A stretch of DNA of 64,000 bases, from assembly GCF_011006175.1 (NCBI RefSeq), contig NZ_CP048795.1, positions 1,666,491 to 1,730,490 of the forward strand, in the 5' to 3' direction. The position numbers were made by a program, and so were the translations under genes. The stretch comes from Hydrogenobacter sp. T-8 (GTDB lineage Bacteria > Aquificota > Aquificia > Aquificales > Aquificaceae). Positions 1 to 64,000 of the stretch are shown piece after piece. Below the pieces are notes generated by a model. It was not told where the DNA came from and searched no databases. It saw only the letters and a program-made list of their open reading frames with translations. Positions within the stretch are counted from its first letter, which is position 1; each line of letters opens with the position of its first letter.

Positions 1-107
1 TCCCTACAGCACTCCTTGTAGGCAAAATCTCCTCTTGACTCTATAGCCCTTTTTAGCCTCTTGATATAAAGCTCGTGCTGAGCCATATAAAATTTCACAT
101 CCACCAT
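1..107 (-). CDS. N-terminal fragment, possibly CZB-like protein (runs off window)
   Basis: A reverse-strand frame begins at ATG 107 and is open to the window edge, giving 35 residues (begins MVDVKFYMAQHELYIKRLKR, ends KECCR). A GAGAGG ribosome site lies about 6 bases before the ATG. The pattern of an early His, two helical stretches and Cys residues loosely resembles the chemoreceptor zinc-binding (CZB) domain. Too little is present for a firm assignment, so treat it as a hypothetical partial gene. It is transcribed away from thrB, and the AT-rich 108-350 segment separates them. Confidence 0.4.
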   Translation of the reverse strand, partial: MVDVKFYMAQHELYIKRLKRAIESRGDFAYKECCR

Positions 108-268
108 GCCATGCCTCTCTTTCTTTAGGATACCCCACACCTTTCATAGGTTTCAAGTTGTTTACAAAAGCCACATATACCTTTTATGCAAAAAGCATAC
201 CATTGAAGGAGTGCTAAACAAAAGCCTGTAATTAACACCTTCTACCATTCCTCTATCTTGCAATTTAG

Positions 269-303
269 GTAAAATTGTTTACAAATATGTAAAATTGTTT
301 ACA
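269..303. promoter_or_regulatory. Candidate operator: 15-base direct repeat enclosing an inverted repeat
   Basis: The 15-base word GTAAAATTGTTTACA occurs at 269-283 and again at 289-303, a 20-base period. Between them TTTACA (278-283) and TGTAAA (288-293) form a perfect 6-base inverted repeat with a 4-base spacer. A related TTGTTTACA lies at about 158-166. A 20-base period puts the two copies on nearly the same face of the helix, as expected for a dimeric repressor or activator. The element lies between the fragment at 1-107 and thrB. Which gene it controls, and which protein binds, is unknown. The 108-350 interval shows no other gene. Confidence 0.45.
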
Positions 304-337
304 CTCTATCTTTGACTCTCGTTCTCAGGCATAGGAT

Positions 338-353
338 TATAATCTTTCTCATG
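338..353 (+). promoter_or_regulatory. -10 box 7 bases before the thrB start (leaderless type)
   Basis: TATAAT at 338-343 is followed by 7 bases and then ATG 351. No Shine-Dalgarno sequence precedes the ATG. A TTGACT at 312-317 could be a -35 element, but its spacer would be 20 bases, longer than usual. Transcription would begin at or next to the start codon, giving a leaderless or nearly leaderless mRNA. The same spacing occurs before several other genes in the window. Confidence 0.5.
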
Positions 354-1250
354 CTACGCCTTCTTGTCCCTGCAAGCACCAGCAACTTTGGTTCAGGCTT
401 TGACGCCTTCGGTCTTGCCCTTAGCCTGTATAACGAGTTCTATATAGAGCCTTCTGAGAGGTATACCATAGAGATAGAAGGTGAGGGTGCAAGCCTGCCA
501 AGAAACGAGAGCAATCTCTTTGTAAGGGTCTACAAAAGAGCCTGTGAGGTTTTTGCTTTTGAGGAAAAGCCTTTTAAACTCAGGCAGGTAAACCGAGTCC
601 CTACCGCAAGAGGGCTTGGCTCTTCTGCCACTGCCATAGTGGGTGGCATCTTAGCTTTTGAATCTTTGCATGGCATTAGACTAAGCCTTGAGGAAAGGCT
701 AAAGGTTGCCTTTGAGTTTGAACCACATCCAGACAACCTGCTTCCTGCCTTTCTTGGTGGCTTTGTGGTGTGTGTAAGCTCTGAGGAGGGTGTTAGGTTT
801 CTAAGGCTTGACTTCCCAGAGGAACTAAAGGTGGTGGTATGTGTGCCAGACTTTGAGCTTTCCACCCAGAGGGCAAGAGAGGTGCTAAGGAAAGAGGTAT
901 CTCTAAAGGATGCGGTCTTTAACCTGCAAAGGTCTGCCCTCTTTGTGGGTGCGATTCTTACGAAGAGCTTTGACCTTTTGAAAGAGTCGGTCAAGGACAG
1001 ACTTCATCAGCCTTACAGGGCACAGCTGGTGCCGGGCTTTGGGGATGTGATGGAGAAGGCTTACGCGGAGGGTGCTCTGGCGGTCTTCCTGAGCGGTGCA
1101 GGACCTTCTATGGCGAGCCTGTGTCTTGAGAGGTTTAACGAGGTAGGCTCTGCCATGGTGGAAGCCTTTAAAAGGCATGGCATAAACTCAAAGTATATTT
1201 CCCTCGAGGTTTCCAAAGAGGGTGCAAGATGTGAGGGTTTTAACTCTTGA
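351..1250 (+). CDS. thrB: Homoserine kinase
   Basis: GHMP-family kinase of 299 residues that phosphorylates L-homoserine with ATP in threonine synthesis, in the cytoplasm. Sequence support: the N-terminal VPASTSNFGSGFDAFGLAL segment typical of ThrB, the ATP-binding GHMP motif (VPTARGLGSSATA, near residue 90), and the late Gly-rich SGAGPSMASL motif. The longest frame opens at TTG 312, but its first 13 residues are not ThrB-like. ATG 351 gives the family N-terminus and has a -10 box 7 bases upstream. coaX follows with a 20-base overlap, so the two are probably co-transcribed although the pathways differ. Confidence 0.9.
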   Translation: MLRLLVPASTSNFGSGFDAFGLALSLYNEFYIEPSERYTIEIEGEGASLPRNESNLFVRVYKRACEVFAFEEKPFKLRQVNRVPTARGLGSSATAIVGGILAFESLHGIRLSLEERLKVAFEFEPHPDNLLPAFLGGFVVCVSSEEGVRFLRLDFPEELKVVVCVPDFELSTQRAREVLRKEVSLKDAVFNLQRSALFVGAILTKSFDLLKESVKDRLHQPYRAQLVPGFGDVMEKAYAEGALAVFLSGAGPSMASLCLERFNEVGSAMVEAFKRHGINSKYISLEVSKEGARCEGFNS

Positions 1251-1911
1251 TGTGGGAAATACATCGGTGGATGTGTGCCTCTTTGATGGCTCTTTGAGGT
1301 ACGTGGGTAAGTTCAGCCATAGGGACGTGCCACTCTTGAGTGCAGACCTTGTGCTCGTGTCCTCTGTTAAACCCTCGGCGAACAATATCATCCTTGAAAA
1401 ATACCCCCATGCGAGGTTTATAAGAGCGGAGGATGTGCCACTTCAGACCGCCTTTAAGGGCAAAGAGAGAGTAGGCATAGACAGATTGCTTAACCTTTAC
1501 GGTGCGGTCCAGCTCTTTTCAAAGCATGTGGTGGTAGCCAGCTTTGGCACCGCCACTGTTATAGACCTTGCGGTGGATGGTGTCTTTCAGGGTGGCTTTA
1601 TAACCCTTGGTGTGGGTGCAGGGCTTGAGTGCCTTTCTCAAAGGGCAGAGCTAATTCCCGAGCTCAAACTAAAAAAACTCCTCCCTCCCATAGGCACAGA
1701 TACAGAAGGTGCTATTCTCGGGGGCTTTTTGCGTCAGAGCTTGCACTTTCTTATGGCTTGTGTGCAAAGCTGGAGCGAGCTATACAGAAGGCAGTTAGGG
1801 CTACTTATAACTGGGGGCGACGGTTGGCTCTTTGAAGACATAGCACCCTATGAGCCACTCCTTATACATAAGGCTATGCTCCTTCTTTTAGGCTTTTATA
1901 GTAAGCCCTAA
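1231..1911 (+). CDS. coaX: Type III pantothenate kinase
   Basis: Phosphorylates pantothenate, the first step of coenzyme A synthesis, in the cytoplasm. The 226-residue product starts with the phosphate-binding [13 protein letters not shown], has the conserved [11 protein letters not shown] region and GTATVIDL (ASKHA fold second phosphate loop), and ends with an ITGGDG adenosine motif. GTG 1231 is preferred because AGAGG at 1216-1220 is about 10 bases upstream. The in-frame GTG 1222 would sit directly on that site. The 3' end overlaps the convergent A-adding enzyme gene by 38 bases. Confidence 0.9.
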
Positions 1912-3403
1912 GGAATTCTATCGCCTCTTCCTTGTTTTTTACCTCACCAGAGAACTGAGCCTCCTCAAGGGCTTTCTTTAGCTGTCCCACAAGTGGTCCA
2001 GGCTCAAGACCCAAAAGCTCCATTATTTCTCTGCCATCAAGAAGAGCCTTAGTGGGCATACGAGATAGCTTCTGCCTTTTGAACTCCACAAGGTCATGAA
2101 CGGTCTGCAGAAGTCTTTTTATCTCCTCTTCCTCGTCACCACTCCCTATAGCGTCCGCAATGGCATGCAAGAAGAGATGACCCGCTATATCTTTACACTC
2201 TCTCCAGAAGTTTGCCCTTCCTCTGTCTGTAAGCTGACCCTTAAATAGAGACTCTCTCAGATAAAAGGGTCTTAGGTGTTCTCTTACTAGCTTTGCCACA
2301 AACTCCGTAGCTGGCTCTCCCCATTTGTAGGCTTTGCCATAACTTCTTACCAGCTCCGCACCCAGCTTGTCATGGTTATAAAAGGTTATCTTTCCTTCCC
2401 TAATTTCAAAGGTGTGAGGCTTTGCAAGGTCATGAAAGAGTGCGGAAAGTTTAAGTAGCTCAATGTCAGAAAATTCCCCATGCACTTCCATTTTCCCAAA
2501 GTTTTCCAAAAGCTCCGCAGGCAGGTATCTGTCTTTTTCTTGTAGCACCTTTTCCAGTGCTTCCAGCACCTTAAAGACATGCTCCTCAAGAGGGTATATG
2601 TGATGCTCCCCTTGGTCTCTTACCTCTTTCCAGCGTGCGGTGTCGGGGAAAAGCTCCTGCAGGACTCCATACTCATAAAGCTCCTTAAACACCTTATAGC
2701 CTTGATAGTGTCTGAGGATCTTGAAAAGCTCAAGGCTTATCCTCTCCGATGGTGCCTTTCTTATAATGTGCTTTTTCCTCCTTACAAACTCATGGAAATC
2801 CTCTGTAAGCTCAAGCCCCTTCTCCACAGCAAGGCGAAAGCCTCTTAGTATCCTTACTGGGTCTTCCTCAAGGTTTTTGAGCGAGATTGGTCTCAAAAGC
2901 CCTTGTTCCAAGTCCTCCACGCCATGGGCTGGGTCGTATATGATGGTCTGCTTTGCTCCTATGCTTAGAACATCGTCAATGCTTACTGCCATAGCGTTGG
3001 CGGTAAAGTCCCTTGAAAGGAGGTCTTCCACGAGGGACTTCTCAAGGTCTCTGCCCTTTATCTGAGCAAAGTCAAAGCGGTATTTATAAGGTGGAAGCCT
3101 TAGGACTACGGTGGCTATGGTAGGTCTCCTAAGCAGTCCCTTTTTCTCAAATTCAAAGTAAGAGCCACCTATCCTCTCTGCGAGCTTTTTGGCGGTTTCT
3201 CTTGGGTCGCAGGTTACCAAAAGGTCTACATCTATATGGTATCCCACAGGCTCACCCAGAAACCTATCTCTTACCCAACCACCCACTATAAAACAGTAGG
3301 CTTCCCGCGGCAGAACCCTTGCAATATCGTCAAAGTAGGTCATGTAAAAGTTAAGCCCGTGTGCGGTGTGCTTTATGCCTTTTTCAAAGAGAATTTCCTG
3401 CAT
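1874..3403 (-). CDS. tRNA nucleotidyltransferase with HD domain, probably the A-adding enzyme
   Basis: Class II nucleotidyltransferase of 509 residues. The N-terminal head carries GGWVRD (41-46) and the catalytic Asp pair HIDVD (58, 60). RDFTANAMA and [13 protein letters not shown] follow, then the [10 protein letters not shown] helix. A C-terminal HD domain contains ALFHDLAKP. Aquifex aeolicus splits CCA addition between a CC-adding and an A-adding enzyme, and this length and HD layout fit the A-adding one (inference). The single tRNA in this window lacks an encoded CCA, so the activity is needed. Poly(A) polymerase or a full CCA enzyme remain possible. The gene stands alone on its strand, overlaps coaX at the 3' end and shares a 72-base divergent region with the V4R-like gene. 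Confidence 0.8.
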
Positions 3404-3475
3404 GTTTATATAAGATATGCCTCTTAACCAATTCTTAACAATAGCCTCCTATTATTACCCTTTAGGAGGTGTGCC

Positions 3476-3958
3476 ATGAAGTTCCTTACCCAAGAAGAGC
3501 TCATAGGGTATGTGTCAGAAGGTATAGCCAGCGTGGGGGGAGAAAGGGCATACAAGACTTTTTATAGGCTATGGCAGGAGCTAAAGGGTGTTCATCCAGT
3601 TGTGGCCATAGAGAGGGTGGTAAGCTACGCCTTTGATAGTGCTGGGCATGTGCTTATTAACCATATAGGAAGGAGGATTGCCAAAGAGAAGTGTGAGAGC
3701 GTTAGCCATGTGCCCTTGCAAGAAGGTGTTTTGTTTGTGGAGCTTGCCAACTGCCCAGTGCACGAGCTTTCACAGGAGCTGAGGCCCACCGAGGCGGTAG
3801 TCTGCTCCCTTTGTAGAGGTTTTATGGAAACATTGGGAGAAAACATGAAGCTGGGTCATCTTAAAGAGGTGAGCTATATAGAGGGAAGATGCACTTTTGT
3901 TTACGGAGGTGTAGCCTATGGACATGATAAGCTACAGGCTCAAGGAGCAGGAGCTTGA
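3476..3958 (+). CDS. V4R-like small cysteine-containing protein
   Basis: Soluble 160-residue protein, no signal peptide or membrane segment. Cysteines lie at 73, 93, 110, 113 and 139. The C-terminal layout (ANCPV, then VVCSLCRGFMETLGE, then EVSYIEGRCTFVY) resembles the end of V4R (4-vinyl reductase) domains, which bind small ligands or metal through such Cys. V4R is related to Bet3 of the TRAPP complex, which works with small GTPases, and here the gene opens an operon with a Ras-like GTPase. A sensor role is inference. TTTAGGAGGTG precedes ATG 3476. The next gene overlaps its end by 41 bases, so translation is probably coupled. Confidence 0.5.
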   Translation: MKFLTQEELIGYVSEGIASVGGERAYKTFYRLWQELKGVHPVVAIERVVSYAFDSAGHVLINHIGRRIAKEKCESVSHVPLQEGVLFVELANCPVHELSQELRPTEAVVCSLCRGFMETLGENMKLGHLKEVSYIEGRCTFVYGGVAYGHDKLQAQGAGA

Positions 3959-4367
3959 GGAGATAACTAAGAGGCTCCAAGAATACAAGAACTCCCTCCT
4001 TTTAGACCTTGTGGTGCTTATGGACGACGGAGGAAGGCTTGTGAGCTTTGCTCCATATGTGGATAGCTATAAACCCATAGCCCAAAGGGTTGCACTCGTG
4101 GGTGCGGCGGTGGTGGGTGCGGTGGACCAGCTTGAGCATGTAATATCCTCCAAAAAGAGCATGTTCTTCTCAGGACAGGAAAAGAACATGTATGTGCATA
4201 TGTTAAGCCACAAGTTTATGTTAGCCTCGGTGTTTAATCATAAGGTCCCCCTGGGAAGCGTAAAGCTCTTTAAGGAAAAGCTATCAAGGGAGTTGACCAC
4301 ACTTTTGGAAAATGCCCTTGCAAGAGGTGAAAGCAGGGTAGTAAGGTTTGAGGACTTGGCTCTATGA
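3918..4367 (+). CDS. Roadblock/LC7-domain protein, MglB-like
   Basis: 149 residues, soluble. The core LLDLVVLMDDGGRLVSF is followed by a Gly/Ala-rich helix (RVALVGAAVVGAVDQLEHVI), a second strand pair and a final helix, which is the roadblock/LC7 fold. Such proteins (MglB in Myxococcus and Thermus) act as GTPase-activating or adaptor dimers for MglA-type GTPases, and the gene directly downstream encodes one with a 4-base ATGA overlap. The start is ATG 3918 with GGAGGT 7 bases upstream. The fold assignment is good, but the GAP role is inferred from context. Confidence 0.75.
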   Translation: MDMISYRLKEQELEEITKRLQEYKNSLLLDLVVLMDDGGRLVSFAPYVDSYKPIAQRVALVGAAVVGAVDQLEHVISSKKSMFFSGQEKNMYVHMLSHKFMLASVFNHKVPLGSVKLFKEKLSRELTTLLENALARGESRVVRFEDLAL

Positions 4368-4891
4368 CATTACGCATCCTATACCACGGGCTTGGTATGG
4401 CAGGAAAGACCACGAACCTTGAAAAACTGCGTGAGATATATTCCGATTATGTCTCAGACAGAATCCATCAGCAAACTTCTGAAGGCAGGACCGTATACCT
4501 TGACATACTGTCTCTCAGCATAAAGACCAGGTCTGGAGATAAGGAAATAGGCGTTGAGCTTTTTACTACGCCAGGTCAAGAGAGGTTCAGAATCTTAAGA
4601 AAGTGGATATTTGGTCGCGTGGATGGTCTCGTGCTTGTGCTGGACTCTACAAGAAGCCTTGAGGAAAACCTTAGGGCTTATGAGGAGGTCAAAGAATACG
4701 GACTGAGCGGTGTGCCAATGGTGCTTCAGCTAAATAAACGAGACGTAGGAAACCTAAGTCCAGAGGAGGTAAGGGTGGCTTTTGGCGATGTTCCTCTCAT
4801 GGAAGCGGTCGCTATTGCGGGCATGGGTGTGGCGGAGACCTTCAGGGCAGTCCTTAAGGAGGCTTTGAATGCAAAAGCTACTGCTGGCTAA
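4364..4891 (+). CDS. Ras-like small GTPase, MglA family
   Basis: 175-residue cytoplasmic GTPase. The P-loop is GLGMAGKT (9-16). A variant switch II, FTTPGQERF, has TTPGQ at 68-72, where Ras has DTAGQ. The guanine-specificity motif is NKRD (124-127). These match the prokaryotic MglA class, which sets cell polarity and controls motility machinery in other bacteria. The overlap with the roadblock gene upstream and with the zinc-ribbon gene downstream (23 bases) argues for a functional unit. Its output in this organism is unknown; the EAL-GGDEF gene in the same operon suggests cyclic di-GMP signalling. Confidence 0.85.
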   Translation: MTLRILYHGLGMAGKTTNLEKLREIYSDYVSDRIHQQTSEGRTVYLDILSLSIKTRSGDKEIGVELFTTPGQERFRILRKWIFGRVDGLVLVLDSTRSLEENLRAYEEVKEYGLSGVPMVLQLNKRDVGNLSPEEVRVAFGDVPLMEAVAIAGMGVAETFRAVLKEALNAKATAG

Positions 4892-6107
4892 CCAAAGCCT
4901 AAGGTTAAAGCCCTTATATGGACCCTTTCACAGGGATATGTTGAACATATCCTGGCTACTTGAGTCTATCAAAAGCTCTCTAAGAAATGGATACTTCATG
5001 TTTCAGTCCCTTGGGGAGCTTCATTTCCTGCCTGCTTTTGATGGAAAGCCAGAGGGAGAGTTTCCACAGGACTTTGAGCTTGTTAGCTTTTATCAGTCCA
5101 CAGAGAACTTCCTCATACACGCCTTTGACCTTTACGAGAGACATAGACTTCCCCTCTACAGCGATAGACCCCTCTGGGTTAACTTGGAGAGCATAAACTT
5201 CAACATAAGGGAGTTTTTCAAGAAACTTCTGGATTTTGAGGTAACGGGCTACATGGTGGTGGAAAACAGGGTAAAGCTCGTAAAAGGTTTGCTCTTGCTC
5301 CAGAAGGGTATGGTCATGAAGGTGGATTATGCAAACCTCAGAGGAATGGATGCTCTCAAGAGCCTTCTTGAGGACCTTAGCAAGGATGTGTGCATTCTAA
5401 GGGTATATGAGCTGTCTGAGGAGCTACTATCTATAATGCTTTCAGAGCCAGAGCTTGCTGGCGTCTATCAGGACTACGAAGCTGTCCCGCTTAAGAGTAT
5501 AAGAGGAACAGCCCTTCTTGTGAGTGTTTCTGCGGAGAAATACGGCTACAAGGTATACCTGCAAGGAGAAGAGGTCTACTCAGAGGGCTTTGAGGAAGAA
5601 GCACCCTTTTATGAGCTCTTTGTGGTTGGCACGCCACTTTCAGAGCCACTTGATGTGCTATCCATGATAGAGGGAGGCAACAAGCTCAGAGTAGTAAAAT
5701 ACGACCTAGAACATCCCATTCTCTACTTTTGTCCAGCCTGCTGGAGCGTGATTTCCAAAGATGACAAGGTATGCCCAAACTGCGGTTATGACCTTACAGA
5801 GTTTCACAACCTCCCCTACGAATATAAGCTCATAATGGCTTTGGAACACCCTGTCAAAGACATGAAAAAGAACGTCATATATACCATAGGCAGGAAGGAC
5901 TTGGAAATTGCCCTGCCACACTTTGAGCTTATGATAAGCAGAGAAACAGACCCCCTTATACTTATGGAGATAGCGGATGCCCTTGCGAGAATGAGTTCAC
6001 CTGAAGCCATAAGACTTTTGAGGGAACTTGCCCAACACAGATATCCGGTGGTTCGCTCAAGGGCTCTCATGCACCTTCAAAGGAAGCTTAAAAATGCTAC
6101 AGAATGA
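4869..6107 (+). CDS. Unrecognised protein with zinc ribbon and C-terminal HEAT-like helices
   Basis: 412 residues, soluble. Residues about 115-220 contain a G-rich alternating segment with some likeness to PATAN/DUF4388 domains, which often accompany roadblock proteins and GTPases (weak). A four-Cys zinc ribbon is clear: CPAC at 288-291 and CPNC at 302-305. The last 80 residues are helical with HEAT-repeat character (LMEIADALARM, then SPEAIRLLRELAQ). ATG 4869 has AAGGAGG 7 bases upstream and lies inside the GTPase gene. The zinc ribbon plus HEAT part suggests a docking protein. No enzymatic motif was seen, and I do not recognise a named family for the whole. Confidence 0.6.
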   Translation: MQKLLLANQSLRLKPLYGPFHRDMLNISWLLESIKSSLRNGYFMFQSLGELHFLPAFDGKPEGEFPQDFELVSFYQSTENFLIHAFDLYERHRLPLYSDRPLWVNLESINFNIREFFKKLLDFEVTGYMVVENRVKLVKGLLLLQKGMVMKVDYANLRGMDALKSLLEDLSKDVCILRVYELSEELLSIMLSEPELAGVYQDYEAVPLKSIRGTALLVSVSAEKYGYKVYLQGEEVYSEGFEEEAPFYELFVVGTPLSEPLDVLSMIEGGNKLRVVKYDLEHPILYFCPACWSVISKDDKVCPNCGYDLTEFHNLPYEYKLIMALEHPVKDMKKNVIYTIGRKDLEIALPHFELMISRETDPLILMEIADALARMSSPEAIRLLRELAQHRYPVVRSRALMHLQRKLKNATE

Positions 6108-7857
6108 GCTAAAAAGCTCTTTGGGAAAGGAGTTTTTCTCAAAGCTGAAAATAGAACCATACTACCAACCCATAGTTGACCTAACTGGCTCGTCGGTCTT
6201 TGGCTACGAAGCTCTCAGTAGATTTTTGTTGGATGGTGTTCCCATGAAACCTATAAGGGTGTTCAAAATGGCGGAAGGGCTTGGAATTCTGCCAGAGCTT
6301 GACCTTATGTGTAGAAAGCTGGCAATAGAAGCCTTTTCAAAGGGTCTGAAGGGTCAGCTTTTTATAAACATCTTCCCAGCCTATCTGGTGTCTGAGTATG
6401 TGGGGAAGGGTCATACGCTTACCTTCCTTCAGCAGATGAAACTCAGCCCTTCAAGTGTGGTGCTGGAGCTTAACGAGGCGGTAAAGGTGCAGGATATGAG
6501 CCTTCTTAAGAAGGCAATAAAATACTACAGAGATCTTGGCTTTGGAATAGCCATAGATGATATAGGCACTGGTTTTAACTCTATACACAGTTTGTTGGAG
6601 CTTGAGGGGCTGTTAGACTATGTGAAAATACCCAGGGAGCTTGTGGATGGTGTTTCAAAGAGCAAGATAAAGTATAACCTAATAAAGGTGCTTTCTGATG
6701 TGTGTGCCAGCATAGGAGCAAAAGCCATCTACGAAGGCTTGGAAAAGGAAGAGGACCTTATGACCATATACTATGATTTTAACGCTCAGCTGGTGCAAGG
6801 TTTTTACTTCTCAGAGCCTATTCCCGTCCAAAGGGCAAAGGAGTATAGCCCTTCTGTAAACCTTCCAAAAGAGTGTGATGGCAATTGCCTGCATGGTAGG
6901 AGGTTGCAAGAATTAAAACTTAGTCCTTCAGAGAGGTTTTACCACTTCCTTGAGTGTGTGGAAGGTTTAATGGAAAGGTATGTGTTGCTGGAAGTGGAAG
7001 ATAAAAGGTATTTTGTGGACCTTTGGAAACTCAAAAGCCAGCTTGATAGCAGGAGAATAAACCTCTATTACTACAAAGAGCTAAAAGAGGTTATAAGCAA
7101 GGAAAGGGACATCTTTTTGGAGCTTCATAACTTGCCAACGATAAGGTCGGATGCCACAGATATCAGGAACCTCTTTGATTTGGTAACTAACTCAAGGAAG
7201 GAGGTCTTTCTTTTGATGGAAGGTGATAAAGTAAAAGTGATTGAAAGGCACACCTTACTTGACCATTTTTCCAAAAGACTTGCCAAAGAGCTTGCCAACG
7301 TGAACCCCCTCACACACCTTCCCGGCAACAGGGTTATAGAGGAGAAGATAAAGCGTTTTAGCTCCACGGTGGATGAATTCTGGGTTTGTTATATGGACTT
7401 GGACAACTTTAAGGCTTTCAATGATGCCTACGGCTTTTATGCAGGAGACCAGATGATAAAGAAAGTGGGGTTTCTTCTTGAGAACTTTCGCAAGGAAAAC
7501 CCTGACAGGGTCTTTGTGGGACATGTGGGTGGTGACGATTTTGTTATCCTGCTTTGGGACATGAGTTTAGGGGAAGCAAAGGAGAAACTTTTAAAACTCT
7601 TGAAAAACCTACAGGAGAAACTCCTTGAGTTTTACAGCCCTGAGGACAGAAAAAGGAGCTACTTTGTGGCAAGGGACAGGGAAGACGAACTAAGGGAGTT
7701 TCCTATCGCCTCAATCTCTGCAGTTCTTTTAAGAGGCTCCCCAGACCCCCTTGACATTTCCAAAAGGTCCGCCCAGCTAAAGAAAAAGGCAAAGTCCTAC
7801 AGAGGAAGCGTCCTTTTTGTGGAGCATCTTAACGAAATCTTAACAATTAACCTGTAA
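6094..7857 (+). CDS. EAL-GGDEF cyclic di-GMP signalling protein
   Basis: 587 residues. An N-terminal EAL domain (about 15-250) has the signature YEALSRF (EAL at 39-41), N92, DDIGTG (155-160), K178, E214 and QGF (235-237), so phosphodiesterase residues look kept. A middle region of about 170 residues precedes a GGDEF domain with GGDDF at 479-483, so a cyclase is possible. There is no obvious RxxD inhibitory site. NPLTHLPGN before the GGDEF core is typical of EAL-CBS-GGDEF proteins. The reversed order (EAL first) and lack of membrane segments point to a soluble regulator. The longest frame begins at TTG 6028, but ATG 6094 has AAAGGAAG at the right distance. Confidence 0.85.
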   Translation: MLQNELKSSLGKEFFSKLKIEPYYQPIVDLTGSSVFGYEALSRFLLDGVPMKPIRVFKMAEGLGILPELDLMCRKLAIEAFSKGLKGQLFINIFPAYLVSEYVGKGHTLTFLQQMKLSPSSVVLELNEAVKVQDMSLLKKAIKYYRDLGFGIAIDDIGTGFNSIHSLLELEGLLDYVKIPRELVDGVSKSKIKYNLIKVLSDVCASIGAKAIYEGLEKEEDLMTIYYDFNAQLVQGFYFSEPIPVQRAKEYSPSVNLPKECDGNCLHGRRLQELKLSPSERFYHFLECVEGLMERYVLLEVEDKRYFVDLWKLKSQLDSRRINLYYYKELKEVISKERDIFLELHNLPTIRSDATDIRNLFDLVTNSRKEVFLLMEGDKVKVIERHTLLDHFSKRLAKELANVNPLTHLPGNRVIEEKIKRFSSTVDEFWVCYMDLDNFKAFNDAYGFYAGDQMIKKVGFLLENFRKENPDRVFVGHVGGDDFVILLWDMSLGEAKEKLLKLLKNLQEKLLEFYSPEDRKRSYFVARDREDELREFPIASISAVLLRGSPDPLDISKRSAQLKKKAKSYRGSVLFVEHLNEILTINL

Positions 7858-7889
7858 ACTTATAGCAAAATCTCTAAGGAGGTGGTAAA

Positions 7890-8894
7890 ATGAGAAAGAG
7901 GATGTTGCAGAGTGCTGTCCTCTCAATGGGAGCTTTGGCTCTCTTGTCCGTGCCTGCGAAGGCACAGCAGATAATCAAGATTGACGGCTCTTCCACCGTC
8001 TACCCTATAACGGAGGGTATAGCGGAAGAGTTCCAAAAGGCAAAAAGGGGTGCGGTAAAGGTCACAGTGGGTATATCTGGCACAGGTGGTGGCTTTAAGA
8101 AGTTCTGCAGGGGCGAGACAGACATATCCAACGCCTCAAGACCTATACTGGCAAAGGAAATGGAAGAGTGCAGGAAGAACGGCATTCAATACATTGAGTT
8201 ACCTGTAGCCTACGACGGTCTTGCGGTGGTTGTAAACCCCAGGAACAACTGGGCGACCTGCATGACGGTGGAACAGCTAAGAGAAATATGGAAGCCTGAA
8301 TCCCAGGGCAAAAAGTTCATGTGGTCAGACCTTGACCCCAAGTGGCCCAAACAGGAAATAAAGCTCTGTGGAGCTGGTTCTGATTCTGGAACCTTTGACT
8401 ACTTTACCGAGGCAATAGTGGGTAAGGCAAAGTCTTCAAGAGGTGACTACACCGCCTCTGAGGATGACAACGTGCTTGTGCAATTTGCCCAAAGGGAGAG
8501 GGGTGCTCTCTGCTACTTTGGACTTGCCTATGTGGAAGAAAACAAGGGTAAAATAAAAGCTATACAGATAAAGAACCCCAAAACCGGTCAGTGCGTTGCA
8601 CCCACATACCAAGCAGTCCAAAACGGCACATACCAACCACTCTCCAGACCACTCTTTATATATGTAAACGCAAAGGCGGTGCGGGAAAGACCTGAGGTAA
8701 GAGAGTTTGTAGAGTTTTATCTCAAAAACGCAGGCAAGATATCCAAACAAGTGGGATACATAGCACTTCCTGACAGGGCTTACAAAATGGCAGAGGAGAG
8801 GTTCAACAAGAGGGTGCTCGGCACCGTCTTTGGTGGTGAGCCAGAGGTTGGTCTTACCATAGATGAACTTCTCAAGAGGGAAGCCAAGCAATGA
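7890..8894 (+). CDS. pstS: Phosphate-binding protein of the Pst ABC transporter
   Basis: Periplasmic phosphate receptor of 334 residues with a Sec signal peptide (1-25, ending VPAKAQQ). The mature start [20 protein letters not shown] and the phosphate-contacting segments [23 protein letters not shown] and [12 protein letters not shown] are classic PstS. TAAGGAGGTGG precedes the ATG. It heads pstSCAB. Only 32 bases separate it from the EAL-GGDEF gene and I see no clear Pho box there, so read-through from the signalling operon is possible. Confidence 0.93.
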
Positions 8895-9814
8895 CACTAT
8901 CCTTAGGGACAAAGAAGGCTATAGACCTTGTGGTTTTCCTGTTTCTGCTTTTTATGGGTGCTGTGTCTATACTTGTTACCTTTGCCATAGTTTGGGTTTT
9001 GCTCGTAGATACCATAAGGTTCTTCACCCACCCCGATGGGGGTGGCTTCCCCACATCTCTTATAAGGTTCTTTACGGAAACTCAATGGACACCCACCTTT
9101 TACGAGAAGAAGATAGGCATATGGCCTTTGCTGAATGGAACCTTTATGATAGCGGGTATATCCATGGTCATATCCATTCCTCTTGGTCTTTTGGTTGCTG
9201 TATACCTGAGCGAATACGCAAGCTGGAAGGTTAGAGAATCTGTAAAGCCATGGCTTGACTTTCTTGAGGCGATTCCGACGGTTGTCTATGGTTATTTTGC
9301 TCTGCTTTTTGTTACGCCAATACTCCAGAAGTTTTTTAGCCTGTTTGGTATAGAGGTTCAGGGTATGAATGCCCTTTCTCCGGGTATAGTGTTGGGTGTG
9401 ATGATACTACCCTTTACCGCCTCTATGGTGGAGGATGCCTTTAAGGGAGTGCCTCAGTATTTGAGAGAGGCTTCTTACTCTCTCGGTGCTTCCAAGCTAA
9501 GAACCGCCCTTTTTGTAGTTTTGCCCGCCGCAAAATCCGGTGTGCTTTCCGCTTACCTTCTTGGCTTTTCCAGAGCCCTTGGTGAGACCATGGTGGTTGC
9601 AGTGGCAGCGGGCATGTATCCTCAGATAACCGCAAACCCTCTTGAGCCTGTTCAAACCATAACGGGATACATAGTTCAAGTGGCTTTGGGAGACCTTCCC
9701 TTTAACTCCTTTGAGTACTTATCCATCTTTGCTGCGGGTATGTTGCTTTTTGTGATTACTCTGCTTTTCAACTCTATTGCGGTTTACATGAAATCCAAGT
9801 CTGTGGGGTATTGA
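8891..9814 (+). CDS. pstC: Phosphate ABC transporter permease PstC
   Basis: 307-residue inner-membrane permease with about six transmembrane segments. The cytoplasmic coupling loop YLREASYSLGASKLRTALFVVLP is the EAA motif of binding-protein-dependent importers. The first membrane segment lies at about residues 12-40. The gene overlaps pstS by 4 bases (ATGA) and is followed 1 base later by pstA, so the three are translationally coupled. Confidence 0.92.
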   Translation: MTLSLGTKKAIDLVVFLFLLFMGAVSILVTFAIVWVLLVDTIRFFTHPDGGGFPTSLIRFFTETQWTPTFYEKKIGIWPLLNGTFMIAGISMVISIPLGLLVAVYLSEYASWKVRESVKPWLDFLEAIPTVVYGYFALLFVTPILQKFFSLFGIEVQGMNALSPGIVLGVMILPFTASMVEDAFKGVPQYLREASYSLGASKLRTALFVVLPAAKSGVLSAYLLGFSRALGETMVVAVAAGMYPQITANPLEPVQTITGYIVQVALGDLPFNSFEYLSIFAAGMLLFVITLLFNSIAVYMKSKSVGY

Positions 9815-9815
9815 T

Positions 9816-10742
9816 ATGGAACAGAGCCTGGAAGCAAAGCTGAAGGAATTTGATGTAGAAGGCTATACGCACGGTGTAAGGAAAAGGGACAGGCTTTTTG
9901 AAATTGCTGGTCTTATTGCTACCCTTTTTGTGCTTACCTTCCTCTTCGCAGTTTCTGTAGACCTTTTAATTGATGGTTGGATAAGGCTCAAAGAACCAAG
10001 TTTCTATACATCCTTCCCTTCAAGATTTCCAGACCAGGCGGGAATACTGTCCGCATGGGTAGGAACTCTTTATGTGATGGCTGGTGCCCTTTTCTGGGCG
10101 ATAGTGCTTGGTATACCAGCTGGTATATACTTAGAGGAATACGGAGGCAAGGGTAAGATTGCCAGAATAATAGAGGCAAACATCTCAAACCTTGCGGCGG
10201 TCCCCTCCATAGTTTACGGTCTCCTTGCTCTTGGTGTATTTGTTTATAGGTTCAAGTTTGGAGAAAGCGTGCTTACCGCAGGGCTTACACTTGGACTTTT
10301 AATGCTTCCAGTGGTTGTGGTCTCCACGAGGGAATCCATAAGGAGAATACCGCGTTCCATAAGGGAGGCTGCTTACGCCCTTGGGGCTACAAGATGGGAG
10401 ACACTTGTCCATCACATACTTCCCTACTCGCTGGGTGGTATACTTACAGGGTTGATAATCGGTGCTTCCAGAGCCATAGGCGAAACCGCACCCCTCATAA
10501 CCATAGGGGCTCTTACCTTCATAGCCTTCCTACCGCCAGCACCTTGGGAAGATTTTATTGGAATGCTTAAGTCTCCCTTTACGGTTTTACCCATACAAAT
10601 GTTCAATTGGGTCTCAAGACCTCAGGAAGAATTTCACTACAATGCGGCGGCCGCTGGTTTTGTGCTTCTCGTGCTTGCCTTTTTGATGAACTCCATAGCC
10701 TTCTATATAAGGTTCAAAGTCAGGAGGAAATACCAATGGTAA
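9816..10742 (+). CDS. pstA: Phosphate ABC transporter permease PstA
   Basis: 308 residues, second permease of the Pst importer, with about six membrane segments after a 35-residue charged N-terminus. The EAA loop reads [38 protein letters not shown] is also typical of PstA. The 3' end overlaps pstB by 7 bases, and the pstB ribosome site (CAGGAGGAAA) lies in its last codons. Confidence 0.92.
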
Positions 10743-11554
10743 ACCCTGCTAAAATGTTAGAAGAGAGGAAGGTGGTGCAAAGCGTAGGACCTGCCAATAC
10801 AAAACTGGAAGTTAGGAACTTTAACTTCTACTATGGCAGTTTTCATGCCCTCAAAAACATAAACTTCCCCATCTACGAAAAGAGGGTGACCGCAATAATC
10901 GGACCTTCGGGCTGTGGAAAAACTACTCTTCTTAGAGCCTTCAACCGTATGCATGACTTATATCCTGGTGCCCGCTACGAAGGTGAGATAATCATGCACC
11001 CCGATGGTATAAACCTTGTGGACAGCAAAACGGACCCACTCAGGGTTAGAATGCGTATAGGAATGGTTTTCCAAAAGCCTAACCCCTTTCCTAAGAGCAT
11101 ATACGAAAACGTAGCCTATGGTCTTAAGATAAGGGGTATAAAGAACAAAAAGCTCCTTGACGAGGCGGTGGAGAAAGCCCTCAGAGGTGCCGCCCTTTGG
11201 GAAGAGGTAAAGGACAGGCTTCAAACCAATGCATACGCTCTCTCAGGCGGTCAACAGCAAAGGCTTTGTATAGCCAGAGCCATAGCGGTAGAGCCAGAGG
11301 TCCTTCTCTTCGATGAGCCCACCTCAGCCCTTGACCCCATATCCACCGCAAAGATAGAGGACTTAATAGTGGAGCTAAAGCAGAGGGTTACCATAGTGAT
11401 AGTGACCCACAACATGCAACAGGCTGCGAGGATATCGGACTATACCGCTTTTATGTATCTTGGAGAGCTTGTGGAGTTTGGACCCACAGAAAAGATTTTC
11501 ACAAAACCTGAGAAGAAACTTACAGAAGACTACATAACTGGAAGGTTTGGATAA
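10736..11554 (+). CDS. pstB: Phosphate ABC transporter ATPase PstB
   Basis: 272-residue cytoplasmic ATPase of the Pst importer. Walker A is GPSGCGKTT (56-64), the signature is [14 protein letters not shown], Walker B is [13 protein letters not shown] and the switch His is in [30 protein letters not shown] after Walker A is specific for PstB. The frame is open from 10607, but ATG 10736 has CAGGAGGAAA upstream and gives a normal N-terminus. No phoU is seen nearby. Confidence 0.94.
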
Positions 11555-11566
11555 AATATCTCTGTG
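11552..11566 (+). promoter_or_regulatory. -10 box 6 bases before the thioesterase start
   Basis: TAAAAT at 11552-11557 overlaps the end of pstB and is followed by 6 bases and GTG 11564. No Shine-Dalgarno sequence is present. The arrangement matches bamA and fabG in this window (TAAAAT, 6 bases, start codon), suggesting an independent leaderless transcript. The -35 region is poor, so the promoter may be weak. Confidence 0.4.
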
Positions 11567-11974
11567 TTTATATACCGCAGAAGGGTTCAGTTTTACGAGA
11601 CAGACGCTCAGGGAATAGTGCACCACTCTAATTACTTTAGATATTTTGAAGAAGCACGGGGAGAACTCCTGAGGTCTCTGGGTTATCCCTACTCAAAGCT
11701 AAGAGATGAAGGCATAGATGTGGTCTTGCTTTCTGCAAACTGTGAATTTATAAAACCTCTGCGTTATGACGAGGAGTTTGAGATTGAGCTTACGCTCCTA
11801 CACTTAGACCGCTTTACCTTCTCTTTCCAATATCTTCTCAGGTCTTCAGAAACAATAAAGGCAAAGGGTAGCACAAAGCACTGCACTGTAAAGGAAGGAA
11901 AGATATGCTCCATACCTACACAAGTCAAAGAAAGGCTCATTCAATTCTTTTCAAATCCCTGTAAGCATTCCTAA
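11564..11974 (+). CDS. Acyl-CoA thioesterase, YbgC/4HBT family
   Basis: 136-residue hot-dog fold thioesterase. The N-terminal motif YETDAQGIVHHSNYFRYFEEAR contains the catalytic Asp and the family pattern shared by YbgC and 4-hydroxybenzoyl-CoA thioesterases. The likely role is hydrolysis of acyl-CoA or acyl-ACP; the exact substrate cannot be read from sequence. The start is GTG 11564, only 9 bases after pstB. The 3' end overlaps the convergent AtpI-like gene by 38 bases. Confidence 0.82.
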   Translation: MFIYRRRVQFYETDAQGIVHHSNYFRYFEEARGELLRSLGYPYSKLRDEGIDVVLLSANCEFIKPLRYDEEFEIELTLLHLDRFTFSFQYLLRSSETIKAKGSTKHCTVKEGKICSIPTQVKERLIQFFSNPCKHS

Positions 11975-12149
11975 AGCCTGAGATTATGCCTACAAAGAAG
12001 AAAAAGAGCAGTCCAAATGGGAAAGTTTTTAAACCCAAAAGACCTTCCATAAGCCACTTGTCAAAGGCATAGCCCACTAAAAGACCAGCAATTATCCCAC
12101 CGAGAAGGTTAAAACCCACATTGAGTGCAAGAAAGTCTCTACCCTTCAT
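11937..12149 (-). CDS. AtpI/AtpZ-like small membrane protein
   Basis: 70 residues with two hydrophobic segments (about 8-30 and 40-60). The pattern GFNLLGGIIAGLLVGYAFDKW with a later GIISGFRNAYRDLKR fits the AtpI/AtpZ family, small proteins normally coded with F1Fo ATP synthase and linked to its assembly or Mg uptake. Here it is the last gene of a copper-efflux operon and overlaps cusA by 4 bases (ATGA), an unusual setting. No ATP synthase gene lies in the window. Confidence 0.65.
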   Translation of the reverse strand: MKGRDFLALNVGFNLLGGIIAGLLVGYAFDKWLMEGLLGLKTFPFGLLFFFFVGIISGFRNAYRDLKRIE

Positions 12150-15100
12150 CTTTTAAAAGTATAAAGTGCTGGCACTATAAAAAGGGCAGTCAAGAAGGAG
12201 GATATGACGCCTCCAAGCATAGGAAGGGCTATACGTGATATTACCTCCGCACCCGTTCCCTGAAGGTATACCGCCGGTAGCAAGCCAGCTACTATAGTAA
12301 GCATGGTCATACTCTTTGGTCTAATCCTCTTTACCGCACCTTCGTATATGGCTTGGTAGAGGTTCTTCCCTTTGTCTTCTTCAAGAGCTTTCATTATATA
12401 GACTACCATCACTATACCCATTTCTGCGGATATGCCAAGAAGTGCCAGAAAGCCTGCTATGGAAGCCACAGACAGTTTGTAGTCAAGAAGATACATAAGA
12501 AAAAAGCCACCAAATATGGAAGAAGGTAGTATGAAAAGAATCAAGAGGGTTTCAAAGAGCCTTCCAAGACTTAGATAGACCAGAAGCACTATGCTCAAAA
12601 GCACAAGAGGGATTATTACCTTGAGGTCTTCCATAGCCTTTTTGTAGTATTCAAACTGACCGCTCCATTCGTAATAGTAGCCTGCAGGCAGGCTTACGCT
12701 TTCTTGTATTCGCCTATTGCCTTCCTCTATTATCTTTAAAAGGTCTGAACCGGGCTTTGGTGATATGTAAATATAGGCTACCAGCAAGCCCTTCTCCGAC
12801 TTTATTTCCATAGGACCTTCAACCCTTTTGAGCTCTGCGACCGCCTTAAGGGGAATGAGTTTATCCTTTAAGGGTAGGACAAGACTTTCAAGGTTTTCTC
12901 TGTAGTCTATTGGGACTCCAAGGGTTATGTTGTATCTTTCTCTGCCAGATACATAGACAGACACTGGACTATTGGCTAAGAGGTTTTCCACCGCAGAGGT
13001 TAGCTCTTCAAGGCTAAGCCCATACAAGCCGAGCCTGTCTCTGAGGGGAATTATCTCTATGTATGTGGCACCGCTTAGTCTTTCTGCGTAGAGGCTCATA
13101 ACACCTTCCATGCCCTGAAGGGCATTTTCCAGCTCCTCAAGAAGTCTTGAAAGCTCATCAATGTCTTTCCCGTAGACTTTTATACCAAGGGGCGTCCTTA
13201 TGCCTGTGGTTATCATATCTATCCTGCCCTTTATGGGCATAGTCCAGCTGTTCACTACTCCAGGAAACTGAAGAGCCTTATCAAGCTCAGATATGAGCCT
13301 TTCGTAGGTCATTCCCTCTCTCCACTGGCTTTGGGGCTTTAGCACTATAGTGGTCTCTACCATAGAAAGGGGGGCTGGGTCTGTGGCGGTGTTTGCCCTT
13401 CCCACTTTACCAAATACGCTTTCCACTTCGGGAAAGCTCTTTATTATCCTGTCCTGAAAAATTAGTAGCCTTTGGGCTTCTTGTATGGAAATGCCCGGTG
13501 CGGTTATGGGCATATAAAGAAGTGTGCCCTCTCTTAGGTCTGGCATAAACTCCCTGCCTATGTTTTTGTAGAGCAGATAGGTGGCTGGTATTGAAAGAAG
13601 GGCAACTATTAAAAGAGCATACCTAAGCCTAATAGAGAGATGGAAAAGGGGTGTATAAAGTTTTATGAGGAGCCTTACCACTGGGTTTTTTTCTTCGGGT
13701 AAAACCTTCCACCGCCCAAGGTAATAAAGAAGGACGGGAAAGAGTAAAATAGTGAGAAAAGAAGCCACGAGCATGGCTAAGGTTTTTGTTATCACAAGAG
13801 GTTCAAAGAGCCTTCCCGCCTGACCCTTTAGAGCTAACATAGGGACAAAGGAAACCGCAACTACAAGCAAAGCAAAGAATATGGGTTTCCCTACCTCAGA
13901 GACAGACTCAACTATGGCTGTCTTTAAAGCCTTGCCTTCTTCTCTCTTTCTTGAGAAGGCTTCCACAAGCACTATACCCGCATCCACCATAGTCCCAATG
14001 GCTATGGCTATTCCACCAAGGGACATGATGTTAGAGTTCACACCCATGTGGTTCATGAGGATAAAGGTTCCAAGAAGGGAAAGCACCAAAAAGACCACCA
14101 CCGCAAAGCTAAGGGGTAGGTTTAGGAGGAAGACCGCTATAACAAGAATTACCACGATGGACTCTTCAACGAGAACTCTCCAAAGGTGCTTTATCGCACT
14201 CTCTATTAGCTCTGACCGGTCGTAAACTGGGACTATATTTACATCCTCTGGTAATCCTCTTTTTATATCTTTTAGCTTCTCTTTAACTTCCTGTATGGTT
14301 TTGTAGGCATCCGCACCATATCGCATTACCACTATGCCACCCACCACATTACCCATCCCGTTGTAGTCCGCAGTCCCCATCCTAAAGGCTGGAGTTTCCA
14401 CCACCTTAGCCACGTCCCCCACCCTTATGGGTATGCCTCCCACTTCCTTTATAACAGCCCTTTCTATATCCTCCTTTTCTCGCACATAACCCCCTGCCCT
14501 TATGATAAATTCCCTTCCATTTAGCTCTAAATACTTACCACCTGTTTCAAGGTTAGAGCCTGCTACCGCTTTTGCTACATCTTGTAGAGAGAGCCCATAG
14601 TATGTGAGAAGCTCAGGCTTTAGGGTCACTCTGTATTCTCTTTCAAAACCGCCTACACTGGCTACCTCCGCCACATTAGGCACTGAAAGGAGGGCATACC
14701 TTATGTAGAAGCTCTGCAGGCTCCAAAGCTCATCGAGGCTTCTCTTTTCCGAGTAGACCACATACTGATATACCCAGCCAAGACCAGTGGCATCAGGACC
14801 AAGTTCTACCCTTGCCTGAGATGGTAGCTGACTTCTTATGGAGGACAGCTTTTCAAGAACCCTTGAGCGAGCCCAATAGAGGTCTGTGCCATCTTCAAAT
14901 ATCACATACACAAGCGAGTAGTTAGGCACCGAGTAGCCTCTTACCGCCTTCACCCTCGGAAGCCCCAGCATGGCGGAGCTAAGGGGATAAGTGAGCTGGT
15001 TTTCAATGACCTGCGGAGATTGCCCCATCCACTCGGAGTAAAGGATCACCTGTGTATCTGTTAGGTCAGGAAGTGCGTCTATGGGAGTTTTTCTTATTGC

Positions 15101-15184
15101 ATAAAAGCCGTATACTAAGATAAAGGCGATGAGTATTAGAATTGTCAATCTGTATTTCAGCAGTAGCTCTACAAATCTACTCAT
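12146..15184 (-). CDS. cusA: Heavy-metal efflux RND transporter, CusA-like
   Basis: 1012-residue inner-membrane proton-driven pump exporting Cu(I)/Ag(I) through a periplasm-spanning complex. It opens with FVELLLKYRLTILILIAFILVYGFYAIRKTPIDALPDLTD, the usual HME-RND start with TM1. TM4 has GTMVDAGIVLVEAF, matching the HME-RND motif with its proton-relay Asp. Two repeated halves with large periplasmic loops are evident. Copper specificity is inferred from neighbours (CusB, NosL, DUF411, Met-rich protein). It lies 9 bases after the nosL-like gene and overlaps the AtpI-like gene. Confidence 0.9.
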   Translation of the reverse strand: MSRFVELLLKYRLTILILIAFILVYGFYAIRKTPIDALPDLTDTQVILYSEWMGQSPQVIENQLTYPLSSAMLGLPRVKAVRGYSVPNYSLVYVIFEDGTDLYWARSRVLEKLSSIRSQLPSQARVELGPDATGLGWVYQYVVYSEKRSLDELWSLQSFYIRYALLSVPNVAEVASVGGFEREYRVTLKPELLTYYGLSLQDVAKAVAGSNLETGGKYLELNGREFIIRAGGYVREKEDIERAVIKEVGGIPIRVGDVAKVVETPAFRMGTADYNGMGNVVGGIVVMRYGADAYKTIQEVKEKLKDIKRGLPEDVNIVPVYDRSELIESAIKHLWRVLVEESIVVILVIAVFLLNLPLSFAVVVFLVLSLLGTFILMNHMGVNSNIMSLGGIAIAIGTMVDAGIVLVEAFSRKREEGKALKTAIVESVSEVGKPIFFALLVVAVSFVPMLALKGQAGRLFEPLVITKTLAMLVASFLTILLFPVLLYYLGRWKVLPEEKNPVVRLLIKLYTPLFHLSIRLRYALLIVALLSIPATYLLYKNIGREFMPDLREGTLLYMPITAPGISIQEAQRLLIFQDRIIKSFPEVESVFGKVGRANTATDPAPLSMVETTIVLKPQSQWREGMTYERLISELDKALQFPGVVNSWTMPIKGRIDMITTGIRTPLGIKVYGKDIDELSRLLEELENALQGMEGVMSLYAERLSGATYIEIIPLRDRLGLYGLSLEELTSAVENLLANSPVSVYVSGRERYNITLGVPIDYRENLESLVLPLKDKLIPLKAVAELKRVEGPMEIKSEKGLLVAYIYISPKPGSDLLKIIEEGNRRIQESVSLPAGYYYEWSGQFEYYKKAMEDLKVIIPLVLLSIVLLVYLSLGRLFETLLILFILPSSIFGGFFLMYLLDYKLSVASIAGFLALLGISAEMGIVMVVYIMKALEEDKGKNLYQAIYEGAVKRIRPKSMTMLTIVAGLLPAVYLQGTGAEVISRIALPMLGGVISSFLTALFIVPALYTFKR

Positions 15185-15193
15185 TCAACATCC

Positions 15194-15640
15194 TTAATGA
15201 ACATGTCCAGTGTCAAGATGCTCAAGGAAAGTCCTATCTATCTCCCTAAATTGATAAACTCTGTTTTTTGCAGAGTTTGGACTTTTGGCAAACTCCTGAG
15301 CGTCAATCCTGCTTCTAAAAGGCACAAGGTCATAACCCATAGGTCCTTCCTTTATAGGAACATAAAAGGCTTTTGTGCCTTCTATCCATCTGCCACTTTT
15401 ATAGTCCTTTACCCAAAGCTCTGCCACCTTATCTTTGTTATCCAAGTAGTATCTAATTATGTGCTTAGGAGACTCTGCATACTTGTATGACCCATCCTTG
15501 AGCCTTACCTGCGATGTTAGCTTTGGGTCAATGTTGACATCCATACCGCAGACTACACACCTTTCACCCTTCGGCGGTTCCTTAGGCTGTGAAAAGGCGG
15601 AAAGGCTTAAGATGAAAAGTAAAAGAACCAAAACTTTCAT
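15194..15640 (-). CDS. nosL: NosL-like copper-binding protein
   Basis: 148 residues with an N-terminal signal segment (MKVLVLLLFILSLSAFSQ). The mature part has ERCVVCGMDVNIDPKLTSQVRLKDGS, the CxxCGM pattern of NosL, which binds Cu(I) in the periplasm and helps deliver copper. Lipoprotein anchoring, usual for NosL, is not obvious because no lipobox is seen. The frame extends upstream to 15658, but ATG 15640 has AGGAGGT 7 bases upstream. Placed between the Met-rich protein and cusA, it probably hands copper to the pump or to cuproenzymes such as the oxidase coded at 45663-49587. Confidence 0.8.
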   Translation of the reverse strand: MKVLVLLLFILSLSAFSQPKEPPKGERCVVCGMDVNIDPKLTSQVRLKDGSYKYAESPKHIIRYYLDNKDKVAELWVKDYKSGRWIEGTKAFYVPIKEGPMGYDLVPFRSRIDAQEFAKSPNSAKNRVYQFREIDRTFLEHLDTGHVH

Positions 15641-15654
15641 GGCTTGACCTCCTC

Positions 15655-15981
15655 TCATTTTAGTATTTCCTCCATCTGCCTTTTCATTTCATGGTTTTTC
15701 TCAAGAACTTTTTTCATAACATCCTTATGTTGAAGCATCATATGCATCATCCTTTCCATAAACTTAGGGTTTTCCATCATCATATCCATCATCTGCTGTC
15801 TACACCTTTGCATATGCTCCATCATCATCTTATACATCTCAGGGTCTTCCATCATCATGGGCATCATGGGCATCATCATGCCCGGTTTAACCTGCTGGCT
15901 TTGGGTATCATGCCTATGCTGGGCATAAAGGCTTACAAGTGGTAAGGCTAACAAAGTAGCTGACAGCAAAAACTTCTTCAT
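15655..15981 (-). CDS. Secreted methionine-rich protein, probable copper chaperone or sponge
   Basis: 108 residues. A signal peptide (about 1-20, ending SLYAQ) is followed by a short His segment (HRHD) and a run extremely rich in Met, including PGMMMPMMPMMM near residues 33-44, with repeated MM and MMM clusters through residue 85. Met and His clusters bind Cu(I)/Ag(I) in the periplasm. The helical, charged C-terminus suggests a bundle. I do not recognise a named family. Its place between DUF411 and NosL genes supports a copper role. The ribosome site is AAGGAGGTAG. Confidence 0.7.
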   Translation of the reverse strand: MKKFLLSATLLALPLVSLYAQHRHDTQSQQVKPGMMMPMMPMMMEDPEMYKMMMEHMQRCRQQMMDMMMENPKFMERMMHMMLQHKDVMKKVLEKNHEMKRQMEEILK

Positions 15982-15985
15982 GTCT

Positions 15986-16360
15986 CTACCTCCTTACAAT
16001 TTCATACTGTTTTTCGTAATCTCCTATAGCACTGGCTTTGCCATGAGTAGAAGCTACACCTCTCAGGTTTTTGTCTCTTAAGACCCTTTTTACACCCTCT
16101 GGAGGCACATGACCTTCTATGAACCTGCCTTCATAAACCATTGTGTGGCATGACCTGAGCTGTGGTGGAACGGAAAGTTGACTTTTAATTTCCATAAGCC
16201 TTTCTGGGCTTACCTCTACCCTTTTGACCTTAAAGCCATCTCTTTCCAGCTTTGAAAAATATTTACTGCAACAGCCACAACTTGGGCTATAGTAGGCGGT
16301 TATTTCAGAGGCAAAGGCACAAAAGCTAAGGGCAAGTAGTAAAGACATGGATTTTTTCAT
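15986..16360 (-). CDS. DUF411 periplasmic metal-binding protein
   Basis: 124 residues with a signal peptide (about 1-18). The mature N-terminus ITAYYSPSCGCCSKYFSKLERDGFKV has the CGCC motif of DUF411, and downstream come CHTMVYEGRFIEGHVP and GVAS, all conserved in that family. DUF411 proteins are found in copper resistance loci and have a thioredoxin-like fold. A role as periplasmic copper carrier is likely but not proven. TAAGGAGG precedes the start. Confidence 0.85.
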   Translation of the reverse strand: MKKSMSLLLALSFCAFASEITAYYSPSCGCCSKYFSKLERDGFKVKRVEVSPERLMEIKSQLSVPPQLRSCHTMVYEGRFIEGHVPPEGVKRVLRDKNLRGVASTHGKASAIGDYEKQYEIVRR

Positions 16361-16482
16361 GGCAGAACCTCCTTATAATTTTTTTATGGATGTTTTTCTG
16401 TATTTTCTTGGGCTTTTTCTCTTTACCTCTTTGATGGTATATCTTCTCCTCCTCTATGGTAGGTTTATGGGTAAAAAGTAGC

Positions 16483-17841
16483 TCAATGATGGTGTTCATG
16501 ACCTCTTACCTCCTGTCCGTAAAAGCCCCTCAGCTGTGCTTCTGAGTCTAAAAGAAAGGTTCCTTTGACCACCACCTTCTCACCCTCTTTAAGACCCTCA
16601 AGCACCTCATAGTAGCCTTCCGCTTTCTTTCCAAGCCTTACCCTTCTTGGCTCGTAGAGCCCTGGCTCCTTTTCCACAAAGACCACCTGCCTTCTTCCCG
16701 TATCCACCACAGCACTTTCTGGCACTGCAAGGATGTTTCCTAAGGGCTTTTCAAAGTAAACTTCAAAAAGTTGATTTATCTTCAAGTCCCTTCTTGGAAG
16801 GTCTATTCTAACCTTCAGCGTTCTTGCCTCCTTATCCGCCTCCGGAAAGATGTATTCCACCCTACCATAGAAGGTTTCATTGCTTCCCACAGGGCTTAGC
16901 ATAACCCTCATACCTCTCTTTACGCTTCCTGCGTATTGCTGAGGCACTTCCGCAATTACCCATACCTTTGATATATCCGCTATTCGGTATGCGGTATCAC
17001 CAGCCTTTACAAACCCTCCAGGTGAAACCTTTCTTTCTAAGATTACTCCAGAGTGAGGAGAGGTTATCACTTCACCTGCCTTTAGGTAAGAAAGCCTTTC
17101 CTTTACAATCCCTTCAAGCTCACCCTTTCCCATCTCCTTTGCAAGCTTTAGCTCCTCCCTTGCTATCTCTACCTCTGGACTCAAGACCTTCATGAGAGGT
17201 GTGCCTACTCCTATAAGCTCTCCCTCAAACCTTCCAAAGGTATCTAAGACCCATGCGTCAGACCTAAGAGTAATCTCATAAGTCCTTGAAAGGTCGTAGG
17301 ACACATACCCAATGGTGCTAAAGCTCTCCATAAGGTCAACCTTTCTCACTTCCTCTGTTTGCACTCCGATTAGCTGAAGTTTTTCTGGGCTTACCCTTAT
17401 GCCCTCCTTAGCGGAAGTTCCACTTCCTTCTCCTCCATAAAGAGGTATGGAAACTTCCTTCTTTAGAAGCCTTCCCTCAACTTGAGCGACTATCTGCCAT
17501 GAACCAGCCATGCTTATGTTTACAGTGCCCTCATACCTTCCCTTTCCAACCTCCTTAAGAATAGCATCCTCCCTCATCTCACCCATCCCGGGCATGGGTG
17601 GCATATAAAAATAAAGGCTCTGGAGTTTTCCCTCTGGACTGACCTCAAGGATTAGGTGGTTCTTGCCTACTCTGAGAGTGCCATCCTTTGAATAAAGCGT
17701 AAGCCTTATCCCCTCTGACTCAAGGCTAAGCAAAGCCACATTTACTTCTTGCCTGTGGTCTCCAGAGCTTTTCTTTAGATATAGAAAAATGGGTATTATC
17801 AAGAAGCTCACAAAAAATATAAGTAAAAGTGCCTTCTTCAT
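16483..17841 (-). CDS. cusB: CusB-like membrane fusion protein with N-terminal YtkA/FixH-like domain
   Basis: 452-residue periplasmic adaptor of the copper pump. After an N-terminal membrane anchor (about 1-22) comes a region (about 45-140) with MPPMPGMGEM and an alternating strand pattern like YtkA/FixH domains. The usual adaptor body follows: barrel-sandwich hybrid, SPHSGVILERKVSPGGFVKAGD, and the beta-barrel with VPESAVVDTGRRQVVFVEK. The last residues, GHEHHH, are His-rich. The N-terminal extension with its Met pattern probably binds metal. It overlaps cusC by 4 bases. A 122-base gap separates it from the DUF411 gene and holds only a doubtful small ORF on the other strand. Confidence 0.88.
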   Translation of the reverse strand: MKKALLLIFFVSFLIIPIFLYLKKSSGDHRQEVNVALLSLESEGIRLTLYSKDGTLRVGKNHLILEVSPEGKLQSLYFYMPPMPGMGEMREDAILKEVGKGRYEGTVNISMAGSWQIVAQVEGRLLKKEVSIPLYGGEGSGTSAKEGIRVSPEKLQLIGVQTEEVRKVDLMESFSTIGYVSYDLSRTYEITLRSDAWVLDTFGRFEGELIGVGTPLMKVLSPEVEIAREELKLAKEMGKGELEGIVKERLSYLKAGEVITSPHSGVILERKVSPGGFVKAGDTAYRIADISKVWVIAEVPQQYAGSVKRGMRVMLSPVGSNETFYGRVEYIFPEADKEARTLKVRIDLPRRDLKINQLFEVYFEKPLGNILAVPESAVVDTGRRQVVFVEKEPGLYEPRRVRLGKKAEGYYEVLEGLKEGEKVVVKGTFLLDSEAQLRGFYGQEVRGHEHHH

Positions 17842-19019
17842 CGGTAAACCTCCGCCCTTATGTAGAGACTTTTTTTAGAAAGTTCAAGCTCAAGAAGGTT
17901 CATCCTAAGCTCCCACAGTTCTCTGTAGAGCCTGAGTATGTCCCTAAAGTCCGCCTTTCCAAAGGAATAGGAAACCTGAAGGGCTTTGAGTTCTCTTTCC
18001 TTTTCTCTCTTTAGCTCTTCTGTTAAGGATTGCAACTCCCTTATCCTTTCTTCCTCAATCCTTAGCGAGTTTATATCCCTTTTGACTTGAAGTCTAACCT
18101 TCTCCAGCTCTTGCTCCTTTGCCTTGAGGTCCTCTAACTTCTCAAGCACCATAAGGTTCTCTCTTCGAGACCTTCTAAGAGGAAGGCTTACGCTCGCCCT
18201 TAGACTGAACATATTGTCAAGCCCCGGTCTTATCATGTATTCCGCCATAAGCTCTAAGTCTGGCAAATATTCCACCTTCCTCCTTTCCAGCTCAGCCTTG
18301 AGCCTTTCCACCTCAGCCCATACTACTCTTAGGTAAGGGCTTTTATCTTCATCAATTTCTTTCAGGTCAATCTCTTCAATTGTTGGCTCTTCTCCCTTAA
18401 GCTCCATGCTTTTCCCCACAAGGCTATCAATTTCCGCTTTTATAAGCCTCCTCTCTTCCATTAGATTTTTTATTTCCCTTTCAACTCTAAGAGCCTCCGC
18501 CTTTAGAGAAAGAAGGTCAGAGAGGCTCGCCTTGCCGAGCTTGTAGTTTTCCTCAGTAAGCTTTTCAATAGACCTTATCTCAGAAAGTATGTTCCTTAAA
18601 AGGTCTTCTTTCTTTTTTGCGTATAGCCATTCAAGGTATTTCAACTTTATATCCCTTATAAGCTCTCTTCTCGCCAGCTCTTCCTGAAGTTTGAAAACCT
18701 CACCCTCCATCCTTGCAGTAAAAGATTCTCTCTCCCTTTTTACAGGAAGTATATACATCTGGCTTATTCCTATAGAAAAACTACTCATGGGCTCATACTT
18801 GCTTGGATAGGGTCTATTTATAGGGATGTTGTTAAAGCCAACAGAAATAGATGGGTTTGGAAGGCTCTTTGAGTACACTTCTCTGTATTCCGCAGACCTT
18901 TTCATATGTTTATAAGTTTTTAGTGTTGGTGAATTCTCAAGGGCATGTTTTATAAGTTCTTCAAGCTCTCCCGCTCTGGATAAGGAAATAATAAGGAGAG
19001 TGAATATCATTAAAAGCAT
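17838..19019 (-). CDS. cusC: TolC/CusC-family outer membrane efflux protein
   Basis: 393 residues with a signal peptide, then ELEELIKHALENSPTLKTYKHM and SLPNPSISVGFNNIP, the start of the TolC-family repeat. Long amphipathic helices (Lys/Glu-rich, about 100-200 and 290-370) follow. It forms the outer-membrane channel of the copper efflux complex. First gene of the operon: a near-consensus promoter (19027-19055) puts transcription start at the ATG. Residues 1-16 are the signal segment (LLMIFTLLIISLSRA). Confidence 0.85.
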   Translation of the reverse strand: MLLMIFTLLIISLSRAGELEELIKHALENSPTLKTYKHMKRSAEYREVYSKSLPNPSISVGFNNIPINRPYPSKYEPMSSFSIGISQMYILPVKRERESFTARMEGEVFKLQEELARRELIRDIKLKYLEWLYAKKKEDLLRNILSEIRSIEKLTEENYKLGKASLSDLLSLKAEALRVEREIKNLMEERRLIKAEIDSLVGKSMELKGEEPTIEEIDLKEIDEDKSPYLRVVWAEVERLKAELERRKVEYLPDLELMAEYMIRPGLDNMFSLRASVSLPLRRSRRENLMVLEKLEDLKAKEQELEKVRLQVKRDINSLRIEEERIRELQSLTEELKREKERELKALQVSYSFGKADFRDILRLYRELWELRMNLLELELSKKSLYIRAEVYR

Positions 19020-19026
19020 GCTTGGT

Positions 19027-19055
19027 ATTATAGGCTTGAGAATATTTTAATTCAA
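19027..19055 (-). promoter_or_regulatory. Promoter of the copper operon (leaderless type)
   Basis: On the minus strand TTGAAT (19055-19050), a 17-base spacer and TATAAT (19032-19027) form a near-consensus vegetative promoter. Seven bases separate TATAAT from ATG 19019, so the predicted +1 falls on the start codon. No Shine-Dalgarno site exists. I see no clear CueR or CsoR palindrome in the 46-base gap. Confidence 0.65.
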
Positions 19056-19065
19056 GACTTTTATT

Positions 19066-19344
19066 TCACTTTATTTTCACTTTATTTTTGTAGACAAAAA
19101 GCACAACTTTACCGTTAACTTTATCCTCTCTTAAAACACATATATGCGTAGTATCCTCCGTATAGCATTCATAGACCTCTCCCTTTTTTCTGTTAATGTA
19201 ATAAACCTTATCCTCAGCGTGGTCTTCTTTGCAAAACTCTTTGATATCAAAAACCCTTAATTCAATCTGAGCGTTTCTGTATCCATAAACAAGCCCAAGG
19301 AGAAAGGCAATGGACTTATCGCCTTTTGTGTCTATTCTTTGCAT
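19066..19344 (-). CDS. Hypothetical protein downstream of ftsZ
   Basis: 92 residues, soluble, not recognised. It begins MQRIDTKGDKSIAFLLGLVYGYRNAQIEL, is rich in charged residues and contains three Cys (positions about 38, 60 and 69). Beta-strand-like segments dominate the C-terminal half, which ends in a Lys-rich tail. It starts 2 bases after the ftsZ stop, so it is very probably translated from the division operon. AGGAGG inside the ftsZ end is somewhat far upstream. Reading frame and location support a real gene; function is unknown. Confidence 0.6.
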   Translation of the reverse strand: MQRIDTKGDKSIAFLLGLVYGYRNAQIELRVFDIKEFCKEDHAEDKVYYINRKKGEVYECYTEDTTHICVLREDKVNGKVVLFVYKNKVKIK

Positions 19345-19346
19345 GC

Positions 19347-20432
19347 TTATATTTTCTTCTTCCTCCTAAGGTAGGCTGGTATTTCCTCAATTTCTGGCTG
19401 GACAGGTTCTATTGTGGTTTCTGGAACTGCCTTCTTTATAGGTTCTTTGAACTCAGGCTTTTTAACCACCTTGAACTGTCCAAGGCTTTGGGCGTTTTCA
19501 AAATCTGTGGCAACCACAGCCACCCTCATAAAGTTCTCCTTGCTGTTTTCAAGCATGGCACCAAAGATTATGAGGGCATCCTCATGAGCGGTCTCTCTTA
19601 TCCTACTTATGGTTTCCTCAACTTCTCTAAAGGGCACATCCTCGCTTACCCAGAGGGTTACAAGAAGCCTCCTTGCACCTTGTATACTATTGCCTTCAAG
19701 CAGAGGACTGCTTATGGCTTGCTCTACCGCATAGTCTCTCCTTCCGTCCCCTTTACCTTCACCCATACCTATAAGGGCAAGACCACCCTTTTCCATAACC
19801 GTTTTCACATCCGCAAAGTCCACATTTATAAGAGCAGGAGTAACCACTATACTGGTTATACCCATAACCGCCTTAGAGAGCACATCATCCACCATTTTAA
19901 AGGCATCCCTTATGCTAAAGTTTCTATCCGCCATCTCTACCAGTTTTTGATTGTTCACCACTATGTAGGTATCCACCACATCCCTAAGTTTTTCCAAACC
20001 TTCATTGGCTACCTGCATTCTCTTTGGTCCTTCAAAGTTAAAGGGTTTTGTAACCACAGCCACCGTGAGTATACCCATATCCTTAGCTATCTCTGCTATT
20101 ATGGGTGCAGCGCCAGTCCCTGTTCCTCCACCAAGACCACTGGCTATAAAAAGCATGTCTGTGTTTCTTAGGATCTCTCTTATCTTATCCGCATCTTCAA
20201 GTGCTGCCTGCTCTCCTATCTCTGGCTTTGCACCAGCACCAAGACCTTTTGTGACCTTTTCCCCTATCTGTATTTTGTTGGGAACTGCAAGAGAAGCGAG
20301 ATGCTGGACATCTGTGTTTATCACAAAAAGGTCTACCCCCTCTATACCCTCGAGATACATCCTGTTTACCGCATTGGAGCCGCCGCCCCCAACTCCAAAG
20401 ACCTTTATTCTGGTAGGGTTCAAGGCTTCCAT
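19347..20432 (-). CDS. ftsZ: Cell division GTPase FtsZ
   Basis: 361-residue tubulin homologue that polymerises into the division ring. It starts IKVFGVGGGGSNAVNRM, has the tubulin signature GLGGGTGTGAAP (near 105), a T7-loop NVDFADVK, and ends with the conserved C-terminal peptide IPAYLRRKKK that binds FtsA. Strong ribosome site GGAGGAGAG before the ATG. It lies 16 bases after ftsA in the usual order ftsQ-ftsA-ftsZ. Confidence 0.97.
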   Translation of the reverse strand: MEALNPTRIKVFGVGGGGSNAVNRMYLEGIEGVDLFVINTDVQHLASLAVPNKIQIGEKVTKGLGAGAKPEIGEQAALEDADKIREILRNTDMLFIASGLGGGTGTGAAPIIAEIAKDMGILTVAVVTKPFNFEGPKRMQVANEGLEKLRDVVDTYIVVNNQKLVEMADRNFSIRDAFKMVDDVLSKAVMGITSIVVTPALINVDFADVKTVMEKGGLALIGMGEGKGDGRRDYAVEQAISSPLLEGNSIQGARRLLVTLWVSEDVPFREVEETISRIRETAHEDALIIFGAMLENSKENFMRVAVVATDFENAQSLGQFKVVKKPEFKEPIKKAVPETTIEPVQPEIEEIPAYLRRKKKI

Positions 20433-20448
20433 ATCTCTCCTCCTTAGT

Positions 20449-21702
20449 TCACATTATATCCTTAAAAAAGGCTTTGAACCTCGTTATAAGGTTTGAAAGG
20501 TTAAAGTTATTCTCTGTGGTCTTCTCCTTCCCCTTCTGCAATGTTCCTCTCTTTTCAAGAGCAAGCTCTCTGTGAGCCAACTTAACAAGCCCTACCGCTA
20601 CCGCATAAGCTGGGTCTTGAACCTTTTCCTTTAGACCTATCACACCCATAGGATAGCCTATCCTTACAGGAAGGTCGAAGTATCTCTCAAGAAACTCCCG
20701 CATGCCTGCCAACTTTGCAGAACCACCTGTTATAACCACGCCCGCATGGAGCGAGTCTAAGTTTACTCCCTGAGCGTTCAAATAATCCGCCACCTTTTCC
20801 ATAATCTCTTCAAGCCTTATTTGTATGACCTCAGCGAGTTGTCTTCTACTTACGGTAACTTCCTTTTCTTCACCCCTGGGCTTTATCTTTATCCTCTCTG
20901 TTTCATTTACCGCATCCGCTAAGGCATAACCATTTTCTATCTTTACCCTTTCAGCCTGCTCTATGTTTATCTTCATAAAATGTGCAATGTCCTTTGTTAT
21001 ATTAACACCACCCATAGGAATACATCCGGTGGTAAGTATAGAACCCTCAGAAAAAACCACAAAGTTTGTGAGTCCCGCACCCATATCCATCATAAGCACC
21101 CCTTCCTCCTTCTCCTCATAGCTAAGCACCGCTTCCGCACCCGCAAGAGGGGACAAAAACCTACCCGCTATATCCACACCAGCGTTAGCTACCACCTTTT
21201 CTATATTTTTTAGAAGACTCGTCCCTATCTTTACCACATGTACTTCTGCGGACATCTTTGAACCAAGGAGACCCACCGGGTCTATTACGCCCTCTTGCTC
21301 ATCCAATATAAACTTCCTCGGTATAGCACTGAGTATTTCATAACCTTCCTCCTTTGAACGCATTATGGCTCTATCTATTAGCCTCTCTATGTGCGTATAG
21401 TCTATTTCTACAGGCTGAGAGGATATGCTTACCGTATCCCTTTCGTTCTGGCTTTTTAGGGTTGGACCAGAAATACCAAGGACAACGGTTGATAGCTTTA
21501 TACCAGACATTTCTTGAGCCTCTTTGATTGCATTAAGAACCGAGTTTACCGCAAGGTCAAGGCGGGTAACATAGCCCCTATCTATGCCCTTTGAAGGACT
21601 TTCGCCTATGCCAATGATATGAACATCGCCGTAGCTATCTATCTCACCCACAAGAGCTACTACCTTACTGGTTCCTATGTCAAGGGCTGTTATGAGCTTC
21701 AT
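20449..21702 (-). CDS. ftsA: Cell division protein FtsA
   Basis: 417-residue actin-like ATPase that tethers FtsZ to the membrane. It starts LITALDIGTSKVVALVGEI (phosphate 1 motif), has MDMGAGLTNFVVF (phosphate 2) and VVITGGSAKLAGM (adenosine motif), and ends in the amphipathic membrane-targeting helix LITRFKAFFKDIM. It overlaps ftsQ by 4 bases. Confidence 0.96.
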   Translation of the reverse strand: MKLITALDIGTSKVVALVGEIDSYGDVHIIGIGESPSKGIDRGYVTRLDLAVNSVLNAIKEAQEMSGIKLSTVVLGISGPTLKSQNERDTVSISSQPVEIDYTHIERLIDRAIMRSKEEGYEILSAIPRKFILDEQEGVIDPVGLLGSKMSAEVHVVKIGTSLLKNIEKVVANAGVDIAGRFLSPLAGAEAVLSYEEKEEGVLMMDMGAGLTNFVVFSEGSILTTGCIPMGGVNITKDIAHFMKINIEQAERVKIENGYALADAVNETERIKIKPRGEEKEVTVSRRQLAEVIQIRLEEIMEKVADYLNAQGVNLDSLHAGVVITGGSAKLAGMREFLERYFDLPVRIGYPMGVIGLKEKVQDPAYAVAVGLVKLAHRELALEKRGTLQKGKEKTTENNFNLSNLITRFKAFFKDIM

Positions 21703-22421
21703 TTTACCTTTCCACCTCTTATTATTACTAAACCCTCCATATTTAAGTCTAACTCTTTTGTGTTCATATCAATATTATAAACTTTGAAGACATTGGTCAA
21801 CTTCTCCACTACCCGCTTGTCCAGAAGAAATATAGGAGGCATGGTTATCTTTAATCCATCTTCGGTATATGCTACCGTATTCAGGTTCGTTATGTAGATT
21901 TCTCCAAGGTTTCCTCCAGTTAGCTCAATTAACATATCTAATTTACTAAAGTTTTTCTTTATAAGTTCAATGTCATGGGTATACACCAAGGGTTTAGCAA
22001 CTTTCATATATTGTGATTGGAACACAGTGCCGTTTTTATCAAAGAAATATACAATATCGTCTTTAATAACGGTGATAATTGGCTTTCTTTCTTCGATAAA
22101 TATTTTTAATTCTACTCCCCTACTGCTAAAAACTCTATCTATCTTCACACTACTAACTGAGTTTCCAGTTCTACTATTTAGGTTTTTTAACAGAGTTGTG
22201 CTGTCAATGAACAACCAGTTATTTTTGAATTTTTTTATCTCGTCAACTACAATCTCAGATGGTATGGTTTTAAGACCTTCTATGTGTAGAGCTTTTATTT
22301 TGAAAAATTCTATGTTGTCAGTAAAGTAAGGGAAAAAGAAACCAGAAAGACCCATTGAAAAAAGCCACAGGACAGAAAGAATATAACCGAGCCATTTTCC
22401 CCGTCTCCCATCTTTTTTCAT
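21699..22421 (-). CDS. ftsQ: Cell division protein FtsQ/DivIB
   Basis: 240 residues: a short basic N-terminus, one transmembrane helix (about 10-32), then a POTRA domain (FFKIKALHIEGLKTIPSEIVVDEIKKF) and the FtsQ beta domain (VSSVKIDRVFSSRGVELKIFIEERKPI). It is a membrane scaffold of the divisome facing the periplasm. Sequence similarity is carried mainly by the POTRA domain; position between ddl and ftsA makes the call firm. Locally more AT-rich than its neighbours. Confidence 0.88.
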   Translation of the reverse strand: MKKDGRRGKWLGYILSVLWLFSMGLSGFFFPYFTDNIEFFKIKALHIEGLKTIPSEIVVDEIKKFKNNWLFIDSTTLLKNLNSRTGNSVSSVKIDRVFSSRGVELKIFIEERKPIITVIKDDIVYFFDKNGTVFQSQYMKVAKPLVYTHDIELIKKNFSKLDMLIELTGGNLGEIYITNLNTVAYTEDGLKITMPPIFLLDKRVVEKLTNVFKVYNIDMNTKELDLNMEGLVIIRGGKVK

Positions 22422-22423
22422 GA

Positions 22424-23293
22424 CTAAAATAATAACATATTTATCAATCCCTTAAAATCAATCCCTACCCTTTTGCAAGCCATGGGGAAAAGGCTCAGTT
22501 CTGTCAAGCCAGGTATTGTGTTCACTTCTAAGAGGTAGGGAGTCCCGTCCTTGCCTACCCTAAAGTCCACTCTTGAAAGGTCTTTGAGTTCAAGAGACTT
22601 GTGGGCAAGAAGGGCGATTTCTTGGAGTTTTTGGGTGAGGTCTTCGTCCTCCACAAAAAGGTATTCTGTCATACCCTTTGTATATTTACTTTCATAGTCA
22701 TAAACTCCCTTCCTCGGTCTTATCTCTATGGGTGGAAGTGCTCTTTCTTTCAATATCCCTACAGTAATATCCTTCCCCTCTATGTATTCTTCCACCATAA
22801 CCTTTTTTGAGATTTTAAAACATTTCTTTATGGCTTCTTCTGCTTCTTTTTGGTCTTTTACCACAAATAGCCCAACGCTTGAGCCTTGGTCTGCGGGCTT
22901 TACAACTGCAGGATAGATGTCCCAATTTAGTTCCTCCTTTTCATCTCTTATGCAGACCCACTTTGGCACTTTTATACCATGAAAGGAAAGGACTTTTTTT
23001 GTTATATCCTTATCCATAGCAATACTGCTTCCAAGGATACCAGAGCCCACATAAGGAATTCCAAGTATGTCAAGAAGCCCTTGCACTCTTCCATCCTCTC
23101 CATAAGGACCATGAAGAGCTATAAATACCTTGTCAGGCTTTGTTTCTCTTAGCTTTTCGCAAAGGTCTTCTGTCAGGTCTAAGGCTATGGCTTCATGTCC
23201 AAGCTCTTGGAGTGCCTTTAATACCGCCTGACCGCTCTTGAGAGATATTTCACGCTCCGCAGACCTTCCACCCATAAGCACCACAACCTTCAA
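22424..23293 (-). CDS. ddl: D-alanine-D-alanine ligase
   Basis: 289-residue ATP-grasp enzyme joining two D-Ala for peptidoglycan. It has VLMGGRSAEREISLKSG at the start, ALHGPYGEDGRVQGLLDILGIPYVGSG, VKPADQGSSVGL (ATP binding) and DFRVGKDGTPYLLEVNTIPGLT (metal-binding end). The start is an unusual TTG at 23293, backed by AGGAGGTAAGG at good distance. It overlaps the 3' end of murB by 44 bases, so the ddl ribosome site lies inside murB. Confidence 0.94.
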   Translation of the reverse strand: MKVVVLMGGRSAEREISLKSGQAVLKALQELGHEAIALDLTEDLCEKLRETKPDKVFIALHGPYGEDGRVQGLLDILGIPYVGSGILGSSIAMDKDITKKVLSFHGIKVPKWVCIRDEKEELNWDIYPAVVKPADQGSSVGLFVVKDQKEAEEAIKKCFKISKKVMVEEYIEGKDITVGILKERALPPIEIRPRKGVYDYESKYTKGMTEYLFVEDEDLTQKLQEIALLAHKSLELKDLSRVDFRVGKDGTPYLLEVNTIPGLTELSLFPMACKRVGIDFKGLINMLLF

Positions 23294-24143
23294 CGAGCCT
23301 TACCTCCTCTTCCAAGAGTATGCCAAAATTCTCAAAAACCTTCTTTTTTGCCTCTTGTATTATTTTAACCACTTGCTTATAGCTTCCTTTTCCAAGGTTT
23401 ACGAGGAAGTTGGCATGTAGCTCAGAAAAGGCTATATCTCCCATTCTGTAGCCCTTCATCCCCACCTTTTCTAAGAGCCTTCCCGCATATTCACCTTGAG
23501 GGTTTTTAAAGGTAGAGCCACTTGTTGGCATGTTTATAGGCTGGGTCTGTTTTCTTTTTCTCCTTATCCTCTCAAACTCTTCCTCTACGCTATGCTTAGT
23601 GGTTGGCACTTTAAAGGTAGCCATAAGCACTATTCCAAGCTCGGGAAAGGGAGATTTTCTATAAGAAAAGTGCAGGTCTTCCTTCCTTGCACTCTGAAGC
23701 CTTCCCTCCCAATCCATAAAGACCACCTCCACAAGATGCTGACTTATTTCGTATCCAAAAGCCCCAGCGTTCATGGCAACTGCACCGCCCACCGTGGCTG
23801 GAAAGCCCCCAAGCCTATAAAAGCCCTCAAGGTTCTCCTCAAGAGAAAGTTTAACAAGCTCAGACAAAGGTGTGCCAGCTTTAGCCCTTATTAAAAAGTA
23901 TTCGTCTCTATTCTCTATCTCAATCCCCCTGAGATTAACAGTGCTTAAGACTAAACCATCAAAGTCTCCAAAAATAGTATTTGCTCCCCTACCAAGAGGA
24001 AAAACCTCAAGACCCTTATCCTGTGCAAAGAATATCACATGCTTTAACTCTTCTTCATCCATAGGCTGGCTAAAATAGCTTGCAATACCGCCCACTTTTA
24101 TGGTAGTAAAGGGTGAGAGTTTTATATTCTTTTCAATAACCAT
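23250..24143 (-). CDS. murB: UDP-N-acetylenolpyruvoylglucosamine reductase
   Basis: FAD-dependent reductase making UDP-MurNAc. About 297 residues. FAD-binding parts include LGRGANTIFGDFDGLVLS and YRLGGFPATVGGAVAMNAGAFGYEI. The catalytic region has SGSTFKNPQGEYAGRLLEKVG followed by SELHANFLVNLG, the short type of MurB. ATG 24143 is chosen; an in-frame TTG at 24161 would add six residues and overlap the upstream gene. Neither has a clear ribosome site, so coupling with the upstream gene is likely. Confidence 0.92.
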   Translation of the reverse strand: MVIEKNIKLSPFTTIKVGGIASYFSQPMDEEELKHVIFFAQDKGLEVFPLGRGANTIFGDFDGLVLSTVNLRGIEIENRDEYFLIRAKAGTPLSELVKLSLEENLEGFYRLGGFPATVGGAVAMNAGAFGYEISQHLVEVVFMDWEGRLQSARKEDLHFSYRKSPFPELGIVLMATFKVPTTKHSVEEEFERIRRKRKQTQPINMPTSGSTFKNPQGEYAGRLLEKVGMKGYRMGDIAFSELHANFLVNLGKGSYKQVVKIIQEAKKKVFENFGILLEEEVRLVEGCGAYGWKVCGA

Positions 24144-24145
24144 AT

Positions 24146-24721
24146 TTAAAGCATTATCCAATAAACAAAACCTGCAGTCAAGGGCACGGTGAAGTTGTCG
24201 TCAAGCCTAAGGGGTAAAGCCTCCACAATGGCGGAGAAAAGCGATACCGATAGGGCTTTCCACAGTCCTATAAAGGGCAAAAGCACAAAAAAACTTGATA
24301 AAAGGAAAGCAAGCATGCCCTCAAGGCTTCTGTCTCCTATCTTTCTTCTGCCACACCTTATTCCCACTATGCTGGCAAAGGCGTCACCTACCGCAAGCAC
24401 CACCACAGATACCATAGCAGGCTCCTTTCCAAAGAGCAGAAAGACCATGAATATCCCAAGGCTTGCCCACAGAGCCTGTATTCCCGGTCTTGAGTAGTTT
24501 TTCTCTCTTTCAAGTTTGTAAACAAACCTATAGTAAAAAGCCAGCCTTTCCTTGCCAACGCCCAAGACAGTTAGCAGGTTTAACCCTATCACAAGGGCAA
24601 AAACCAGCAGAGTTATAATGCTTGGAAGATAGTTCAAAGGTAAAAGCCAGAGGAGCAATGCAAAAAGATGAAAGACCTTTCTTCTTGTCTCTAAATCCTC
24701 TATAATTTCTCTTATGTTCAT
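24146..24721 (-). CDS. Dolichol/phytol kinase-like membrane protein
   Basis: 191 residues with five or six hydrophobic segments. The motif LAVGDAFASIVGIRCGRRKIGDRSLEG is typical of CTP-dependent lipid kinases of the SEC59/VTE5 family, which phosphorylate polyprenols such as dolichol or phytol. Next to murB and ddl, it may recycle or make a polyprenyl phosphate carrier (inference). Its ATG at 24721 overlaps the divergent hydrolase gene start by 8 bases. No ribosome site or promoter is obvious, so the true start could be internal. Confidence 0.7.
   Translation of the reverse strand: MNIREIIEDLETRRKVFHLFALLLWLLPLNYLPSIITLLVFALVIGLNLLTVLGVGKERLAFYYRFVYKLEREKNYSRPGIQALWASLGIFMVFLLFGKEPAMVSVVVLAVGDAFASIVGIRCGRRKIGDRSLEGMLAFLLSSFFVLLPFIGLWKALSVSLFSAIVEALPLRLDDNFTVPLTAGFVYWIML
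24701..24716 (+). promoter_or_regulatory. -10 box 7 bases before the hydrolase start
   Basis: TATAAT at 24701-24706 is followed by 7 bases and ATG 24714, almost the same string as before thrB (TATAAT, a TTTCT-containing spacer, ATG). No Shine-Dalgarno site. The box lies inside the divergent lipid kinase-like gene. The -35 region is weak. Confidence 0.45.
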
Positions 24722-25397
24722 CTATGAGCCTACCAACCCTGAGGTTATTTTAATACACCTTCATGGATTTGCCAGTAATGTGAGGGGTAGTAAGATTGAG
24801 GTTCTAAAAGAGAGAAGCCTCCGTGGCAGGTTTTCCTTCTTTGCCATGGATATGGACTACCAGACAACTACCACAAGCAGAGTTCTTGAGGTATTGGATG
24901 CCCTTGTAAAGGGCTTTTCTCAGAAGTTCTCCACCCTGTGGCTCTCTGGAAGCTCCCACGGTGGGTATGTGTCCCTTAACTACCTTAAGTTTTACAAGCC
25001 CGAAAGGGTAAGTAAAGTTTTTCTCTTTGCCCCCTCTTACTCTACCTTGGGGCTTACCCTAAGGGAAGTGGGAGAAGACAGATGCAAGAGATGGTTGGAG
25101 GGCAGGGAAGAGCTTAGCTTTACAGAGTGTGAAACAGGACTTGAGATAACCATACACAAGGACTTTGCGGTGGACATCCTTCAAAGGGGCTATGAGATAA
25201 TAAGGGATGGTGAGGTGAACTTTCCCTCAGAACTGCCCTACGAGCTGTATGTGTTTCATGGCACACAAGACAATATGGTGCCAATAGAACACTCAAGGCT
25301 TTTTGCAAGCAAGGTAAAAGTTAAGGAGTTTCTTGAGCTTGAGGATGACCACAGACTTAGCAAGACTTTCAAGGGGCTTGTGGAAAAATATCTGTAA
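24714..25397 (+). CDS. Alpha/beta hydrolase (esterase-like)
   Basis: 227-residue soluble hydrolase. It has HLHGFASNVRGSK (oxyanion region), a nucleophile elbow LSGSSHGGYVSL (Ser near residue 83), an acid in FHGTQDNMVP, and the His in DDHRL near the end, so a full catalytic triad is visible. The size and order resemble YqiA-type esterases. Substrate unknown. The start codon overlaps that of the divergent gene by 8 bases. Confidence 0.75.
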   Translation: MFIYEPTNPEVILIHLHGFASNVRGSKIEVLKERSLRGRFSFFAMDMDYQTTTTSRVLEVLDALVKGFSQKFSTLWLSGSSHGGYVSLNYLKFYKPERVSKVFLFAPSYSTLGLTLREVGEDRCKRWLEGREELSFTECETGLEITIHKDFAVDILQRGYEIIRDGEVNFPSELPYELYVFHGTQDNMVPIEHSRLFASKVKVKEFLELEDDHRLSKTFKGLVEKYL

Positions 25398-25477
25398 GCC
25401 ATATCTTTGATAAAGGTCATAGCAACTTCGGTCAAAACTATCATATTCTATTTCATCAATGTTAAGGAGGTGTTAAG

Positions 25478-25939
25478 ATGTTTGAATACAGCGAGAAGGT
25501 GCTGGACCACTTTTTGAACCCGCGTAATGTGGGTGTGCTTGAGGATGCCAACGCCATAGGGCAGTGTGGCAATCCAGCCTGTGGCGACGCCATGCTGTTT
25601 ACCCTCAAGGTCAACCCAGAGAACGATGTTATAGAGGATGTGAGGTTTAAAACCTTTGGCTGTGGCTCTGCCATTGCGGTCTCCTCTCAGCTTACAGAGA
25701 TGATAAAGGGTAAACCCATCAGCTACGCCTTAAACCTCACCTACAAAGACATCTTTGATGAGCTGGGTGGACTTCCTCCGCAGAAGATACACTGCACTAA
25801 CCTTGGACTTGAGACACTTCATGTAGCCATAAAGGACTACCTCCTTAAGCAGGGAAGGGTAGAAGAGGCTATGCGTATACCGGACTGTTACGAGGAGGAA
25901 GAGGAAGAAAGCAGGGAATTTGAATTCTTGTCCACATGA
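25478..25939 (+). CDS. iscU: Iron-sulfur cluster scaffold IscU/NifU-like
   Basis: 153-residue scaffold on which Fe-S clusters are built. Three cluster Cys are visible: NPACGDAM, FGCGSAIA and IHCTNLG. The C-terminal extension after residue 125 is acidic (EEEEEESREFEFL), as in the Aquifex protein. AAGGAGGTG precedes the ATG. No iscS is adjacent. The genes that follow (PP-loop thiolase, tusA, nfu) suggest that this operon links cluster assembly and sulfur transfer. Confidence 0.9.
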   Translation: MFEYSEKVLDHFLNPRNVGVLEDANAIGQCGNPACGDAMLFTLKVNPENDVIEDVRFKTFGCGSAIAVSSQLTEMIKGKPISYALNLTYKDIFDELGGLPPQKIHCTNLGLETLHVAIKDYLLKQGRVEEAMRIPDCYEEEEEESREFEFLST

Positions 25940-26982
25940 AGGTAAGGGCTGTTGCTCTTTTCTCTGGAGGGCTGGATAGCTCCTTAGCGGTCCGCCTCCT
26001 TCAGGACCAAGGTGTTGAGGTTAAGGCACTGCACTTTTATACAGGTTTTTGTATAACCGAACATAAAAGACGCCTTGGCCTGAAGAGAGAAGACGGGTCG
26101 CACTATGTTAACCCTGCTCTCAGGGCAGCAGCCCAGCTTCAAGTTCCCCTTGAAATAGTTGACATATCCCAGGAATACTTTGACATAATCCTAAATCCAA
26201 AATATGGTTATGGCAAGAACGTAAACCCCTGTGTGGACTGCAGGATATTCATGCTCAAGAAAGCAAAGGAAATAATGGAGAAAGAGGGCTACCACTTTGT
26301 AGCCACCGGCGAAGTGCTTGGGCAAAGACCTATGAGCCAGACCTATGATAGGCTTATGCTTATAGAGAAGGAATCAGGACTTGAAGGATACATACTCAGA
26401 CCACTTTCCGCAAAACTGCTTCCGGAAACCATGCCTGAAAGGCTTAGGTGGGTAAACAGAGAAAGGCTGTTAGCCATAAGCGGGAGGGGTAGAAAGAAGC
26501 AGATAGCACTGGCAAAGAAGTATGGCATTGACTACGAACAGCCTGCCGGTGGTTGTTGCTACCTTACGGATGAAAACTACGCCTACAGGTTCAGAGAAGC
26601 CCTAAGTATAGAAGGCTTAATAACCAAGGATGACTTGGTGCTTTTTTCTGTGGGGAGGCACTTTAGACTTCCCTCTGGTGCCAAGCTCATCGTGGCAAGG
26701 AACGAGGGTGAGGTAAGGTTCCTTCAGGGCTTTAGGAACAGGTATGACCATGCATACAGAAAGGACATGAAGGGGACATTTGCCCTCATAAAGGGTAGCC
26801 TAAGAGAGGAAGAGAGAAAACTCGTGGCGGACCTTATTGCAAGGTATTCCAAGAGGGAACCCTGCGAGGTGGTCCTAAACCTAAGAGATGGCGAGCTTAC
26901 CCTTTGGGGAGAGCCAATGGAGGAAGAGCTGGTTCAATCCCTTAAAATATACAATATACAAGGAGCAAAACATGGAGCTTGA
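25936..26982 (+). CDS. PP-loop tRNA thiolation enzyme (MnmA/ThiI-like)
   Basis: 348 residues. The N-terminal PP-loop SGGLDSSLAVRLL activates a tRNA base with ATP. CVDCRIFMLKKAKEIM and PAGGCCYLTDENYA supply Cys typical of enzymes transferring sulfur to tRNA. ATGEVLGQRPMSQ is another conserved core motif. It resembles stand-alone ThiI/MnmA-like thiolases of thermophiles that lack the THUMP domain. The target base is not deducible. It overlaps iscU by 4 bases and tusA by 11, matching a sulfur relay from TusA or an Fe-S dependent mechanism. Confidence 0.75.
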   Translation: MKVRAVALFSGGLDSSLAVRLLQDQGVEVKALHFYTGFCITEHKRRLGLKREDGSHYVNPALRAAAQLQVPLEIVDISQEYFDIILNPKYGYGKNVNPCVDCRIFMLKKAKEIMEKEGYHFVATGEVLGQRPMSQTYDRLMLIEKESGLEGYILRPLSAKLLPETMPERLRWVNRERLLAISGRGRKKQIALAKKYGIDYEQPAGGCCYLTDENYAYRFREALSIEGLITKDDLVLFSVGRHFRLPSGAKLIVARNEGEVRFLQGFRNRYDHAYRKDMKGTFALIKGSLREEERKLVADLIARYSKREPCEVVLNLRDGELTLWGEPMEEELVQSLKIYNIQGAKHGA

Positions 26983-27223
26983 AAACATAAAGCCAGACGT
27001 GGTGCACGATGTGGTGGGAACCTTCTGCCCCGTGCCTGTGGCTGAGACTGCAAAGATGATAAAAACCATGCAGGTAGGTCAGGTGCTTGAATTGGTGGCA
27101 GATGACCCTGGCGTGGTGGAAGACATACCCGCATGGTGCAAGGCAACAGGTCAGGAATTTCTTGGTCTTTACGAAGAGGATGGTGAGTATCATCTTTTTG
27201 TTAAAAAGGTAAAGGAAACATGA
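26972..27223 (+). CDS. tusA: TusA-like sulfur carrier
   Basis: 83 residues. The sulfur-carrying Cys sits in GTFCPVPVAETAKMIK (CPxP motif), and GQVLELVADDPGVVEDIPAWCKATGQEFL completes the TusA fold. It relays persulfide sulfur between proteins. The frame is open from 26888, but ATG 26972 with AAGGAGC upstream gives the family length. Neighbours point to tRNA thiolation or Fe-S supply. Confidence 0.88.
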   Translation: MELENIKPDVVHDVVGTFCPVPVAETAKMIKTMQVGQVLELVADDPGVVEDIPAWCKATGQEFLGLYEEDGEYHLFVKKVKET

Positions 27224-27456
27224 GGGAGAGAATAACATTAGACACAAACCTGATGGAGCTTCTTAGGAACTTTCCACAGGCGAGGGATGTGCTTATGAAA
27301 TATGGCTATAGTGTGCTTATAGAGGAAGACATAGAGGACGTGGTAGCAGACAAGCTCACCCTCAAGGGCTTTTGCAGGTTGATGGATTTAGATGATGAAG
27401 CTCAGGGAAATCTCTGGCAGGAGATACAAGATTTATACAGACAGCTGGAGGATTAA
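27220..27456 (+). CDS. DUF1858-like small protein
   Basis: 78 residues, acidic. ITLDTNLMELLRNFPQARDVLMKYGY followed by KLTLKGFCRLMDLDDE resembles DUF1858, a domain found beside hybrid-cluster and ScdA proteins. The usual redox Cys pair is missing; only one Cys (CRL) remains. It overlaps tusA by 4 bases and precedes nfu by 2, so it is a co-translated part of the sulfur cluster. Function unknown. Confidence 0.65.
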   Translation: MRERITLDTNLMELLRNFPQARDVLMKYGYSVLIEEDIEDVVADKLTLKGFCRLMDLDDEAQGNLWQEIQDLYRQLED

Positions 27457-27458
27457 AG

Positions 27459-27710
27459 ATGGAAGAGAAGGAATTTAGAGAAGTAGAAGAAATACTAGAA
27501 AGGATTAGGCCAGCCCTTAAGGAGCACCACGGAGACCTAAAGGTGGTGGACATAAGGGAAGGCGAGGTTTACCTTCAGTTTGAGGGTGGCTGCACCGACT
27601 GCCCGATAGTGGATGTGAGCGTTAAAAATGTGGTGGATATGGCTATTAAGGGTAATCTGAGCTGGGTCAAAAGGGTAGAGATACTTCAACCCAAGTATCA
27701 GATTGGATGA
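27459..27710 (+). CDS. Nfu-type iron-sulfur carrier (NifU C-terminal domain)
   Basis: 83 residues equal to a single NifU C-terminal domain. RIRPALKEHHGDLKVVDIREGEVYLQFEGGCTDCPI contains the CxxC (CTDC) that holds a 4Fe-4S cluster between two subunits. It probably carries clusters from IscU to apoproteins. It overlaps aroE by 4 bases. Confidence 0.88.
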   Translation: MEEKEFREVEEILERIRPALKEHHGDLKVVDIREGEVYLQFEGGCTDCPIVDVSVKNVVDMAIKGNLSWVKRVEILQPKYQIG

Positions 27711-28525
27711 CCCTTGACGGAAAAACTCAAGTCTATGGCATACTGGGTTACCCGGTAAAACATTCCCTCTCCCCAGTTTTTCAGAACAAGGCCTTTGAGC
27801 ATTTCTCTATAAATGCGGTCTATGTTCCCTTTGAAGTGAAACCTGAAGAGTTTGAGACTGCCTTTAGAGGCTTGAAAGCTCTTGGTATAAAGGGCGTTAA
27901 CATAACGCTTCCCCACAAGGAGAAAGCCCTTGAACTTTCGGACTTCATAGACAGCCACGCACAAGCTATAGGTTCAGCCAACACCCTCAAGATTACAGAA
28001 GAGGGTGTGTATGCCTACAATACAGACTGGGTGGGCTTTCTGAAGGCTGTAAAGAAATTGACGCCCCAGCTTAGAAACCTAAAAGTCTTGGTGCTTGGTG
28101 CGGGTGGTTCCGCAAGGGCGGTGCTGTATGCCCTGAGGTTTGAGAAAGCTGAGGTTTTTCTATGGAACAGAACAGAGGAAAGGGCAAGAAGGCTATGTGA
28201 AGAGTTCGGATGTTTTCACATTAAAAGGCCAGAGGATGTTTTAGAAGAGGTGGAGCTTATCGTAAACACCACATCCTTAGGTTTAAAGGAAGAAGACCCT
28301 CACATATTTGACTACAAGAAACTTAACCCAAGGCACAGGGTTATGGACATAATCTACAAGGATACCCCACTCCTCAAGTCCGCAAGGGAAAGAGGATGCC
28401 TCTATCAAGATGGTCTTGATATGCTTTTGTATCAGGGTATGGAGAGCTTTAAGATATGGACGGGTTATGATGTGCCTTATGAGGTGGTAAAAAGCTCTGT
28501 GCTTGAATATTTGAATGCCATATAA
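27707..28525 (+). CDS. aroE: Shikimate dehydrogenase
   Basis: 272 residues; reduces 3-dehydroshikimate with NADPH in aromatic amino acid synthesis. GILGYPVKHSLSPVFQNKAF binds shikimate, NITLPHKEKAL holds the catalytic Lys, VLGAGGSARAVLYAL is the nucleotide loop, and WNRTEERA determines NADP binding. Its stop codon overlaps the -10 box of the following gene. Co-transcription with the sulfur genes appears incidental. Confidence 0.95.
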   Translation: MTLDGKTQVYGILGYPVKHSLSPVFQNKAFEHFSINAVYVPFEVKPEEFETAFRGLKALGIKGVNITLPHKEKALELSDFIDSHAQAIGSANTLKITEEGVYAYNTDWVGFLKAVKKLTPQLRNLKVLVLGAGGSARAVLYALRFEKAEVFLWNRTEERARRLCEEFGCFHIKRPEDVLEEVELIVNTTSLGLKEEDPHIFDYKKLNPRHRVMDIIYKDTPLLKSARERGCLYQDGLDMLLYQGMESFKIWTGYDVPYEVVKSSVLEYLNAI

Positions 28526-28526
28526 T
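28521..28526 (+). promoter_or_regulatory. -10 box of the HARP gene
   Basis: TATAAT overlaps the aroE stop codon (TAA 28523-28525). Twelve bases separate it from ATG 28539, leaving a 5' leader of about 5 bases without a proper ribosome site. The convergent RNA ligase gene has the same TATAAT with a 12-base gap at its own start. Confidence 0.4.
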
Positions 28527-28538
28527 TAATATGCAGGG

Positions 28539-29120
28539 ATGGAATCTTTTGTTTTAGATACAAGCGTATTTACCAATCCAGATGTATACTCACAGTTTGA
28601 GAAAGACCAGCTCGGTGCTATAGAAAACTTTATAACTCTTGCATCTCACAGCAGAGCAAAGTTTTTTATGCCCACCTCTGTTTATGAGGAGTTCAACAAG
28701 ATGGTAGAGCTCGGAAGTCTAAAGCCAAGGTTTGAGCTTGCGGTAAGGATTCGCTCTCCAAGGAGGTTTAACCTCATGGTTCCTGCGGAGTTTCTATATG
28801 AGTTCATAGAGGAGGTGCGCTACAGGATAAACAAGGGACTAAGGATAGCGGAAGAGCATACAAAAGAGGCTGGAAGACTTGCACAGGAGGATGTGGGAAA
28901 ACTCATAAACAAGCTCAGGGAGAAATACAGAGAGGCTCTGAGGACTGGGATAATAGATAGCAAAGAAGACCTTGATGTGCTTTTGCTTGCCTACGAGCTT
29001 GATGGCATCCTTGTGTCTGGTGATGAGGGTCTCAGAAACTGGGCGGACAAAGTGGGCATAAAGCTCATAGACCCAAGGAGTTTTAGAGTAATACTTGAAA
29101 GCTACGCACTTAGAACCTAA
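28539..29120 (+). CDS. HARP: protein-only RNase P (RNA ligase partner protein)
   Basis: 193-residue PIN-domain nuclease of the HARP family (homologues of Aquifex RNase P), which removes 5' leaders from pre-tRNA without an RNA subunit. Conserved acids are at D7 (FVLDTSVF), D140 and D144 (DSKED) and D162 (SGDEG), corresponding, allowing a 2-residue offset, to the catalytic acids I recall for Aquifex Aq_880. The middle (about 85-135) is the helical protrusion, [22 protein letters not shown] onward. Databases often label the family RNA ligase partner because it sits beside a Pab1020-type ligase, exactly as here (convergent, 4-base overlap). Confidence 0.9.
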
Positions 29121-30214
29121 TCTATAAGAGAGCCACCTTTTAAAAGGTGTCCCAGAAGCCCTGTCATATTAAGGAAAACCTTTTCAAACTCCAAAAGCCA
29201 AAACTCTCCTTCTTGCCTTAGTGATAGCTGGTTTACCTGTATGTGGACGGATGCATGTTTCATCTGTTCCATGAATATTAGGGCGTTTTCCCTTTTTCTA
29301 AACTTACATCTAAATACCCTACGGACTTTACCTTCTTCCCTTGCCATTTTACATGCTTGAAAAAGACCGCTCAAAAAGGCCTCTCCAAGCTCTCTGAAAA
29401 GCTCTTGAGTTTTTTCCAAACCTTCCTCTTCTATAAACAAGGCAAGCCTTAATAGCCTGTTGGTGTAGTAGTCTGCGGGAATTCCGAGCATATTGAGAGA
29501 CGTAATCCTTATATCGTTAAGATTGGCGTAGCTGGTAATATACTTTACTCTTTTATCCCTCTCTGAGTCTTCCTTTAGAACCACGCCTTCCCTTTTTTCC
29601 TCATTTAGCCTTCTGAGGAGAGCCTTTAGGTCTTCTATCTGCTTTGGAGTGTATAGTCCATACCTCTCCACGCTGGGAAGGTTGTATTTTTCAATAAGCC
29701 TTAGCTTTTCCCTGTAGGGCAGGAAACCTTGACGGTTTTTTTGCATTATATCAAAGAGGAAAAACTTCACATCCTCTTTCACATAGGGAGGGCTTTCCTC
29801 CACGTAGGGGTTTTCAGGTCCTGCTACTTCCATGCATAACACGAGGTCTGGATTTTCCTCAAAAAAGACTGGGTCTATGAAGTCCAGAACCCTGTCGGTG
29901 CTGAAGGCACACACATAGCCTCCTCTTGTGAGGGCATATATTTCCCCTTCATGCATAAAGACCCTAACGTTGTAACCATCTACCTTCTCCTCAACCCAGA
30001 AAGGGGCTTGGAACTGCTCTGGTATGCCTGTGGTGAGCTGAAATATTCTACCTATATGTGGATAACCCCATAAAATGTTATCTTTGAAGAGGAGGGTGCC
30101 ACGGGGCACTTCTTTAAAGTCGTCAGTAAACCTCAAATACTCAAGGTTTCCAAAGGTTTCGCTCCTTAGCTTATTTTTCCTGAGGGCCTCTTTTAAGGTT
30201 TCTTCTGCAATCAT
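29117..30214 (-). CDS. RNA ligase, Pab1020 (Rnl3) family
   Basis: 365-residue ATP-dependent nucleotidyltransferase that joins or circularises RNA. Motif I is VEEKVDGYN with adenylated Lys at 77, motif III-like [13 protein letters not shown], motif [12 protein letters not shown], motif V KYITSY. The C-terminal helical domain (about 250-365) is the dimerisation part of this family. The natural substrate is unknown. TATAAT lies 12 bases before its ATG and no ribosome site is seen. The 3' end overlaps HARP by 4 bases, which keeps the two as a conserved pair. Confidence 0.88.
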
Positions 30215-30226
30215 ATACAGGTTTTA

Positions 30227-30232
30227 ATTATA
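30227..30232 (-). promoter_or_regulatory. -10 box of the RNA ligase gene
   Basis: TATAAT on the minus strand (30232-30227) ends 12 bases before ATG 30214. There is no Shine-Dalgarno sequence between them and no good -35. The predicted leader is about 5 bases. Confidence 0.4.
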
Positions 30233-30256
30233 ATTTCTTTTTGGTGGAGGTGAGGC

Positions 30257-31108
30257 GTGAAAAGTTTACACTTTGAGGGTTTTAGCTCCCTAGCCCATTT
30301 TTTAGTCTTTATACTGCTTATGCTATTCCTTGTTTTTGCAGGCAACCCTTTGGTTGTTGTGCAGTCTGGCTTTGTGGGTGTAAAGAGAACCTTAGGTAAG
30401 ATTGACCCAGTGCCACTAAGGGAGGGTCTGCACCTTAGAATTCCTCTTTTGCAGACAGTGGAAAAGATAGAGATAAGGACAAGGGCTGTGGAGTTCACAA
30501 AAGAAAAGCAAAACCCCATAAGCAGTCTTTCTAAGGATGGTCTACCTGTTAATATGGATGTGGCGGTGCTTTATAGAGTTGACGCTAACAAAGCCCCAGA
30601 GCTTATAAGAGAATACGGACCTGACTACGAGGAGAAAATAATAAAGCAGATAGTGAGGACTTCTGTAAGGGATGCCATAGCGGAGATGGAAAGCTCTGTA
30701 GTTTACCAAGAGAGACAAAAGCTACAAGAGAAGATAAAAAGGGAAGTTAGCGAGCAACTTACAAGAAGATACCTAATTCTTGAGGATGTGCTTATAAGGG
30801 ACATAAGGCTTCCAGAGAGCGTGGTTAAGGCAATAGAGGAAAAGCGAAAAGCCTATGAAGAGGCTCAAAGGATGCAGTTTCTTTTAGAGAAGGAAAAGCT
30901 TGAAGCGGAGAGGAAAAAGGTAGAGGCTCAAGGTATAGCGGAAGCCAACAGAATAATAGCAGGCTCGCTAACAAGGGAATACCTCATGTGGAAGTTTATA
31001 GAAAACATCCAAGAATACGCCAGAAGCCAGAACAACACTATAATACTCCTGCCTTACGATACGAGGATGACGCCTATAATAAATGTCCCTCAGGGAGGTA
31101 AAAGATGA
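30257..31108 (+). CDS. SPFH/prohibitin-family membrane protein
   Basis: 283 residues. One N-terminal transmembrane helix (about 15-37, FLVFILLMLFLVFAG) is followed by the SPFH domain (VVQSGFVGVKRTLGKIDPVPLREGLHLRIPLLQTVEKIEIRT) and a long charged coiled coil (about 190-240). It resembles prohibitin and HflC/HflK, which form membrane rings around FtsH-type proteases. It starts at GTG 30257 with GGAGGTGAGG upstream. The next gene overlaps by 4 bases. Confidence 0.85.
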   Translation: MKSLHFEGFSSLAHFLVFILLMLFLVFAGNPLVVVQSGFVGVKRTLGKIDPVPLREGLHLRIPLLQTVEKIEIRTRAVEFTKEKQNPISSLSKDGLPVNMDVAVLYRVDANKAPELIREYGPDYEEKIIKQIVRTSVRDAIAEMESSVVYQERQKLQEKIKREVSEQLTRRYLILEDVLIRDIRLPESVVKAIEEKRKAYEEAQRMQFLLEKEKLEAERKKVEAQGIAEANRIIAGSLTREYLMWKFIENIQEYARSQNNTIILLPYDTRMTPIINVPQGGKR

Positions 31109-32481
31109 TAAAGTTTGGCACAGACGGATGGAGAGCCATAATAGGTGATACTTTTACCTTTGAAAACGTAAGAAAGGTAGCCTACGCACATGCAAAGGTC
31201 TTAGAAAGGCAAGGGAAAAAGAAGGTGGTGGTGGGCTACGATAATCGTTTTATGTCAGAAAGGTTTGCTCTTGAAGTTTACAGGGTTTTTAAAACCCTGG
31301 GCTTTGAGTGTTATCTTAGCATAAAGTCTTGCACCACTCCTATGGTCTCCTTTGCGGTTAAGTATATGGGCTTTGACAACGGAGTTATGATAACTGCGTC
31401 GCATAATCCACCAGAATATAACGGATATAAGATAAAGGACTCCTTTGGTGGCTCTGCTACTCCAGAGTTTATAGCACGGGTAGAGGATGAGATAAAAAGG
31501 TCAGAGGATATAAAACCAGAGAAGTTTGAACCAGAGTATGTAAACATCTGGGGAGAGTATATGAGGGAGATAAAGAGAAGGGTAAGTATGGAGCTTTTTA
31601 GTCAAAAAGACCTTTCTCTGGTGCACGATGCCATGTATGGTTCTGCTCTTGGCACATACTCACATGTGCTATCTGGAACAAGAGTTTCAGTAAGCAGTAT
31701 AAGAAGCTACAGAGACCCACTCTTTGGAGGACATGCACCAGAGCCAGTAGAGAAACACCTTGAACCTCTCATTATGAAAGTTAGGGCTGTGGGTGCAAAC
31801 CTTGGCATAGCCAACGACGGAGATGGAGACCGTATAGCCTTGGTGGATGAAAAAGGGAACTTTATAAACTCACAACTTATTTATGTGCTTTTGCTCTATC
31901 ACCTTTTGAAAAACAAGGGCAAAAGAGATGGCGTGGTGGTAAAGACCGTGTCCACCACATACTTGGTAGACAGGATATGCAGGAAGGAGGGTGTTGAGCT
32001 AAGAGAGGTGGCGGTTGGCTTTAAGAACATAAATGAGGTAATCCTTAGGGAAAAGGTCATATTCGGCGGTGAAGAGAGCGGAGGCTACGGTATTGTGGAC
32101 TTTTTACCAGAAAGGGACGGGCTTTTTGCGGGTCTTAATATACTGGAACTTTTAATCCTGAAAGACAGTCCACTCTCTGAGATAATATCAGAAATATTCA
32201 GGGAATACGGAGAGGCATATTTCAGAAGGATTGACCTTCATGCGGAGGAAGATAAAAAGCAAAGGCTTAAGGAGCTCATAGAGAACCCACCAGAAAGGTT
32301 GGGCGACCTTAAAGTTGTAAAGACTATAACTCTGGATGGTCTAAAGCTGATTTTTGAAGGAGATGGGTGGGTGCTTTTTAGAGCCTCTGGCACAGAACCC
32401 CTTATAAGGGTCTATGCAGAGATGCCCAGCAAGGAAGGGACAGAACAAGTCCTCACGAAGGCGGTAGAGCTTTTCGATTGA
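31105..32481 (+). CDS. Phosphoglucomutase/phosphomannomutase
   Basis: 458-residue alpha-D-phosphohexomutase. KFGTDGWRAIIGD at the start, catalytic phosphoserine loop ITASHNPPEYNGYK, metal loop NDGDGDRIALVDE, sugar loop GGEESGGYG and phosphate loop RASGTEPLIRVY are all present. It interconverts hexose 1- and 6-phosphates for polysaccharide synthesis. Which sugar is not clear. GGGAGG in the end of the SPFH gene serves as ribosome site. The 3' end overlaps the chaperone gene by 29 bases. Confidence 0.92.
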   Translation: MIKFGTDGWRAIIGDTFTFENVRKVAYAHAKVLERQGKKKVVVGYDNRFMSERFALEVYRVFKTLGFECYLSIKSCTTPMVSFAVKYMGFDNGVMITASHNPPEYNGYKIKDSFGGSATPEFIARVEDEIKRSEDIKPEKFEPEYVNIWGEYMREIKRRVSMELFSQKDLSLVHDAMYGSALGTYSHVLSGTRVSVSSIRSYRDPLFGGHAPEPVEKHLEPLIMKVRAVGANLGIANDGDGDRIALVDEKGNFINSQLIYVLLLYHLLKNKGKRDGVVVKTVSTTYLVDRICRKEGVELREVAVGFKNINEVILREKVIFGGEESGGYGIVDFLPERDGLFAGLNILELLILKDSPLSEIISEIFREYGEAYFRRIDLHAEEDKKQRLKELIENPPERLGDLKVVKTITLDGLKLIFEGDGWVLFRASGTEPLIRVYAEMPSKEGTEQVLTKAVELFD

Positions 32482-33145
32482 CAAAACCACACTCCCAGGT
32501 GGAACCTTCAAGCATCTCCCTTCTATACTCTGTGATGTCCAGTATACCTTTTATTTCCTGTCTTTCTCTGTCAAGGAAGGAGCGCATTAGCTTAGACATA
32601 AGCCTGTAGTATTCCTCTTGAGTTTCTCCTTCAACAAGTTGGCAAAAGAGCCTATACCACCTTCCGAGATGTTCCCTGAAGAAATCCTCATAACCTTTAC
32701 CAGCTATCTCCTTCTTCTCTACTTCGTCAGCGTGGACCTTCTTTAAAAGCAACAGGCTCAAAAACTCCAGCTGTGGAATCAACCCATCTGGTTCATATCC
32801 CTGCTTTACCTCAAGCCCGAAGGCTCTGTAAAAACCTTCTATGTCCGCAAGCTCGTGGGCTTTCCTTCCCGCCTTCTCAAGCTCATATGCGGTCTCCCAG
32901 TTTGGTACCTTAAGAGATGTGATAAAGAGGGAACTCCACTCACACTGAAGGTCTAAAAGCCTCTCTTCCCTTTCGTAATCTTGCAGGCAGGTTTTCATGG
33001 CATTAATGTCAAAGTCGATGCCAAGGCTTTTAAGACATAAGGATAGGTCATCAAGAGCCTCTTTCAAAGTCTTCAGCGTTTCCTCCCCCGGATACTCAAA
33101 AGCCAACGATAGAAACCTGTAAAGGAAAGCTTTATAAAGCTCCAT
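32453..33145 (-). CDS. TorD/DmsD-family molybdoenzyme chaperone
   Basis: 230 residues, all-helical, cytoplasmic. The family core is QCEWSSLFI, then EPDGLIPQLEFLSLLLLKK and YEDFFREHLGRWYRLFCQLV. Such chaperones hold the apo-catalytic subunit until the molybdenum cofactor is in place and proof-read Tat export. It is last in the operon with the alpha, beta and gamma genes, one base after the gamma gene, so it should serve that enzyme. Confidence 0.85.
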   Translation of the reverse strand: MELYKAFLYRFLSLAFEYPGEETLKTLKEALDDLSLCLKSLGIDFDINAMKTCLQDYEREERLLDLQCEWSSLFITSLKVPNWETAYELEKAGRKAHELADIEGFYRAFGLEVKQGYEPDGLIPQLEFLSLLLLKKVHADEVEKKEIAGKGYEDFFREHLGRWYRLFCQLVEGETQEEYYRLMSKLMRSFLDRERQEIKGILDITEYRREMLEGSTWECGFVNRKALPPS

Positions 33146-33146
33146 C

Positions 33147-33983
33147 TTACTCTATCCTCAACTTTATCCATGAATAGCTTAAAGACTTTCTCGCACCAAC
33201 CTCTCCGTTAGAGCCGTCCCATACCGCAAAGCTGACAAAAGTTTCCTTGCCAGGTCCCCACTCGGGGTTTGAAGTGCTCTCCTCTACAAAAGCCCTTTTT
33301 ATAACCACATACCATTTCCCATTTCTATATACACCTTTGCCTTCTGCTCCCTGTATATCCTTCCACGTGGAAGATCCATAGCCCTCTGCTACCACCTCCC
33401 TTACCGGTGTGTTAAAGGTGTTCTTTCTGAAAACCTTTTCACCCCCTATATAGTTCAGAGCATACTGATTAGCCCAGTTCTCAGGGTACTTATATGGTGG
33501 GTCTGCATGGGGATACCAGTCGTAAGCATAATTAGGGTATATCTTGGCGGTATCAGAATAGCCCTTTTCTATATTCTCTTGTCTGAAGGCTGCCCAGTGT
33601 AGTATTAAGACCCTCTGTCCCTTGTCTCCCATAGTTATTGGAACATCTGCGGATGGCCTGTAAGGAATTTGAATTGCTACCGCATCAGAGAATTTACCTA
33701 TTAAGTGAAACCTATCTTCGGTTTTATCGGACCAAACTAAATGGAAAGCTATGTTTTTACCATCATTAAGACATTTGACAGAAATACTCGTTATTGAGGG
33801 CTTAAGTTCCATTGGAGGCACAACCGCCTGACCACTGAGAGAAATATCTACAGGCTTGATATTTGTCCACGCCTTATCAAGCGGGTCCAGTGGAAGGCTT
33901 TTTACTCTTTTGCATACTATCTCTTGAGAAAAAACAACACCTGAAAGCACAAGTCCTAAAATTAAAGCTCCTGTATATCTCAT
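33147..33983 (-). CDS. Gamma subunit, haem b protein of a type II DMSO-reductase-family enzyme
   Basis: 278 residues with a Sec signal peptide (about 1-19, ending VVFSQ). The body, LDKAWTNIKPVDISLSGQAVVPPMELKP and then NIAFHLVWSDKTED, matches the EbdC/SerC/NXR gamma type, which binds one haem b in the periplasm, usually through Lys and Met. It would pass electrons between the beta subunit and a soluble cytochrome. Strong ribosome site AAGGAGGAGG. Only two Cys, no CxxCH. Confidence 0.82.
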   Translation of the reverse strand: MRYTGALILGLVLSGVVFSQEIVCKRVKSLPLDPLDKAWTNIKPVDISLSGQAVVPPMELKPSITSISVKCLNDGKNIAFHLVWSDKTEDRFHLIGKFSDAVAIQIPYRPSADVPITMGDKGQRVLILHWAAFRQENIEKGYSDTAKIYPNYAYDWYPHADPPYKYPENWANQYALNYIGGEKVFRKNTFNTPVREVVAEGYGSSTWKDIQGAEGKGVYRNGKWYVVIKRAFVEESTSNPEWGPGKETFVSFAVWDGSNGEVGARKSLSYSWIKLRIE

Positions 33984-33997
33984 GGCTAACCTCCTCC

Positions 33998-35110
33998 TTA
34001 AGGTATATCTTGTCTTACTACATCTAACTTTTCATCCTTGTGAGGTCTGTGTTGGATAGGCTCAACAATAGGAACTCTGACTATCTCCTTTCCTACCTCA
34101 TCGTATGCTATAACTTCATTACCAACTACTTTGAAGGTATGAGGTATCCTTGGAGTTGAACCAAAAAGGTGCAAAAGTGCCTGAAGCTCTGGCTCTTTGC
34201 CTTCTCTCATAGCCATATAGGTCTTTACTGCGTGCTCCGCACCAGGTCCAAACATCTGTTTTAGGAAACTTAGAGGGACATTTATGGGTGGAATATAGTA
34301 AACATTAGGCTCAAGACCGCTTTGAGGATAGAGCGGTAGGGCAACCTTTTTTACATGAACCAGAAAGTCTATAGGGTTATCAGGTTTTGCATTTTCAGGT
34401 GGGTTTATAAAGCCCATAAGCCTTATCTTACCTATACAGGTTATAACGCACTGAGGCTGGTAGCCATCTTCTACCCTTGGAAAACATCCAATGCACTTTT
34501 GGGAAATTCTTGCTACAAAGTTGAAGTGTGTTTTCTTGTAGGGACAGGCTCTTATGCATTCTTGATAACCTTCACATCTTTCTGGGTCTATAAGTACAAT
34601 ACCGTCTTCCTCCCTCTTATATATTGCCTGTCTTGGACAGGCGGCGACGCATGCGGGGTACGTGCAATGATTGCATATTCTTGGAAGGTAGAACATCCAT
34701 ATTGGATGGGGAAGATTTTCAAGGACAGTTCCCACATCAACAGGTTCATTAACCTCATCCTCACCTACATTTGGATACATCCAGTCAAGTTCATCTGGCT
34801 TCCATCCAAGGACCACTTCCCCCTCTGGTGCATCGAAAACCGTTTTCTTATTGCCATCAAGAAGTTCGAGAAGCTTTATGTCCCAACCAAGTGGATAAAA
34901 GCCCCAGGGCTTTGTCTCTACATTGTTCCAAAGCATGTACTCTTGACCTCTTCCCGGAGTCCATGTAGTTTTACAGGCAACAGTGCATGTCTGACAGGCT
35001 ATGCATTTGTTAAGGTCCATAACCACGGCGAACTGCTTTTGGGGTCTCTTAGGCTCGTAGGGATAGTTAACTTCCCTTCCAAGTTGCCAATTGTAGGCTT
35101 TATATACCAT
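33998..35110 (-). CDS. Beta subunit, four-cluster iron-sulfur protein (NXR/NarH type)
   Basis: 370-residue electron-transfer subunit. Cys groups in order: CIACQTCTVAC (36-46), CNHCTYPACVAACP, CEGYQECIRACP and CIGCFP with QCVITC, enough for four Fe-S clusters. It has no signal peptide, so it is expected to be carried out with the Tat-targeted alpha subunit. Size and motif order match the beta subunits of periplasmic nitrite oxidoreductase, selenate, chlorate and ethylbenzene-oxidising enzymes. AGGAGGTGAG precedes the ATG. It starts 13 bases after the alpha gene. Confidence 0.88.
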   Translation of the reverse strand: MVYKAYNWQLGREVNYPYEPKRPQKQFAVVMDLNKCIACQTCTVACKTTWTPGRGQEYMLWNNVETKPWGFYPLGWDIKLLELLDGNKKTVFDAPEGEVVLGWKPDELDWMYPNVGEDEVNEPVDVGTVLENLPHPIWMFYLPRICNHCTYPACVAACPRQAIYKREEDGIVLIDPERCEGYQECIRACPYKKTHFNFVARISQKCIGCFPRVEDGYQPQCVITCIGKIRLMGFINPPENAKPDNPIDFLVHVKKVALPLYPQSGLEPNVYYIPPINVPLSFLKQMFGPGAEHAVKTYMAMREGKEPELQALLHLFGSTPRIPHTFKVVGNEVIAYDEVGKEIVRVPIVEPIQHRPHKDEKLDVVRQDIP

Positions 35111-35123
35111 GGCTCACCTCCTT

Positions 35124-38100
35124 TTAAATAAACTTACCTTGCAGATACTTCTTAAGAGCTTCTGAAGCAGTTGTGGGTCTAAAGCCCAGTCTTACCGGCC
35201 TCCACAGCCCCTTACCACCTATTCCACCATCCTCCGCCTTGCTTATCTTACAGAAGCCCTCTCTTGGAGCACCTATAAGTCCATGCACGTCAAGCTCAAA
35301 GCCCTTTCCTATTATCTGACCCATAAGGTTCTTCCTTATCAAAGTATCAGTCTGGTATGTAGGCTTGAACCATCCCCTTGTAACAGACTGATGGCTTCCG
35401 CGCCTGTAGAGGGACTGGTAGTTAGTATCTGGGTTCTTTGCCATACCGTCTTTTCTTGCCTTTGTCCCCCTTACAGTTCCGTGAGATGAGCCATACATGT
35501 TGAACCATATCTTGGCACACCCCGGTGGTGTATTGTTAGAAGCGCGTGCCCTAAGAAGCAGTCTGCCAACCTCGTAATCTTCTTTTCTTTTCTGCCAACC
35601 TTCAAAAGGTCTATCCTGAGGGTCTGCATCCACGTAGACGTAATCACCATCCTGTATACCCATTTTCTGAAGGTCCTTAGGGTTTATGTCTATGTATGCT
35701 TCAGAAATAAAGGGCATCCGCTTGTCATGTCTGTATATGTCCCCAAAGGGTCCAAAAAGAAGCGTAGTTACGTCCGTATCCCCTGTAGTTGTATGTGCTG
35801 CATGTCTATATTTGGGTGTATGAACTATGTGGCTTGCTCCTACGGTTACTATGAGTGGATGCTTTGTTCCGGGTAGCTTTTCTGGTTCTATAAGTACATT
35901 CCTTGCCTGACGCCATTCTGTGTTTATAAGAGCGTCTTTACTGCTTATTCCATAATCCTCTGGCTTCTTAGGTTTTAGAAGTGGATGCGGTTTTGCCACG
36001 ATTACATTGGGTTCATAATGAGTTGAGTCTATTGGTTCTCTGTATATTGGAAGGTTCTCCCCGGCGTTTATAAACTCATCCTCTTCTCTGTAAAACTCAA
36101 GCCTTCCACTTTTGGTATACCATGGCATGCTTTCCTTTGTTTGGTCTTCGCCCACATATTTGGGATAACTTCTTGTCATTATAAGCGATGGTATACCTTC
36201 GTGAGCTTTTTTAGCTATATCTTCGAGCTTGTATCCTCTCAAGTTTGATGAGGCGTTTATAACTCTTTGAACATAAACCACATCCTGCTTTCCTTCTAAC
36301 ACAAACTTCCAGTAGTTTCTAAACCTTTCGTCTCCTGTAAGTTCTGTTAGCCTATTGGCAACAAGGGCAAAGGTTTCCGCATCGTTTTTTGTGTCAAAGA
36401 ACCTCCTGTGTCCTGTCTTTGGCCATACATACACAAAGGGATTGGTAACAGAGCCTGCTATATCCCAATATTTGTTTTCATTCCATGCATCTACGCCTAA
36501 GACTATGTCCGAGTATTCGCATGTAAGGGACCACCACCATTCATTGGTAATTATACATTCTATCTTTGGAAGCGTGTTCATTATTATGTTATATTTCCAT
36601 TTGGCGTTACCAAGGGCTGAATTAGCATCTACAAACCATATGAATTTTGTCGGCGTTGGCATATGGGTTTTGCCGGTGATAAGATGTTCACCCATATACT
36701 GGGGATGGTCGTCATGGGAGTAATAGTGGGCGGATTCAGGCTTCCAGTAAAACCTTACCTTTGCAGGCTTTTTTGGGTCAAGCTCTATATTGAAGGGGTC
36801 CTCCGCAAGATATTGCGGTGCTCCATTAAATAGGGCTAGCCTAAAGTTTCCCGCATACGAGCCTATGTTTCCAGTAGCATGACCGATGTTGTCTGTAAGG
36901 GCACATATCATATACATAGCTCTGTCTTTCAGGTCCGCATGCTGATACTGATTTACACCCATACCCTGAGCCAGCTTCATATTTCTTGGATGTTTTGCTA
37001 TCTCCCTTGCAAGGCTCTCTATTTTTTTCGCTGGAACGCCAGTTATTATCTCAGCTTGCTTGGGCGTATAGCTACTTTCAAAGAACTCAAGGTAAACTTG
37101 AAAGAGAGGCTTTACTTGAACCTCCTTACCATCCACAGTCTTAACCTTATAGCTTCCAGTCAAAGCTGGGTCTATACCAAGCTTCCAGAAATCTTCACCT
37201 ACATCATCCCTCGTTATAACCTTTGGAGAATTGGTTTTTGTGTCCCAGACCACAAAGTCGTTCATATCCTCATTTCTTATCCGCTCTGGGACATACTGTT
37301 TGTCCTGTTTGTAGAAGGGGGGAAGTGTTTCACCGGGCTTAAAGACAACCGCCTTTTTAAGCGGTTGAGGTTTGTAGTTAGGTATGATATCCCTCGCCCT
37401 CAATAACTTTCCATTGTCCATCCTGACGAGCAGTGGCATGTCGGTAAAGCTCTTCACATATCTTTCCTGATAGAGTTTTTCTTTCATTATTACGTAGGCT
37501 ATTGATAGGGCAAGTGCGGTGTCCGTTCCAGTCCTAACAACAATAAGCTCATCCGCAGCCCTTGCTGTAGGTGAGTAATCATTGGATATGACTACAACCT
37601 TTGACCCCTTTATCCTTGCTTCTGTAAGCCAGTGGCAATCGGGCATCTTTGTGGTAAAGGGGTTCATACCCCAAAGGATAAGGAGCTTAGAATGCTCAAA
37701 CATACAGAGGTCAAACTCCACATTCTGTTGCCCAGTAACCATGGGATGCCCGGGGGCAAGGTCAGTGTGGAAGGCGTAGTTATCCCATCCTCTCCCGCCA
37801 AGAGCTTTATCTGGACCAACACCCCTAATATGGCTATCAAGAAGAGCCATCATGTTTGCCATTCTGTAGGGAGACGTATACCTTATGACCGCAAGAAATG
37901 GCATGCTACCCCTAAACTTGAGAACCCTTGTCCCAGCCCCTTCCATGGCATCAAGCATTGGCTTTGGATAGTGTCCTTGTGCCTCAAGCCTTTTCCTTCC
38001 CTCCTCTCCTGAGTATGTGGTCGCTATGTTTATCATCGTTTTTGCTATTATGTCTGCAACTTCATCCCATGTAACTTTTATGAACTTATCCTTACCTCTC

Positions 38101-38588
38101 TGAAAGTATTTCTCTGGTGGCTTGCCCGTATTTGGGTCCCTTGGAAAACCCGCTTTATACCATTCATAAAAACCTCTCCTAACCATGGGACCCTTTACTC
38201 TTCTGTCCCCGTAGAACCTTCTCATAAGAGCTAAGCCCTTATTACAACACCTTGGGTCCCATCTATGAGAGGCCTTAAGCCCATAGATGTCTGTTGCCTC
38301 ACCAAATTTATATGTAGGTTCTATCCTTGTTATGACGCCATTTTTTACGTAGGCTGTTAAAAGGCAGTTATGTGTATCGTTAGGAGCGCACAGAAAGACA
38401 AAGGAAGACTCTGCACGGTATATATCTCTATAAAATCTCTCCCAATCTCTGTTTGGATAGTAGGAAAGTGGATTTTCTACCTTTACAACTGGCTCAAAGA
38501 CCCTTATGGCCGAAAAGGTAGGGCTTGAAAGGGAAGCCAAACTCAGAACTCCAACCTTTAAAAGCTCTCTACGATCGATGGCTCCCAT
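35124..38588 (-). CDS. Tat-exported molybdopterin oxidoreductase alpha subunit, resembling periplasmic nitrite oxidoreductase NxrA
   Basis: 1154 residues. A Tat signal (DRRELLKVG, residues 5-13, then a hydrophobic stretch) shows export. The N-terminal cluster site reads C67-x3-D71-x3-C75 with C114/C115 further on; NarG has H-x3-C-x3-C. A candidate Mo-ligand Asp is D276 in HTDLAPGHP. Segments such as YTSPYRMANMMALLDSHIRG and GQQNVEFDLCMFEHSKLLILWGMNP resemble, from memory, NxrA of Nitrospira and anammox bacteria and relatives in Hydrogenobaculum. Substrate could be nitrite/nitrate or another oxyanion. First gene of a four-gene operon with a consensus promoter. Confidence 0.85.
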   Translation of the reverse strand: MGAIDRRELLKVGVLSLASLSSPTFSAIRVFEPVVKVENPLSYYPNRDWERFYRDIYRAESSFVFLCAPNDTHNCLLTAYVKNGVITRIEPTYKFGEATDIYGLKASHRWDPRCCNKGLALMRRFYGDRRVKGPMVRRGFYEWYKAGFPRDPNTGKPPEKYFQRGKDKFIKVTWDEVADIIAKTMINIATTYSGEEGRKRLEAQGHYPKPMLDAMEGAGTRVLKFRGSMPFLAVIRYTSPYRMANMMALLDSHIRGVGPDKALGGRGWDNYAFHTDLAPGHPMVTGQQNVEFDLCMFEHSKLLILWGMNPFTTKMPDCHWLTEARIKGSKVVVISNDYSPTARAADELIVVRTGTDTALALSIAYVIMKEKLYQERYVKSFTDMPLLVRMDNGKLLRARDIIPNYKPQPLKKAVVFKPGETLPPFYKQDKQYVPERIRNEDMNDFVVWDTKTNSPKVITRDDVGEDFWKLGIDPALTGSYKVKTVDGKEVQVKPLFQVYLEFFESSYTPKQAEIITGVPAKKIESLAREIAKHPRNMKLAQGMGVNQYQHADLKDRAMYMICALTDNIGHATGNIGSYAGNFRLALFNGAPQYLAEDPFNIELDPKKPAKVRFYWKPESAHYYSHDDHPQYMGEHLITGKTHMPTPTKFIWFVDANSALGNAKWKYNIIMNTLPKIECIITNEWWWSLTCEYSDIVLGVDAWNENKYWDIAGSVTNPFVYVWPKTGHRRFFDTKNDAETFALVANRLTELTGDERFRNYWKFVLEGKQDVVYVQRVINASSNLRGYKLEDIAKKAHEGIPSLIMTRSYPKYVGEDQTKESMPWYTKSGRLEFYREEDEFINAGENLPIYREPIDSTHYEPNVIVAKPHPLLKPKKPEDYGISSKDALINTEWRQARNVLIEPEKLPGTKHPLIVTVGASHIVHTPKYRHAAHTTTGDTDVTTLLFGPFGDIYRHDKRMPFISEAYIDINPKDLQKMGIQDGDYVYVDADPQDRPFEGWQKRKEDYEVGRLLLRARASNNTPPGCAKIWFNMYGSSHGTVRGTKARKDGMAKNPDTNYQSLYRRGSHQSVTRGWFKPTYQTDTLIRKNLMGQIIGKGFELDVHGLIGAPREGFCKISKAEDGGIGGKGLWRPVRLGFRPTTASEALKKYLQGKFI

Positions 38589-38622
38589 GGTTCACCTCCT
38601 TCTGATTAAAGTCATATTCCTA

Positions 38623-38651
38623 ATTATAAGCTACTATTATGTTAATGTCAA
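38623..38651 (-). promoter_or_regulatory. Consensus promoter of the NXR-like operon
   Basis: On the minus strand TTGACA (38651-38646), exactly 17 bases, TATAAT (38628-38623): both hexamers match the vegetative consensus fully. The ATG (38588) is 34 bases beyond the -10 box, and AGGAGGTG lies before it, so this transcript has a leader, unlike many others here. Strong expression is expected unless an unseen repressor acts. Confidence 0.8.
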
Positions 38652-38672
38652 GGTTTTAATTTCTTTATATTT

Positions 38673-39329
38673 TTATCTTAAAATTTCACCATCCCTCATC
38701 TCCACCACCCTTCTAGCTTGCTCCGCCAATTCAAGCTCGTGGGTTACCATCACTATGGTAGTGCCTTGAGAGTTTATCTCTTTGAATATCTCCATGACCG
38801 CTTGGGTGTTTTTGCTATCTAAGTTTCCCGTTGGTTCATCCGCAAGTATCACAGAAGGCTTATTCATAAGAGCCCTTGCTATGGCAACCCTTTGCATCTC
38901 ACCGCCAGATATCTGAAAAATCCTTCTCCTTTCCTTTCCACCAAGCCCCAAAGCCCTCAAAAGCTCATAAGCTCTCTCCTCCGCTTGCTTTCTTTCCATA
39001 CCCATCTTTATGGCAGGTAGCATAACATTTTCCAAAAGGGTAAACTCGGGAAGTAGATAATGAAACTGAAAAACAAAACCTATTTTTTTGTTTCTTATCT
39101 CCGATAGCTTTTTCTCGTCGGAAAAATCAACCACTTGACCTTCAAATAAGACCTCGCCCTCTGTAGGTCTGTCAAGAAGACCCATAATGTAGAGCATGGA
39201 GCTTTTACCAGAGCCACTTACCCCTATTATGGCAACAAACTCTCCACTGTATACCTCAAGGTCTATGCCCTTAAGTATCTGCTCTTGACCTATAGACTTT
39301 TTTACACCTCTTAACTCTACTATCCTCAT
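38673..39329 (-). CDS. ABC transporter ATPase, LolD/MacB type
   Basis: 218-residue ATPase. Walker A GVSGSGKSS (36-44), the family signature ISGGEMQRVAIARAL, Walker B VILADEPTGNLD and the switch His in MVTHELELA are intact. The GNLDS wording is typical of the LolD/MacB/FtsE group that drives mechanotransmission rather than import. It pairs with the permease gene upstream (4-base overlap) and the adaptor protein to form a tripartite exporter. Confidence 0.88.
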   Translation of the reverse strand: MRIVELRGVKKSIGQEQILKGIDLEVYSGEFVAIIGVSGSGKSSMLYIMGLLDRPTEGEVLFEGQVVDFSDEKKLSEIRNKKIGFVFQFHYLLPEFTLLENVMLPAIKMGMERKQAEERAYELLRALGLGGKERRRIFQISGGEMQRVAIARALMNKPSVILADEPTGNLDSKNTQAVMEIFKEINSQGTTIVMVTHELELAEQARRVVEMRDGEILR

Positions 39330-40546
39330 TGGCTTCTAAAGATGTCCACAGGGTTTAGTCTACTTGCTCTATAGGATGGGTATAGGCTTGCCAGAAGGGA
39401 AAAGAAGAGAGAAAAGACCAAAGCATACACATAAAAAATGGGACTTCTGTCAAGCACAAAGCCCTTTGTCCTTATAAGACCTTCTACGTCAAGTCTTACA
39501 GACTCAAGGTATTCCTGAATTCCAAAACCCAACAAAGACCCAATTATAGCACCAAGAATCCCTATCACAAAGCCATCCACCATAAAGATAAGAAGGATAT
39601 CTCTCCTCAAAAAACCCATAGCCATTAGAATGGCAATATCCCTTTTCTTCTCTAAAACGGTCATCATTATTATGTTAAAGATACCAAAAGCGGATACAGT
39701 CAGTATGGCAAAGACTATCATGTAGGTTATGATGTTTTGTATTTTGAAGATGCTTAGGAAGTTCCTGTATGCCCTCTGCCAGCTTTCTACCTCGTAGGGT
39801 ATAGACTCTTGGAGTTTCCTTGAAAGTTTTTCCGCATTGTTTACATCTACTATTTTTATCACTATCTCGTTGACCTCCCCTTGCTTTTCCAAAAGGCTCT
39901 GTAGGGTCTTTATGTTTATGTATACCCTCGTGTCATCTATGTTGGTAATGCCAGATTCAAAAAAGTCCTCTACTGTAACCAAAAGAGTCTGTCCGTTGGG
40001 TGCCACTAAGAGAAGTTTTTTGCCTAAGTCTTCTATACCAAGGCTCTTTGCTACAAGCACTCCTATAATAACTCCTGTTCTGTTTGTTTCAAGTCTGTGT
40101 AGGTTCTTATGCACCAAAAACCTTTCTATGATAGATGCCCTTGGCTCTCTTTGTGGGTCAATGCCCAAGAGGGTTGCAGGTTTTTCCTTTACCCCATACT
40201 TCAGGATGCCTCTACTTACAAGTCTTGGTGCTACACCAAGCACCTCTGGGTTCTTTTCTAATCCTTGCAATATATCCTGCCATCCCAGTATTCTGTCCTT
40301 TTCTCTTGGCTTTTCTCCAAGAAGAAGAGCTTTGGGGTCTATCTGCTGACGCTCTTCTCTTGGTTTTATTCTTATATGTGGCTCAAGGTCTATTACTTGC
40401 TGTATAAAATAGTTTTGAAAGCCGAGCATGAGTGAGCTCATTACTATAAAGGCGGAAACGCCTATGGAAACCCCCAGCACGGAGATAAGCGTCTGTCTTT
40501 TCCTTTCAAAGAGGAGTTTGAAGGCTACAAAAAGGACATGCGTCAT
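39326..40546 (-). CDS. FtsX-type ABC permease, MacB/LolC-like
   Basis: 406 residues. The first membrane helix (LISVLGVSIGVSAFIVMSSLM, about 16-38) is followed by a large periplasmic domain and three C-terminal helices (about 275-395) ending with ASLYPSYRASRLNPVDIFR, the FtsX-domain hallmark. With the adjacent ATPase and HlyD-like adaptor it resembles MacAB exporters, but the ATPase is a separate chain. LolCE is the main alternative; the adaptor gene argues for efflux. Substrate unknown. Confidence 0.82.
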   Translation of the reverse strand: MTHVLFVAFKLLFERKRQTLISVLGVSIGVSAFIVMSSLMLGFQNYFIQQVIDLEPHIRIKPREERQQIDPKALLLGEKPREKDRILGWQDILQGLEKNPEVLGVAPRLVSRGILKYGVKEKPATLLGIDPQREPRASIIERFLVHKNLHRLETNRTGVIIGVLVAKSLGIEDLGKKLLLVAPNGQTLLVTVEDFFESGITNIDDTRVYINIKTLQSLLEKQGEVNEIVIKIVDVNNAEKLSRKLQESIPYEVESWQRAYRNFLSIFKIQNIITYMIVFAILTVSAFGIFNIIMMTVLEKKRDIAILMAMGFLRRDILLIFMVDGFVIGILGAIIGSLLGFGIQEYLESVRLDVEGLIRTKGFVLDRSPIFYVYALVFSLFFSLLASLYPSYRASRLNPVDIFRSQ

Positions 40547-41649
40547 GGCACTATAACCTTATCCCCGGGCCTTAGCCCTTCTATTACCTCAAGGTATTCT
40601 CCGTATCTTCTCCCCACCTTTACAGGCACTTTGACCCTTCTCATGCCGTCATACAAAAGCACATAGCCCTCTTGGTAAACACTTGCTGGGATAAGGATTG
40701 CCCTTTTTCTCTCCACTTCTATCTGTCCATCCACCGTTGAGCCATTGGGAAGGTTCTCAGGTAGCTCCGCCTGGACTTTCACAGTGATAAGTTTTCTATT
40801 TCTGTCCACTTCTCTTATTACTTGAAAGACTTTCCCCTCAAACCTCTCATTAGGGTAGGCGTCTACCCTAAGGATAACCCTTTGCCCTTCTCTTAGCATG
40901 CCTGCATACTCTTCATCTACCTCAAGCCAAACCTCCCAACCCTTTGAGCCTATTGAGAAAAGCCTGTTTTCTTGACTTAAATGGTTTATATAATCGCCTG
41001 GGTTTACAAACTTTTTGAGAACATGCCCCTCTATGGGACTTCTTATAACATATTTTTCTCTTTCCTTTGTTAACCTTTCTCTCTCTGCCAAAAGCACCCT
41101 CTCTTCGGACCTGAGGGAAGTTATGGCATCTTGATAAGTGTTTTTTAGTCTTTCATATTCCTTTTGGCTTACCTCATACTGAGTTTTGCTCTGCTCGTAT
41201 ACCTCTTTTGGTATAAGTCCTTGTGAGAAGAGCCTTTCTCTCCTTTCAAGAAGCCTCTTGTTGTTTTCCATGTTTATTTTTGAAGACTCAAGGGCATTTT
41301 CAAGGCTTTTCAGATAGGCAGACCCCTCTTTTAGTCTTTCACGCACAAGATTTAGCCTTTCTGATACCTCTTTTATACTTGCGTCTATGGTTTTTGTATC
41401 TATTATGGCAAGAGGCTGTCCTTTGCTTACAAAATCCCCCTCTTTTACAAGGAGCCTTTCTATGTAGCCAGAGACTTCCGCCTTTACCACCACATAGTTT
41501 TCCGCCTTTGCATAGCCAGAGCCATAAACGAGGGTTTTAACCTCCTCTTCTTTAACAACTGCGTAGTTTTCTTTGTTCCCCTTTACTGCAAAAAAAAGTA
41601 TTAAGCCTGCAAGAAGAAGAAAAGGGAGGGCTATAAAAAGCCTTCGCAT
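40543..41649 (-). CDS. Periplasmic adaptor (HlyD/MacA-like) of ABC efflux pump
   Basis: 368 residues. An N-terminal anchor (about 5-22) is followed by VKAEVSGYIERLLVKEGDFVSKGQPLAIID (lipoyl half), a long coiled coil (about 90-205), VIRSPIEGHVLKKFVNPGDYIN (second half), and the beta-barrel. It links the ABC permease to an outer-membrane channel. No channel gene is adjacent; a TolC-like protein is coded at 17838-19019. It overlaps the permease gene by 4 bases. Confidence 0.85.
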   Translation of the reverse strand: MRRLFIALPFLLLAGLILFFAVKGNKENYAVVKEEEVKTLVYGSGYAKAENYVVVKAEVSGYIERLLVKEGDFVSKGQPLAIIDTKTIDASIKEVSERLNLVRERLKEGSAYLKSLENALESSKINMENNKRLLERRERLFSQGLIPKEVYEQSKTQYEVSQKEYERLKNTYQDAITSLRSEERVLLAERERLTKEREKYVIRSPIEGHVLKKFVNPGDYINHLSQENRLFSIGSKGWEVWLEVDEEYAGMLREGQRVILRVDAYPNERFEGKVFQVIREVDRNRKLITVKVQAELPENLPNGSTVDGQIEVERKRAILIPASVYQEGYVLLYDGMRRVKVPVKVGRRYGEYLEVIEGLRPGDKVIVP

Positions 41650-41662
41650 CCTTGTTATATTA

Positions 41663-42304
41663 TCACAGAACCCCTATCTTCTCCCTCCTGCCTAACACTA
41701 CCAGAATGTCATCTTGAACTATTACCTCTTCAGCTGATGGGTTGACTATGAACTTGTCGCCTCTCTTTATGGCAAGGACTGTCACATCGTATTTTCTTCT
41801 TAAGTCAAGCTCCTTAAGGGTTTTGTTGTGCAGTCTCTGTGGCGGTTTCATCTCAAAGATGCTGTAGTTTTCCGCTATGGGTATTTCCTCTATAAACCCA
41901 CCTACAAGAAGGGAATGAGCAAGTCTTATAGCCATATCCCTTTCAGGGTGTATGACCCTGCTTACTCCAAGCCTTTCAAGTATTCTTCCATGGAGAGGGT
42001 TTACCGCCTTGGCTATTATCTCCTTTATCCCAAGCTCCATAAGTTGGACTACTACCAATATACTTGCCTCTATGTTTTCACCAATGCTCACTATTACCGT
42101 ATCCGCATTGGCAATGCCAGATTCTTTAAGAGCCTTCTCGTCAGTTGCATCCAATATAAAGGCTTGATGAACAAGCTCCGATATTTGTTTGACTTTTTCC
42201 TCATCTATATCACAAGCTATAACTTCCGCACCGCCTTCTGCAAGGGTTTTTGCCACATTAAAACCAAACCTACCGAGCCCTATAACTCCAAAGACCTTTT
42301 TCAT
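41663..42304 (-). CDS. TrkA/KtrA-type potassium uptake regulator
   Basis: 213 residues. An N-terminal RCK domain with Rossmann motif GVIGLGRFGFNVAKTLAEGG and acidic end of strand two (ACDIDEEK) binds nucleotide. A C-terminal TrkA-C domain (about 135-213) ends VVLGRREKIGVL. Single RCK-N/RCK-C architecture is that of KtrA. It gates the membrane protein coded just upstream (4-base overlap). Confidence 0.9.
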   Translation of the reverse strand: MKKVFGVIGLGRFGFNVAKTLAEGGAEVIACDIDEEKVKQISELVHQAFILDATDEKALKESGIANADTVIVSIGENIEASILVVVQLMELGIKEIIAKAVNPLHGRILERLGVSRVIHPERDMAIRLAHSLLVGGFIEEIPIAENYSIFEMKPPQRLHNKTLKELDLRRKYDVTVLAIKRGDKFIVNPSAEEVIVQDDILVVLGRREKIGVL

Positions 42305-43629
42305 AGCAAGAGCCTCGTCTCGGGAAGTTTCACATGACTTGGCTTTTCCTTACCCACTAACGCCAGCATAAAGCCAAGCACACCCACCCTTCCTGCTATC
42401 ATGGTTAGAATTATAAGGAATTTACCAAGCGGTGAAAAGTCCGCAGAAAGGCTAAGTCCCTTGGGATTACCAAGGGAAAGCCCAACGGTGGAGAAGGCGG
42501 AAACCGTCTCAAAGAGAGCTGGGAGAAGTCTTATGTTTTCAAGCTCAGCCAAAAGTGTTGCCATGAAGGTGTTGTAAGCAAAGGCAAGACTGAGCACTAC
42601 CATCGCCCTGTGAACCTGTGCATCTATAAGCCTCCTGCCAAAGACTACCACATCTGGTCTGCCTCTAATGTAAGAGAAAACAGCAAGAAATACAACCACT
42701 GCGGTTATGGTCTTTATGCCACCTCCTGTTCCACCCGGCGATGCACCCACGAACATTAAGTTTATAAGCACAAACTGAGAAGCTTCCGACAGTTTGCTTA
42801 TGTCTATGGTGTTAAAGCCTGCGGTCCTTGCGGATATACTGTGAAACAAGCTTGCCAATATTTTCTCCTCCACAGATAAACCTTTAAACCTCCATATATC
42901 AAAAAGGAGCACGATAAACCCAAAAACTATAAGCACTGCGGAGGATAAAAAGACGAGCTTTGTGTGTGTGGAAAGCCTCCTAACCTCTCCCTTTTTGTAA
43001 AGTATTAGCTCATAGATAGTATAAAAGCCTATGCCCCCAATTACTATAAGAAGGCTTATTACCATATTGACCCATAAGTCTCCCTTAAAGCCCATAAGGT
43101 TTTCTGAGAAAGTGGAAAAGCCAGCGTTGTTGAAAGCGGAAATGGAATGAAAGATGCTTGCAAAGATGGCGTTAGCAGGGTCTTTTAACCTAAAGAGAAA
43201 AGAAGGAAACAAGGCAAAAGCACCAAGGAACTCAATGAAGAAAACTATAGGAATTATCCTCTTTACAAACCTTACAAGCCCGTGCATACCCGGATAGTTA
43301 AAGGACTCAGCCAGTATAAGCCTCTCCCTCAGACCCAATTTCCTTCTTAGGGCTATAAGGAAGTAAGTGGTAAAGGTCATATAACCCAGACCACCAAGCT
43401 GTATGAGAAGAAGGATAATAAACTTTCCAAAAAGGGTAAAATCCTTCTGTGTGTCCAAAACCACAAGCCCTGTAACTGTTGTAGCGGAAGTTGCAGTAAA
43501 GAGAGCATCAAGGTAGCTTATTGGTCTTAGAGTGGAGAGCGGAAGATAAAGAAGTAAAGACCCAGTGAGAATTACTCCAAGGTAGGAAAAGAGCAGTATT
43601 CTGTGAGGCGTCCACTCAAAACCTCGCAT
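42301..43629 (-). CDS. TrkH/KtrB-type potassium channel subunit
   Basis: 442 residues with about ten hydrophobic segments arranged as four M1-P-M2 repeats. Selectivity-filter parts are visible: SATTVTGLVVLD (first), FNNAGFSTFSENL (second), SARTAGFNTIDISKLS (third) and SAFSTVGLSLG (fourth), each with the central Gly. It forms the potassium or sodium-coupled pore with the RCK partner. Its ATG 43629 lies 21 bases from the divergent mnmC2 start. Confidence 0.9.
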   Translation of the reverse strand: MRGFEWTPHRILLFSYLGVILTGSLLLYLPLSTLRPISYLDALFTATSATTVTGLVVLDTQKDFTLFGKFIILLLIQLGGLGYMTFTTYFLIALRRKLGLRERLILAESFNYPGMHGLVRFVKRIIPIVFFIEFLGAFALFPSFLFRLKDPANAIFASIFHSISAFNNAGFSTFSENLMGFKGDLWVNMVISLLIVIGGIGFYTIYELILYKKGEVRRLSTHTKLVFLSSAVLIVFGFIVLLFDIWRFKGLSVEEKILASLFHSISARTAGFNTIDISKLSEASQFVLINLMFVGASPGGTGGGIKTITAVVVFLAVFSYIRGRPDVVVFGRRLIDAQVHRAMVVLSLAFAYNTFMATLLAELENIRLLPALFETVSAFSTVGLSLGNPKGLSLSADFSPLGKFLIILTMIAGRVGVLGFMLALVGKEKPSHVKLPETRLLL

Positions 43630-43637
43630 GTTTACCT

Positions 43638-43653
43638 TAAATTTTATACTGTG
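43638..43653 (+). promoter_or_regulatory. Possible -10 box 7 bases before the mnmC2 GTG
   Basis: TAAATT (43638-43643, four of six consensus bases), 7 bases, then GTG 43651. No ribosome site precedes the GTG. The spacing equals that of other leaderless-type starts in the window and favours GTG 43651 over GTG 43603. Confidence 0.3.
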
Positions 43654-44616
43654 GACCTAAATGACCTTCTGGAAGAGCGTATAAGACAAAAGGCAGTTGC
43701 TCTACCGCAGGAAAACATAAGGCATATAATCCTTGAGTTGAAGGCTTGGCTAAAACCTTCCGTTGAGGAAAAGGGTATAGTTCAGACTCAATCTGGCGAC
43801 TATACACTCGTCCATCCTCTATACGGAGAGCCTTACCATAGCCTATCCGCAGGTGCAATAAGAGAGTGTATTGAAAAATTTCTTGAGCCTTCTGGTTTGT
43901 TGGAAAAGGCAGAAAAGCTCAAAAAGGTTCGGATTCTTGACATAGGCTTTGGGCTTGGCTATAACATTGCAGTAGCCATAAAAAGGCTAAGAGACATAAA
44001 CCCATCTATGGAAATAGAGGTTCTTTCCTTTGAGAAGGAGCTTCCTCAAAGTGTTCCACTTCTTCCAGAGGAGTTTGCCAAATTTCACAAACTTCTTTGG
44101 GACAATCTTCCAGAGTTTGAAAAGGACTGCATACGCTTTAGGTTATATCTTGGAGATGCAAGGCAGAGCATACTGGAGGTTTCTGAGTTTTCTGCGGATG
44201 CGGTCTTTCACGATGGCTTTTCTCCATACAGAAACCCCGAGCTTTGGACTTTTGACTTCCTGTCTCAGATAAAGAGGCTTATAAGCCAAGAAGGCACTTG
44301 GGTCTCTTACAGCTCTTCTTTGCCTGTGAGAAAAACCTTAAAGGAGCTTGGCTTTGGCATATGCACCACTAAAGGCGTAGGAAGGAAAAGAGGCGGAACT
44401 AAAGCCTGTCTTTTGTGTGAGGATAGCCTCTCGGAGGAGGAAAGGATAAAACTGAGCACTTCGCCCTATGCCATTCCCTTCCTTGACCCTACACTTAAAG
44501 GCGAACCTTTGGACATACTCATAGACTACAGGATAAGGGTTGAACTTCTAAAAGTGGCCCAGGGCGGAGTCGAACCGCCGACACCCCGGTTTTCAGCCGG
44601 GTGCTCTACCAACTGA
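43651..44616 (+). CDS. tRNA methyltransferase MnmC2 (DUF752), without fused oxidase
   Basis: About 321 residues. ILDIGFGLGYNIAVA binds S-adenosylmethionine, and VFHDGFSPYRNPELWTFDFL is the DUF752 hallmark. It methylates the aminomethyl group on uridine 34 of certain tRNAs. Aquifex has the same stand-alone form lacking the FAD oxidase. TYSSSLPVRKTL-like and GVGRKRGGTKA segments close the domain. Start uncertain: GTG 43651 (chosen) or GTG 43603, which would overlap trkH. The last 20 residues (AQGGVEPPTPRF onward) are read from the antisense strand of tRNA-Phe, so the true C-terminus is formed by a tRNA gene. Confidence 0.82.
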   Translation: MDLNDLLEERIRQKAVALPQENIRHIILELKAWLKPSVEEKGIVQTQSGDYTLVHPLYGEPYHSLSAGAIRECIEKFLEPSGLLEKAEKLKKVRILDIGFGLGYNIAVAIKRLRDINPSMEIEVLSFEKELPQSVPLLPEEFAKFHKLLWDNLPEFEKDCIRFRLYLGDARQSILEVSEFSADAVFHDGFSPYRNPELWTFDFLSQIKRLISQEGTWVSYSSSLPVRKTLKELGFGICTTKGVGRKRGGTKACLLCEDSLSEEERIKLSTSPYAIPFLDPTLKGEPLDILIDYRIRVELLKVAQGGVEPPTPRFSAGCSTN

Positions 44617-44627
44617 GCTACCGGGCC
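44555..44627 (-). tRNA. tRNA-Phe (GAA)
   Basis: 73 bases on the minus strand. Acceptor stem GGCCCGG pairs with CTGGGCC (one G-T pair), D stem GCTC/GAGC, anticodon stem CCCGG/CCGGG around loop CTGAAAA (anticodon GAA), T arm GGCGG TTCGACT CCGCC, discriminator A. CCA is not encoded; the bases after A73 are CTTT. The gene lies antisense to the 3' end of mnmC2 (62-base overlap). A TATAAT box lies 12 bases upstream. Confidence 0.97.
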
Positions 44628-44639
44628 TATGGGGATAAT

Positions 44640-44645
44640 ATTATA
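44640..44645 (-). promoter_or_regulatory. -10 box of tRNA-Phe
   Basis: TATAAT on the minus strand (44645-44640) ends 12 bases before the tRNA 5' end. The -35 match is poor. The same AT-rich stretch may also serve the divergent pentaheme gene. Confidence 0.45.
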
Positions 44646-44662
44646 TATCCAAGGAGGGAAAA

Positions 44663-45562
44663 ATGACAGTTCTTTTTATCCTCTTTGCCTTTATAAGCTC
44701 CTGTGGAGAGGTGTTTGTGGAAAAGGACTTGCTTGAAAGACCACAAGCGAAAAGGTGTTCCGACTGCCATGCGGAGATATTCAAAGAGTGGGAAAAGAGT
44801 AGACATGCTATGGCGTGGAAAAGTGAAAAATTTAGGCTTGAAAGTGAGGAATACACAAAGACAAAATGTCTTTCTTGCCATGCTCCTCATCAAGTTGACC
44901 CAGAAATAAAACCAACGCTTAGAGTTGAGTTTAGAGAGGATGGAGTTTCTTGTGTCGCATGCCACTTTAAGGAACAAACAAAAGCCATGCACGGACCACA
45001 CAAGGTATGGTCACCACCCCATCCTTCAAAACAAGACATTAACTACGCAAAATCCTTTTTCTGTGCTGGATGCCACCAAGAAACATACAAAGAATGGCAC
45101 TTGACGAAGGTTCAAAAGTCCTGTCAGGATTGCCACATGCCCTCTATTGGGAACAAAAGACTTGTCCAGAAGTTCCCCTTTGAATACTTCCATACTAAAA
45201 AGCCAAGACACGACCATAGCTTTCCAGCAGGCATAGCAAAGCCCGAAGATATACAAATTGAGCTGGAAAGGGCAGAAAACCTTAGGTTGAAAATAACCAA
45301 TGTGGGAGTTCCCCATAACCTCCCCACCGCAGACCAAGGAGACCCAAAGCTCTATATTATAGTAGATGCGGAATTACCCAATGGAGAGTCTTCCAGAATA
45401 GTTAGAGTTTTATCCTATCAGGCAAAGAATGCCCTCGTATACGGAATCCCTACCTACATTGAACTTCCTTGGCGGGAAGTGGAGAGCCTAAAGGTAAGCC
45501 TTCAAAGAAGGCTAAGCTGGAAAGAGGAAAGGGAAAAGATAAAGGAGGTCACTTTTAAGTAG
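44663..45562 (+). CDS. Pentaheme c-type cytochrome lipoprotein
   Basis: 299 residues. A lipobox (FAFISSC, Cys14) predicts a lipid anchor. Five CxxCH haem sites follow: CSDCH (32-36), CLSCH, CVACH, CAGCH and CQDCH. Spaced His residues between them resemble the c554/NapC-like multihaem fold. The C-terminal third (from about 190) has no haem and looks like a beta domain. AAGGAGGG precedes the ATG. Placed before the oxidase operon, it may carry electrons in respiration or nitrogen metabolism; the partner is unknown. Confidence 0.82.
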   Translation: MTVLFILFAFISSCGEVFVEKDLLERPQAKRCSDCHAEIFKEWEKSRHAMAWKSEKFRLESEEYTKTKCLSCHAPHQVDPEIKPTLRVEFREDGVSCVACHFKEQTKAMHGPHKVWSPPHPSKQDINYAKSFFCAGCHQETYKEWHLTKVQKSCQDCHMPSIGNKRLVQKFPFEYFHTKKPRHDHSFPAGIAKPEDIQIELERAENLRLKITNVGVPHNLPTADQGDPKLYIIVDAELPNGESSRIVRVLSYQAKNALVYGIPTYIELPWREVESLKVSLQRRLSWKEEREKIKEVTFK

Positions 45563-45599
45563 TATAAGTTTTTCTTATAATACTATAAGAAATTGTGCA

Positions 45600-45628
45600 T
45601 TGATTGTGCGTAAGAGGAATTATTAATA
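45600..45628 (+). promoter_or_regulatory. Candidate promoter of the cytochrome oxidase operon
   Basis: The 100-base gap before coxC holds TTGATT (45600-45605), 17 bases and TTAATA (45623-45628). A short direct repeat ATTGTGC at 45592-45598 and 45603-45609 overlaps the -35 and could be a regulatory site. Further upstream, TATAAG and CTTATA around five T form an AT-rich inverted repeat after the pentaheme stop. The coxC ribosome site is AAAGGAGGTAAA. Confidence 0.4.
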
Positions 45629-45662
45629 TTTTTACCCCTACAAGCCTGAAAGGAGGTAAAAG

Positions 45663-46445
45663 ATGGCACAGCACGAGGTGCACCACCATCTGGGAGAGCA
45701 CGAGTATAGCTATTGGCCCCTGCCTGTAGGTCTTGCGGTCCTTCTTATCCCCCTTACCTTTATAGCCTTCATGGTTTGGCAAAAGCCCATGCTGGCTCTT
45801 ATCTTTGGGGGTGTAAGTCTTGTCCTTTTTGTGCTTGGTATAGCTGGCTGGGTTCATGAGTTCTTCTCCAAGGGTCATGAAGAAGGGCTTGGTATGCCCG
45901 CCATGATGTTTTTCATAGTGTCTGAAGTGGTCATATTTGGAACTATGTTTGCCGGTTTCTACATGGCAAGAGCGACCCATGCGGATGTCTGGGCCCAGTG
46001 GGTTCCAAAAGGCATGAACTTAACAATACCTGTCATACTTACCTTCATCCTTTGGGCTTCCAGTGCTACGATAGCTATAGCGGAGAAGTTCTTTGAGAAG
46101 GGTAAGAATGGACTGTCCGCTCTTTTTGTCTTCTTCACTATAATTCTTGGCTCCGCCTTTATGGTTATACACATTATGGAGTGGCTACATCTGTGGCACG
46201 AGGGCTTTACCCTCAGCTCAAACATGTACGGCACTGGCTTTTACATGCTAACAGGCATACACACTTCTCACATAGTTGTTGGTCTACTTACCATGCTGGT
46301 AGGCATGTTTCTCCTTCTTACGGGTAAGGCTGGTGAGCATAAGGGACACACTTATATCAAAGCCATAACCATGTATTGGCACTTTGTGGATATTATGTGG
46401 CTTCTCGTGGCAAGCAGTGCATACCTGATAGGTAGCCTAGCATGA
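45663..46445 (+). CDS. coxC: Cytochrome c oxidase subunit III
   Basis: 260 residues, seven hydrophobic segments, N-terminus rich in His (HEVHHHLGEHE). FFIVSEVVIFGTMFAGFYMARA and YWHFVDIMWLLVASSAYL are subunit III hallmarks; E in SEV is the conserved lipid-site Glu. It supports proton pumping of the haem-copper oxidase. It overlaps the Sco gene by 4 bases. Confidence 0.92.
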   Translation: MAQHEVHHHLGEHEYSYWPLPVGLAVLLIPLTFIAFMVWQKPMLALIFGGVSLVLFVLGIAGWVHEFFSKGHEEGLGMPAMMFFIVSEVVIFGTMFAGFYMARATHADVWAQWVPKGMNLTIPVILTFILWASSATIAIAEKFFEKGKNGLSALFVFFTIILGSAFMVIHIMEWLHLWHEGFTLSSNMYGTGFYMLTGIHTSHIVVGLLTMLVGMFLLLTGKAGEHKGHTYIKAITMYWHFVDIMWLLVASSAYLIGSLA

Positions 46446-47239
46446 GGTTGTTTCTGTTTACGATGATAGTTCTTTCCACACTTTTTGCAAGAGAGCCTTA
46501 CGAATACGGTAGATACACAAGCTATTATGGAGAGCAGGACGTTAGCGTGGTAAAAATTCAAGAGGACCTGTTCATCGGTAAAGAAGTTGCGGATGTTAGG
46601 GTAAAAACCCTGAGCGGTGAGGTCAGGCTTAAGGAATTTATAAAGGGCAAACCTACTGCCCTGCTCTTTGCATACTATACTTGCGATACTGTCTGCCCTA
46701 TAACTGCAGAAAACCTCTACAAGCTATCAAAAAATCTCCCCAAAGACTACAGGTATGTGGTTCTCTCCTTTGACGAGAGGGATAACCTTAACACTATGAA
46801 GGAGTTTATGCAAAAGAACTTCCGCACGACTAATTTGCCCGATAACTGGCTTGTGGGAATTCTCTCCAAGGAAGACATAAGAGCAATAACCCAATCCGTG
46901 GGATACAAGTTTTACTTCATAGATAGAGATAAGATATTCATCCACCCCAATGTGACTGTGTTCCTTTCCCCAGAGGGCAGGGTAATGAGATATCTGTATG
47001 GTGCCTTCTTAAGGGATAAGGACATAAGCCTTGCCTTTGTAGATGCTCAGAGGGAAAAGCCTTCAATAAACAACATTGTAGACCTTGCTATACTTGCCTG
47101 TTATAGGTATGACCATGCAAGAAGCAGGTATGTGATAGACCCAACCCTAATATTTGCGGGCATTGGAATTCTTGGTGTTATAGGCACTTTTACTCTTGCA
47201 TATTTTTACAGTAGAAATAGAAAGGAGGTGCACCCATGA
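46442..47239 (+). CDS. Sco1/SenC copper chaperone for cytochrome oxidase
   Basis: 265 residues. Signal segment (about 1-16), then a thioredoxin-like domain with AYYTCDTVCPI (CxxxC copper site) and the third ligand His in FIHPNVTVFLSPEG. A C-terminal membrane helix (about 232-255, LIFAGIGILGVIGTFTLAYF) anchors it. It inserts copper into the CuA site of subunit II, coded immediately downstream with a 4-base overlap. Confidence 0.92.
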   Translation: MRLFLFTMIVLSTLFAREPYEYGRYTSYYGEQDVSVVKIQEDLFIGKEVADVRVKTLSGEVRLKEFIKGKPTALLFAYYTCDTVCPITAENLYKLSKNLPKDYRYVVLSFDERDNLNTMKEFMQKNFRTTNLPDNWLVGILSKEDIRAITQSVGYKFYFIDRDKIFIHPNVTVFLSPEGRVMRYLYGAFLRDKDISLAFVDAQREKPSINNIVDLAILACYRYDHARSRYVIDPTLIFAGIGILGVIGTFTLAYFYSRNRKEVHP

Positions 47240-47952
47240 AAGAAGTGCTTGCCTATCCTGCCAACTATTGGCAGACTATGTATGAAATATGGCTGTTTAT
47301 AGCGGTGGTTATCTACCTTGTGGTTTTCATACCCGGAGCGTATTTTCTCGTTAAATACCGCTACAAAAAGGGTGCTAACGAAAAGGCACAGCATGTGCAT
47401 GAAAGCAAAGCTCTTGAAGTTCTCTGGACTATAATACCCACAATAGTTGTCATATACTTAGCGACGCAGAGCTTTGCCTTTTACAGGGTTCAAAGGACTG
47501 CTCCTGAGGGTGCTATGGAAATAAAGGTTACTGCTTTTATGTGGGGTTGGGAATTTGAGTATCCAAACGGTAAGAAGGTATTTTCCTTCTTCAACAGCGT
47601 GGTAAATCCAGAAACCAACGCTTACCTAAAGCCAGAAGAGGTAAACGATATGTTCAAGGCATATATACCTGCGGGAACACCCATAAAAGTGCTCCTAACC
47701 TCAAGGGATGTGATCCACTCCTTTTATGTTCATCCAGCAAAGGTAACTGAGGACGCTGTGCCTGGAAGGATAACCCATATGTGGTTCCAAATAAACCAAC
47801 CTGGTGAATACTGGATCTTTTGTAGGGAATACTGTGGAACACAGCACTCAAAAATGGCAGCGGTGCTAAAGGTCGTTCCCAAAGACCAGTTTGAAAAGTG
47901 GCTTAAGGAAGGTATGCAAACAAGCAACTTTTCAGATAAACAAAACCTTTAA
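47236..47952 (+). CDS. coxB: Cytochrome c oxidase subunit II with CuA site
   Basis: 238 residues: two membrane helices (about 15-40 and 62-84), then a cupredoxin domain. CuA ligands are visible: His in DVIHSFYVHPAKV and the group CREYCGTQHSKM (Cys, Glu, Cys, His, Met). MWGWEFEYPNG is the aromatic electron-entry patch. No fused cytochrome c domain. GGAGGTG before the ATG. Confidence 0.95.
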   Translation: MKEVLAYPANYWQTMYEIWLFIAVVIYLVVFIPGAYFLVKYRYKKGANEKAQHVHESKALEVLWTIIPTIVVIYLATQSFAFYRVQRTAPEGAMEIKVTAFMWGWEFEYPNGKKVFSFFNSVVNPETNAYLKPEEVNDMFKAYIPAGTPIKVLLTSRDVIHSFYVHPAKVTEDAVPGRITHMWFQINQPGEYWIFCREYCGTQHSKMAAVLKVVPKDQFEKWLKEGMQTSNFSDKQNL

Positions 47953-47967
47953 AGGAGGTGCATCACC

Positions 47968-49587
47968 ATGGCAGCGGTAAGCTACAGACCGTATTTCAGT
48001 GCGGGTCTGAAAGAGTGGATATTCACCACAGACCACAAAAAGATAGGCATCATGTATGGAGTGACCAGCCTCGTGTTCTTCCTTATAGCTGGTCTGTCTG
48101 CACTTGCTATAAGGATGGAGCTTTTTCAGCCTGGGCTTCAGTATATGAGTGAAGATACTTACAATCAGGCTCTTACAGTGCATGGAGTCCTCATGCAATT
48201 TTGGTGGGCGGTTGCCATATGGAGTTCCTTTGGAAACTATCTTCTGCCTTTGATGATAGGGGCAAGGGATGTGGCTTTTCCAAGACTGAATGCCCTTAGC
48301 TATTGGTTTTTCTTTGCTGCAAGCGTTTTAGCCCTTATAACACTCCTTCCTGGCAATCACATAAGAATGATGTGGACAGGCTATCCTCCCTTTTCTCTGA
48401 ACGATAATGCCGGACCTGTTGCCTTCTATGCCCTTATAATCCACCTTCTTGGTGCTTCTTCTTTGGCAAGTGCAATAAACCTGGTGGTAACAAATCTTAC
48501 AATGAGGGCACCGGGTATAACCCTTAAGAAAATGAACCTCTTTTTGCACTCCTTCCTTGCAATGAATGTCATTCAGATACTGGGTGTGCCAGCCCTTGCG
48601 GGTGCGGTAACTATGCTCCTTATGGATAAATATTTCCACACAGCCTTCTTTGACCCCACAAGAGGTGGAGACCCACTTCTGTATCAAAACCTTTTCTGGT
48701 TTTACTCTCACCCCGTTGTCTACGTTATGATACTGCCTGCCTTCGGTCTTATATCTGAGATGATAGCTACCTTTTCAAGGAGGGAGATATTTGGAAGGAC
48801 CTCTATGATAATAGCCATATGGGGCATTGCAATCCTTGGCTTTATGGTCTGGATACATCATATGTTTACCAGCGGTGTGCCAGACTGGATAAGGATAATC
48901 TTTTCCTACACCACAGTTCTTATAGGCGTTCCAACAGGTATAAAGATATTTAACTGGATATTTACTCTCTACAAGGGTTCTGTCAGATTTACAACACCCA
49001 TGTTATACACCCTTTCCGCCATATTCATGTTCCTCATAGGTGGTCTTACTGGTATACCTCTTGGTCTTCCTGCTTTTGATATTGCGGTTCATGACTCTCA
49101 CTTTGTTGTAGCTCACTTTCATTATGTGCTTGGTATGGCTCTTACCCTCGCAGCCTTTGGTGGCTTCCACTATTGGTATCCCAAGTATACGGGTAGGATG
49201 TATAGTGAGTTCTGGGCAAAGATTGCTCTCGTGCTTATAATGATAGGTTCAAACCTTTTCTATTTCCTTCAGTTTATAGTAGGTCTTGAGGGTATGCCAA
49301 GAAGGTATGCGGACTACCCTGCAATAGAGAGCTGGATTAGGCTTCATGAACTTCAAACCATAGGTGCTATGATACTTGGCTTTGGTGTCTTTATAGCTCT
49401 TGCAAACCTCATACTTTCCACTAAGTTTGGCAAAAAGGCAGAAGACAATCCCTGGCAGTCCCCATCTCTCGAGTGGCTTGTTCCTTCACCACCACCACCA
49501 CACAACTTTGACAAGACTCCTCATATGCCAGAAGACTGGGACCCATACAACTACGAGTGGCTTGAAAAACAGCATAAGAAACAGTAA
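47968..49587 (+). CDS. coxA: Cytochrome c oxidase subunit I (A2-type haem-copper oxidase)
   Basis: 539 residues, twelve membrane helices. TVHGVLMQFWW gives a low-spin haem His, YSHPVVY a CuB His and the cross-linked Tyr, WIHHMF two CuB His, and HDSHFVVAHFHYV the haem ligands. The D-channel Glu of HPEVY is Val, and the preceding YS pair marks the A2 subfamily, in which these residues replace Glu. It reduces oxygen to water. Strong ribosome site AAAGGAGGTG. Confidence 0.96.
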   Translation: MAAVSYRPYFSAGLKEWIFTTDHKKIGIMYGVTSLVFFLIAGLSALAIRMELFQPGLQYMSEDTYNQALTVHGVLMQFWWAVAIWSSFGNYLLPLMIGARDVAFPRLNALSYWFFFAASVLALITLLPGNHIRMMWTGYPPFSLNDNAGPVAFYALIIHLLGASSLASAINLVVTNLTMRAPGITLKKMNLFLHSFLAMNVIQILGVPALAGAVTMLLMDKYFHTAFFDPTRGGDPLLYQNLFWFYSHPVVYVMILPAFGLISEMIATFSRREIFGRTSMIIAIWGIAILGFMVWIHHMFTSGVPDWIRIIFSYTTVLIGVPTGIKIFNWIFTLYKGSVRFTTPMLYTLSAIFMFLIGGLTGIPLGLPAFDIAVHDSHFVVAHFHYVLGMALTLAAFGGFHYWYPKYTGRMYSEFWAKIALVLIMIGSNLFYFLQFIVGLEGMPRRYADYPAIESWIRLHELQTIGAMILGFGVFIALANLILSTKFGKKAEDNPWQSPSLEWLVPSPPPPHNFDKTPHMPEDWDPYNYEWLEKQHKKQ

Positions 49588-49593
49588 AACCTT

Positions 49594-49609
49594 GGGGGCT
49601 TATGCCCCC
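49594..49609. other. GC-rich hairpin between coxA and a 48-residue ORF
   Basis: GGGGGC, loop TTAT, GCCCCC: a perfect 6-pair stem 6 bases after the coxA stop. On the plus strand no T-run follows, so termination is doubtful. On the minus strand AAGGTTTT follows, which could weakly end the bamA transcript. It may instead stabilise the 3' end of the cox mRNA or lower expression of the small ORF behind it. Confidence 0.5.
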
Positions 49610-49618
49610 CTTAGAAAC

Positions 49619-49765
49619 ATGAAGAAAAAACTACTCTTTCTCATATTTTTGGGTGTGGCAGGCTTTTCCTTCTTACTGAGTGCACTTTACTTTACAAACC
49701 CCCAATATAGAAAGGAAAAGATAGGCCACTATAAGCAAAAAATTGAAAAAAGAAGACCTCAATAG
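49619..49765 (+). CDS. Small single-helix membrane protein at the end of the cox operon
   Basis: 48 residues: short basic start, one hydrophobic helix (about 4-24, LLFLIFLGVAGFSFLLSALYF) and a basic tail. Small one-helix subunits or assembly factors are common in oxidase operons, so a link is plausible, but I recognise no family. No good ribosome site precedes ATG 49619, and the hairpin lies 9 bases upstream. The frame overlaps the bamA 3' end by 7 bases. Confidence 0.5.
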   Translation: MKKKLLFLIFLGVAGFSFLLSALYFTNPQYRKEKIGHYKQKIEKRRPQ

Positions 49766-52362
49766 TAATAGCCCACAGACAGGTAGACCTTAAACTTATT
49801 CAGCCATTTTTCTTCAAAGGGAAAGGCTACATCCAGTCTTATGGGTCCTATTGGTGTATTTACACCTAATGCTAAGCCCACATCAGCCTTGAGATTTTTA
49901 AATAAATCCTTAGGCTTGTCGCTAACACTTCCAGCATCTCCAAAGGCAACTCCCACGAATGGCTCTCTCAGAGGAAATATAAATTCAAGTCTTCCAAAAG
50001 TGTAGTACTTACCACCGTTAGGCTGACCTACCTCTTCAAAGGAATAACCTCTCAGGTCTCTAAGACCGCCTAAGAAAAATCTGTCAAATATGGGTGCATC
50101 ACCCCAGACTGCACCTCCTGCCACTTTGAAGCTAAGTTTAAAATTTCTTGGCAGTGGTATGAGATAGAAGGTGGATAGGTCAAATCTGGTGTAACGTGCA
50201 TCGCCTTCTGCAAGACTAAGGTTTACGCTATCGTAGTGTATTCTGCTTGGTGAGAAGATGTCATCCTTAAACTCTCTTAAGAGAAATACTCCGTACTTTC
50301 TGAGGTTATACTTCTGCCCATCTACCTCGTTCCTAAGAAGGCTAAAGACAGGACCTATAGATGTATTCCTAGTTATCCTATAGCCTAATTGAAGGTTAGA
50401 GCCGTATGAATCAAGGTTATAGCTTTTGTGCTCTTCATAAGTTTTAAACATGTTAGACTTGAGCCAGTATCTACTTGAAAACAGAAAGTTGTCTGAGAGG
50501 CTAAGTTCATAAAGCTCTCTTTTACCGGTTTTTCTATATTTCAAGCCAGAGGAAAGCCCAGCTCCAAATAAATTCCTTAAGCCAATAAAAGCCTCAAGAG
50601 ATATATTTTCTTCCGTGTTGTATCCAATAGAAAGGTCAAAAATACCTCTTTTGTCCTCTGATACCTGAATTAGTCGGTGAACCACCTTCTTTTCTTTGTC
50701 AACAAAGGTGTCTATTGACACGCCGTTAAATATACCGCTGGTTAGCATGTTGTGTAACGTTTCATCATCAAGATTTTGTGAGTAATTCTGTGCTCTTTTT
50801 GTCATATAAGATAGCTCTCTTGGTGAGGTCTTTTCATAGCCATAGTAGATAGTATCACCGAGCTTGTAAACCTGCCCCTCTTCCACTTTGTATGTATATA
50901 TGTAGAATATGTTTTCTCCTTCCTCTTGGACCTTAACATCTATATCAAAATTGCCGTCCATTAGACCTTTTTTGAGGAAATAATTTTGTAAGTCTATGTT
51001 TATGGCTTCAATTAGGTTTGTGTTGAATATGGCAGGTAGTTTATCTCTATATTTGCTAAATAGTTCCTTTATATCCTTGTTTTCGCCTTCATACTTTACA
51101 TCCTTTAGTATCTGCCTTTTTCCCGGATTTATATCAAACTCTACCTTTACCTCTTTTTTGTCTCTAAGGACTTCCCTTTTTAATCTACCATCTGCAAGCG
51201 TATAGCCTTCTTTGTATAACTTTTCCAGTTTAGACTTAAGGATTTTTTCTAACACATCCTCATCATAAAACTGTCCGTCAAAGCCTTCCCCAAGGATTTT
51301 ATATCTGTCTCCTTCCTGTATTTTGAAATTTATAGTGTATTCTGTCATTTCATATTCAACTTTCACATCAAAGAAACCCTTCTTCTGATATGCTCTTATT
51401 ATGTTTTCCCTTGCTTCCTCAAGTGAAAAGGGGTCAACACCCTTGCTTTGTAGACCGCTTATAGCGGTAAGCTCCTTTTCTGTAAAGAAGCTTGCTCCTT
51501 CTGAGTTAATTTTATATCTCCTACCTTCAATTATCTGAAACACGGGTCTTGCAATAAAGCCCCTTCCCGTTATGGCTCTGAAGGTGGCAATTGGATGGCT
51601 AAAAAGGTTTGAGATGCCCTCAGATAAAGAACCAAGAAACTTGAGGGGTTTTCTCCTAATCTCCCTATCTCCAGGCATAAGCACATGGTAGAAGGGTCTG
51701 CTCAATCTTAATTTTCCCAGTCCCTCATAATACACAAAACTGTCCCAGAAGCCCTCCCTAATGTAAAAGTCTTGAAGCTGAAAAACACTCTCTCTGAAAA
51801 AACTTTCCTTTACTACCCTGCCTCTTACAAGCCCTATGGACTCATCCAAAACAGAAGACGGATAGCTTGCTCCTCTGTATACTCCCTCATCTGTAAAATA
51901 AACAGGCCCCTCATCTATTCCTATATATAGGTCTATGTAGCCATCTTCATCTTTTATTAATGTAACCCCTACAGACGCGTCAAGAAAGCCTCTATCCATG
52001 TATAATCTTTTGACCCTTTCTTCCACATCCAAATCTTTGAACTCCGGACCTCGCACTGGCATTCCCTCATAGAAGCCAAGATAAGATAGTATCTCCTCTC
52101 TGATAAGTGCCACATTTCCCTTTATATGTATAGACCTTATTATGGGAAGTCTTTCCACGTAGATGTATATTCCTTCTTCACTTTCCATAAGGTAAACATC
52201 TTTTACATCTTCTATCTTTCTTATGATATCCACCATGTCCCTGTAATTCCGCTCGTTAATAACCCTTTCCATGTTGCTTTTCCTCAGCGGGTAGTTGGAC
52301 ATTATGAAAACCTGGGCAAAAAGGCTCAATGGGAAAAATAGAAGAAGAATGAGGAAAAGCAT
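49759..52362 (-). CDS. bamA: Outer membrane assembly factor BamA (Omp85)
   Basis: 867 residues. Signal peptide (about 1-16), then several POTRA repeats (for example IRSIHIKGNVALIREEILSYLGFYEGMPV; also near 285, 365 and 435) and a C-terminal 16-strand barrel. FFLGGLRDLRGYSFEEVG is the Omp85 LRGY loop motif, and the chain ends in an aromatic (VYLSVGYYY). It inserts outer-membrane proteins. TamA is the alternative but the POTRA number favours BamA. It is divergent from the FlgJ-like gene with only 15 bases between starts. Confidence 0.87.
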   Translation of the reverse strand: MLFLILLLFFPLSLFAQVFIMSNYPLRKSNMERVINERNYRDMVDIIRKIEDVKDVYLMESEEGIYIYVERLPIIRSIHIKGNVALIREEILSYLGFYEGMPVRGPEFKDLDVEERVKRLYMDRGFLDASVGVTLIKDEDGYIDLYIGIDEGPVYFTDEGVYRGASYPSSVLDESIGLVRGRVVKESFFRESVFQLQDFYIREGFWDSFVYYEGLGKLRLSRPFYHVLMPGDREIRRKPLKFLGSLSEGISNLFSHPIATFRAITGRGFIARPVFQIIEGRRYKINSEGASFFTEKELTAISGLQSKGVDPFSLEEARENIIRAYQKKGFFDVKVEYEMTEYTINFKIQEGDRYKILGEGFDGQFYDEDVLEKILKSKLEKLYKEGYTLADGRLKREVLRDKKEVKVEFDINPGKRQILKDVKYEGENKDIKELFSKYRDKLPAIFNTNLIEAINIDLQNYFLKKGLMDGNFDIDVKVQEEGENIFYIYTYKVEEGQVYKLGDTIYYGYEKTSPRELSYMTKRAQNYSQNLDDETLHNMLTSGIFNGVSIDTFVDKEKKVVHRLIQVSEDKRGIFDLSIGYNTEENISLEAFIGLRNLFGAGLSSGLKYRKTGKRELYELSLSDNFLFSSRYWLKSNMFKTYEEHKSYNLDSYGSNLQLGYRITRNTSIGPVFSLLRNEVDGQKYNLRKYGVFLLREFKDDIFSPSRIHYDSVNLSLAEGDARYTRFDLSTFYLIPLPRNFKLSFKVAGGAVWGDAPIFDRFFLGGLRDLRGYSFEEVGQPNGGKYYTFGRLEFIFPLREPFVGVAFGDAGSVSDKPKDLFKNLKADVGLALGVNTPIGPIRLDVAFPFEEKWLNKFKVYLSVGYYY

Positions 52363-52364
52363 AG

Positions 52365-52374
52365 TATAATTTTA
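52365..52374. promoter_or_regulatory. Overlapping divergent -10 boxes of bamA and the FlgJ-like gene
   Basis: Plus strand: TATAAT (52365-52370), 7 bases, ATG 52378. Minus strand: TAAAAT (52374-52369), 6 bases, ATG 52362. The two boxes overlap by two bases in a 15-base gap and neither gene has a ribosome site, so both transcripts would begin at the start codons. The two promoters must compete for the same DNA. Confidence 0.5.
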
Positions 52375-52377
52375 GCA

Positions 52378-52653
52378 ATGGAGCTCGGCAAAAGAGTGCT
52401 GTTTTCTCCTAATGGGCTGAATTACTTAGATGTTATGAAAAAGGACAAGAAGGCAGTCGCCATTGAGTTTGAAGCCATACTTCTAAAGGAAATTATGAAA
52501 GAAGCCTTTAGACCTATGTTAGAGGGAAAATCCTTTGATACTAAGTTATACTACGATACCTTCCTTGAAAATGTTAGCAGGAAGTTGGCAGAGGCTGGTG
52601 GTATAGGCATAGCAAAGTTTATGCTTGATAATCTAAGAGATGGGAAGACTTGA
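52378..52653 (+). CDS. FlgJ N-terminal (rod-binding) domain protein
   Basis: 91 residues. AIEFEAILLKEIMKEAF, then YYDTFLENVSRKLAEAGGIGIAKFML, follows the rod-binding domain pattern of FlgJ, which caps the growing flagellar rod. No muramidase domain is present, as in many non-enterobacterial forms. It is isolated here from other flagellar genes. It overlaps the aminotransferase gene by 14 bases. Confidence 0.75.
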   Translation: MELGKRVLFSPNGLNYLDVMKKDKKAVAIEFEAILLKEIMKEAFRPMLEGKSFDTKLYYDTFLENVSRKLAEAGGIGIAKFMLDNLRDGKT

Positions 52654-53761
52654 CAGAGTAAGCCCGTTTATAGTTATGGACATTCTTAAAGAAGCCCAAG
52701 TCATGGGGGATGTGGTTCATATGGAGATAGGTGAGCCAGACCTTGAGCCTCCACCTTCTGTCCTGGAAGCCCTTGAAAGAGCTATCAAAGAAAAAAGGTT
52801 CTACTACACACCCAGTCTTGGTCTATGGGAGCTTAGAGAACTCATAGCTCAGCACTATTATCAGTATTATGGCGTTGAGGTCTCACCTTCTAGGGTTGTT
52901 ATAACAACTGGAACATCAGGAGCATTCCTTGTAGCTTATACCATATTAATGGATGCAGGGCAAAAAGTTGTGCTTTCTGACCCTTCCTATCCCTGCTATA
53001 AAAACTTTGCCCATGTGCTTAACATAAACCCTGTTTTCGTAAATGTGGACAAAAGCACAGGATATCAGATAACTCTGGACCATCTTAGAGAAGTCGGGGA
53101 CTTTACCGCTGTTCACATATCATCTCCTGCAAATCCCACGGGCACTCTTTATCAGGATGAAAATCTCAGGTCTTTGATAGAATACTGCGAGGAGAAGGGT
53201 AAATACTTTATATCCGACGAGATATATCATGGACTTGTATACGATAGAAAAGAAAGAACCGCTCTTGAGTTTAGTGAGAGGGCTATAGTTATAAATGGCT
53301 TTTCAAAGGCTTTCTGTATGCCCGGCTTTAGGCTTGGTTGGATGATACTTCCTGATGAGGTTATGGTCAGAAGGGCAGAGCTAATTATACAGAACCTCTT
53401 CATATCTGCTCCCGTATTGAGCCAATACTCCGCCCTTGGAGCCTTTGACTACGAATACCTTGAAAGGGTTAGAGAAATTTACAGAAAGAGAAGAAACCTT
53501 CTATACCAAGAGCTGAAGGATGTTTTTGATATTGATGCATACCCAGAGGGGGCTTTTTATCTTTGGGCAAGGGTAGAAAGGTATGGTCTTGATGGCTATA
53601 GTCTATCACAGAAACTTTTAAAGGAAGCTAAAGTTGCTGTTACACCTGGCGTAGATTTCGGGGATAACAATACAGACAAATACATAAGGATATCCTTTGC
53701 CAAGGATGGGGGCACCCTCAAAGAGGGTGCCAGAAGGATAAGAGATTATTTTATGAGGTAG
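52640..53761 (+). CDS. Class I/II PLP aminotransferase
   Basis: 373 residues, fold type I. The PLP Lys is in NGFSKAFCMPGFRLGWM. HISSPANPTGTLY and FISDEIYHGL supply the Asn and Asp/Tyr cofactor contacts, and RISFAK the substrate carboxylate Arg. It resembles aspartate/aromatic aminotransferases; substrate not certain. The ATG lies inside the FlgJ-like gene. A hairpin near its end (53711-53731) is coding. Confidence 0.87.
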   Translation: MGRLDRVSPFIVMDILKEAQVMGDVVHMEIGEPDLEPPPSVLEALERAIKEKRFYYTPSLGLWELRELIAQHYYQYYGVEVSPSRVVITTGTSGAFLVAYTILMDAGQKVVLSDPSYPCYKNFAHVLNINPVFVNVDKSTGYQITLDHLREVGDFTAVHISSPANPTGTLYQDENLRSLIEYCEEKGKYFISDEIYHGLVYDRKERTALEFSERAIVINGFSKAFCMPGFRLGWMILPDEVMVRRAELIIQNLFISAPVLSQYSALGAFDYEYLERVREIYRKRRNLLYQELKDVFDIDAYPEGAFYLWARVERYGLDGYSLSQKLLKEAKVAVTPGVDFGDNNTDKYIRISFAKDGGTLKEGARRIRDYFMR

Positions 53762-54399
53762 ACCCTTACAGCCCTTTGCTGGGCGTGTTTTGGACCGAGA
53801 AGGTCCGCCACTTCCTTACCGTAAGACGCTATCCTTATTCTTCCTATATCCACACCCTTCCTTGCTAAATAGCTGGCAACCATTTGTGCCCTCCACATGG
53901 AGAGGTTGAAGTTGTATCTGCTGCTTCCTCTTGTGTCCGCAAAGCCAACTATTAGGATTTCTCTGTTATCCCCTGTTAGTTTTCCAACCATATCATCAAG
54001 CTTTTTTGCCTCGGAAGACTTTATGTTGAACTTGTCAAAGTCAAAGTAAACAACACCCACCTCCTCAAGTTGCCACTTGTATGGACCAACACCTTCTTCC
54101 TTCTTAGGGGCTGGTGCTGGTGCCGGTCTGCTTTCAAGAGCCCTTATGCGTCTCTCGTGGTCTTCTGCAGTATTTTCTAACTTCTTGACCCTTCCCTCAA
54201 GGTCATTGACTTTCTTGCTAGCCTCTTCTGCCAGCCTCTTGCTCTCCACTATGGCATCAAAATAGCCCTTATAGCACTTGTCCAACATGTACTTGGAGTA
54301 AAACTCCTGTGGGCTTCCACAGGGGTCCATGGGCTTTTGCTTATCCTGAGCCATTACAAAGCCTGAAGCTAATGCCATGGCAAGTGCGATTTTCTTCAT
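53746..54399 (-). CDS. OmpA/Pal-like peptidoglycan-binding outer membrane protein
   Basis: 217 residues. Signal peptide (1-17, ending VMAQ), a coiled coil (about 50-92, with KVNDLEGRVKKLENTAEDHERRI), a Pro/Ala linker (PAPAPAP), and a C-terminal OmpA domain with VYFDFDKFNIKSSEAKKLDDM and GFADTRGSSRYNFNLSMWRA that binds meso-diaminopimelate in the wall. No lipobox. AAGGAGGTGG precedes the ATG, and TATAAT (minus, 54427-54422) suggests its own promoter. It overlaps the aminotransferase gene by 16 bases. Confidence 0.85.
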   Translation of the reverse strand: MKKIALAMALASGFVMAQDKQKPMDPCGSPQEFYSKYMLDKCYKGYFDAIVESKRLAEEASKKVNDLEGRVKKLENTAEDHERRIRALESRPAPAPAPKKEEGVGPYKWQLEEVGVVYFDFDKFNIKSSEAKKLDDMVGKLTGDNREILIVGFADTRGSSRYNFNLSMWRAQMVASYLARKGVDIGRIRIASYGKEVADLLGPKHAQQRAVRVYLIK

Positions 54400-54449
54400 G
54401 TTGCCACCTCCTTTCCCCTATATTATACATCGTTTTTATGAAAAAATTA

Positions 54450-55361
54450 TTAAGGTTTAAACCTTGCTTTGATATTTTCAACTATGTCTCCTATTATTTG
54501 GTCCGCCTGCTGTCCGTCCCTTGTTATTATCCTGTGAGAAAGACAAAGGGGTGCAAGTTCAAAGATGTCTTCTGGGACCACAAAGTCCCTGTCTTTGGTA
54601 TAAGCCAGTGCTTTGGCACAGTTTATCAAGTGTATCAGTCCTCTAGTGGATACACCGAGAAGTATATTTGGGTGCTGTCTAGTTGTATGAGCTATCTCCA
54701 CCGCAAGGCGAGCAACTTCCGGAGATACATAGCACTTTTTTATGTTTTCCATGAGAGATATGATATCCTGGGTCTTTACTACCGTCTTTAGCCTCTCCAC
54801 TTTCTCAAGGGGATTTTCTCCTCTAAGTATCTGGGCTTCTGTTTCCATGTCTGGGTATCCAAGGCTAAGCCTCATGCTGAATCTGTCCAGCTGAGATTCT
54901 GGCAGAGGATATGTTCCGTGCTGTTCTACAGGGTTTTGGGTGGCTATTACAAAGAAGGGCTGAGGAAGCTCGTAGGTTATTCCATCAACAGAAACCTTAC
55001 CCTCCGCCATTGCTTCAAGCAATGCACTCTGGGTTTTGGGTGTAGCCCTGTTTATCTCATCCGCAAGTATGAGGTTGTTAAATATTGGTCCCTTTTTAAA
55101 AACAAAGGACTTCTTTGACTGGTCATAAAGGCTCACTCCGAGTATGTCCGAAGGGAGAAGGTCGCTTGTAAATTGAATCCTTGCAAAGGACAGCCCTAAA
55201 ACTTTTGCCATGGAAAGGGCAAGGGTGGTTTTCCCTACGCCAGGCACATCTTCCAAAAGAAGGTGTCCGCCAGAAAGAAGGCATATGAGGGAATATTTTA
55301 CTATTTCATCCTTCCCCCTGAGCACCCTCTTTACTTCCGATATAACAGCTTCAAGTTCCAT
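54450..55361 (-). CDS. MoxR-family AAA ATPase
   Basis: 303 residues. Walker A VPGVGKTT, Walker B LILADEINRATPKTQSALLEAM, sensor ATQNPVEQHGTYPLPESQLDRF, and a lid domain with ISTRGL-like LGVSTRGLIHLINCAK. MoxR ATPases act as chaperones, often with VWA-domain partners; none is adjacent. The frame is open from 55403, but ATG 55361 gives the normal MoxR start and has TATAAT 9 bases upstream. Confidence 0.88.
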   Translation of the reverse strand: MELEAVISEVKRVLRGKDEIVKYSLICLLSGGHLLLEDVPGVGKTTLALSMAKVLGLSFARIQFTSDLLPSDILGVSLYDQSKKSFVFKKGPIFNNLILADEINRATPKTQSALLEAMAEGKVSVDGITYELPQPFFVIATQNPVEQHGTYPLPESQLDRFSMRLSLGYPDMETEAQILRGENPLEKVERLKTVVKTQDIISLMENIKKCYVSPEVARLAVEIAHTTRQHPNILLGVSTRGLIHLINCAKALAYTKDRDFVVPEDIFELAPLCLSHRIITRDGQQADQIIGDIVENIKARFKP

Positions 55362-55370
55362 ACCAAGAAC

Positions 55371-55388
55371 ATTATACAGTGCTATAAT
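55371..55388. promoter_or_regulatory. Divergent -10 boxes of moxR-like gene and rimP
   Basis: Minus strand TATAAT (55376-55371), 9 bases, ATG 55361. Plus strand TATAAT (55383-55388), 9 bases, ATG 55398. The arrangement is symmetric within the 36-base gap, and neither gene has a ribosome site. Predicted leaders are 0-3 bases. Confidence 0.5.
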
Positions 55389-55397
55389 TGTAGAACC

Positions 55398-55871
55398 ATG
55401 CATTTACAAGAAAAGTTGATAGCGGAAAAGGTTAAGGAGATGGTGGAGCCTATAGTGAAAAACATGGGCTACAGGTTATTTGACGTGGAGTTTAAATCTG
55501 AAAGGGGATGGGTCTTAAGGGTGATACTTGACAAAGAGGGTGGTATAACCCTTGGCGACTGTGAGGAAGTAAGCAAAAGAATAAGCGCATTGTTGGACGT
55601 GGAAGATATAATACCTGTATCTTATGTGCTTGAAGTGTCTTCGCCTGGGCTCACCAGAGAGCTTACCAAACCCTCCCACTTTGAGTTTTTCCAAGGAAGG
55701 CTTATAAGGGTTGTCCTTAGAGAACCCGTAGAGGGTAAAAGGGATATGAAGGGATACATAGAGGGGGTTAAAGAAGGCATCCTTCAGCTAAGAGAAAAGG
55801 AAACGGGTAAAGAATATCATATTCCTCTTTCTTTCATCGCAAGGGCTAACTTGGAGATTGAAAGATGGTAA
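55398..55871 (+). CDS. rimP: Ribosome maturation factor RimP
   Basis: 157 residues. EPIVKNMGYRLFDVEFKSERGWVLRVILDKEGGITLGDCEEVSKRISALLD and LEVSSPGLTREL are diagnostic. It helps 30S subunit assembly. ATG 55398 is used; the frame is open further upstream inside the divergent gene, but the RimP N-terminus begins here. It overlaps nusA by 7 bases. Confidence 0.93.
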   Translation: MHLQEKLIAEKVKEMVEPIVKNMGYRLFDVEFKSERGWVLRVILDKEGGITLGDCEEVSKRISALLDVEDIIPVSYVLEVSSPGLTRELTKPSHFEFFQGRLIRVVLREPVEGKRDMKGYIEGVKEGILQLREKETGKEYHIPLSFIARANLEIERW

Positions 55872-56848
55872 AGAATCTAAAAAAACTTATAGAACAGGTT
55901 GCAAAGGATAAGAACCTTCCGGAATGGGTTGTGGAAAGGTCTCTTAAGAACGCTATAGCCCTTGCCATAAAAAAAGATAGAAGAATAAGGGATGACCTTG
56001 AAGTGCACCTTGAGGATGACCAGATAAGGGTGTGCGTAGTGAGAAGAAAAAACGGTGAAGTGGTAAAACTTCCCCTGGACATATCAACAGAAGATGTAAA
56101 CAGGATCGCAGCTCATGCAGCGAAGGAGGAATTCCTAAAAGAGCTGGAGAAGGCAGAAGAAGAAAGGGGATACCTTGAGTATTTAGAAAGAGAGGGAGAG
56201 ATAGTCTTTGGTATAGTAAGAAAGATAACAGAAGAGGGTGATGTAATAGTGGACCTTGGTAAGGTTGTGGGGATAATCCCAACGAGAGAGCAGATAAAAA
56301 AAGAAGAGTACAAACAAGGGAGCAGGCTTAAGGCTTTGCTCCTAAGCGTAAGCAGGAGAAAGGGTAAATATGAGATAATTCTTTCAAGAACCCACCCAAA
56401 GTTCCTCAAAAAACTCATAGAACATGAAGTTCCAGAAGTTGCAAGGGGTGATGTGGTTATAAAAGCCATAGTGAGAGAGCCGGGGGAGAGAGCAAAGGTG
56501 CTCGTGCATTCTGAGGACACCAAGATTGACCCCGTGGGTGTTATAGTAGGAGTGAGAGGTTCAAGGATAGCTCCCATATCTGAGGAACTCTCTGGTGAGA
56601 AGATAGATGTGATAAGGTGGACGCCCAACGAGGAGGAGCTCATAAAAAGAAGTATCTCTCCTGCTCCCGTGTCAAAGATAAGGCTTGACAGAAAAAACAG
56701 AAGGGCTGAGGTGGCAGTGCCAAAGGAAAAGCTATCCCTCGCCATAGGCAAGCATGGTGTAAATGTGAAGTTGGCAAATAAACTCACGGGCTGGTATATA
56801 GACGTTATGTCTGAGGAAGACTTTGAAGCCCTCACGAGACTTTCATGA
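55865..56848 (+). CDS. nusA: Transcription factor NusA (short form)
   Basis: 327 residues: N-terminal RNA polymerase-binding domain (1-about 110), S1 domain (GIVRKITEEGDVIVDLGKVVGIIPTREQ), KH1 (VGVIVGVRGSRIAPISEEL) and KH2 (EKLSLAIGKHGVNVKLANKLTG). The C-terminal acidic repeats of the E. coli protein are absent, as in many bacteria. It controls pausing, termination and antitermination. It follows rimP as usual, but infB is not next. Confidence 0.95.
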   Translation: MVKNLKKLIEQVAKDKNLPEWVVERSLKNAIALAIKKDRRIRDDLEVHLEDDQIRVCVVRRKNGEVVKLPLDISTEDVNRIAAHAAKEEFLKELEKAEEERGYLEYLEREGEIVFGIVRKITEEGDVIVDLGKVVGIIPTREQIKKEEYKQGSRLKALLLSVSRRKGKYEIILSRTHPKFLKKLIEHEVPEVARGDVVIKAIVREPGERAKVLVHSEDTKIDPVGVIVGVRGSRIAPISEELSGEKIDVIRWTPNEEELIKRSISPAPVSKIRLDRKNRRAEVAVPKEKLSLAIGKHGVNVKLANKLTGWYIDVMSEEDFEALTRLS

Positions 56849-58095
56849 ACCTGCAAGAGAGCCTCTACATAAAGAAGCTCGTTTACGGTGGTTATGGTCT
56901 TGCACAGAAGGAAGGGAAAAGTGTCCTTGTGGACTATGCACTTCCTGGTGAGATAGTAGAAGTTCAAACCCTTCAGGAAAAGAGAGATTACCTTCTTGCA
57001 AAGACAAAGAGGGTGATACTCCAATCCTCCACAAGAAGAGAAGCACCCTGTCCCTACTTTGGAATCTGTGGAGGTTGTCAACTCCAACATATGGAATATC
57101 CGACTCAGGTAAGGTCAAAAGAAGACATACTTCTTGAGACACTAAACAGAATAGGGAAACTGGAGCTAAAGAGTCTTGAGCCTTCTCTATTTTCTGAGGA
57201 GTTTGGCTATAGGGTCAAGGTTCAGTTTAAGGTTTCTGGGGAGAAGTTGGGATTTTTTGAAAGGAGAAGCCATAATATAGTAGAGATAAAAGAATGCCTT
57301 GTTGCTCATCCTGCCATAAATGACCTTATCCCTTCTCTCAAAGAGCTTGCGAAAAAGGTAGATGGTTTAAAGGAGATACATGTTTTCTACTCTCCTAATG
57401 AAGGAGAGTTTTTGATAAAACTCCTCTCAGAAAAGTCTTTTCCAAAGGAAAAACTAAAAAAGCTCATAGATAATCTTCTTCCTAAAAGGGTGATAGGTGT
57501 AGGTGTGTATATAGAGAATAGACTCTACAGTCTTGGTAGGGATTTTACCTTTGTAAAGGTAGGTTCATACAAGTATAGGATGAGTATGGACTCTTTTATT
57601 CAGGTTAACCACTTTCTTTGGGAAGACTTTGTCAACTTCGCAGTGCCAAAGGAAAGATATAACCATGTGCTTGAATTACACTGCGGTATAGGATTTTTCA
57701 GCTTTTTCTTGGCAGAAAGGTCTAACTTTGTCCTCGCTTACGATGTTAACAGGTCAGCTATAAGAGATGCGGAATACAACGCAAAGATAAACTCCGTAGG
57801 TAATGTGAGTTTTCAACATGAAAGCGGTTTTGAAGCCTTAAAAAAGCATGCGGGAGAGCCTATAGATTTGCTCTTTCTTGACCCCCCAAGGTCGGGTCTT
57901 TCTGAAGGCGAGGCAAAGCTCGTCTTGAAGAATAAACCCAAGGAGATAGTGTATGTTTCTTGCGAACCTACAACCTTGGCAAGAGACCTAAAGGTCTTAG
58001 TAAAAGGTGGCTACAAGATTCTTGGCGTCAGGATGGTAGATAACTTTCCAAACACTTACCATATTGAGGCAATAGCCCATCTAAGAATGGAGTGA
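56845..58095 (+). CDS. RNA m5U methyltransferase, RlmD/TrmA family
   Basis: 416 residues. N-terminal TRAM-like domain, a Fe-S cluster site (CPYFGICGGCQLQHMEY), SAM-binding VLELHCGIGFFSFFLAE and catalytic VSCEPTTLARDL with LFLDPPRSGLS. It methylates uridine C5 in 23S rRNA or tRNA; the Fe-S form is shared by RlmC/RlmD/RlmCD, so the site cannot be named. It replaces infB in the rimP-nusA operon (4-base overlap with nusA). Confidence 0.85.
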   Translation: MNLQESLYIKKLVYGGYGLAQKEGKSVLVDYALPGEIVEVQTLQEKRDYLLAKTKRVILQSSTRREAPCPYFGICGGCQLQHMEYPTQVRSKEDILLETLNRIGKLELKSLEPSLFSEEFGYRVKVQFKVSGEKLGFFERRSHNIVEIKECLVAHPAINDLIPSLKELAKKVDGLKEIHVFYSPNEGEFLIKLLSEKSFPKEKLKKLIDNLLPKRVIGVGVYIENRLYSLGRDFTFVKVGSYKYRMSMDSFIQVNHFLWEDFVNFAVPKERYNHVLELHCGIGFFSFFLAERSNFVLAYDVNRSAIRDAEYNAKINSVGNVSFQHESGFEALKKHAGEPIDLLFLDPPRSGLSEGEAKLVLKNKPKEIVYVSCEPTTLARDLKVLVKGGYKILGVRMVDNFPNTYHIEAIAHLRME

Positions 58096-58177
58096 TGCAC
58101 TTCAGAAGTATTTTTATGGAAGAACCCATATTAAGGATTTAGGGGTGGAGGGCATGACTTTTCAAGGAACTCTGAGT

Positions 58178-58206
58178 TTGCCATATGGTATCCGTAGTCA
58201 TAAACT
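58178..58206 (+). promoter_or_regulatory. Candidate promoter of nrdAB
   Basis: The 154-base gap before nrdA holds TTGCCA (58178-58183), 17 bases and TAAACT (58201-58206), overlapped by an 8-base palindrome CCATATGG (58181-58188). No match to the usual NrdR box was seen. The leader would be about 37 bases with AAAGGAGGTAAA before the ATG. The rest of the gap (58096-58170) shows no convincing ORF or hairpin. Confidence 0.4.
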
Positions 58207-58249
58207 AAGACCATTGCTATCCATAGAATATAAGGAAAGGAGGTAAACT

Positions 58250-60541
58250 ATGCATGTCCTTAAAAGGAGCGGAAAGAAGGAGTCTTTGGACATTTCCAAG
58301 ATACGCATAGTCATAGATTTCGCATGCGCAGGTATAGATGTAGACCCTATGGAGCTTGAGCTGGATGCCCAGATACAGTTCAGAGATGGAATAAGCACAA
58401 AGGAAATACAACAGCTCCTTATAAGGACCGCAGCGGAGAAGGTTTCACCTCAGACACCCCAATGGCAGTATGTGGCGGCAAGGCTACTTTTGTATGACCT
58501 CTACAAAGATGTAGGGCATCTCAGAGGCTACAAGGTAAAGGACAAGATAAATGGTAAATACAAACCCTATAACCCAGATAGCTTTTACAGGCTCGTTAAG
58601 ACCTATGCGGATAGGGGTATATACGGGGATTATCTCCTAAGGGAATACACGGAAGAAGACTTTAATACCCTTGCAAGGTATATAGACCCTGATAGAGACC
58701 TGCTTTTTAACTACACGGGCATAAAGGTGCTCGCAGACAGGTATTTGGTAAGGGACGAGGATGGAAACATAGTGGAGCTCCCTCAGGAAATGTATATGCT
58801 TGTGGCTATGACCTTGGCTATACCGGAGAAGAAGGAGGAAAGGCTAAAGTATGCAAAGCTCTTTTATGACCTTATGAGTAAGCATGAGATATCTTTGGCA
58901 ACTCCTACCCTTATGAATGCACGCAGGACTCATACACAGCTTAGCTCCTGCTTTGTGTTAACGGTGGATGATGACCTTTATGATATCTTTGATAACGTGC
59001 AAAAGGCTGGGCAGATATCCAAGTTTGCAGGCGGTCTTGGTATATACTTGGGCAAAATAAGGGCAACGGGTGCTCCTATTAGAAAGTTCAAAGGTGCAAG
59101 CTCTGGAGTGCTTCCTGTGGTGAAGATTCTAAACGATGTGATGATATATGTGGACCAACTTGGTATGAGAAAGGGTTCTGCCTCCATAACCCTTGATATA
59201 TGGCACAAGGATGTTTTGGATTTCCTTGAGGTAAAGACCAACGTGGGAGATGAGAGGAAAAAGGCTCACGATATACATCCGGCTATAGCCATACCAGACC
59301 TCTTTATGAAAAGGCTCAAGAACAGACAAAAGTGGACTTTGCTTGACCCCTATTACTGCAAGAAGGTGAAGGACGGGAAAAACCTTGAAGATTTCTATGG
59401 AGAAGAGTTTGAAAGGCTTTATGAAAAATTGGAAAGGGAACTGCCAGCACATGCAAAGAAGGAAGTGGACGCCTTTGAACTTTGGAAAAGGCTTTTGACG
59501 GTGATTTTTGAAACTGGTGAGCCATACATATTCTTTAGGGATACCGCAAACAAACTAAACCCCAACAAGCATTGTGGTATGGTATACAGCTCTAACCTGT
59601 GCCATGAGATAGTGCAAAACATGTCTGCAACCATCCACATGGAGGATACGCTTACAGAGGATGGAATTATAGTTCACAAGAAGAAGGCTGGAGATGTGGT
59701 AGTTTGTAATCTTGGGTCTGTTAATCTTGGCAAGGTCTACACACAGGAGGACATGGAAAGGGTTGTGCCACTGCTCGTGAGGATGTTGGATAATGTGATA
59801 AGTATGAACTTCTACGCCATAAAAGAGGCAGAATGGACAAACAAAAGATACAGGTCAATAGGCATAGGAGTGAGCAACTACCACTACTGTCTTGTAAAGC
59901 ATGGCATACAATGGGAGTCAGAGGAGCACCTTGAGTTTGCAGATGCCCTATTTGAAAGGTTGGCTTACTATGCTATAAAGGGTTCAATGCAGTTGGCAAA
60001 GGAAAGGGGAAGGTATGAGCTTTTTGAAGGTTCAGACTGGAGCAAGGGTATATTCTTTGGTAGGAGCGCAGAGGAAAATACAAGGATTTCTAAGAACGGC
60101 TTTGACTGGGTAGGTCTTGCAGAGGAGGTGAAAAGCTACGGCATGAGAAATGCCTACCTTATTGCGGTGATGCCCACGGGTTCTACCTCCCTCATCGTGG
60201 GTGCAACACCTTCGGTAGACCCCATATTCGCCAAGTATTACAAGGAAGAGAACATGTCTGGAATACTCCCTCAAGTGCCACCAGAAATAGATAAGTACTT
60301 CTGGCACTACAAAAGTGCCTACAACATAGACCAGGAGTGGGTCATAAGAGCTGGTGCGGTAAGGCAGAAGTGGATAGACCAAGCACAATCTCTTAACCTC
60401 TTCATAGACCCAGAGAACATAGATGGTCCTAAGCTCTCTAAACTTTACGAGCTTGCATGGGAGCTGGGTTTGAAAACCCTTTATTACACAAGGAGCAAGT
60501 CTATGACCGATATAGAAGAGTGCGAAAGTTGTTCCACCTAA
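58250..60541 (+). CDS. nrdA: Class I ribonucleotide reductase, alpha subunit
   Basis: 763 residues. An N-terminal ATP-cone ([26 protein letters not shown]) gives allosteric control. Active-site parts: [12 protein letters not shown] (first redox Cys), NLCHEI with the radical Cys and Glu, NLGSVNLGK (partner Cys upstream of it), and [15 protein letters not shown]. The C-terminal CESC accepts electrons from thioredoxin or glutaredoxin. No intein is present, unlike Aquifex aeolicus where I recall a split, intein-bearing nrdA. Confidence 0.94.
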
Positions 60542-60552
60542 GGAGGTAAAAA

Positions 60553-61581
60553 ATGGAAAGGACTATAATCTTTAACCCCGAAGGCGACAGAGAACCATCA
60601 AAGAGGAAGATAGTCTTTGGAAACCCTACCAACATAATGGAACTAAACAGCGTCAAGTATCAGTGGGCTTTTGACCTTTATAAGACCATGGGCTTTACCA
60701 ACTTCTGGATACCAGAAGAGATTCCCATGCACGAAGATAGAAAGCAGTATGAAAAGGAACTCTCTGAGTATGAAAGGAGAGCCTACGAAATGGTATTGTC
60801 CTTTCTGATAGCTCTTGACTCCTATCAGGTAAACATGCTAAAGGAGTTTGCCCGCTATATAACCGCACCAGAGCTTGTTATGGCTCTTACTTCTCAAGAG
60901 TTTCAAGAGGCACTGCACAGCTATTCATACCAGTTTATCCTTGAAAGCGTCGTGGACCCGAGGGTTGCGGACGAGATATACAACTACTGGAGGCAAGACA
61001 AGGTTCTTATGGAGAGAAATAGGGTAATCGCAGAGCTATATAACGGGTTTATAAGAAAGCCCACTGAGGAAAACTTTATAAAGGCGGTTTTTGGCAACTA
61101 TGTGCTTGAGAGCCTATACTTTTACTCTGGCTTTGCCTTTTTCTATACCCTTGGAAGACAGGGAAAGGTAAGGAACACTGTCCAGCAGATAAAGTATATA
61201 AACAGAGACGAGCTAACCCACGTGACCCTCTTTAGGAACATAATCTTAACCCTCAAAGAAGAACAGCCTGAGCTTTTCACTCCAGAGATTGAAAAGTGGG
61301 TCTATGAGTTTTTCAAGTTTGCCACAGAAAAGGAAATAGAGTGGGGTAAGTATGTCACCCAGAACCAGATACTGGGTCTTAATGACTATCTTATAGACAG
61401 GTATATAAAGTATCTCTCTAACCTTAGGCTTACTCAACTTGGCTACAAGCCATTATATCCTGAAGTTACAGAAAACCCTATGAAATGGATAGACCAGTTT
61501 AGGACTATAAATGACACAAAGACGGACTTTTTCCAAGCAAAACCTCAGACTTATGCCAAAAGGAGTGAATTAAAATGGTAA
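60553..61581 (+). CDS. nrdB: Class I ribonucleotide reductase, beta subunit
   Basis: 342 residues, ferritin-like. Metal ligands are suggested by SFLIALDSYQ (Asp), SQEFQEALHSYSYQF (Glu, His), AVFGNYVLESLYFYSGFAFFY (Glu) and INRDELTHVTLF (Glu, His). It makes the radical used by NrdA. AAGGAGGTAAA lies in the 11-base gap after nrdA. The 3' end overlaps folK by 12 bases. Confidence 0.94.
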   Translation: MERTIIFNPEGDREPSKRKIVFGNPTNIMELNSVKYQWAFDLYKTMGFTNFWIPEEIPMHEDRKQYEKELSEYERRAYEMVLSFLIALDSYQVNMLKEFARYITAPELVMALTSQEFQEALHSYSYQFILESVVDPRVADEIYNYWRQDKVLMERNRVIAELYNGFIRKPTEENFIKAVFGNYVLESLYFYSGFAFFYTLGRQGKVRNTVQQIKYINRDELTHVTLFRNIILTLKEEQPELFTPEIEKWVYEFFKFATEKEIEWGKYVTQNQILGLNDYLIDRYIKYLSNLRLTQLGYKPLYPEVTENPMKWIDQFRTINDTKTDFFQAKPQTYAKRSELKW

Positions 61582-62058
61582 AAGGCAAGCAAAGGGAGTA
61601 AGGTTGTTTTCAAGCCTGCTTGCGTATTCTTGAAGTTTGACCTTGCTTGCGGGATGTATAAGGTTGGGGTTTAATTCAAGAAGTGGAAAAAGGAAAAAGT
61701 CTCTTTCTGTAAGGTAAGGATGTGGAATACGGAGAAAGCTAAGCATCAAAATATGGTTTTCATAGAGTAATATATCAAGGTCTATCTCTCTTGGTCCCCA
61801 CCTTTCCCTTGGTTTCCTACCAGCCTGTCTTTCTATGTTTTTCAAAATCTCAAGAAGTCTTATAGGGTTAAGCTCTGTTTCAAACTCAAGGACGCCATTT
61901 ATAAAAACTGGCTGGTCTGTCTTGCCCCATGGCTGGCTAAGGTATAGTGTGGAAACCTTTTTTATTGAGCCATAACCCTTTAGAAGCTCCAAGGCTTTTA
62001 TTATGTAATTGAGCCTGTCCTCTACGTTGCTCCCAAAGGCTATATAGCATAAAGGCAT
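61570..62058 (-). CDS. folK: HPPK, folate pyrophosphokinase
   Basis: 162 residues. AFGSNVEDRLNYI, VSTLYLSQPWGKTDQPVFINGVLEFET and RWGPREIDLDILLY (Mg-binding Asp pair) define HPPK, which pyrophosphorylates 6-hydroxymethyl-dihydropterin. It starts 9 bases after fabG. A run of eight T precedes its ATG and no ribosome site is visible, so expression may depend on coupling. Confidence 0.92.
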   Translation of the reverse strand: MPLCYIAFGSNVEDRLNYIIKALELLKGYGSIKKVSTLYLSQPWGKTDQPVFINGVLEFETELNPIRLLEILKNIERQAGRKPRERWGPREIDLDILLYENHILMLSFLRIPHPYLTERDFFLFPLLELNPNLIHPASKVKLQEYASRLENNLTPFACLLPF

Positions 62059-62067
62059 AAAAAAAAG

Positions 62068-62817
62068 TTAATACATACCACCATTTACATGCAGAACTTC
62101 ACCGGTAATATAGCTGGCATAGTCTGAACACAGAAACACCACCGCGCCCGCCACATCCTCTGGCTTTCCAAACCTACCAAGTGGTATGTTCCTTAGATAG
62201 GCTTGCTTTAGCTCATCGCTTAACACTGAAGTCATATCCGTTTCTATAAAGCCTGGTGCTACCGCATTGACAGTTATGTTCCTGCTTGCCAGCTCCTTGG
62301 CGAGGCTTTTGGTAAATCCAATAAGGGCAGATTTTGTTGAGGAGTAATTTACCTGCCCTATGTTACCCGTAAAGCCTACCACAGAGGATATGTTTACTAT
62401 CCTACCCCATCTTTTCTTAAGCATACCCTTTACCGCAAGGGAGGTTATAAGAAAAGTTCCAGTAAGGTTTACTCTAAGGACTTCTTCCCAGTCCTCAAGG
62501 GACATTCTCAAAAAGAGCTTATCCTTTGTTATGCCTGCGTTGTTTACGAGTATGTCTACTCCACCAAAAAGGGACTCTATCCTTTCGTAGGCAGAGGTTA
62601 TGGAGTCCTTTTCGGACATATCCATGGCAACACCAAGGGTTTCTACACCGTAAGTTTGTGCTATTTCCTTTGCTACCTCTTCCGCCCTACCTTGGTCTCT
62701 CCCTGTTATTATTACCCTTGCACCTGCCTTTGCAAAATACTGGGCTATGGCTTTTCCTATTCCACGAGTAGAGCCTGTTATAAGGGCGTTCTTACCATTT
62801 AGCTCTATATGAAACAT
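62068..62817 (-). CDS. fabG: 3-oxoacyl-ACP reductase
   Basis: 249-residue short-chain dehydrogenase. NADPH loop ALITGSTRGIGKAIA, NNAGITKD, catalytic Ser in NISSVVG, YSSTKSALIGF (Tyr, Lys), and VAPGFIETDMT typical of FabG. It reduces 3-oxoacyl-ACP in fatty acid synthesis. The first gene of its unit, with a TAAAAT box 6 bases before the ATG and no ribosome site. Confidence 0.92.
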   Translation of the reverse strand: MFHIELNGKNALITGSTRGIGKAIAQYFAKAGARVIITGRDQGRAEEVAKEIAQTYGVETLGVAMDMSEKDSITSAYERIESLFGGVDILVNNAGITKDKLFLRMSLEDWEEVLRVNLTGTFLITSLAVKGMLKKRWGRIVNISSVVGFTGNIGQVNYSSTKSALIGFTKSLAKELASRNITVNAVAPGFIETDMTSVLSDELKQAYLRNIPLGRFGKPEDVAGAVVFLCSDYASYITGEVLHVNGGMY

Positions 62818-62823
62818 GCTAAG

Positions 62824-62829
62824 ATTTTA
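62824..62829 (-). promoter_or_regulatory. -10 box 6 bases before fabG
   Basis: Minus strand: TAAAAT (62829-62824), 6 bases (62823-62818), ATG 62817. TTGGTG at 62852-62847, 17 bases further upstream, may be the -35. No ribosome site. Confidence 0.5.
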
Positions 62830-62859
62830 ACATAAGCTGAAGAAAGCACCAAGTGGTTG

Positions 62860-62865
62860 TATAAT
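62860..62865 (+). promoter_or_regulatory. -10 box 7 bases before the DUF420 gene
   Basis: TATAAT (62860-62865), 7 bases, ATG 62873. No ribosome site and no strong -35. Together with the fabG box it makes a divergent promoter pair in a 55-base gap. Confidence 0.5.
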
Positions 62866-62872
62866 AGAAACC

Positions 62873-63301
62873 ATGCTTACCACTTTTATAACTCTTTTGA
62901 GTATGCTTACCATATCTGTAAGTGGAGTTGCCATAGTTCTTGGTATATTTCTCATAAAGTCTGGCAAAAGAGAAGCTCACAAAAAGGCTATGATAACCGC
63001 CTCAGTGTTTGCCCTTATATTTGTCCTCCTATATATCCTTAGGAACGTTCTTCAGGCTCAAGGGCTCGTGCCTGTTGGAAAGTATGAGGGTCCCTACAGA
63101 GGGCTGTTTCTTTTTATTCTCTGGTCTCATACCGCTCTTGCCATAGTGAACTTTCCTCTTGCGGTTATAACCCTGAGGTATGCCTTTAAGGGATTGTTTG
63201 AAAGGCACAGGAAAATTGCCCCCATAACTGCTTTTGTCTGGATATACGTAGCTGTGACGGGTTGGCTTATCTTCTACTTTATGCAGTTCCTTAACCGATG
63301 A
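62873..63301 (+). CDS. DUF420 membrane protein
   Basis: 142 residues with four hydrophobic segments (about 3-28, 42-62, 78-100 and 118-138). HKKAMITASVFALIFVLLYILRN and ILWSHTALAIVNFPLAVITL, with conserved His, match DUF420. Relatives such as CtaM assist cytochrome oxidase assembly, which would fit the oxidase at 45663-49587; that link is inference. It overlaps ispF by 4 bases. Confidence 0.82.
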   Translation: MLTTFITLLSMLTISVSGVAIVLGIFLIKSGKREAHKKAMITASVFALIFVLLYILRNVLQAQGLVPVGKYEGPYRGLFLFILWSHTALAIVNFPLAVITLRYAFKGLFERHRKIAPITAFVWIYVAVTGWLIFYFMQFLNR

Positions 63302-63771
63302 ACATAAGAATAGGACTTGGTTTTGACTCACATGCCTTTGAAGAAGGCAAACCATTAAAGCTCGGTGGTGTAGTTATTGATTTCCCTCTTGGACTAAAGG
63401 GACATTCAGACGCAGATGTTTTGCTCCACGCTATAACTGACGCCATACTTGGTGCATTGGGTGAACCCGACATAGGGCAGATATTCTCCGATAAGGACCC
63501 AAGGTGGAAAAAGGCGGATTCTAAGGTTTTTCTCCAAGAGGCTATAAATAGAATGAGGCAAAAAGGTTATCGCCTTATAAACCTTGACTGTGTTATTGTG
63601 GCGGACAAACCTAAGATAGCACCTTACAAGGATGCCATAAAGGAAAACCTCTCAAGGATGCTGGAAATAGCACCGGAGAACATTTCAATAAAGGGAAAGA
63701 CAAGAGAAGGGTTTTGTAGAGAAGACGGGATTGCCTGTTTTTGCACTATCCTTTTAATACATGAAGGTTAA
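63298..63771 (+). CDS. ispF: 2-C-methyl-D-erythritol 2,4-cyclodiphosphate synthase
   Basis: 157 residues. GLGFDSHAFEEG and LKGHSDADVLLHAITDAILGALG supply the zinc ligands (Asp, His, His), and FSDKDPRWKKADSKVFL and the late GKTREG complete the active site. It makes the cyclic diphosphate of the non-mevalonate isoprenoid route. It overlaps the patatin gene by 11 bases. Confidence 0.95.
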   Translation: MNIRIGLGFDSHAFEEGKPLKLGGVVIDFPLGLKGHSDADVLLHAITDAILGALGEPDIGQIFSDKDPRWKKADSKVFLQEAINRMRQKGYRLINLDCVIVADKPKIAPYKDAIKENLSRMLEIAPENISIKGKTREGFCREDGIACFCTILLIHEG

Positions 63772-64000
63772 CCTTGCACTTTCTGGTGGAGCATCTCGTG
63801 GCATAGCACATATAGGCGTAATAAAGGCTCTTGAGGAGCTGGGTTTTGAGATATCTGCGGTGAGCGGTGTAAGTGCTGGAGCTTTGGTGGGTGCCTTTTA
63901 CTGCGATGGATACACTCCAGAAGAAATGCTAAGGGTTGTAAAGTCAAAGGACTGGCTCAGATATCTTAGACCCACTGTGCCAAGGCTTGGGCTAATATCC
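63761..64000 (+). CDS. Patatin-like phospholipase, N-terminal part (runs off window)
   Basis: 80 residues visible, from ATG 63761 to the window end. LALSGGASRGIAHIGVIKALEE has the oxyanion-hole glycines and GVSAGALVGAFYCDGY the nucleophile elbow with the catalytic Ser. The family cleaves lipid acyl groups; RssA-like proteins are the closest type by length of this start. The catalytic Asp lies beyond the edge. Confidence 0.85.
   Translation, partial: MKVNLALSGGASRGIAHIGVIKALEELGFEISAVSGVSAGALVGAFYCDGYTPEEMLRVVKSKDWLRYLRPTVPRLGLIS

Follow-up and report, generated by a model that had tools for sequence, protein, structure and literature searches.

Five overlapping genes in the chromosome of Hydrogenobacter sp. 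T-8 raise the question of whether a small GTPase switch and a cyclic di-GMP enzyme can belong to one signalling pathway, as an earlier sequence-only reading of this DNA had proposed, with a V4R-like ligand sensor as the input. The window, i.e. the whole stretch of 64,000 nucleotides that was analysed, comes from a complete chromosome of 1.81 Mb (G000), and the five ORFs lie on its + strand: A at 3476..3958 (160 aa), B at 3918..4367 (149 aa), C at 4364..4891 (175 aa), D at 4869..6107 (412 aa) and E at 6094..7857 (587 aa). The A-B, B-C, C-D and D-E overlaps are 41, 4, 23 and 14 bases, and these values and the outer limits of the operon (3476 to 7857) agree exactly with the sequence-only reading. 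The start of B (MDMISY...) is common to its homologues and, hence, the 41-base A/B overlap is real. Upstream of A is a divergent gene that we take, from its sequence alone, to be tRNA nucleotidyltransferase-like. A phosphate-binding protein gene (pstS) and a pst-like cluster begin 32 bases 3' of E, and the operon may run on from A-E into these genes for phosphate transport; G006 and G012 have another set of pst genes as the neighbour. A scan of the locus for promoters and terminators gave matches not above chance expectation.

All five ORFs are conserved and under purifying selection. When the genes were compared with those of the closest relative, G013, dN/dS values (NG86) were 0.24 for A, 0.08 for B, 0.18 for C, 0.07 for D and 0.09 for E; the dS of A, of D and of E is saturated (above 1.8). 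Gene A is constrained yet the fastest-changing of the five, its product sharing 46 % identity with the G013 counterpart compared to 73–89 % for those of B to E. The contrast between A and the adjoining B and C (approximately 89 %), together with dS values that vary strongly between adjacent genes, may hint at recombination. The reading frame of D is broken in G010 and G080 and there is a stop codon in C of G004, from which the module appears to be dispensable in some lineages, though sequencing error is possible.

Among 136 Aquificota genomes, C-type GTPases (at least 46 % identity, E-value below 1e-40) were found in 20, spanning two families, and in every one of the 20 D starts at the end of C, with an overlap or a gap of a few bases, which excludes chance. 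Homologues of E (E-value at most 1e-35, those from across families being taken by this threshold alone) were present in 18 genomes and adjoin the module in 13 of these, in one of three layouts: B-C-D-E, D-E with B and C missing, or E-B-C-D. E lies directly after D in eight members of the genus and in three g11 genomes that have neither B nor C (G023, G036 and G081), and precedes B in G056 and G057 (family f3). The order E-B-C-D is also seen in G110, which is outside the 13 as only the end of E is on the contig. Pieces of E lie at contig ends in G004, G005 and G008, and decay of E in the last of these was considered and set aside for this reason. E is found without D in G082 (E near a contig end) and in G128, a member of another family with a full-length homologue sharing 35 % identity and no B, C or D beside it (L175 5555-7324). 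Nine genomes of two other genera, g7 and g10, keep B-C-D with no E at the threshold used and, thus, E is not obligatory. D without a C-type GTPase is found in G001, in the g11 genomes and in fragments. In G001 the stretch from the nucleotidyltransferase gene to D contains a 100-residue ORF in place of A, B and C (L043 7149-7503), and D and E remain. Because D always accompanies C, and the D-E pair outlasts the loss of B and C (g11 and G001), D is the strongest candidate for the link between switch and enzyme and is likely to be the hub of the module. Only one genus has all five genes together. The expectation that the five genes would be found together in relatives was borne out for B-C-D(-E), while A is not kept outside the genus.

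The product of B matches the NCBIfam MglB model at 4e-8, below the strict cut-off of that model, and MglB in the PDB at 3.9e-6 over residues 13–138, and Pfam Robl_LC7 does not reach it. B directly precedes C in the loci examined, and the MglB sequence match and the adjoining GTPase gene place B in the MglB/roadblock group. The label of roadblock protein, given to B previously, therefore stands, and B is supported by sequence as an MglB-like protein and the putative GAP/GEF of C. The description of C as a Ras-like GTPase is also upheld. It matches Pfam Ras at 2.4e-9, and its closest solved structures are those of MglA (9.9e-23 for T. thermophilus and 1e-21 for M. xanthus, the MglA range extending to 1.2e-21), the next-best PDB relative being the Rab-type GTPase Ypt7 at only 6e-7. 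C contains the P-loop GLGMAGKT, the switch-1 sequence GRTVYLD, the PGQ glutamine in TTPGQ, and NKRD, features that together with the structure matches make it MglA-type; the P-loop, PGQ and NKxD are kept in all of the relatives of C listed. In Group 1 MglA an Arg is next to the G2 threonine and G3 is TVPGQ, and in Groups 2–5 these are Thr and GTPGQ (PMC4316618). C has the Group 1-type Arg (GRTVYLD), but G3 is TTPGQ or STPGQ throughout the clade, and its motifs fall between those of Group 1 and of Groups 2–5.

Three further MglA-type modules are found in the G000 genome, with partner sets that are all different. One (L094 3773-6830) consists of a roadblock protein, a GTPase, an unassigned protein and a Tll0287/HAMP sensor, and is beside flhA-like genes; the second (L171 5464-9410) of a GTPase, a DUF4388-like protein, a response regulator and a putative sensor gene; and the third (L098 5410-7070) of a roadblock protein, a DUF4388/TrmB-like protein and a GTPase with GTPGQ. 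This variety of partners suggests a general plug-in design.

D, the putative adaptor or effector, contains a zinc ribbon (FCPACW...VCPNCG, 5727..5795, + strand, residues 287–309; Zn_ribbon_3, 3.5e-6) whose four CPxC...CPxC cysteines are invariant in 15 relatives, followed by HEAT repeats (5829..6077, + strand, residues 321–403) that match HEAT_2 at 1.9e-8, over the cut-off, and are helical in the AF2 model. The region ahead of the ribbon (5196..5453, + strand, residues about 110–195) shows a weak resemblance to DUF4388, which we take to be the PATAN domain. DUF4388 was matched in 7 of 15 D members, with a best value of 3.3e-4 and the Pfam cut-off not reached among the members listed, and DUF2226 in 10 of the 15 at the same place, always below the Pfam cut-off. 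The DUF4388-like stretch is at the same position, approximately residues 99–173, among the members listed, and in the AF2 model of D (pLDDT 82) this part is alpha-beta-beta-beta-alpha-beta. D had no significant match to the single PATAN-like proteins of the G000 genome. When Foldseek was run with the model, only the HEAT half was recognised, with HEAT/alphaRep proteins at a probability of 1.0; sliding-clamp matches to the N-terminal half were rejected as weak (TM-score about 0.1, E-value above 0.01). The zinc ribbon and HEAT repeats noted in the sequence-only reading are thus confirmed, but the product can no longer be called wholly unrecognised, given the weak PATAN-like region. When single genomes from each of 84,980 species were scanned, full-length D was found only in the Aquificota and matches elsewhere were to the ribbon/HEAT part only, though the scan relies on short conserved peptides and distant relatives can escape it. 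The named relatives are from Aquificaceae, Thermocrinis, Hydrogenobacter, Hydrogenobaculum, Sulfurihydrogenibium and Hydrogenothermaceae. The G000 genome also encodes a stand-alone zinc-ribbon/HEAT protein of 124 residues that shares 35 % identity with the C-terminal half of D (L181 2773-3147); short proteins that resemble it are found in other Aquificota, and there are ribbon/HEAT matches in Chloroflexi (L071, L072).

E consists of an EAL domain (6142..6819, + strand, residues 17–242; Pfam 2.4e-36), a middle region and a GGDEF domain (7297..7617, + strand, residues 402–508; Pfam 2.6e-15). By what is generally known of residue roles in these enzymes, the EAL site has the full set expected for catalysis, namely the EAL Glu, Asn, the second Glu, the DD pair, Lys, the EGxE Glu and Gln, in the window and in the genus. 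The sequence-only reading had called both sites apparently intact. This holds for EAL, but in the second domain the signature is GGDDF, not GG[DE]EF, in all 12 relatives of a 12-member alignment, and the RxxD I-site, sought in the same alignment, is absent. E is most likely to be chiefly a cyclic di-GMP phosphodiesterase, regulated by its own GGDDF domain.

A encodes a small protein with conserved cysteines (PT...VCSLCxG...EGxCxF) and is a putative ligand-binding sensor. Its orthologues within the genus share 31–46 % identity and precede B in seven genomes, the window counted; the copy is strongly diverged in G012 and disrupted in G004, and there is none in G007. An A-related gene adjoins B in divergent orientation in another genus (G079), and distant homologues, unlinked to the module, are found in G027, G062 and G063. 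A is mostly genus-specific, fast-evolving and dispensable. The V4R label is not borne out by direct searches with A itself. Searches of Pfam and of PDB sequences gave no match, the V4R profile (PF02830) found nothing in A or its orthologues even at E-values up to 10, and the A-family profile compared with 22 Aquificota V4R proteins scored at the level of shuffled columns. The distant homologues, alone or pooled with the A family, beat all 150 column shuffles, which are a permissive null, with HHalign probabilities of only 4–14 %, and one of them reaches V4R at a weak E-value of 0.034. Foldseek with the structure model of A, which is of low confidence (pLDDT 64), gave H-NOX proteins as the top four matches at E-values of 0.08–0.4 (not significant), and Bet3-Trs31 at rank 27 with an E-value of 5. 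The H-NOX fold is related to TRAPPC3/V4R (PMC10933270), and V4R/TRAPP-Bet3 proteins (PMC2253512, PMC10933270) are, like A, small and single-domain with a Cys-rich C-terminal motif similarly placed, but for A there is no significant sequence or fold match. Hence, a divergent V4R-type fold is possible, by way of a weak in-register link through distant homologues, and not established. Three unmistakable V4R genes are located elsewhere in the G000 genome.

The recurrent linkage of the switch, D and E supports a single signalling pathway, though a shared gene neighbourhood is linkage and not interaction. In the pathway that we favour, the MglB-like B would set the nucleotide state of C, and GTP-bound C would work through the PATAN-like/zinc-ribbon/HEAT adaptor D, which would control E or position it at a cell site. 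E would then alter the local level of cyclic di-GMP, and with it how the cell surface behaves (type IV pili or envelope glycans). A would be a fast-changing input, probably one that recognises a small molecule or a membrane ligand, with B/C as its target. Gene order, conservation and the families to which B, C, E and the C-terminal part of D belong are established; the interactions, their direction, the sensing by A and the output are inferences. We consider it close to an even chance, and a little short of one, that A-E is one signalling module of this kind, in which the switch reaches cyclic di-GMP via D. Counted in its favour are the C-D adjacency in 20/20 genomes, E adjoining the module in 13 of the 18 genomes with E and in three layouts, D as the gene common to both halves, the structure matches of B and C, the complete EAL site, the pil and PilZ genes of G000, pilT-pilC after D in G027, and the action of cyanobacterial PATAN proteins on the pilus motor. 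Counted against it are the nine B-C-D genomes without E, the sub-cut-off PATAN match, the weak V4R kinship of A, the restriction of the pilT-pilC neighbour to a single genome, and the possible pstS extension. The earlier claim of one pathway is thus supported in its core, but not for the full set, which is limited to one genus and from which A is missing or replaced in several genomes.

It is less probable, and on balance unlikely, that B-C-D has the pilus motor, or some other machine of the cell surface, as its direct target, with E locally recruited and largely independent, working in parallel with no direct step from switch to enzyme. The nine genomes that have B-C-D and no E would fit this arrangement, as would G027, in which a PilT-type ATPase gene and a PilC-type (T2SSF) gene are directly after D (L047 5653-9802). 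In cyanobacteria, PATAN proteins, PixE among them, bind the pilus motor PilB1 (PMC7690835), and Myxococcus MglA influences pilus formation through effectors (PMC11255338) and is reported to stimulate pili via an adaptor (PMC7519303). These findings make a pilus output of the module plausible, also for the one-module reading. However, E keeps its place beside D after B-C loss and is linked to the module in three different arrangements, which suggests a functional contact between D and E. The G000 genome itself encodes pilB, two pilT genes, pilC, two PilZ proteins and seven EAL domains over the cut-off, and has the same pilT-pilC pair away from the module (L095 5327-7665). Some of the names of flanking genes are our own assignments from sequence. 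That the module is a general part of a pilus operon was rejected, the pilT-pilC adjacency being confined to one genome.

The strictest version of the pathway, in which a V4R/TRAPP-like sensor directly regulates MglB/MglA and the GTP-bound switch directly toggles the cyclic di-GMP enzyme via D, all within one operon, is improbable. Signalling in the reverse direction is distinctly improbable too. Here E, or its GGDDF domain as a receptor, would report cyclic di-GMP or GTP to D and tune the GTPase cycle, similar to RomR/CdgA and MglA in Bdellovibrio, where a degenerate GGDEF receptor is tied to the MglA hub (PMC3983030). The invariant, non-canonical GGDDF is consistent with such a role, as is the disturbed localisation of MglA on loss of a diguanylate cyclase in Myxococcus (PMC11255338), but the complete EAL site points to an enzyme more than to a receptor alone. 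An alternative to a pilus output is a glycan cluster, as in Hydrogenobaculum and Hydrogenothermaceae the module adjoins two glycosyltransferases, a DUF2334 protein and acyltransferases, but control of envelope glycan/lipid synthesis instead of pili, with cyclic di-GMP or D acting on the nearby glycosyltransferase/deacetylase/acyltransferase genes, is very doubtful, since neither the window nor the genus has this cluster next to the module, and elsewhere it is mostly convergent and in another operon. The cluster is conserved and was seen by the module in two families (L054 3106-8092, L055 1755-6740, L050 10735-16767 and L176 2521-6958).

The one-module reading matters because the coupling of bacterial small GTPases to outputs is known in few systems. 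The published links between MglA and cyclic di-GMP that we found, physical or genetic, involve genes scattered in the genome; here the two pathways are joined by gene order. With D as a clear candidate for the connector and natural variants in which either half is missing, the coupling lends itself to a direct test.

No description of the exact five-gene set was found in the literature searched, mostly without subscription papers, and to that extent the earlier statement that no such system had been described holds. It does not hold for the parts. Comparative genomics has placed PATAN proteins in the vicinity of MglA/MglB and has recorded an operon in which a small GTPase accompanies a diguanylate cyclase/phosphodiesterase fusion (PMC4316618), and MglA is linked to cyclic di-GMP in Bdellovibrio (PMC3983030) and Myxococcus (PMC11255338). 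The Aquificae are already recorded with MglA of Groups 1 and 5 (PMC4316618), the groups that have PATAN neighbours (PMC4316618, citing Makarova et al. 2006). Those MglA/MglB-PATAN modules likewise bring together an MglB-like roadblock protein, an MglA-like GTPase and a PATAN-like protein, but here D has a zinc ribbon and HEAT repeats in addition, the operon also includes an EAL-GGDEF enzyme and a sensor-like gene, and the GTPase has TTPGQ, not TVPGQ or GTPGQ. The neighbourhoods of the Group 1 Rup GTPases (PMC4316618) differ further: Rup is without the catalytic Gln, whereas C keeps PGQ and is from another GTPase family, and the Rup partners are coiled-coil and membrane/OmpA proteins instead of roadblock and PATAN. 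In the Bdellovibrio MglA-RomR-TPR-CdgA hub (PMC3983030), an MglA network is physically tied to a cyclic di-GMP protein at the pilus-bearing pole, but the genes are not in one operon, MglB is missing, and CdgA, a degenerate GGDEF receptor, is not an EAL enzyme. The actinobacterial conservons CvnA-D (PMC4316618; PMC13343842) are likewise operons for a sensor, an MglB-type roadblock protein, an extra protein and an MglA-type GTPase; their sensor, however, is a histidine kinase, the extra protein is CvnC and there is no cyclic di-GMP enzyme. Hence, the A-E pathway would be a new combination within a class that is broadly known, the pairwise couplings having already been reported.

Follow-up and report, generated by a model that had tools for sequence, protein, structure and literature searches.

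Four adjoining minus-strand genes, separated by short gaps in the ORF list, lie at 32453-38588 of the window, by which we mean the whole 64,000-nucleotide stretch of Hydrogenobacter sp. T-8 DNA that was analysed. Alpha (35124..38588; 1154 aa) is the catalytic subunit and, among type II DMSO reductases, belongs to the periplasmic NarG/NxrA clade. Its N-terminal Tat signal region covers residues 1-30 (38499..38588), and a strong ribosome-binding site, aggaggtg (38593..38600, minus strand), precedes it, aggaggtga being read directly before the alpha ATG. Then come beta, which is NarH/NxrB-like (33998..35110; 370 aa), gamma, an EB_dh haem-b protein with a Sec leader (33147..33983; 278 aa), and a TorD/NarJ-type chaperone (32453..33145; 230 aa). 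The closest solved chains are 7b04_A for beta (E 5e-108) and 7b04_C for gamma (E 5e-20). Across the four proteins we found the families PF00384, Fer4_11, EB_dh PF09459 and PF02613, as well as matches to the type II DMSO-reductase models TIGR03479/03478/03477/03482, every one of them under its curated cut-off. The first-pass annotation had described a Tat-dependent alpha, an Fe-S beta, a Sec-dependent haem-b gamma and a TorD chaperone; the ORFs lie exactly where it placed them, and families and signals agree.

Signals were judged from motifs and hydropathy. The Tat motif at the start of alpha reads DRRELLK (SRR or TRR in relatives), the N-terminus of gamma is a hydrophobic Sec-like leader, and in none of the four proteins does hydropathy reveal a stretch of membrane-helix strength past residue 35. 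With no anchor gene in the operon either, the proposed complete periplasmic heterotrimer with its chaperone and without a membrane anchor is supported. The 15 Cys of beta match the number needed for three [4Fe-4S] clusters and one [3Fe-4S] cluster. Alignment with Kuenenia NxrA, using the ligand positions given in PMC8387239, shows that C67, N70, D71, C75, C115 and D276 of alpha are kept. Asn70 (codon 38379..38381, minus strand) is the counterpart of the substrate-coordinating Asn70 of the Kuenenia enzyme, and Asp276 (37761..37763, minus strand; Kuenenia Asp275) is the Mo ligand, inside a T-D-L motif. The haem-b ligands of gamma are Met118 (33630..33632; Kuenenia Met155) and Lys266 (33186..33188; Kuenenia Lys305), both on the minus strand. 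Thus the Mo site, whose loss had been named as grounds for abandoning the annotation, is intact, and FS0 (3Cys + Asp) and the gamma Met/Lys pair are conserved as well. Since FS0, Asn70, the Mo-Asp and the gamma ligands are also common to the sister clade described below, they are not diagnostic of a Nitrospira/anammox-type NXR.

The solved structure that best matches alpha is Kuenenia (anammox) NxrA (full-length match, E 1e-270), followed by PcrA (6e-60). A genome-contig scan returned orthologues of 53-93% identity at at least 80 loci (best 80 matches), which together with the full-length NxrA match makes chance similarity untenable. Identity to Nitrospira/anammox NxrA is 39-42%. In a tree whose rows left out SerA, DdhA, EbdA, H. 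thermophilus NAR and Ca. Nitrotoga NXR, alpha lies inside a 35-row clade (SH-aLRT 100) that is sister to the 9-row Nitrospira/anammox NXR clade; its position is therefore in the sister clade and not within the Nitrospira/Kuenenia NxrA clade proper. E. coli NarZ, Aquificales NarG and the PcrA-like and ClrA-like alphas all fall outside. The narG model TIGR01580 gives alpha 163 bits against a cut-off of 1084. This low score, the exclusion of NarZ and Aquificales NarG from the clade, and the lack of a NarI-like ORF in the operon (ORF list) led us to reject a membrane NarGHI. E-values and tree thus agree with the earlier claim that alpha is nearer to Nitrospira/anammox NxrA than to membrane NarG. 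The assignment to an Aquificaceae-type genome is supported by alphas 65-93% identical in MAGs titled Aquificaceae or Aquificota.

The tree placement that the first-pass annotation had proposed as a check sets alpha apart from NarG and from the (per)chlorate-reductase-like clade, SerA, DdhA and EbdA not being among the rows. It bears on whether the enzyme might reduce another oxyanion (chlorate, perchlorate or selenate) or oxidise an organic substrate in the manner of ethylbenzene dehydrogenase. Gamma and the chaperone do belong to type II DMSO-reductase families common to EbdC and DMSO_red_II. However, the E-values for PcrA and EbdA are at least some 210 orders of magnitude worse than that for NxrA, and alpha keeps Asn70 where EbdA has Ile, so we regard such a substrate as extremely unlikely. 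A chlorate/perchlorate reductase in particular was rejected, as alpha is outside the ClrA/PcrA clade and inspection by eye of the ORFs at 28000-47000 found no chlorite dismutase.

The surroundings of the Mo ligand separate the two sister clades. A motif scan found TDL around the Mo-Asp in 94/95 members of alpha's clade, including alpha here, and GDQ in 19/19 NXR-clade copies and in Kuenenia. The NXR-type copies were obtained by a phylum-level search; a class-level search around a Brocadiia MAG (6 genomes only) gave no further NXR, and the only NxrA-like alpha in a family-level search around a Nitrospira japonica-titled locus was that locus's own copy. One reading, which seems to us rather unlikely, is that the flanking Thr/Leu or Gly/Gln adjust the Mo site and thereby indicate, or even determine, the direction of periplasmic NAR and NXR enzymes. 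Were it true, the enzyme might be reversible enough for a hydrogen-oxidising thermophile to oxidise nitrite when oxygen is plentiful.

The genomic context points to denitrification. NirS, cytochrome cd1 nitrite reductase (scored as PF02239, E<1e-100), is encoded in 7/25 Aquificaceae genomes, five of which carry alpha while the remaining two carry periplasmic NapA (over cut-off). Neither alpha nor NapA occurs in any of the 18 Aquificaceae genomes without nirS, 4 of which are just 65-76% complete. Within the genus, alpha and nirS occur in an identical set of genomes (4/14). Because close relatives share history, these co-occurrence counts overstate independence. In genome G023 alpha is divergent from nirS-nirN-nirJ at a distance of 202 bp; in G006 alpha is broken by an insert of ~0.5 kb and nirS is still present. 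The window's genome holds, away from the operon, one island with nirS, nirN, a nirJ-like gene and genes for NosZ, NosL, NosD and COX1/COX2-type proteins. No second dissimilatory nitrate-reductase candidate was found in this genome, its other NapA-family matches resembling FdhA/NasC-like, FdnG and PhsA-like proteins and arsenite oxidase AioA. The gene for the FdhA/NasC-like protein adjoins one for an ABC-transporter substrate-binding protein. In Hydrogenobaculum Y04AAS1 all denitrification genes are said to be present, yet nitrate reduction was not detected (PMC4668684).

With gene order, ligands, tree position and the nirS/NapA pattern in hand, we conclude that the locus very probably codes for a periplasmic enzyme of the NarGH type, equipped with a haem-b gamma, which serves a denitrifying Hydrogenobacter-like bacterium as its dissimilatory nitrate reductase. 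Nitrate reduction is favoured over nitrite oxidation by the complementarity of alpha and NapA among the nirS genomes, by the nirS adjacency in G023 and by the enzyme published for H. thermophilus. A physiological nitrite oxidoreductase would instead oxidise nitrite outside the membrane and pass electrons through haem b and c552 to an aa3-type oxidase. Homologues of c552 and a COX1-3 oxidase are encoded in the genome (among the genomes searched, H. thermophilus itself not being one, the best c552 identity to H. thermophilus c552 is 93%), NxrABC is the closest solved relative, and the clade as published also holds the NXR from Ca. Nitrotoga, which oxidises nitrite (PMC6050957). According to the same paper, no other cultured clade member has been systematically tested for this activity. 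Against these points stand the linkage to nirS, the complementarity to NapA, the TDL rather than GDQ signature and the H. thermophilus precedent, and we consider the nitrite-oxidising role very unlikely. The label 'nitrite-oxidoreductase-like' is accordingly less well supported, and its nitrite-oxidising emphasis gives way to the nitrate-reducing option that was listed beside it.

The first-pass annotation had also put forward a pentahaem cytochrome and an oxidase about 6 kb away as takers of electrons. Both exist at that distance from the operon (the cytochrome gene encodes 5 CXXCH), but the partnership is not supported: the pentahaem gene is found in 22/31 genomes, of which 18 lack alpha, and it is missing from alpha-bearing G023, so the pair was rejected as linked acceptors. 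We surveyed 55 loci in which 4 kb or more precede alpha (7/86 input loci were dropped because alpha was not called), calling upstream ORFs longest-first, a crude procedure with spurious antisense ORFs in GC-rich loci. Genes for a cytochrome b and a multihaem cytochrome are both upstream of alpha in 23/55 loci, and 12/55 belong to the Rieske cluster; L033 and L128 are one gene counted twice. Neither kind of gene is upstream in the 7 Aquificaceae loci, two of which (L021 and L130) are one gene, and with this 0/7 count no donor module conserved across the Aquificaceae operons was found. The partners also bear on whether the enzyme works both ways in vivo, as nitrate reductase when oxygen is scarce and as nitrite detoxifier or oxidiser when it is present. 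Kuenenia NXR runs in both directions, with a Vmax of 1.5 umol per min per mg for nitrate reduction and 61 nmol per min per mg for nitrite oxidation (~25-fold, measured with different artificial partners), and the gamma haem ligands here equal those of Kuenenia. However, the operon has no linked oxic-side partner, the distribution of the nearby pentahaem gene does not follow that of alpha, and a bidirectional role appears quite unlikely.

For the nitrate reductase, we infer the following path. Alpha and beta would be exported folded via Tat, beta hitch-hiking on alpha, and gamma via Sec; the TorD-like chaperone would guard alpha until the Mo cofactor is inserted. Electrons would reach the haem b of gamma from a donor in the periplasm, with a c-type cytochrome as the likeliest candidate, and would run on through the four beta Fe-S clusters and the FS0 cluster in alpha as far as the bis-MGD Mo, whose ligand is Asp276. 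At this site, outside the membrane, denitrification would begin with the reduction of nitrate to nitrite, and NirS would consume the nitrite. As nitrite would be made and used in the same compartment, no nitrate/nitrite transporter would be needed for that step.

The NapA complementarity argues against naming such loci nitrite oxidoreductases by similarity alone. The clade is a meeting point of nitrate reduction and nitrite oxidation in the literature, and a complete, thermophilic, soluble-looking complex with a conserved Mo-site signature unlike that of true NXRs would suit tests of what sets the direction of the reaction.

The kind of enzyme is already known and the present locus adds a new member: passages of PMC6050957 place the enzyme of the close relative H. 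thermophilus in alpha's clade and report that it is a nitrate reductase of the periplasm (Kameya et al. 2017, Mol Microbiol 106:129, as cited there and in PMC7325909). Likened by description rather than sequence, the two share host family, clade as cited, a Tat-exported NarG and a denitrifying context; unlike the operon here, which has no anchor gene, the H. thermophilus NAR is cited in those passages as membrane-bound. Kuenenia stuttgartiensis NXR-ABC (PDB 7b04) has the same three-subunit architecture, with full-length homology of A, B and C, and shares with NxrA of the Nitrospira phylum and with our complex the FS0 3Cys/Asp, Mo-Asp, Asn70 and haem-b Met/Lys. These NXRs differ in having G/Q instead of T/L at the Mo-Asp flanks, in their 39-42% identity and in serving nitrification or anammox rather than denitrification. 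The NXR of Ca. Nitrotoga fabula (PMC6050957) resembles the complex, by description, in its place in the published sister clade, its Tat alpha, beta, soluble Sec haem gamma and chaperone, but its host grows by nitrite oxidation. Haloarchaeal pNarGH is represented by a homologue on a Natronococcus plasmid (L159), 46% identical over the full length. Published descriptions of haloarchaeal clusters include NarC/NarB as donor proteins, neither of which is in the Aquificaceae operon; like the enzyme proposed here, the pNarGH of Haloferax mediterranei has its active site outside the membrane and no NarI (PMC7754194).

Four consecutive minus-strand ORFs encode, in order, alpha (35124-38588, preceded by a consensus ribosome-binding site), beta (33998-35110), gamma (33147-33983) and a chaperone (32453-33145). 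They fall into the Pfam families Molybdopterin, Fer4_11, EB_dh and Nitrate_red_del and match NCBIfam models of the type II DMSO-reductase subfamily, every one under its curated cut-off. Against solved structures, residues 5-1154 of alpha match Kuenenia NxrA (E 1e-270), followed by PcrA (6e-60), NarG (4e-41) and EbdA (2e-37); beta matches NxrB (5e-108) and gamma NxrC (5e-20). ORFs, Pfam families and structure matches thus confirm the four-gene complex with chaperone that the first-pass annotation had placed at 32453-38588, and the E-values agree with its view that alpha is nearer to NxrA than to NarG.

In Kuenenia NxrA the Fe-S cluster FS0 is ligated by C67, D71, C75 and C115, Asn70 serves the substrate and Asp275 the Mo, while the haem of gamma is held by Met155/Lys305 (PMC8387239). 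The equivalents in our alpha are C67, D71, C75 and C115 for FS0, N70 for substrate and D276 for Mo, so that the Mo-site residues on which the annotation depended are kept; in gamma they are M118/K266 (correspondence judged by eye in the printed alignment). The 15 cysteines of beta suffice for three [4Fe-4S] clusters and one [3Fe-4S] cluster. Past residue 35, none of the four proteins contains a hydrophobic stretch of membrane-helix strength (highest 19-residue hydropathy means 1.39, 0.84, 0.76 and 1.01), and the operon therefore encodes no anchor, as had been proposed.

In a 51-row tree (quick IQ-TREE, SH-aLRT support only) alpha lies in a 35-row clade (support 100), sister to a 9-row clade (100) of Nitrospira-phylum copies, Kuenenia and one NC10 copy; the NxrA identity of the Nitrospira-phylum rows rests on their clustering with Kuenenia. 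Outside both are E. coli NarZ, two Aquificales NarG, three PcrA-like alphas and a ClrA-like alpha (L160) with an adjoining chlorite dismutase gene; this alpha, on a long branch, joins NarG at 82, and the programme flagged long branches in the outgroups. Alpha is accordingly separate from the (per)chlorate-reductase-like rows in a tree built without SerA, DdhA or EbdA, so that for these rows the placement named as refuting the annotation did not arise; for EbdA and PcrA themselves the comparison was by phmmer alone. The flanks of the Mo-binding Asp are T-D-L in 94 of the 95 sister-clade members among the matches listed (T-D-T in L077) and G-D-Q in 19/19 NXR-type copies, with 11 duplicate loci excluded; Kuenenia has G-D-Q and NarG C-D-L or A-D-L. 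The accessible text of PMC8387239 contains no mention of the Gln beside this Asp, nor did a limited search of the literature on the NxrA/NarG active site find one, and we claim no novelty. On a single contig of NC10 bacterium CSP1-5 (L033/L128), alphas of the sister clade (57%) and of the NXR clade (42%) stand ∼ 4.5 kb apart, a natural side-by-side pair. MAG contigs titled Alphaproteobacteria (L025, L026, L032) encode alphas 75-76% identical, reflecting either mis-binning or a recent exchange of the gene between Alphaproteobacteria and Aquificaceae.

Full-length alpha occurs in 5 of 41 genomes: G000, G006 (interrupted), G010, G012 and G023. nirS (PF02239, E < 1e-100) and NapA (TIGR01706 above cut-off) were tabulated for every one of the 25 Aquificaceae and for six members of the order chosen for having nirS, 31 genomes in total, leaving out ten further order members of the alpha search. 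Because of that selection, only the Aquificaceae give an unbiased count. Seven of the 25 have nirS, namely the five with alpha and G018 and G021, which have NapA; the other 18 have neither alpha nor NapA (G001, G011, G017 and G020 being 65-76% complete). NapA is present in 6/6 of the selected members. Within the genus the chance figure for the alpha/nirS pattern is 1 in 1001, with kinship ignored, as for the 31-genome figure. Weak, partial PF02239 matches in G002, G005, G008 and G009 (1e-6 to 1e-8) were not taken as nirS, although they exceed the curated cut-off. In six Yellowstone Aquificales populations neither narG nor nirS was found, according to the accessible text of PMC3665934. The G006 alpha (L126, ∼ 2340-2850) is broken after codon ∼ 166 by a ∼ 0.5 kb insert. 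An inverted repeat marks one of its ends, an ORF on the opposite strand encodes a small membrane-type protein, and G000, G002 and G012 contain partial matches to the insert. A 67% identical fragment (L016, G014:C1:890352-890480), covering only alpha residues 3-45 and containing a stop, appears to be what remains of an alpha gene since lost.

In G023 the start of alpha and a divergently oriented nirS are 202 bp apart, with genes resembling nirN and nirJ after nirS, and a nirS homologue adjoins alpha in L037; among the matches listed (79 loci examined) nirS itself is near alpha only in these two, with NirJ-like radical SAM proteins in five more, a weak nirN match in L036 and a NosZ homologue in L027. 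The window's genome has its nirS island ∼ 0.35 Mb from the operon, with NosZ (TIGR04246, 967 bits), NosL, NosD, nirS, nirN, a NirJ-like protein followed by a small d1-domain protein, and COX1/COX2-type proteins that we read as NO reductase. The denitrification-island locus L111 also encodes (7988-9928) a 646-aa protein with, by eye, an apparently cytochrome b-like membrane part and ferredoxin-type Cys motifs. We favour a predicted nitrate reductase over a nitrite oxidoreductase as the product of the operon; the annotated complex stands, but nitrite oxidation, one of the activities suggested for it, is less well supported. Further molybdoenzymes of this genome are FdnG and AioA (both above cut-off), a PhsA-like protein and a 671-aa FdhA/NasC-like protein, three genes from an ORF resembling an ABC substrate-binding protein; the 671-aa protein, which matches no model at cut-off, is read as a predicted assimilatory nitrate reductase. 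The AioA large subunit of arsenite oxidase (L175 1409-4027, G000:C1 ∼ 1142908-1145526; TIGR02693, 1079 bits, above cut-off) comes after a 178-aa ORF.

Among the matches listed, 55 loci reach far enough upstream of alpha; in 23 of them alpha is preceded by genes for cytochrome b and multihaem cytochrome c, and L045, as one example, also encodes a Rieske protein and a pyridine-nucleotide Fe-S oxidoreductase. Neither cytochrome occurs in any of the seven Aquificaceae loci of this set (two being one gene), and the Aquificaceae enzyme therefore probably receives electrons from a soluble c-type cytochrome. The window also encodes a pentahaem cytochrome (44663-45562; five CXXCH, lipobox-like N-terminus) immediately before COX3, SCO-like, COX2 and COX1 genes; its gene occurs in 22/31 relatives.

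In haloarchaea the donor candidates are NarB (Rieske) and NarC (di-haem b) (PMC7754194). For Hydrogenobaculum Y04AAS1 denitrification was predicted, yet nitrate reduction was undetected (PMC4668684). Kuenenia NXR is bidirectional, and anammox NXR is related to Hydrogenobaculum nitrate reductases (PMC8387239). The H. thermophilus enzyme, assigned to the sister clade of NXR, is reported to be a periplasmic nitrate reductase (PMC6050957). The NXR of Ca. Nitrotoga belongs to the same sister clade, whose remaining cultured members had, as PMC6050957 puts it in its accessible text, undergone no systematic test for nitrite oxidation. Before the NarG of H. thermophilus, no bacterial NarG had been known to face the periplasm (PMC7325909), and the enzyme described here is of an already known kind.
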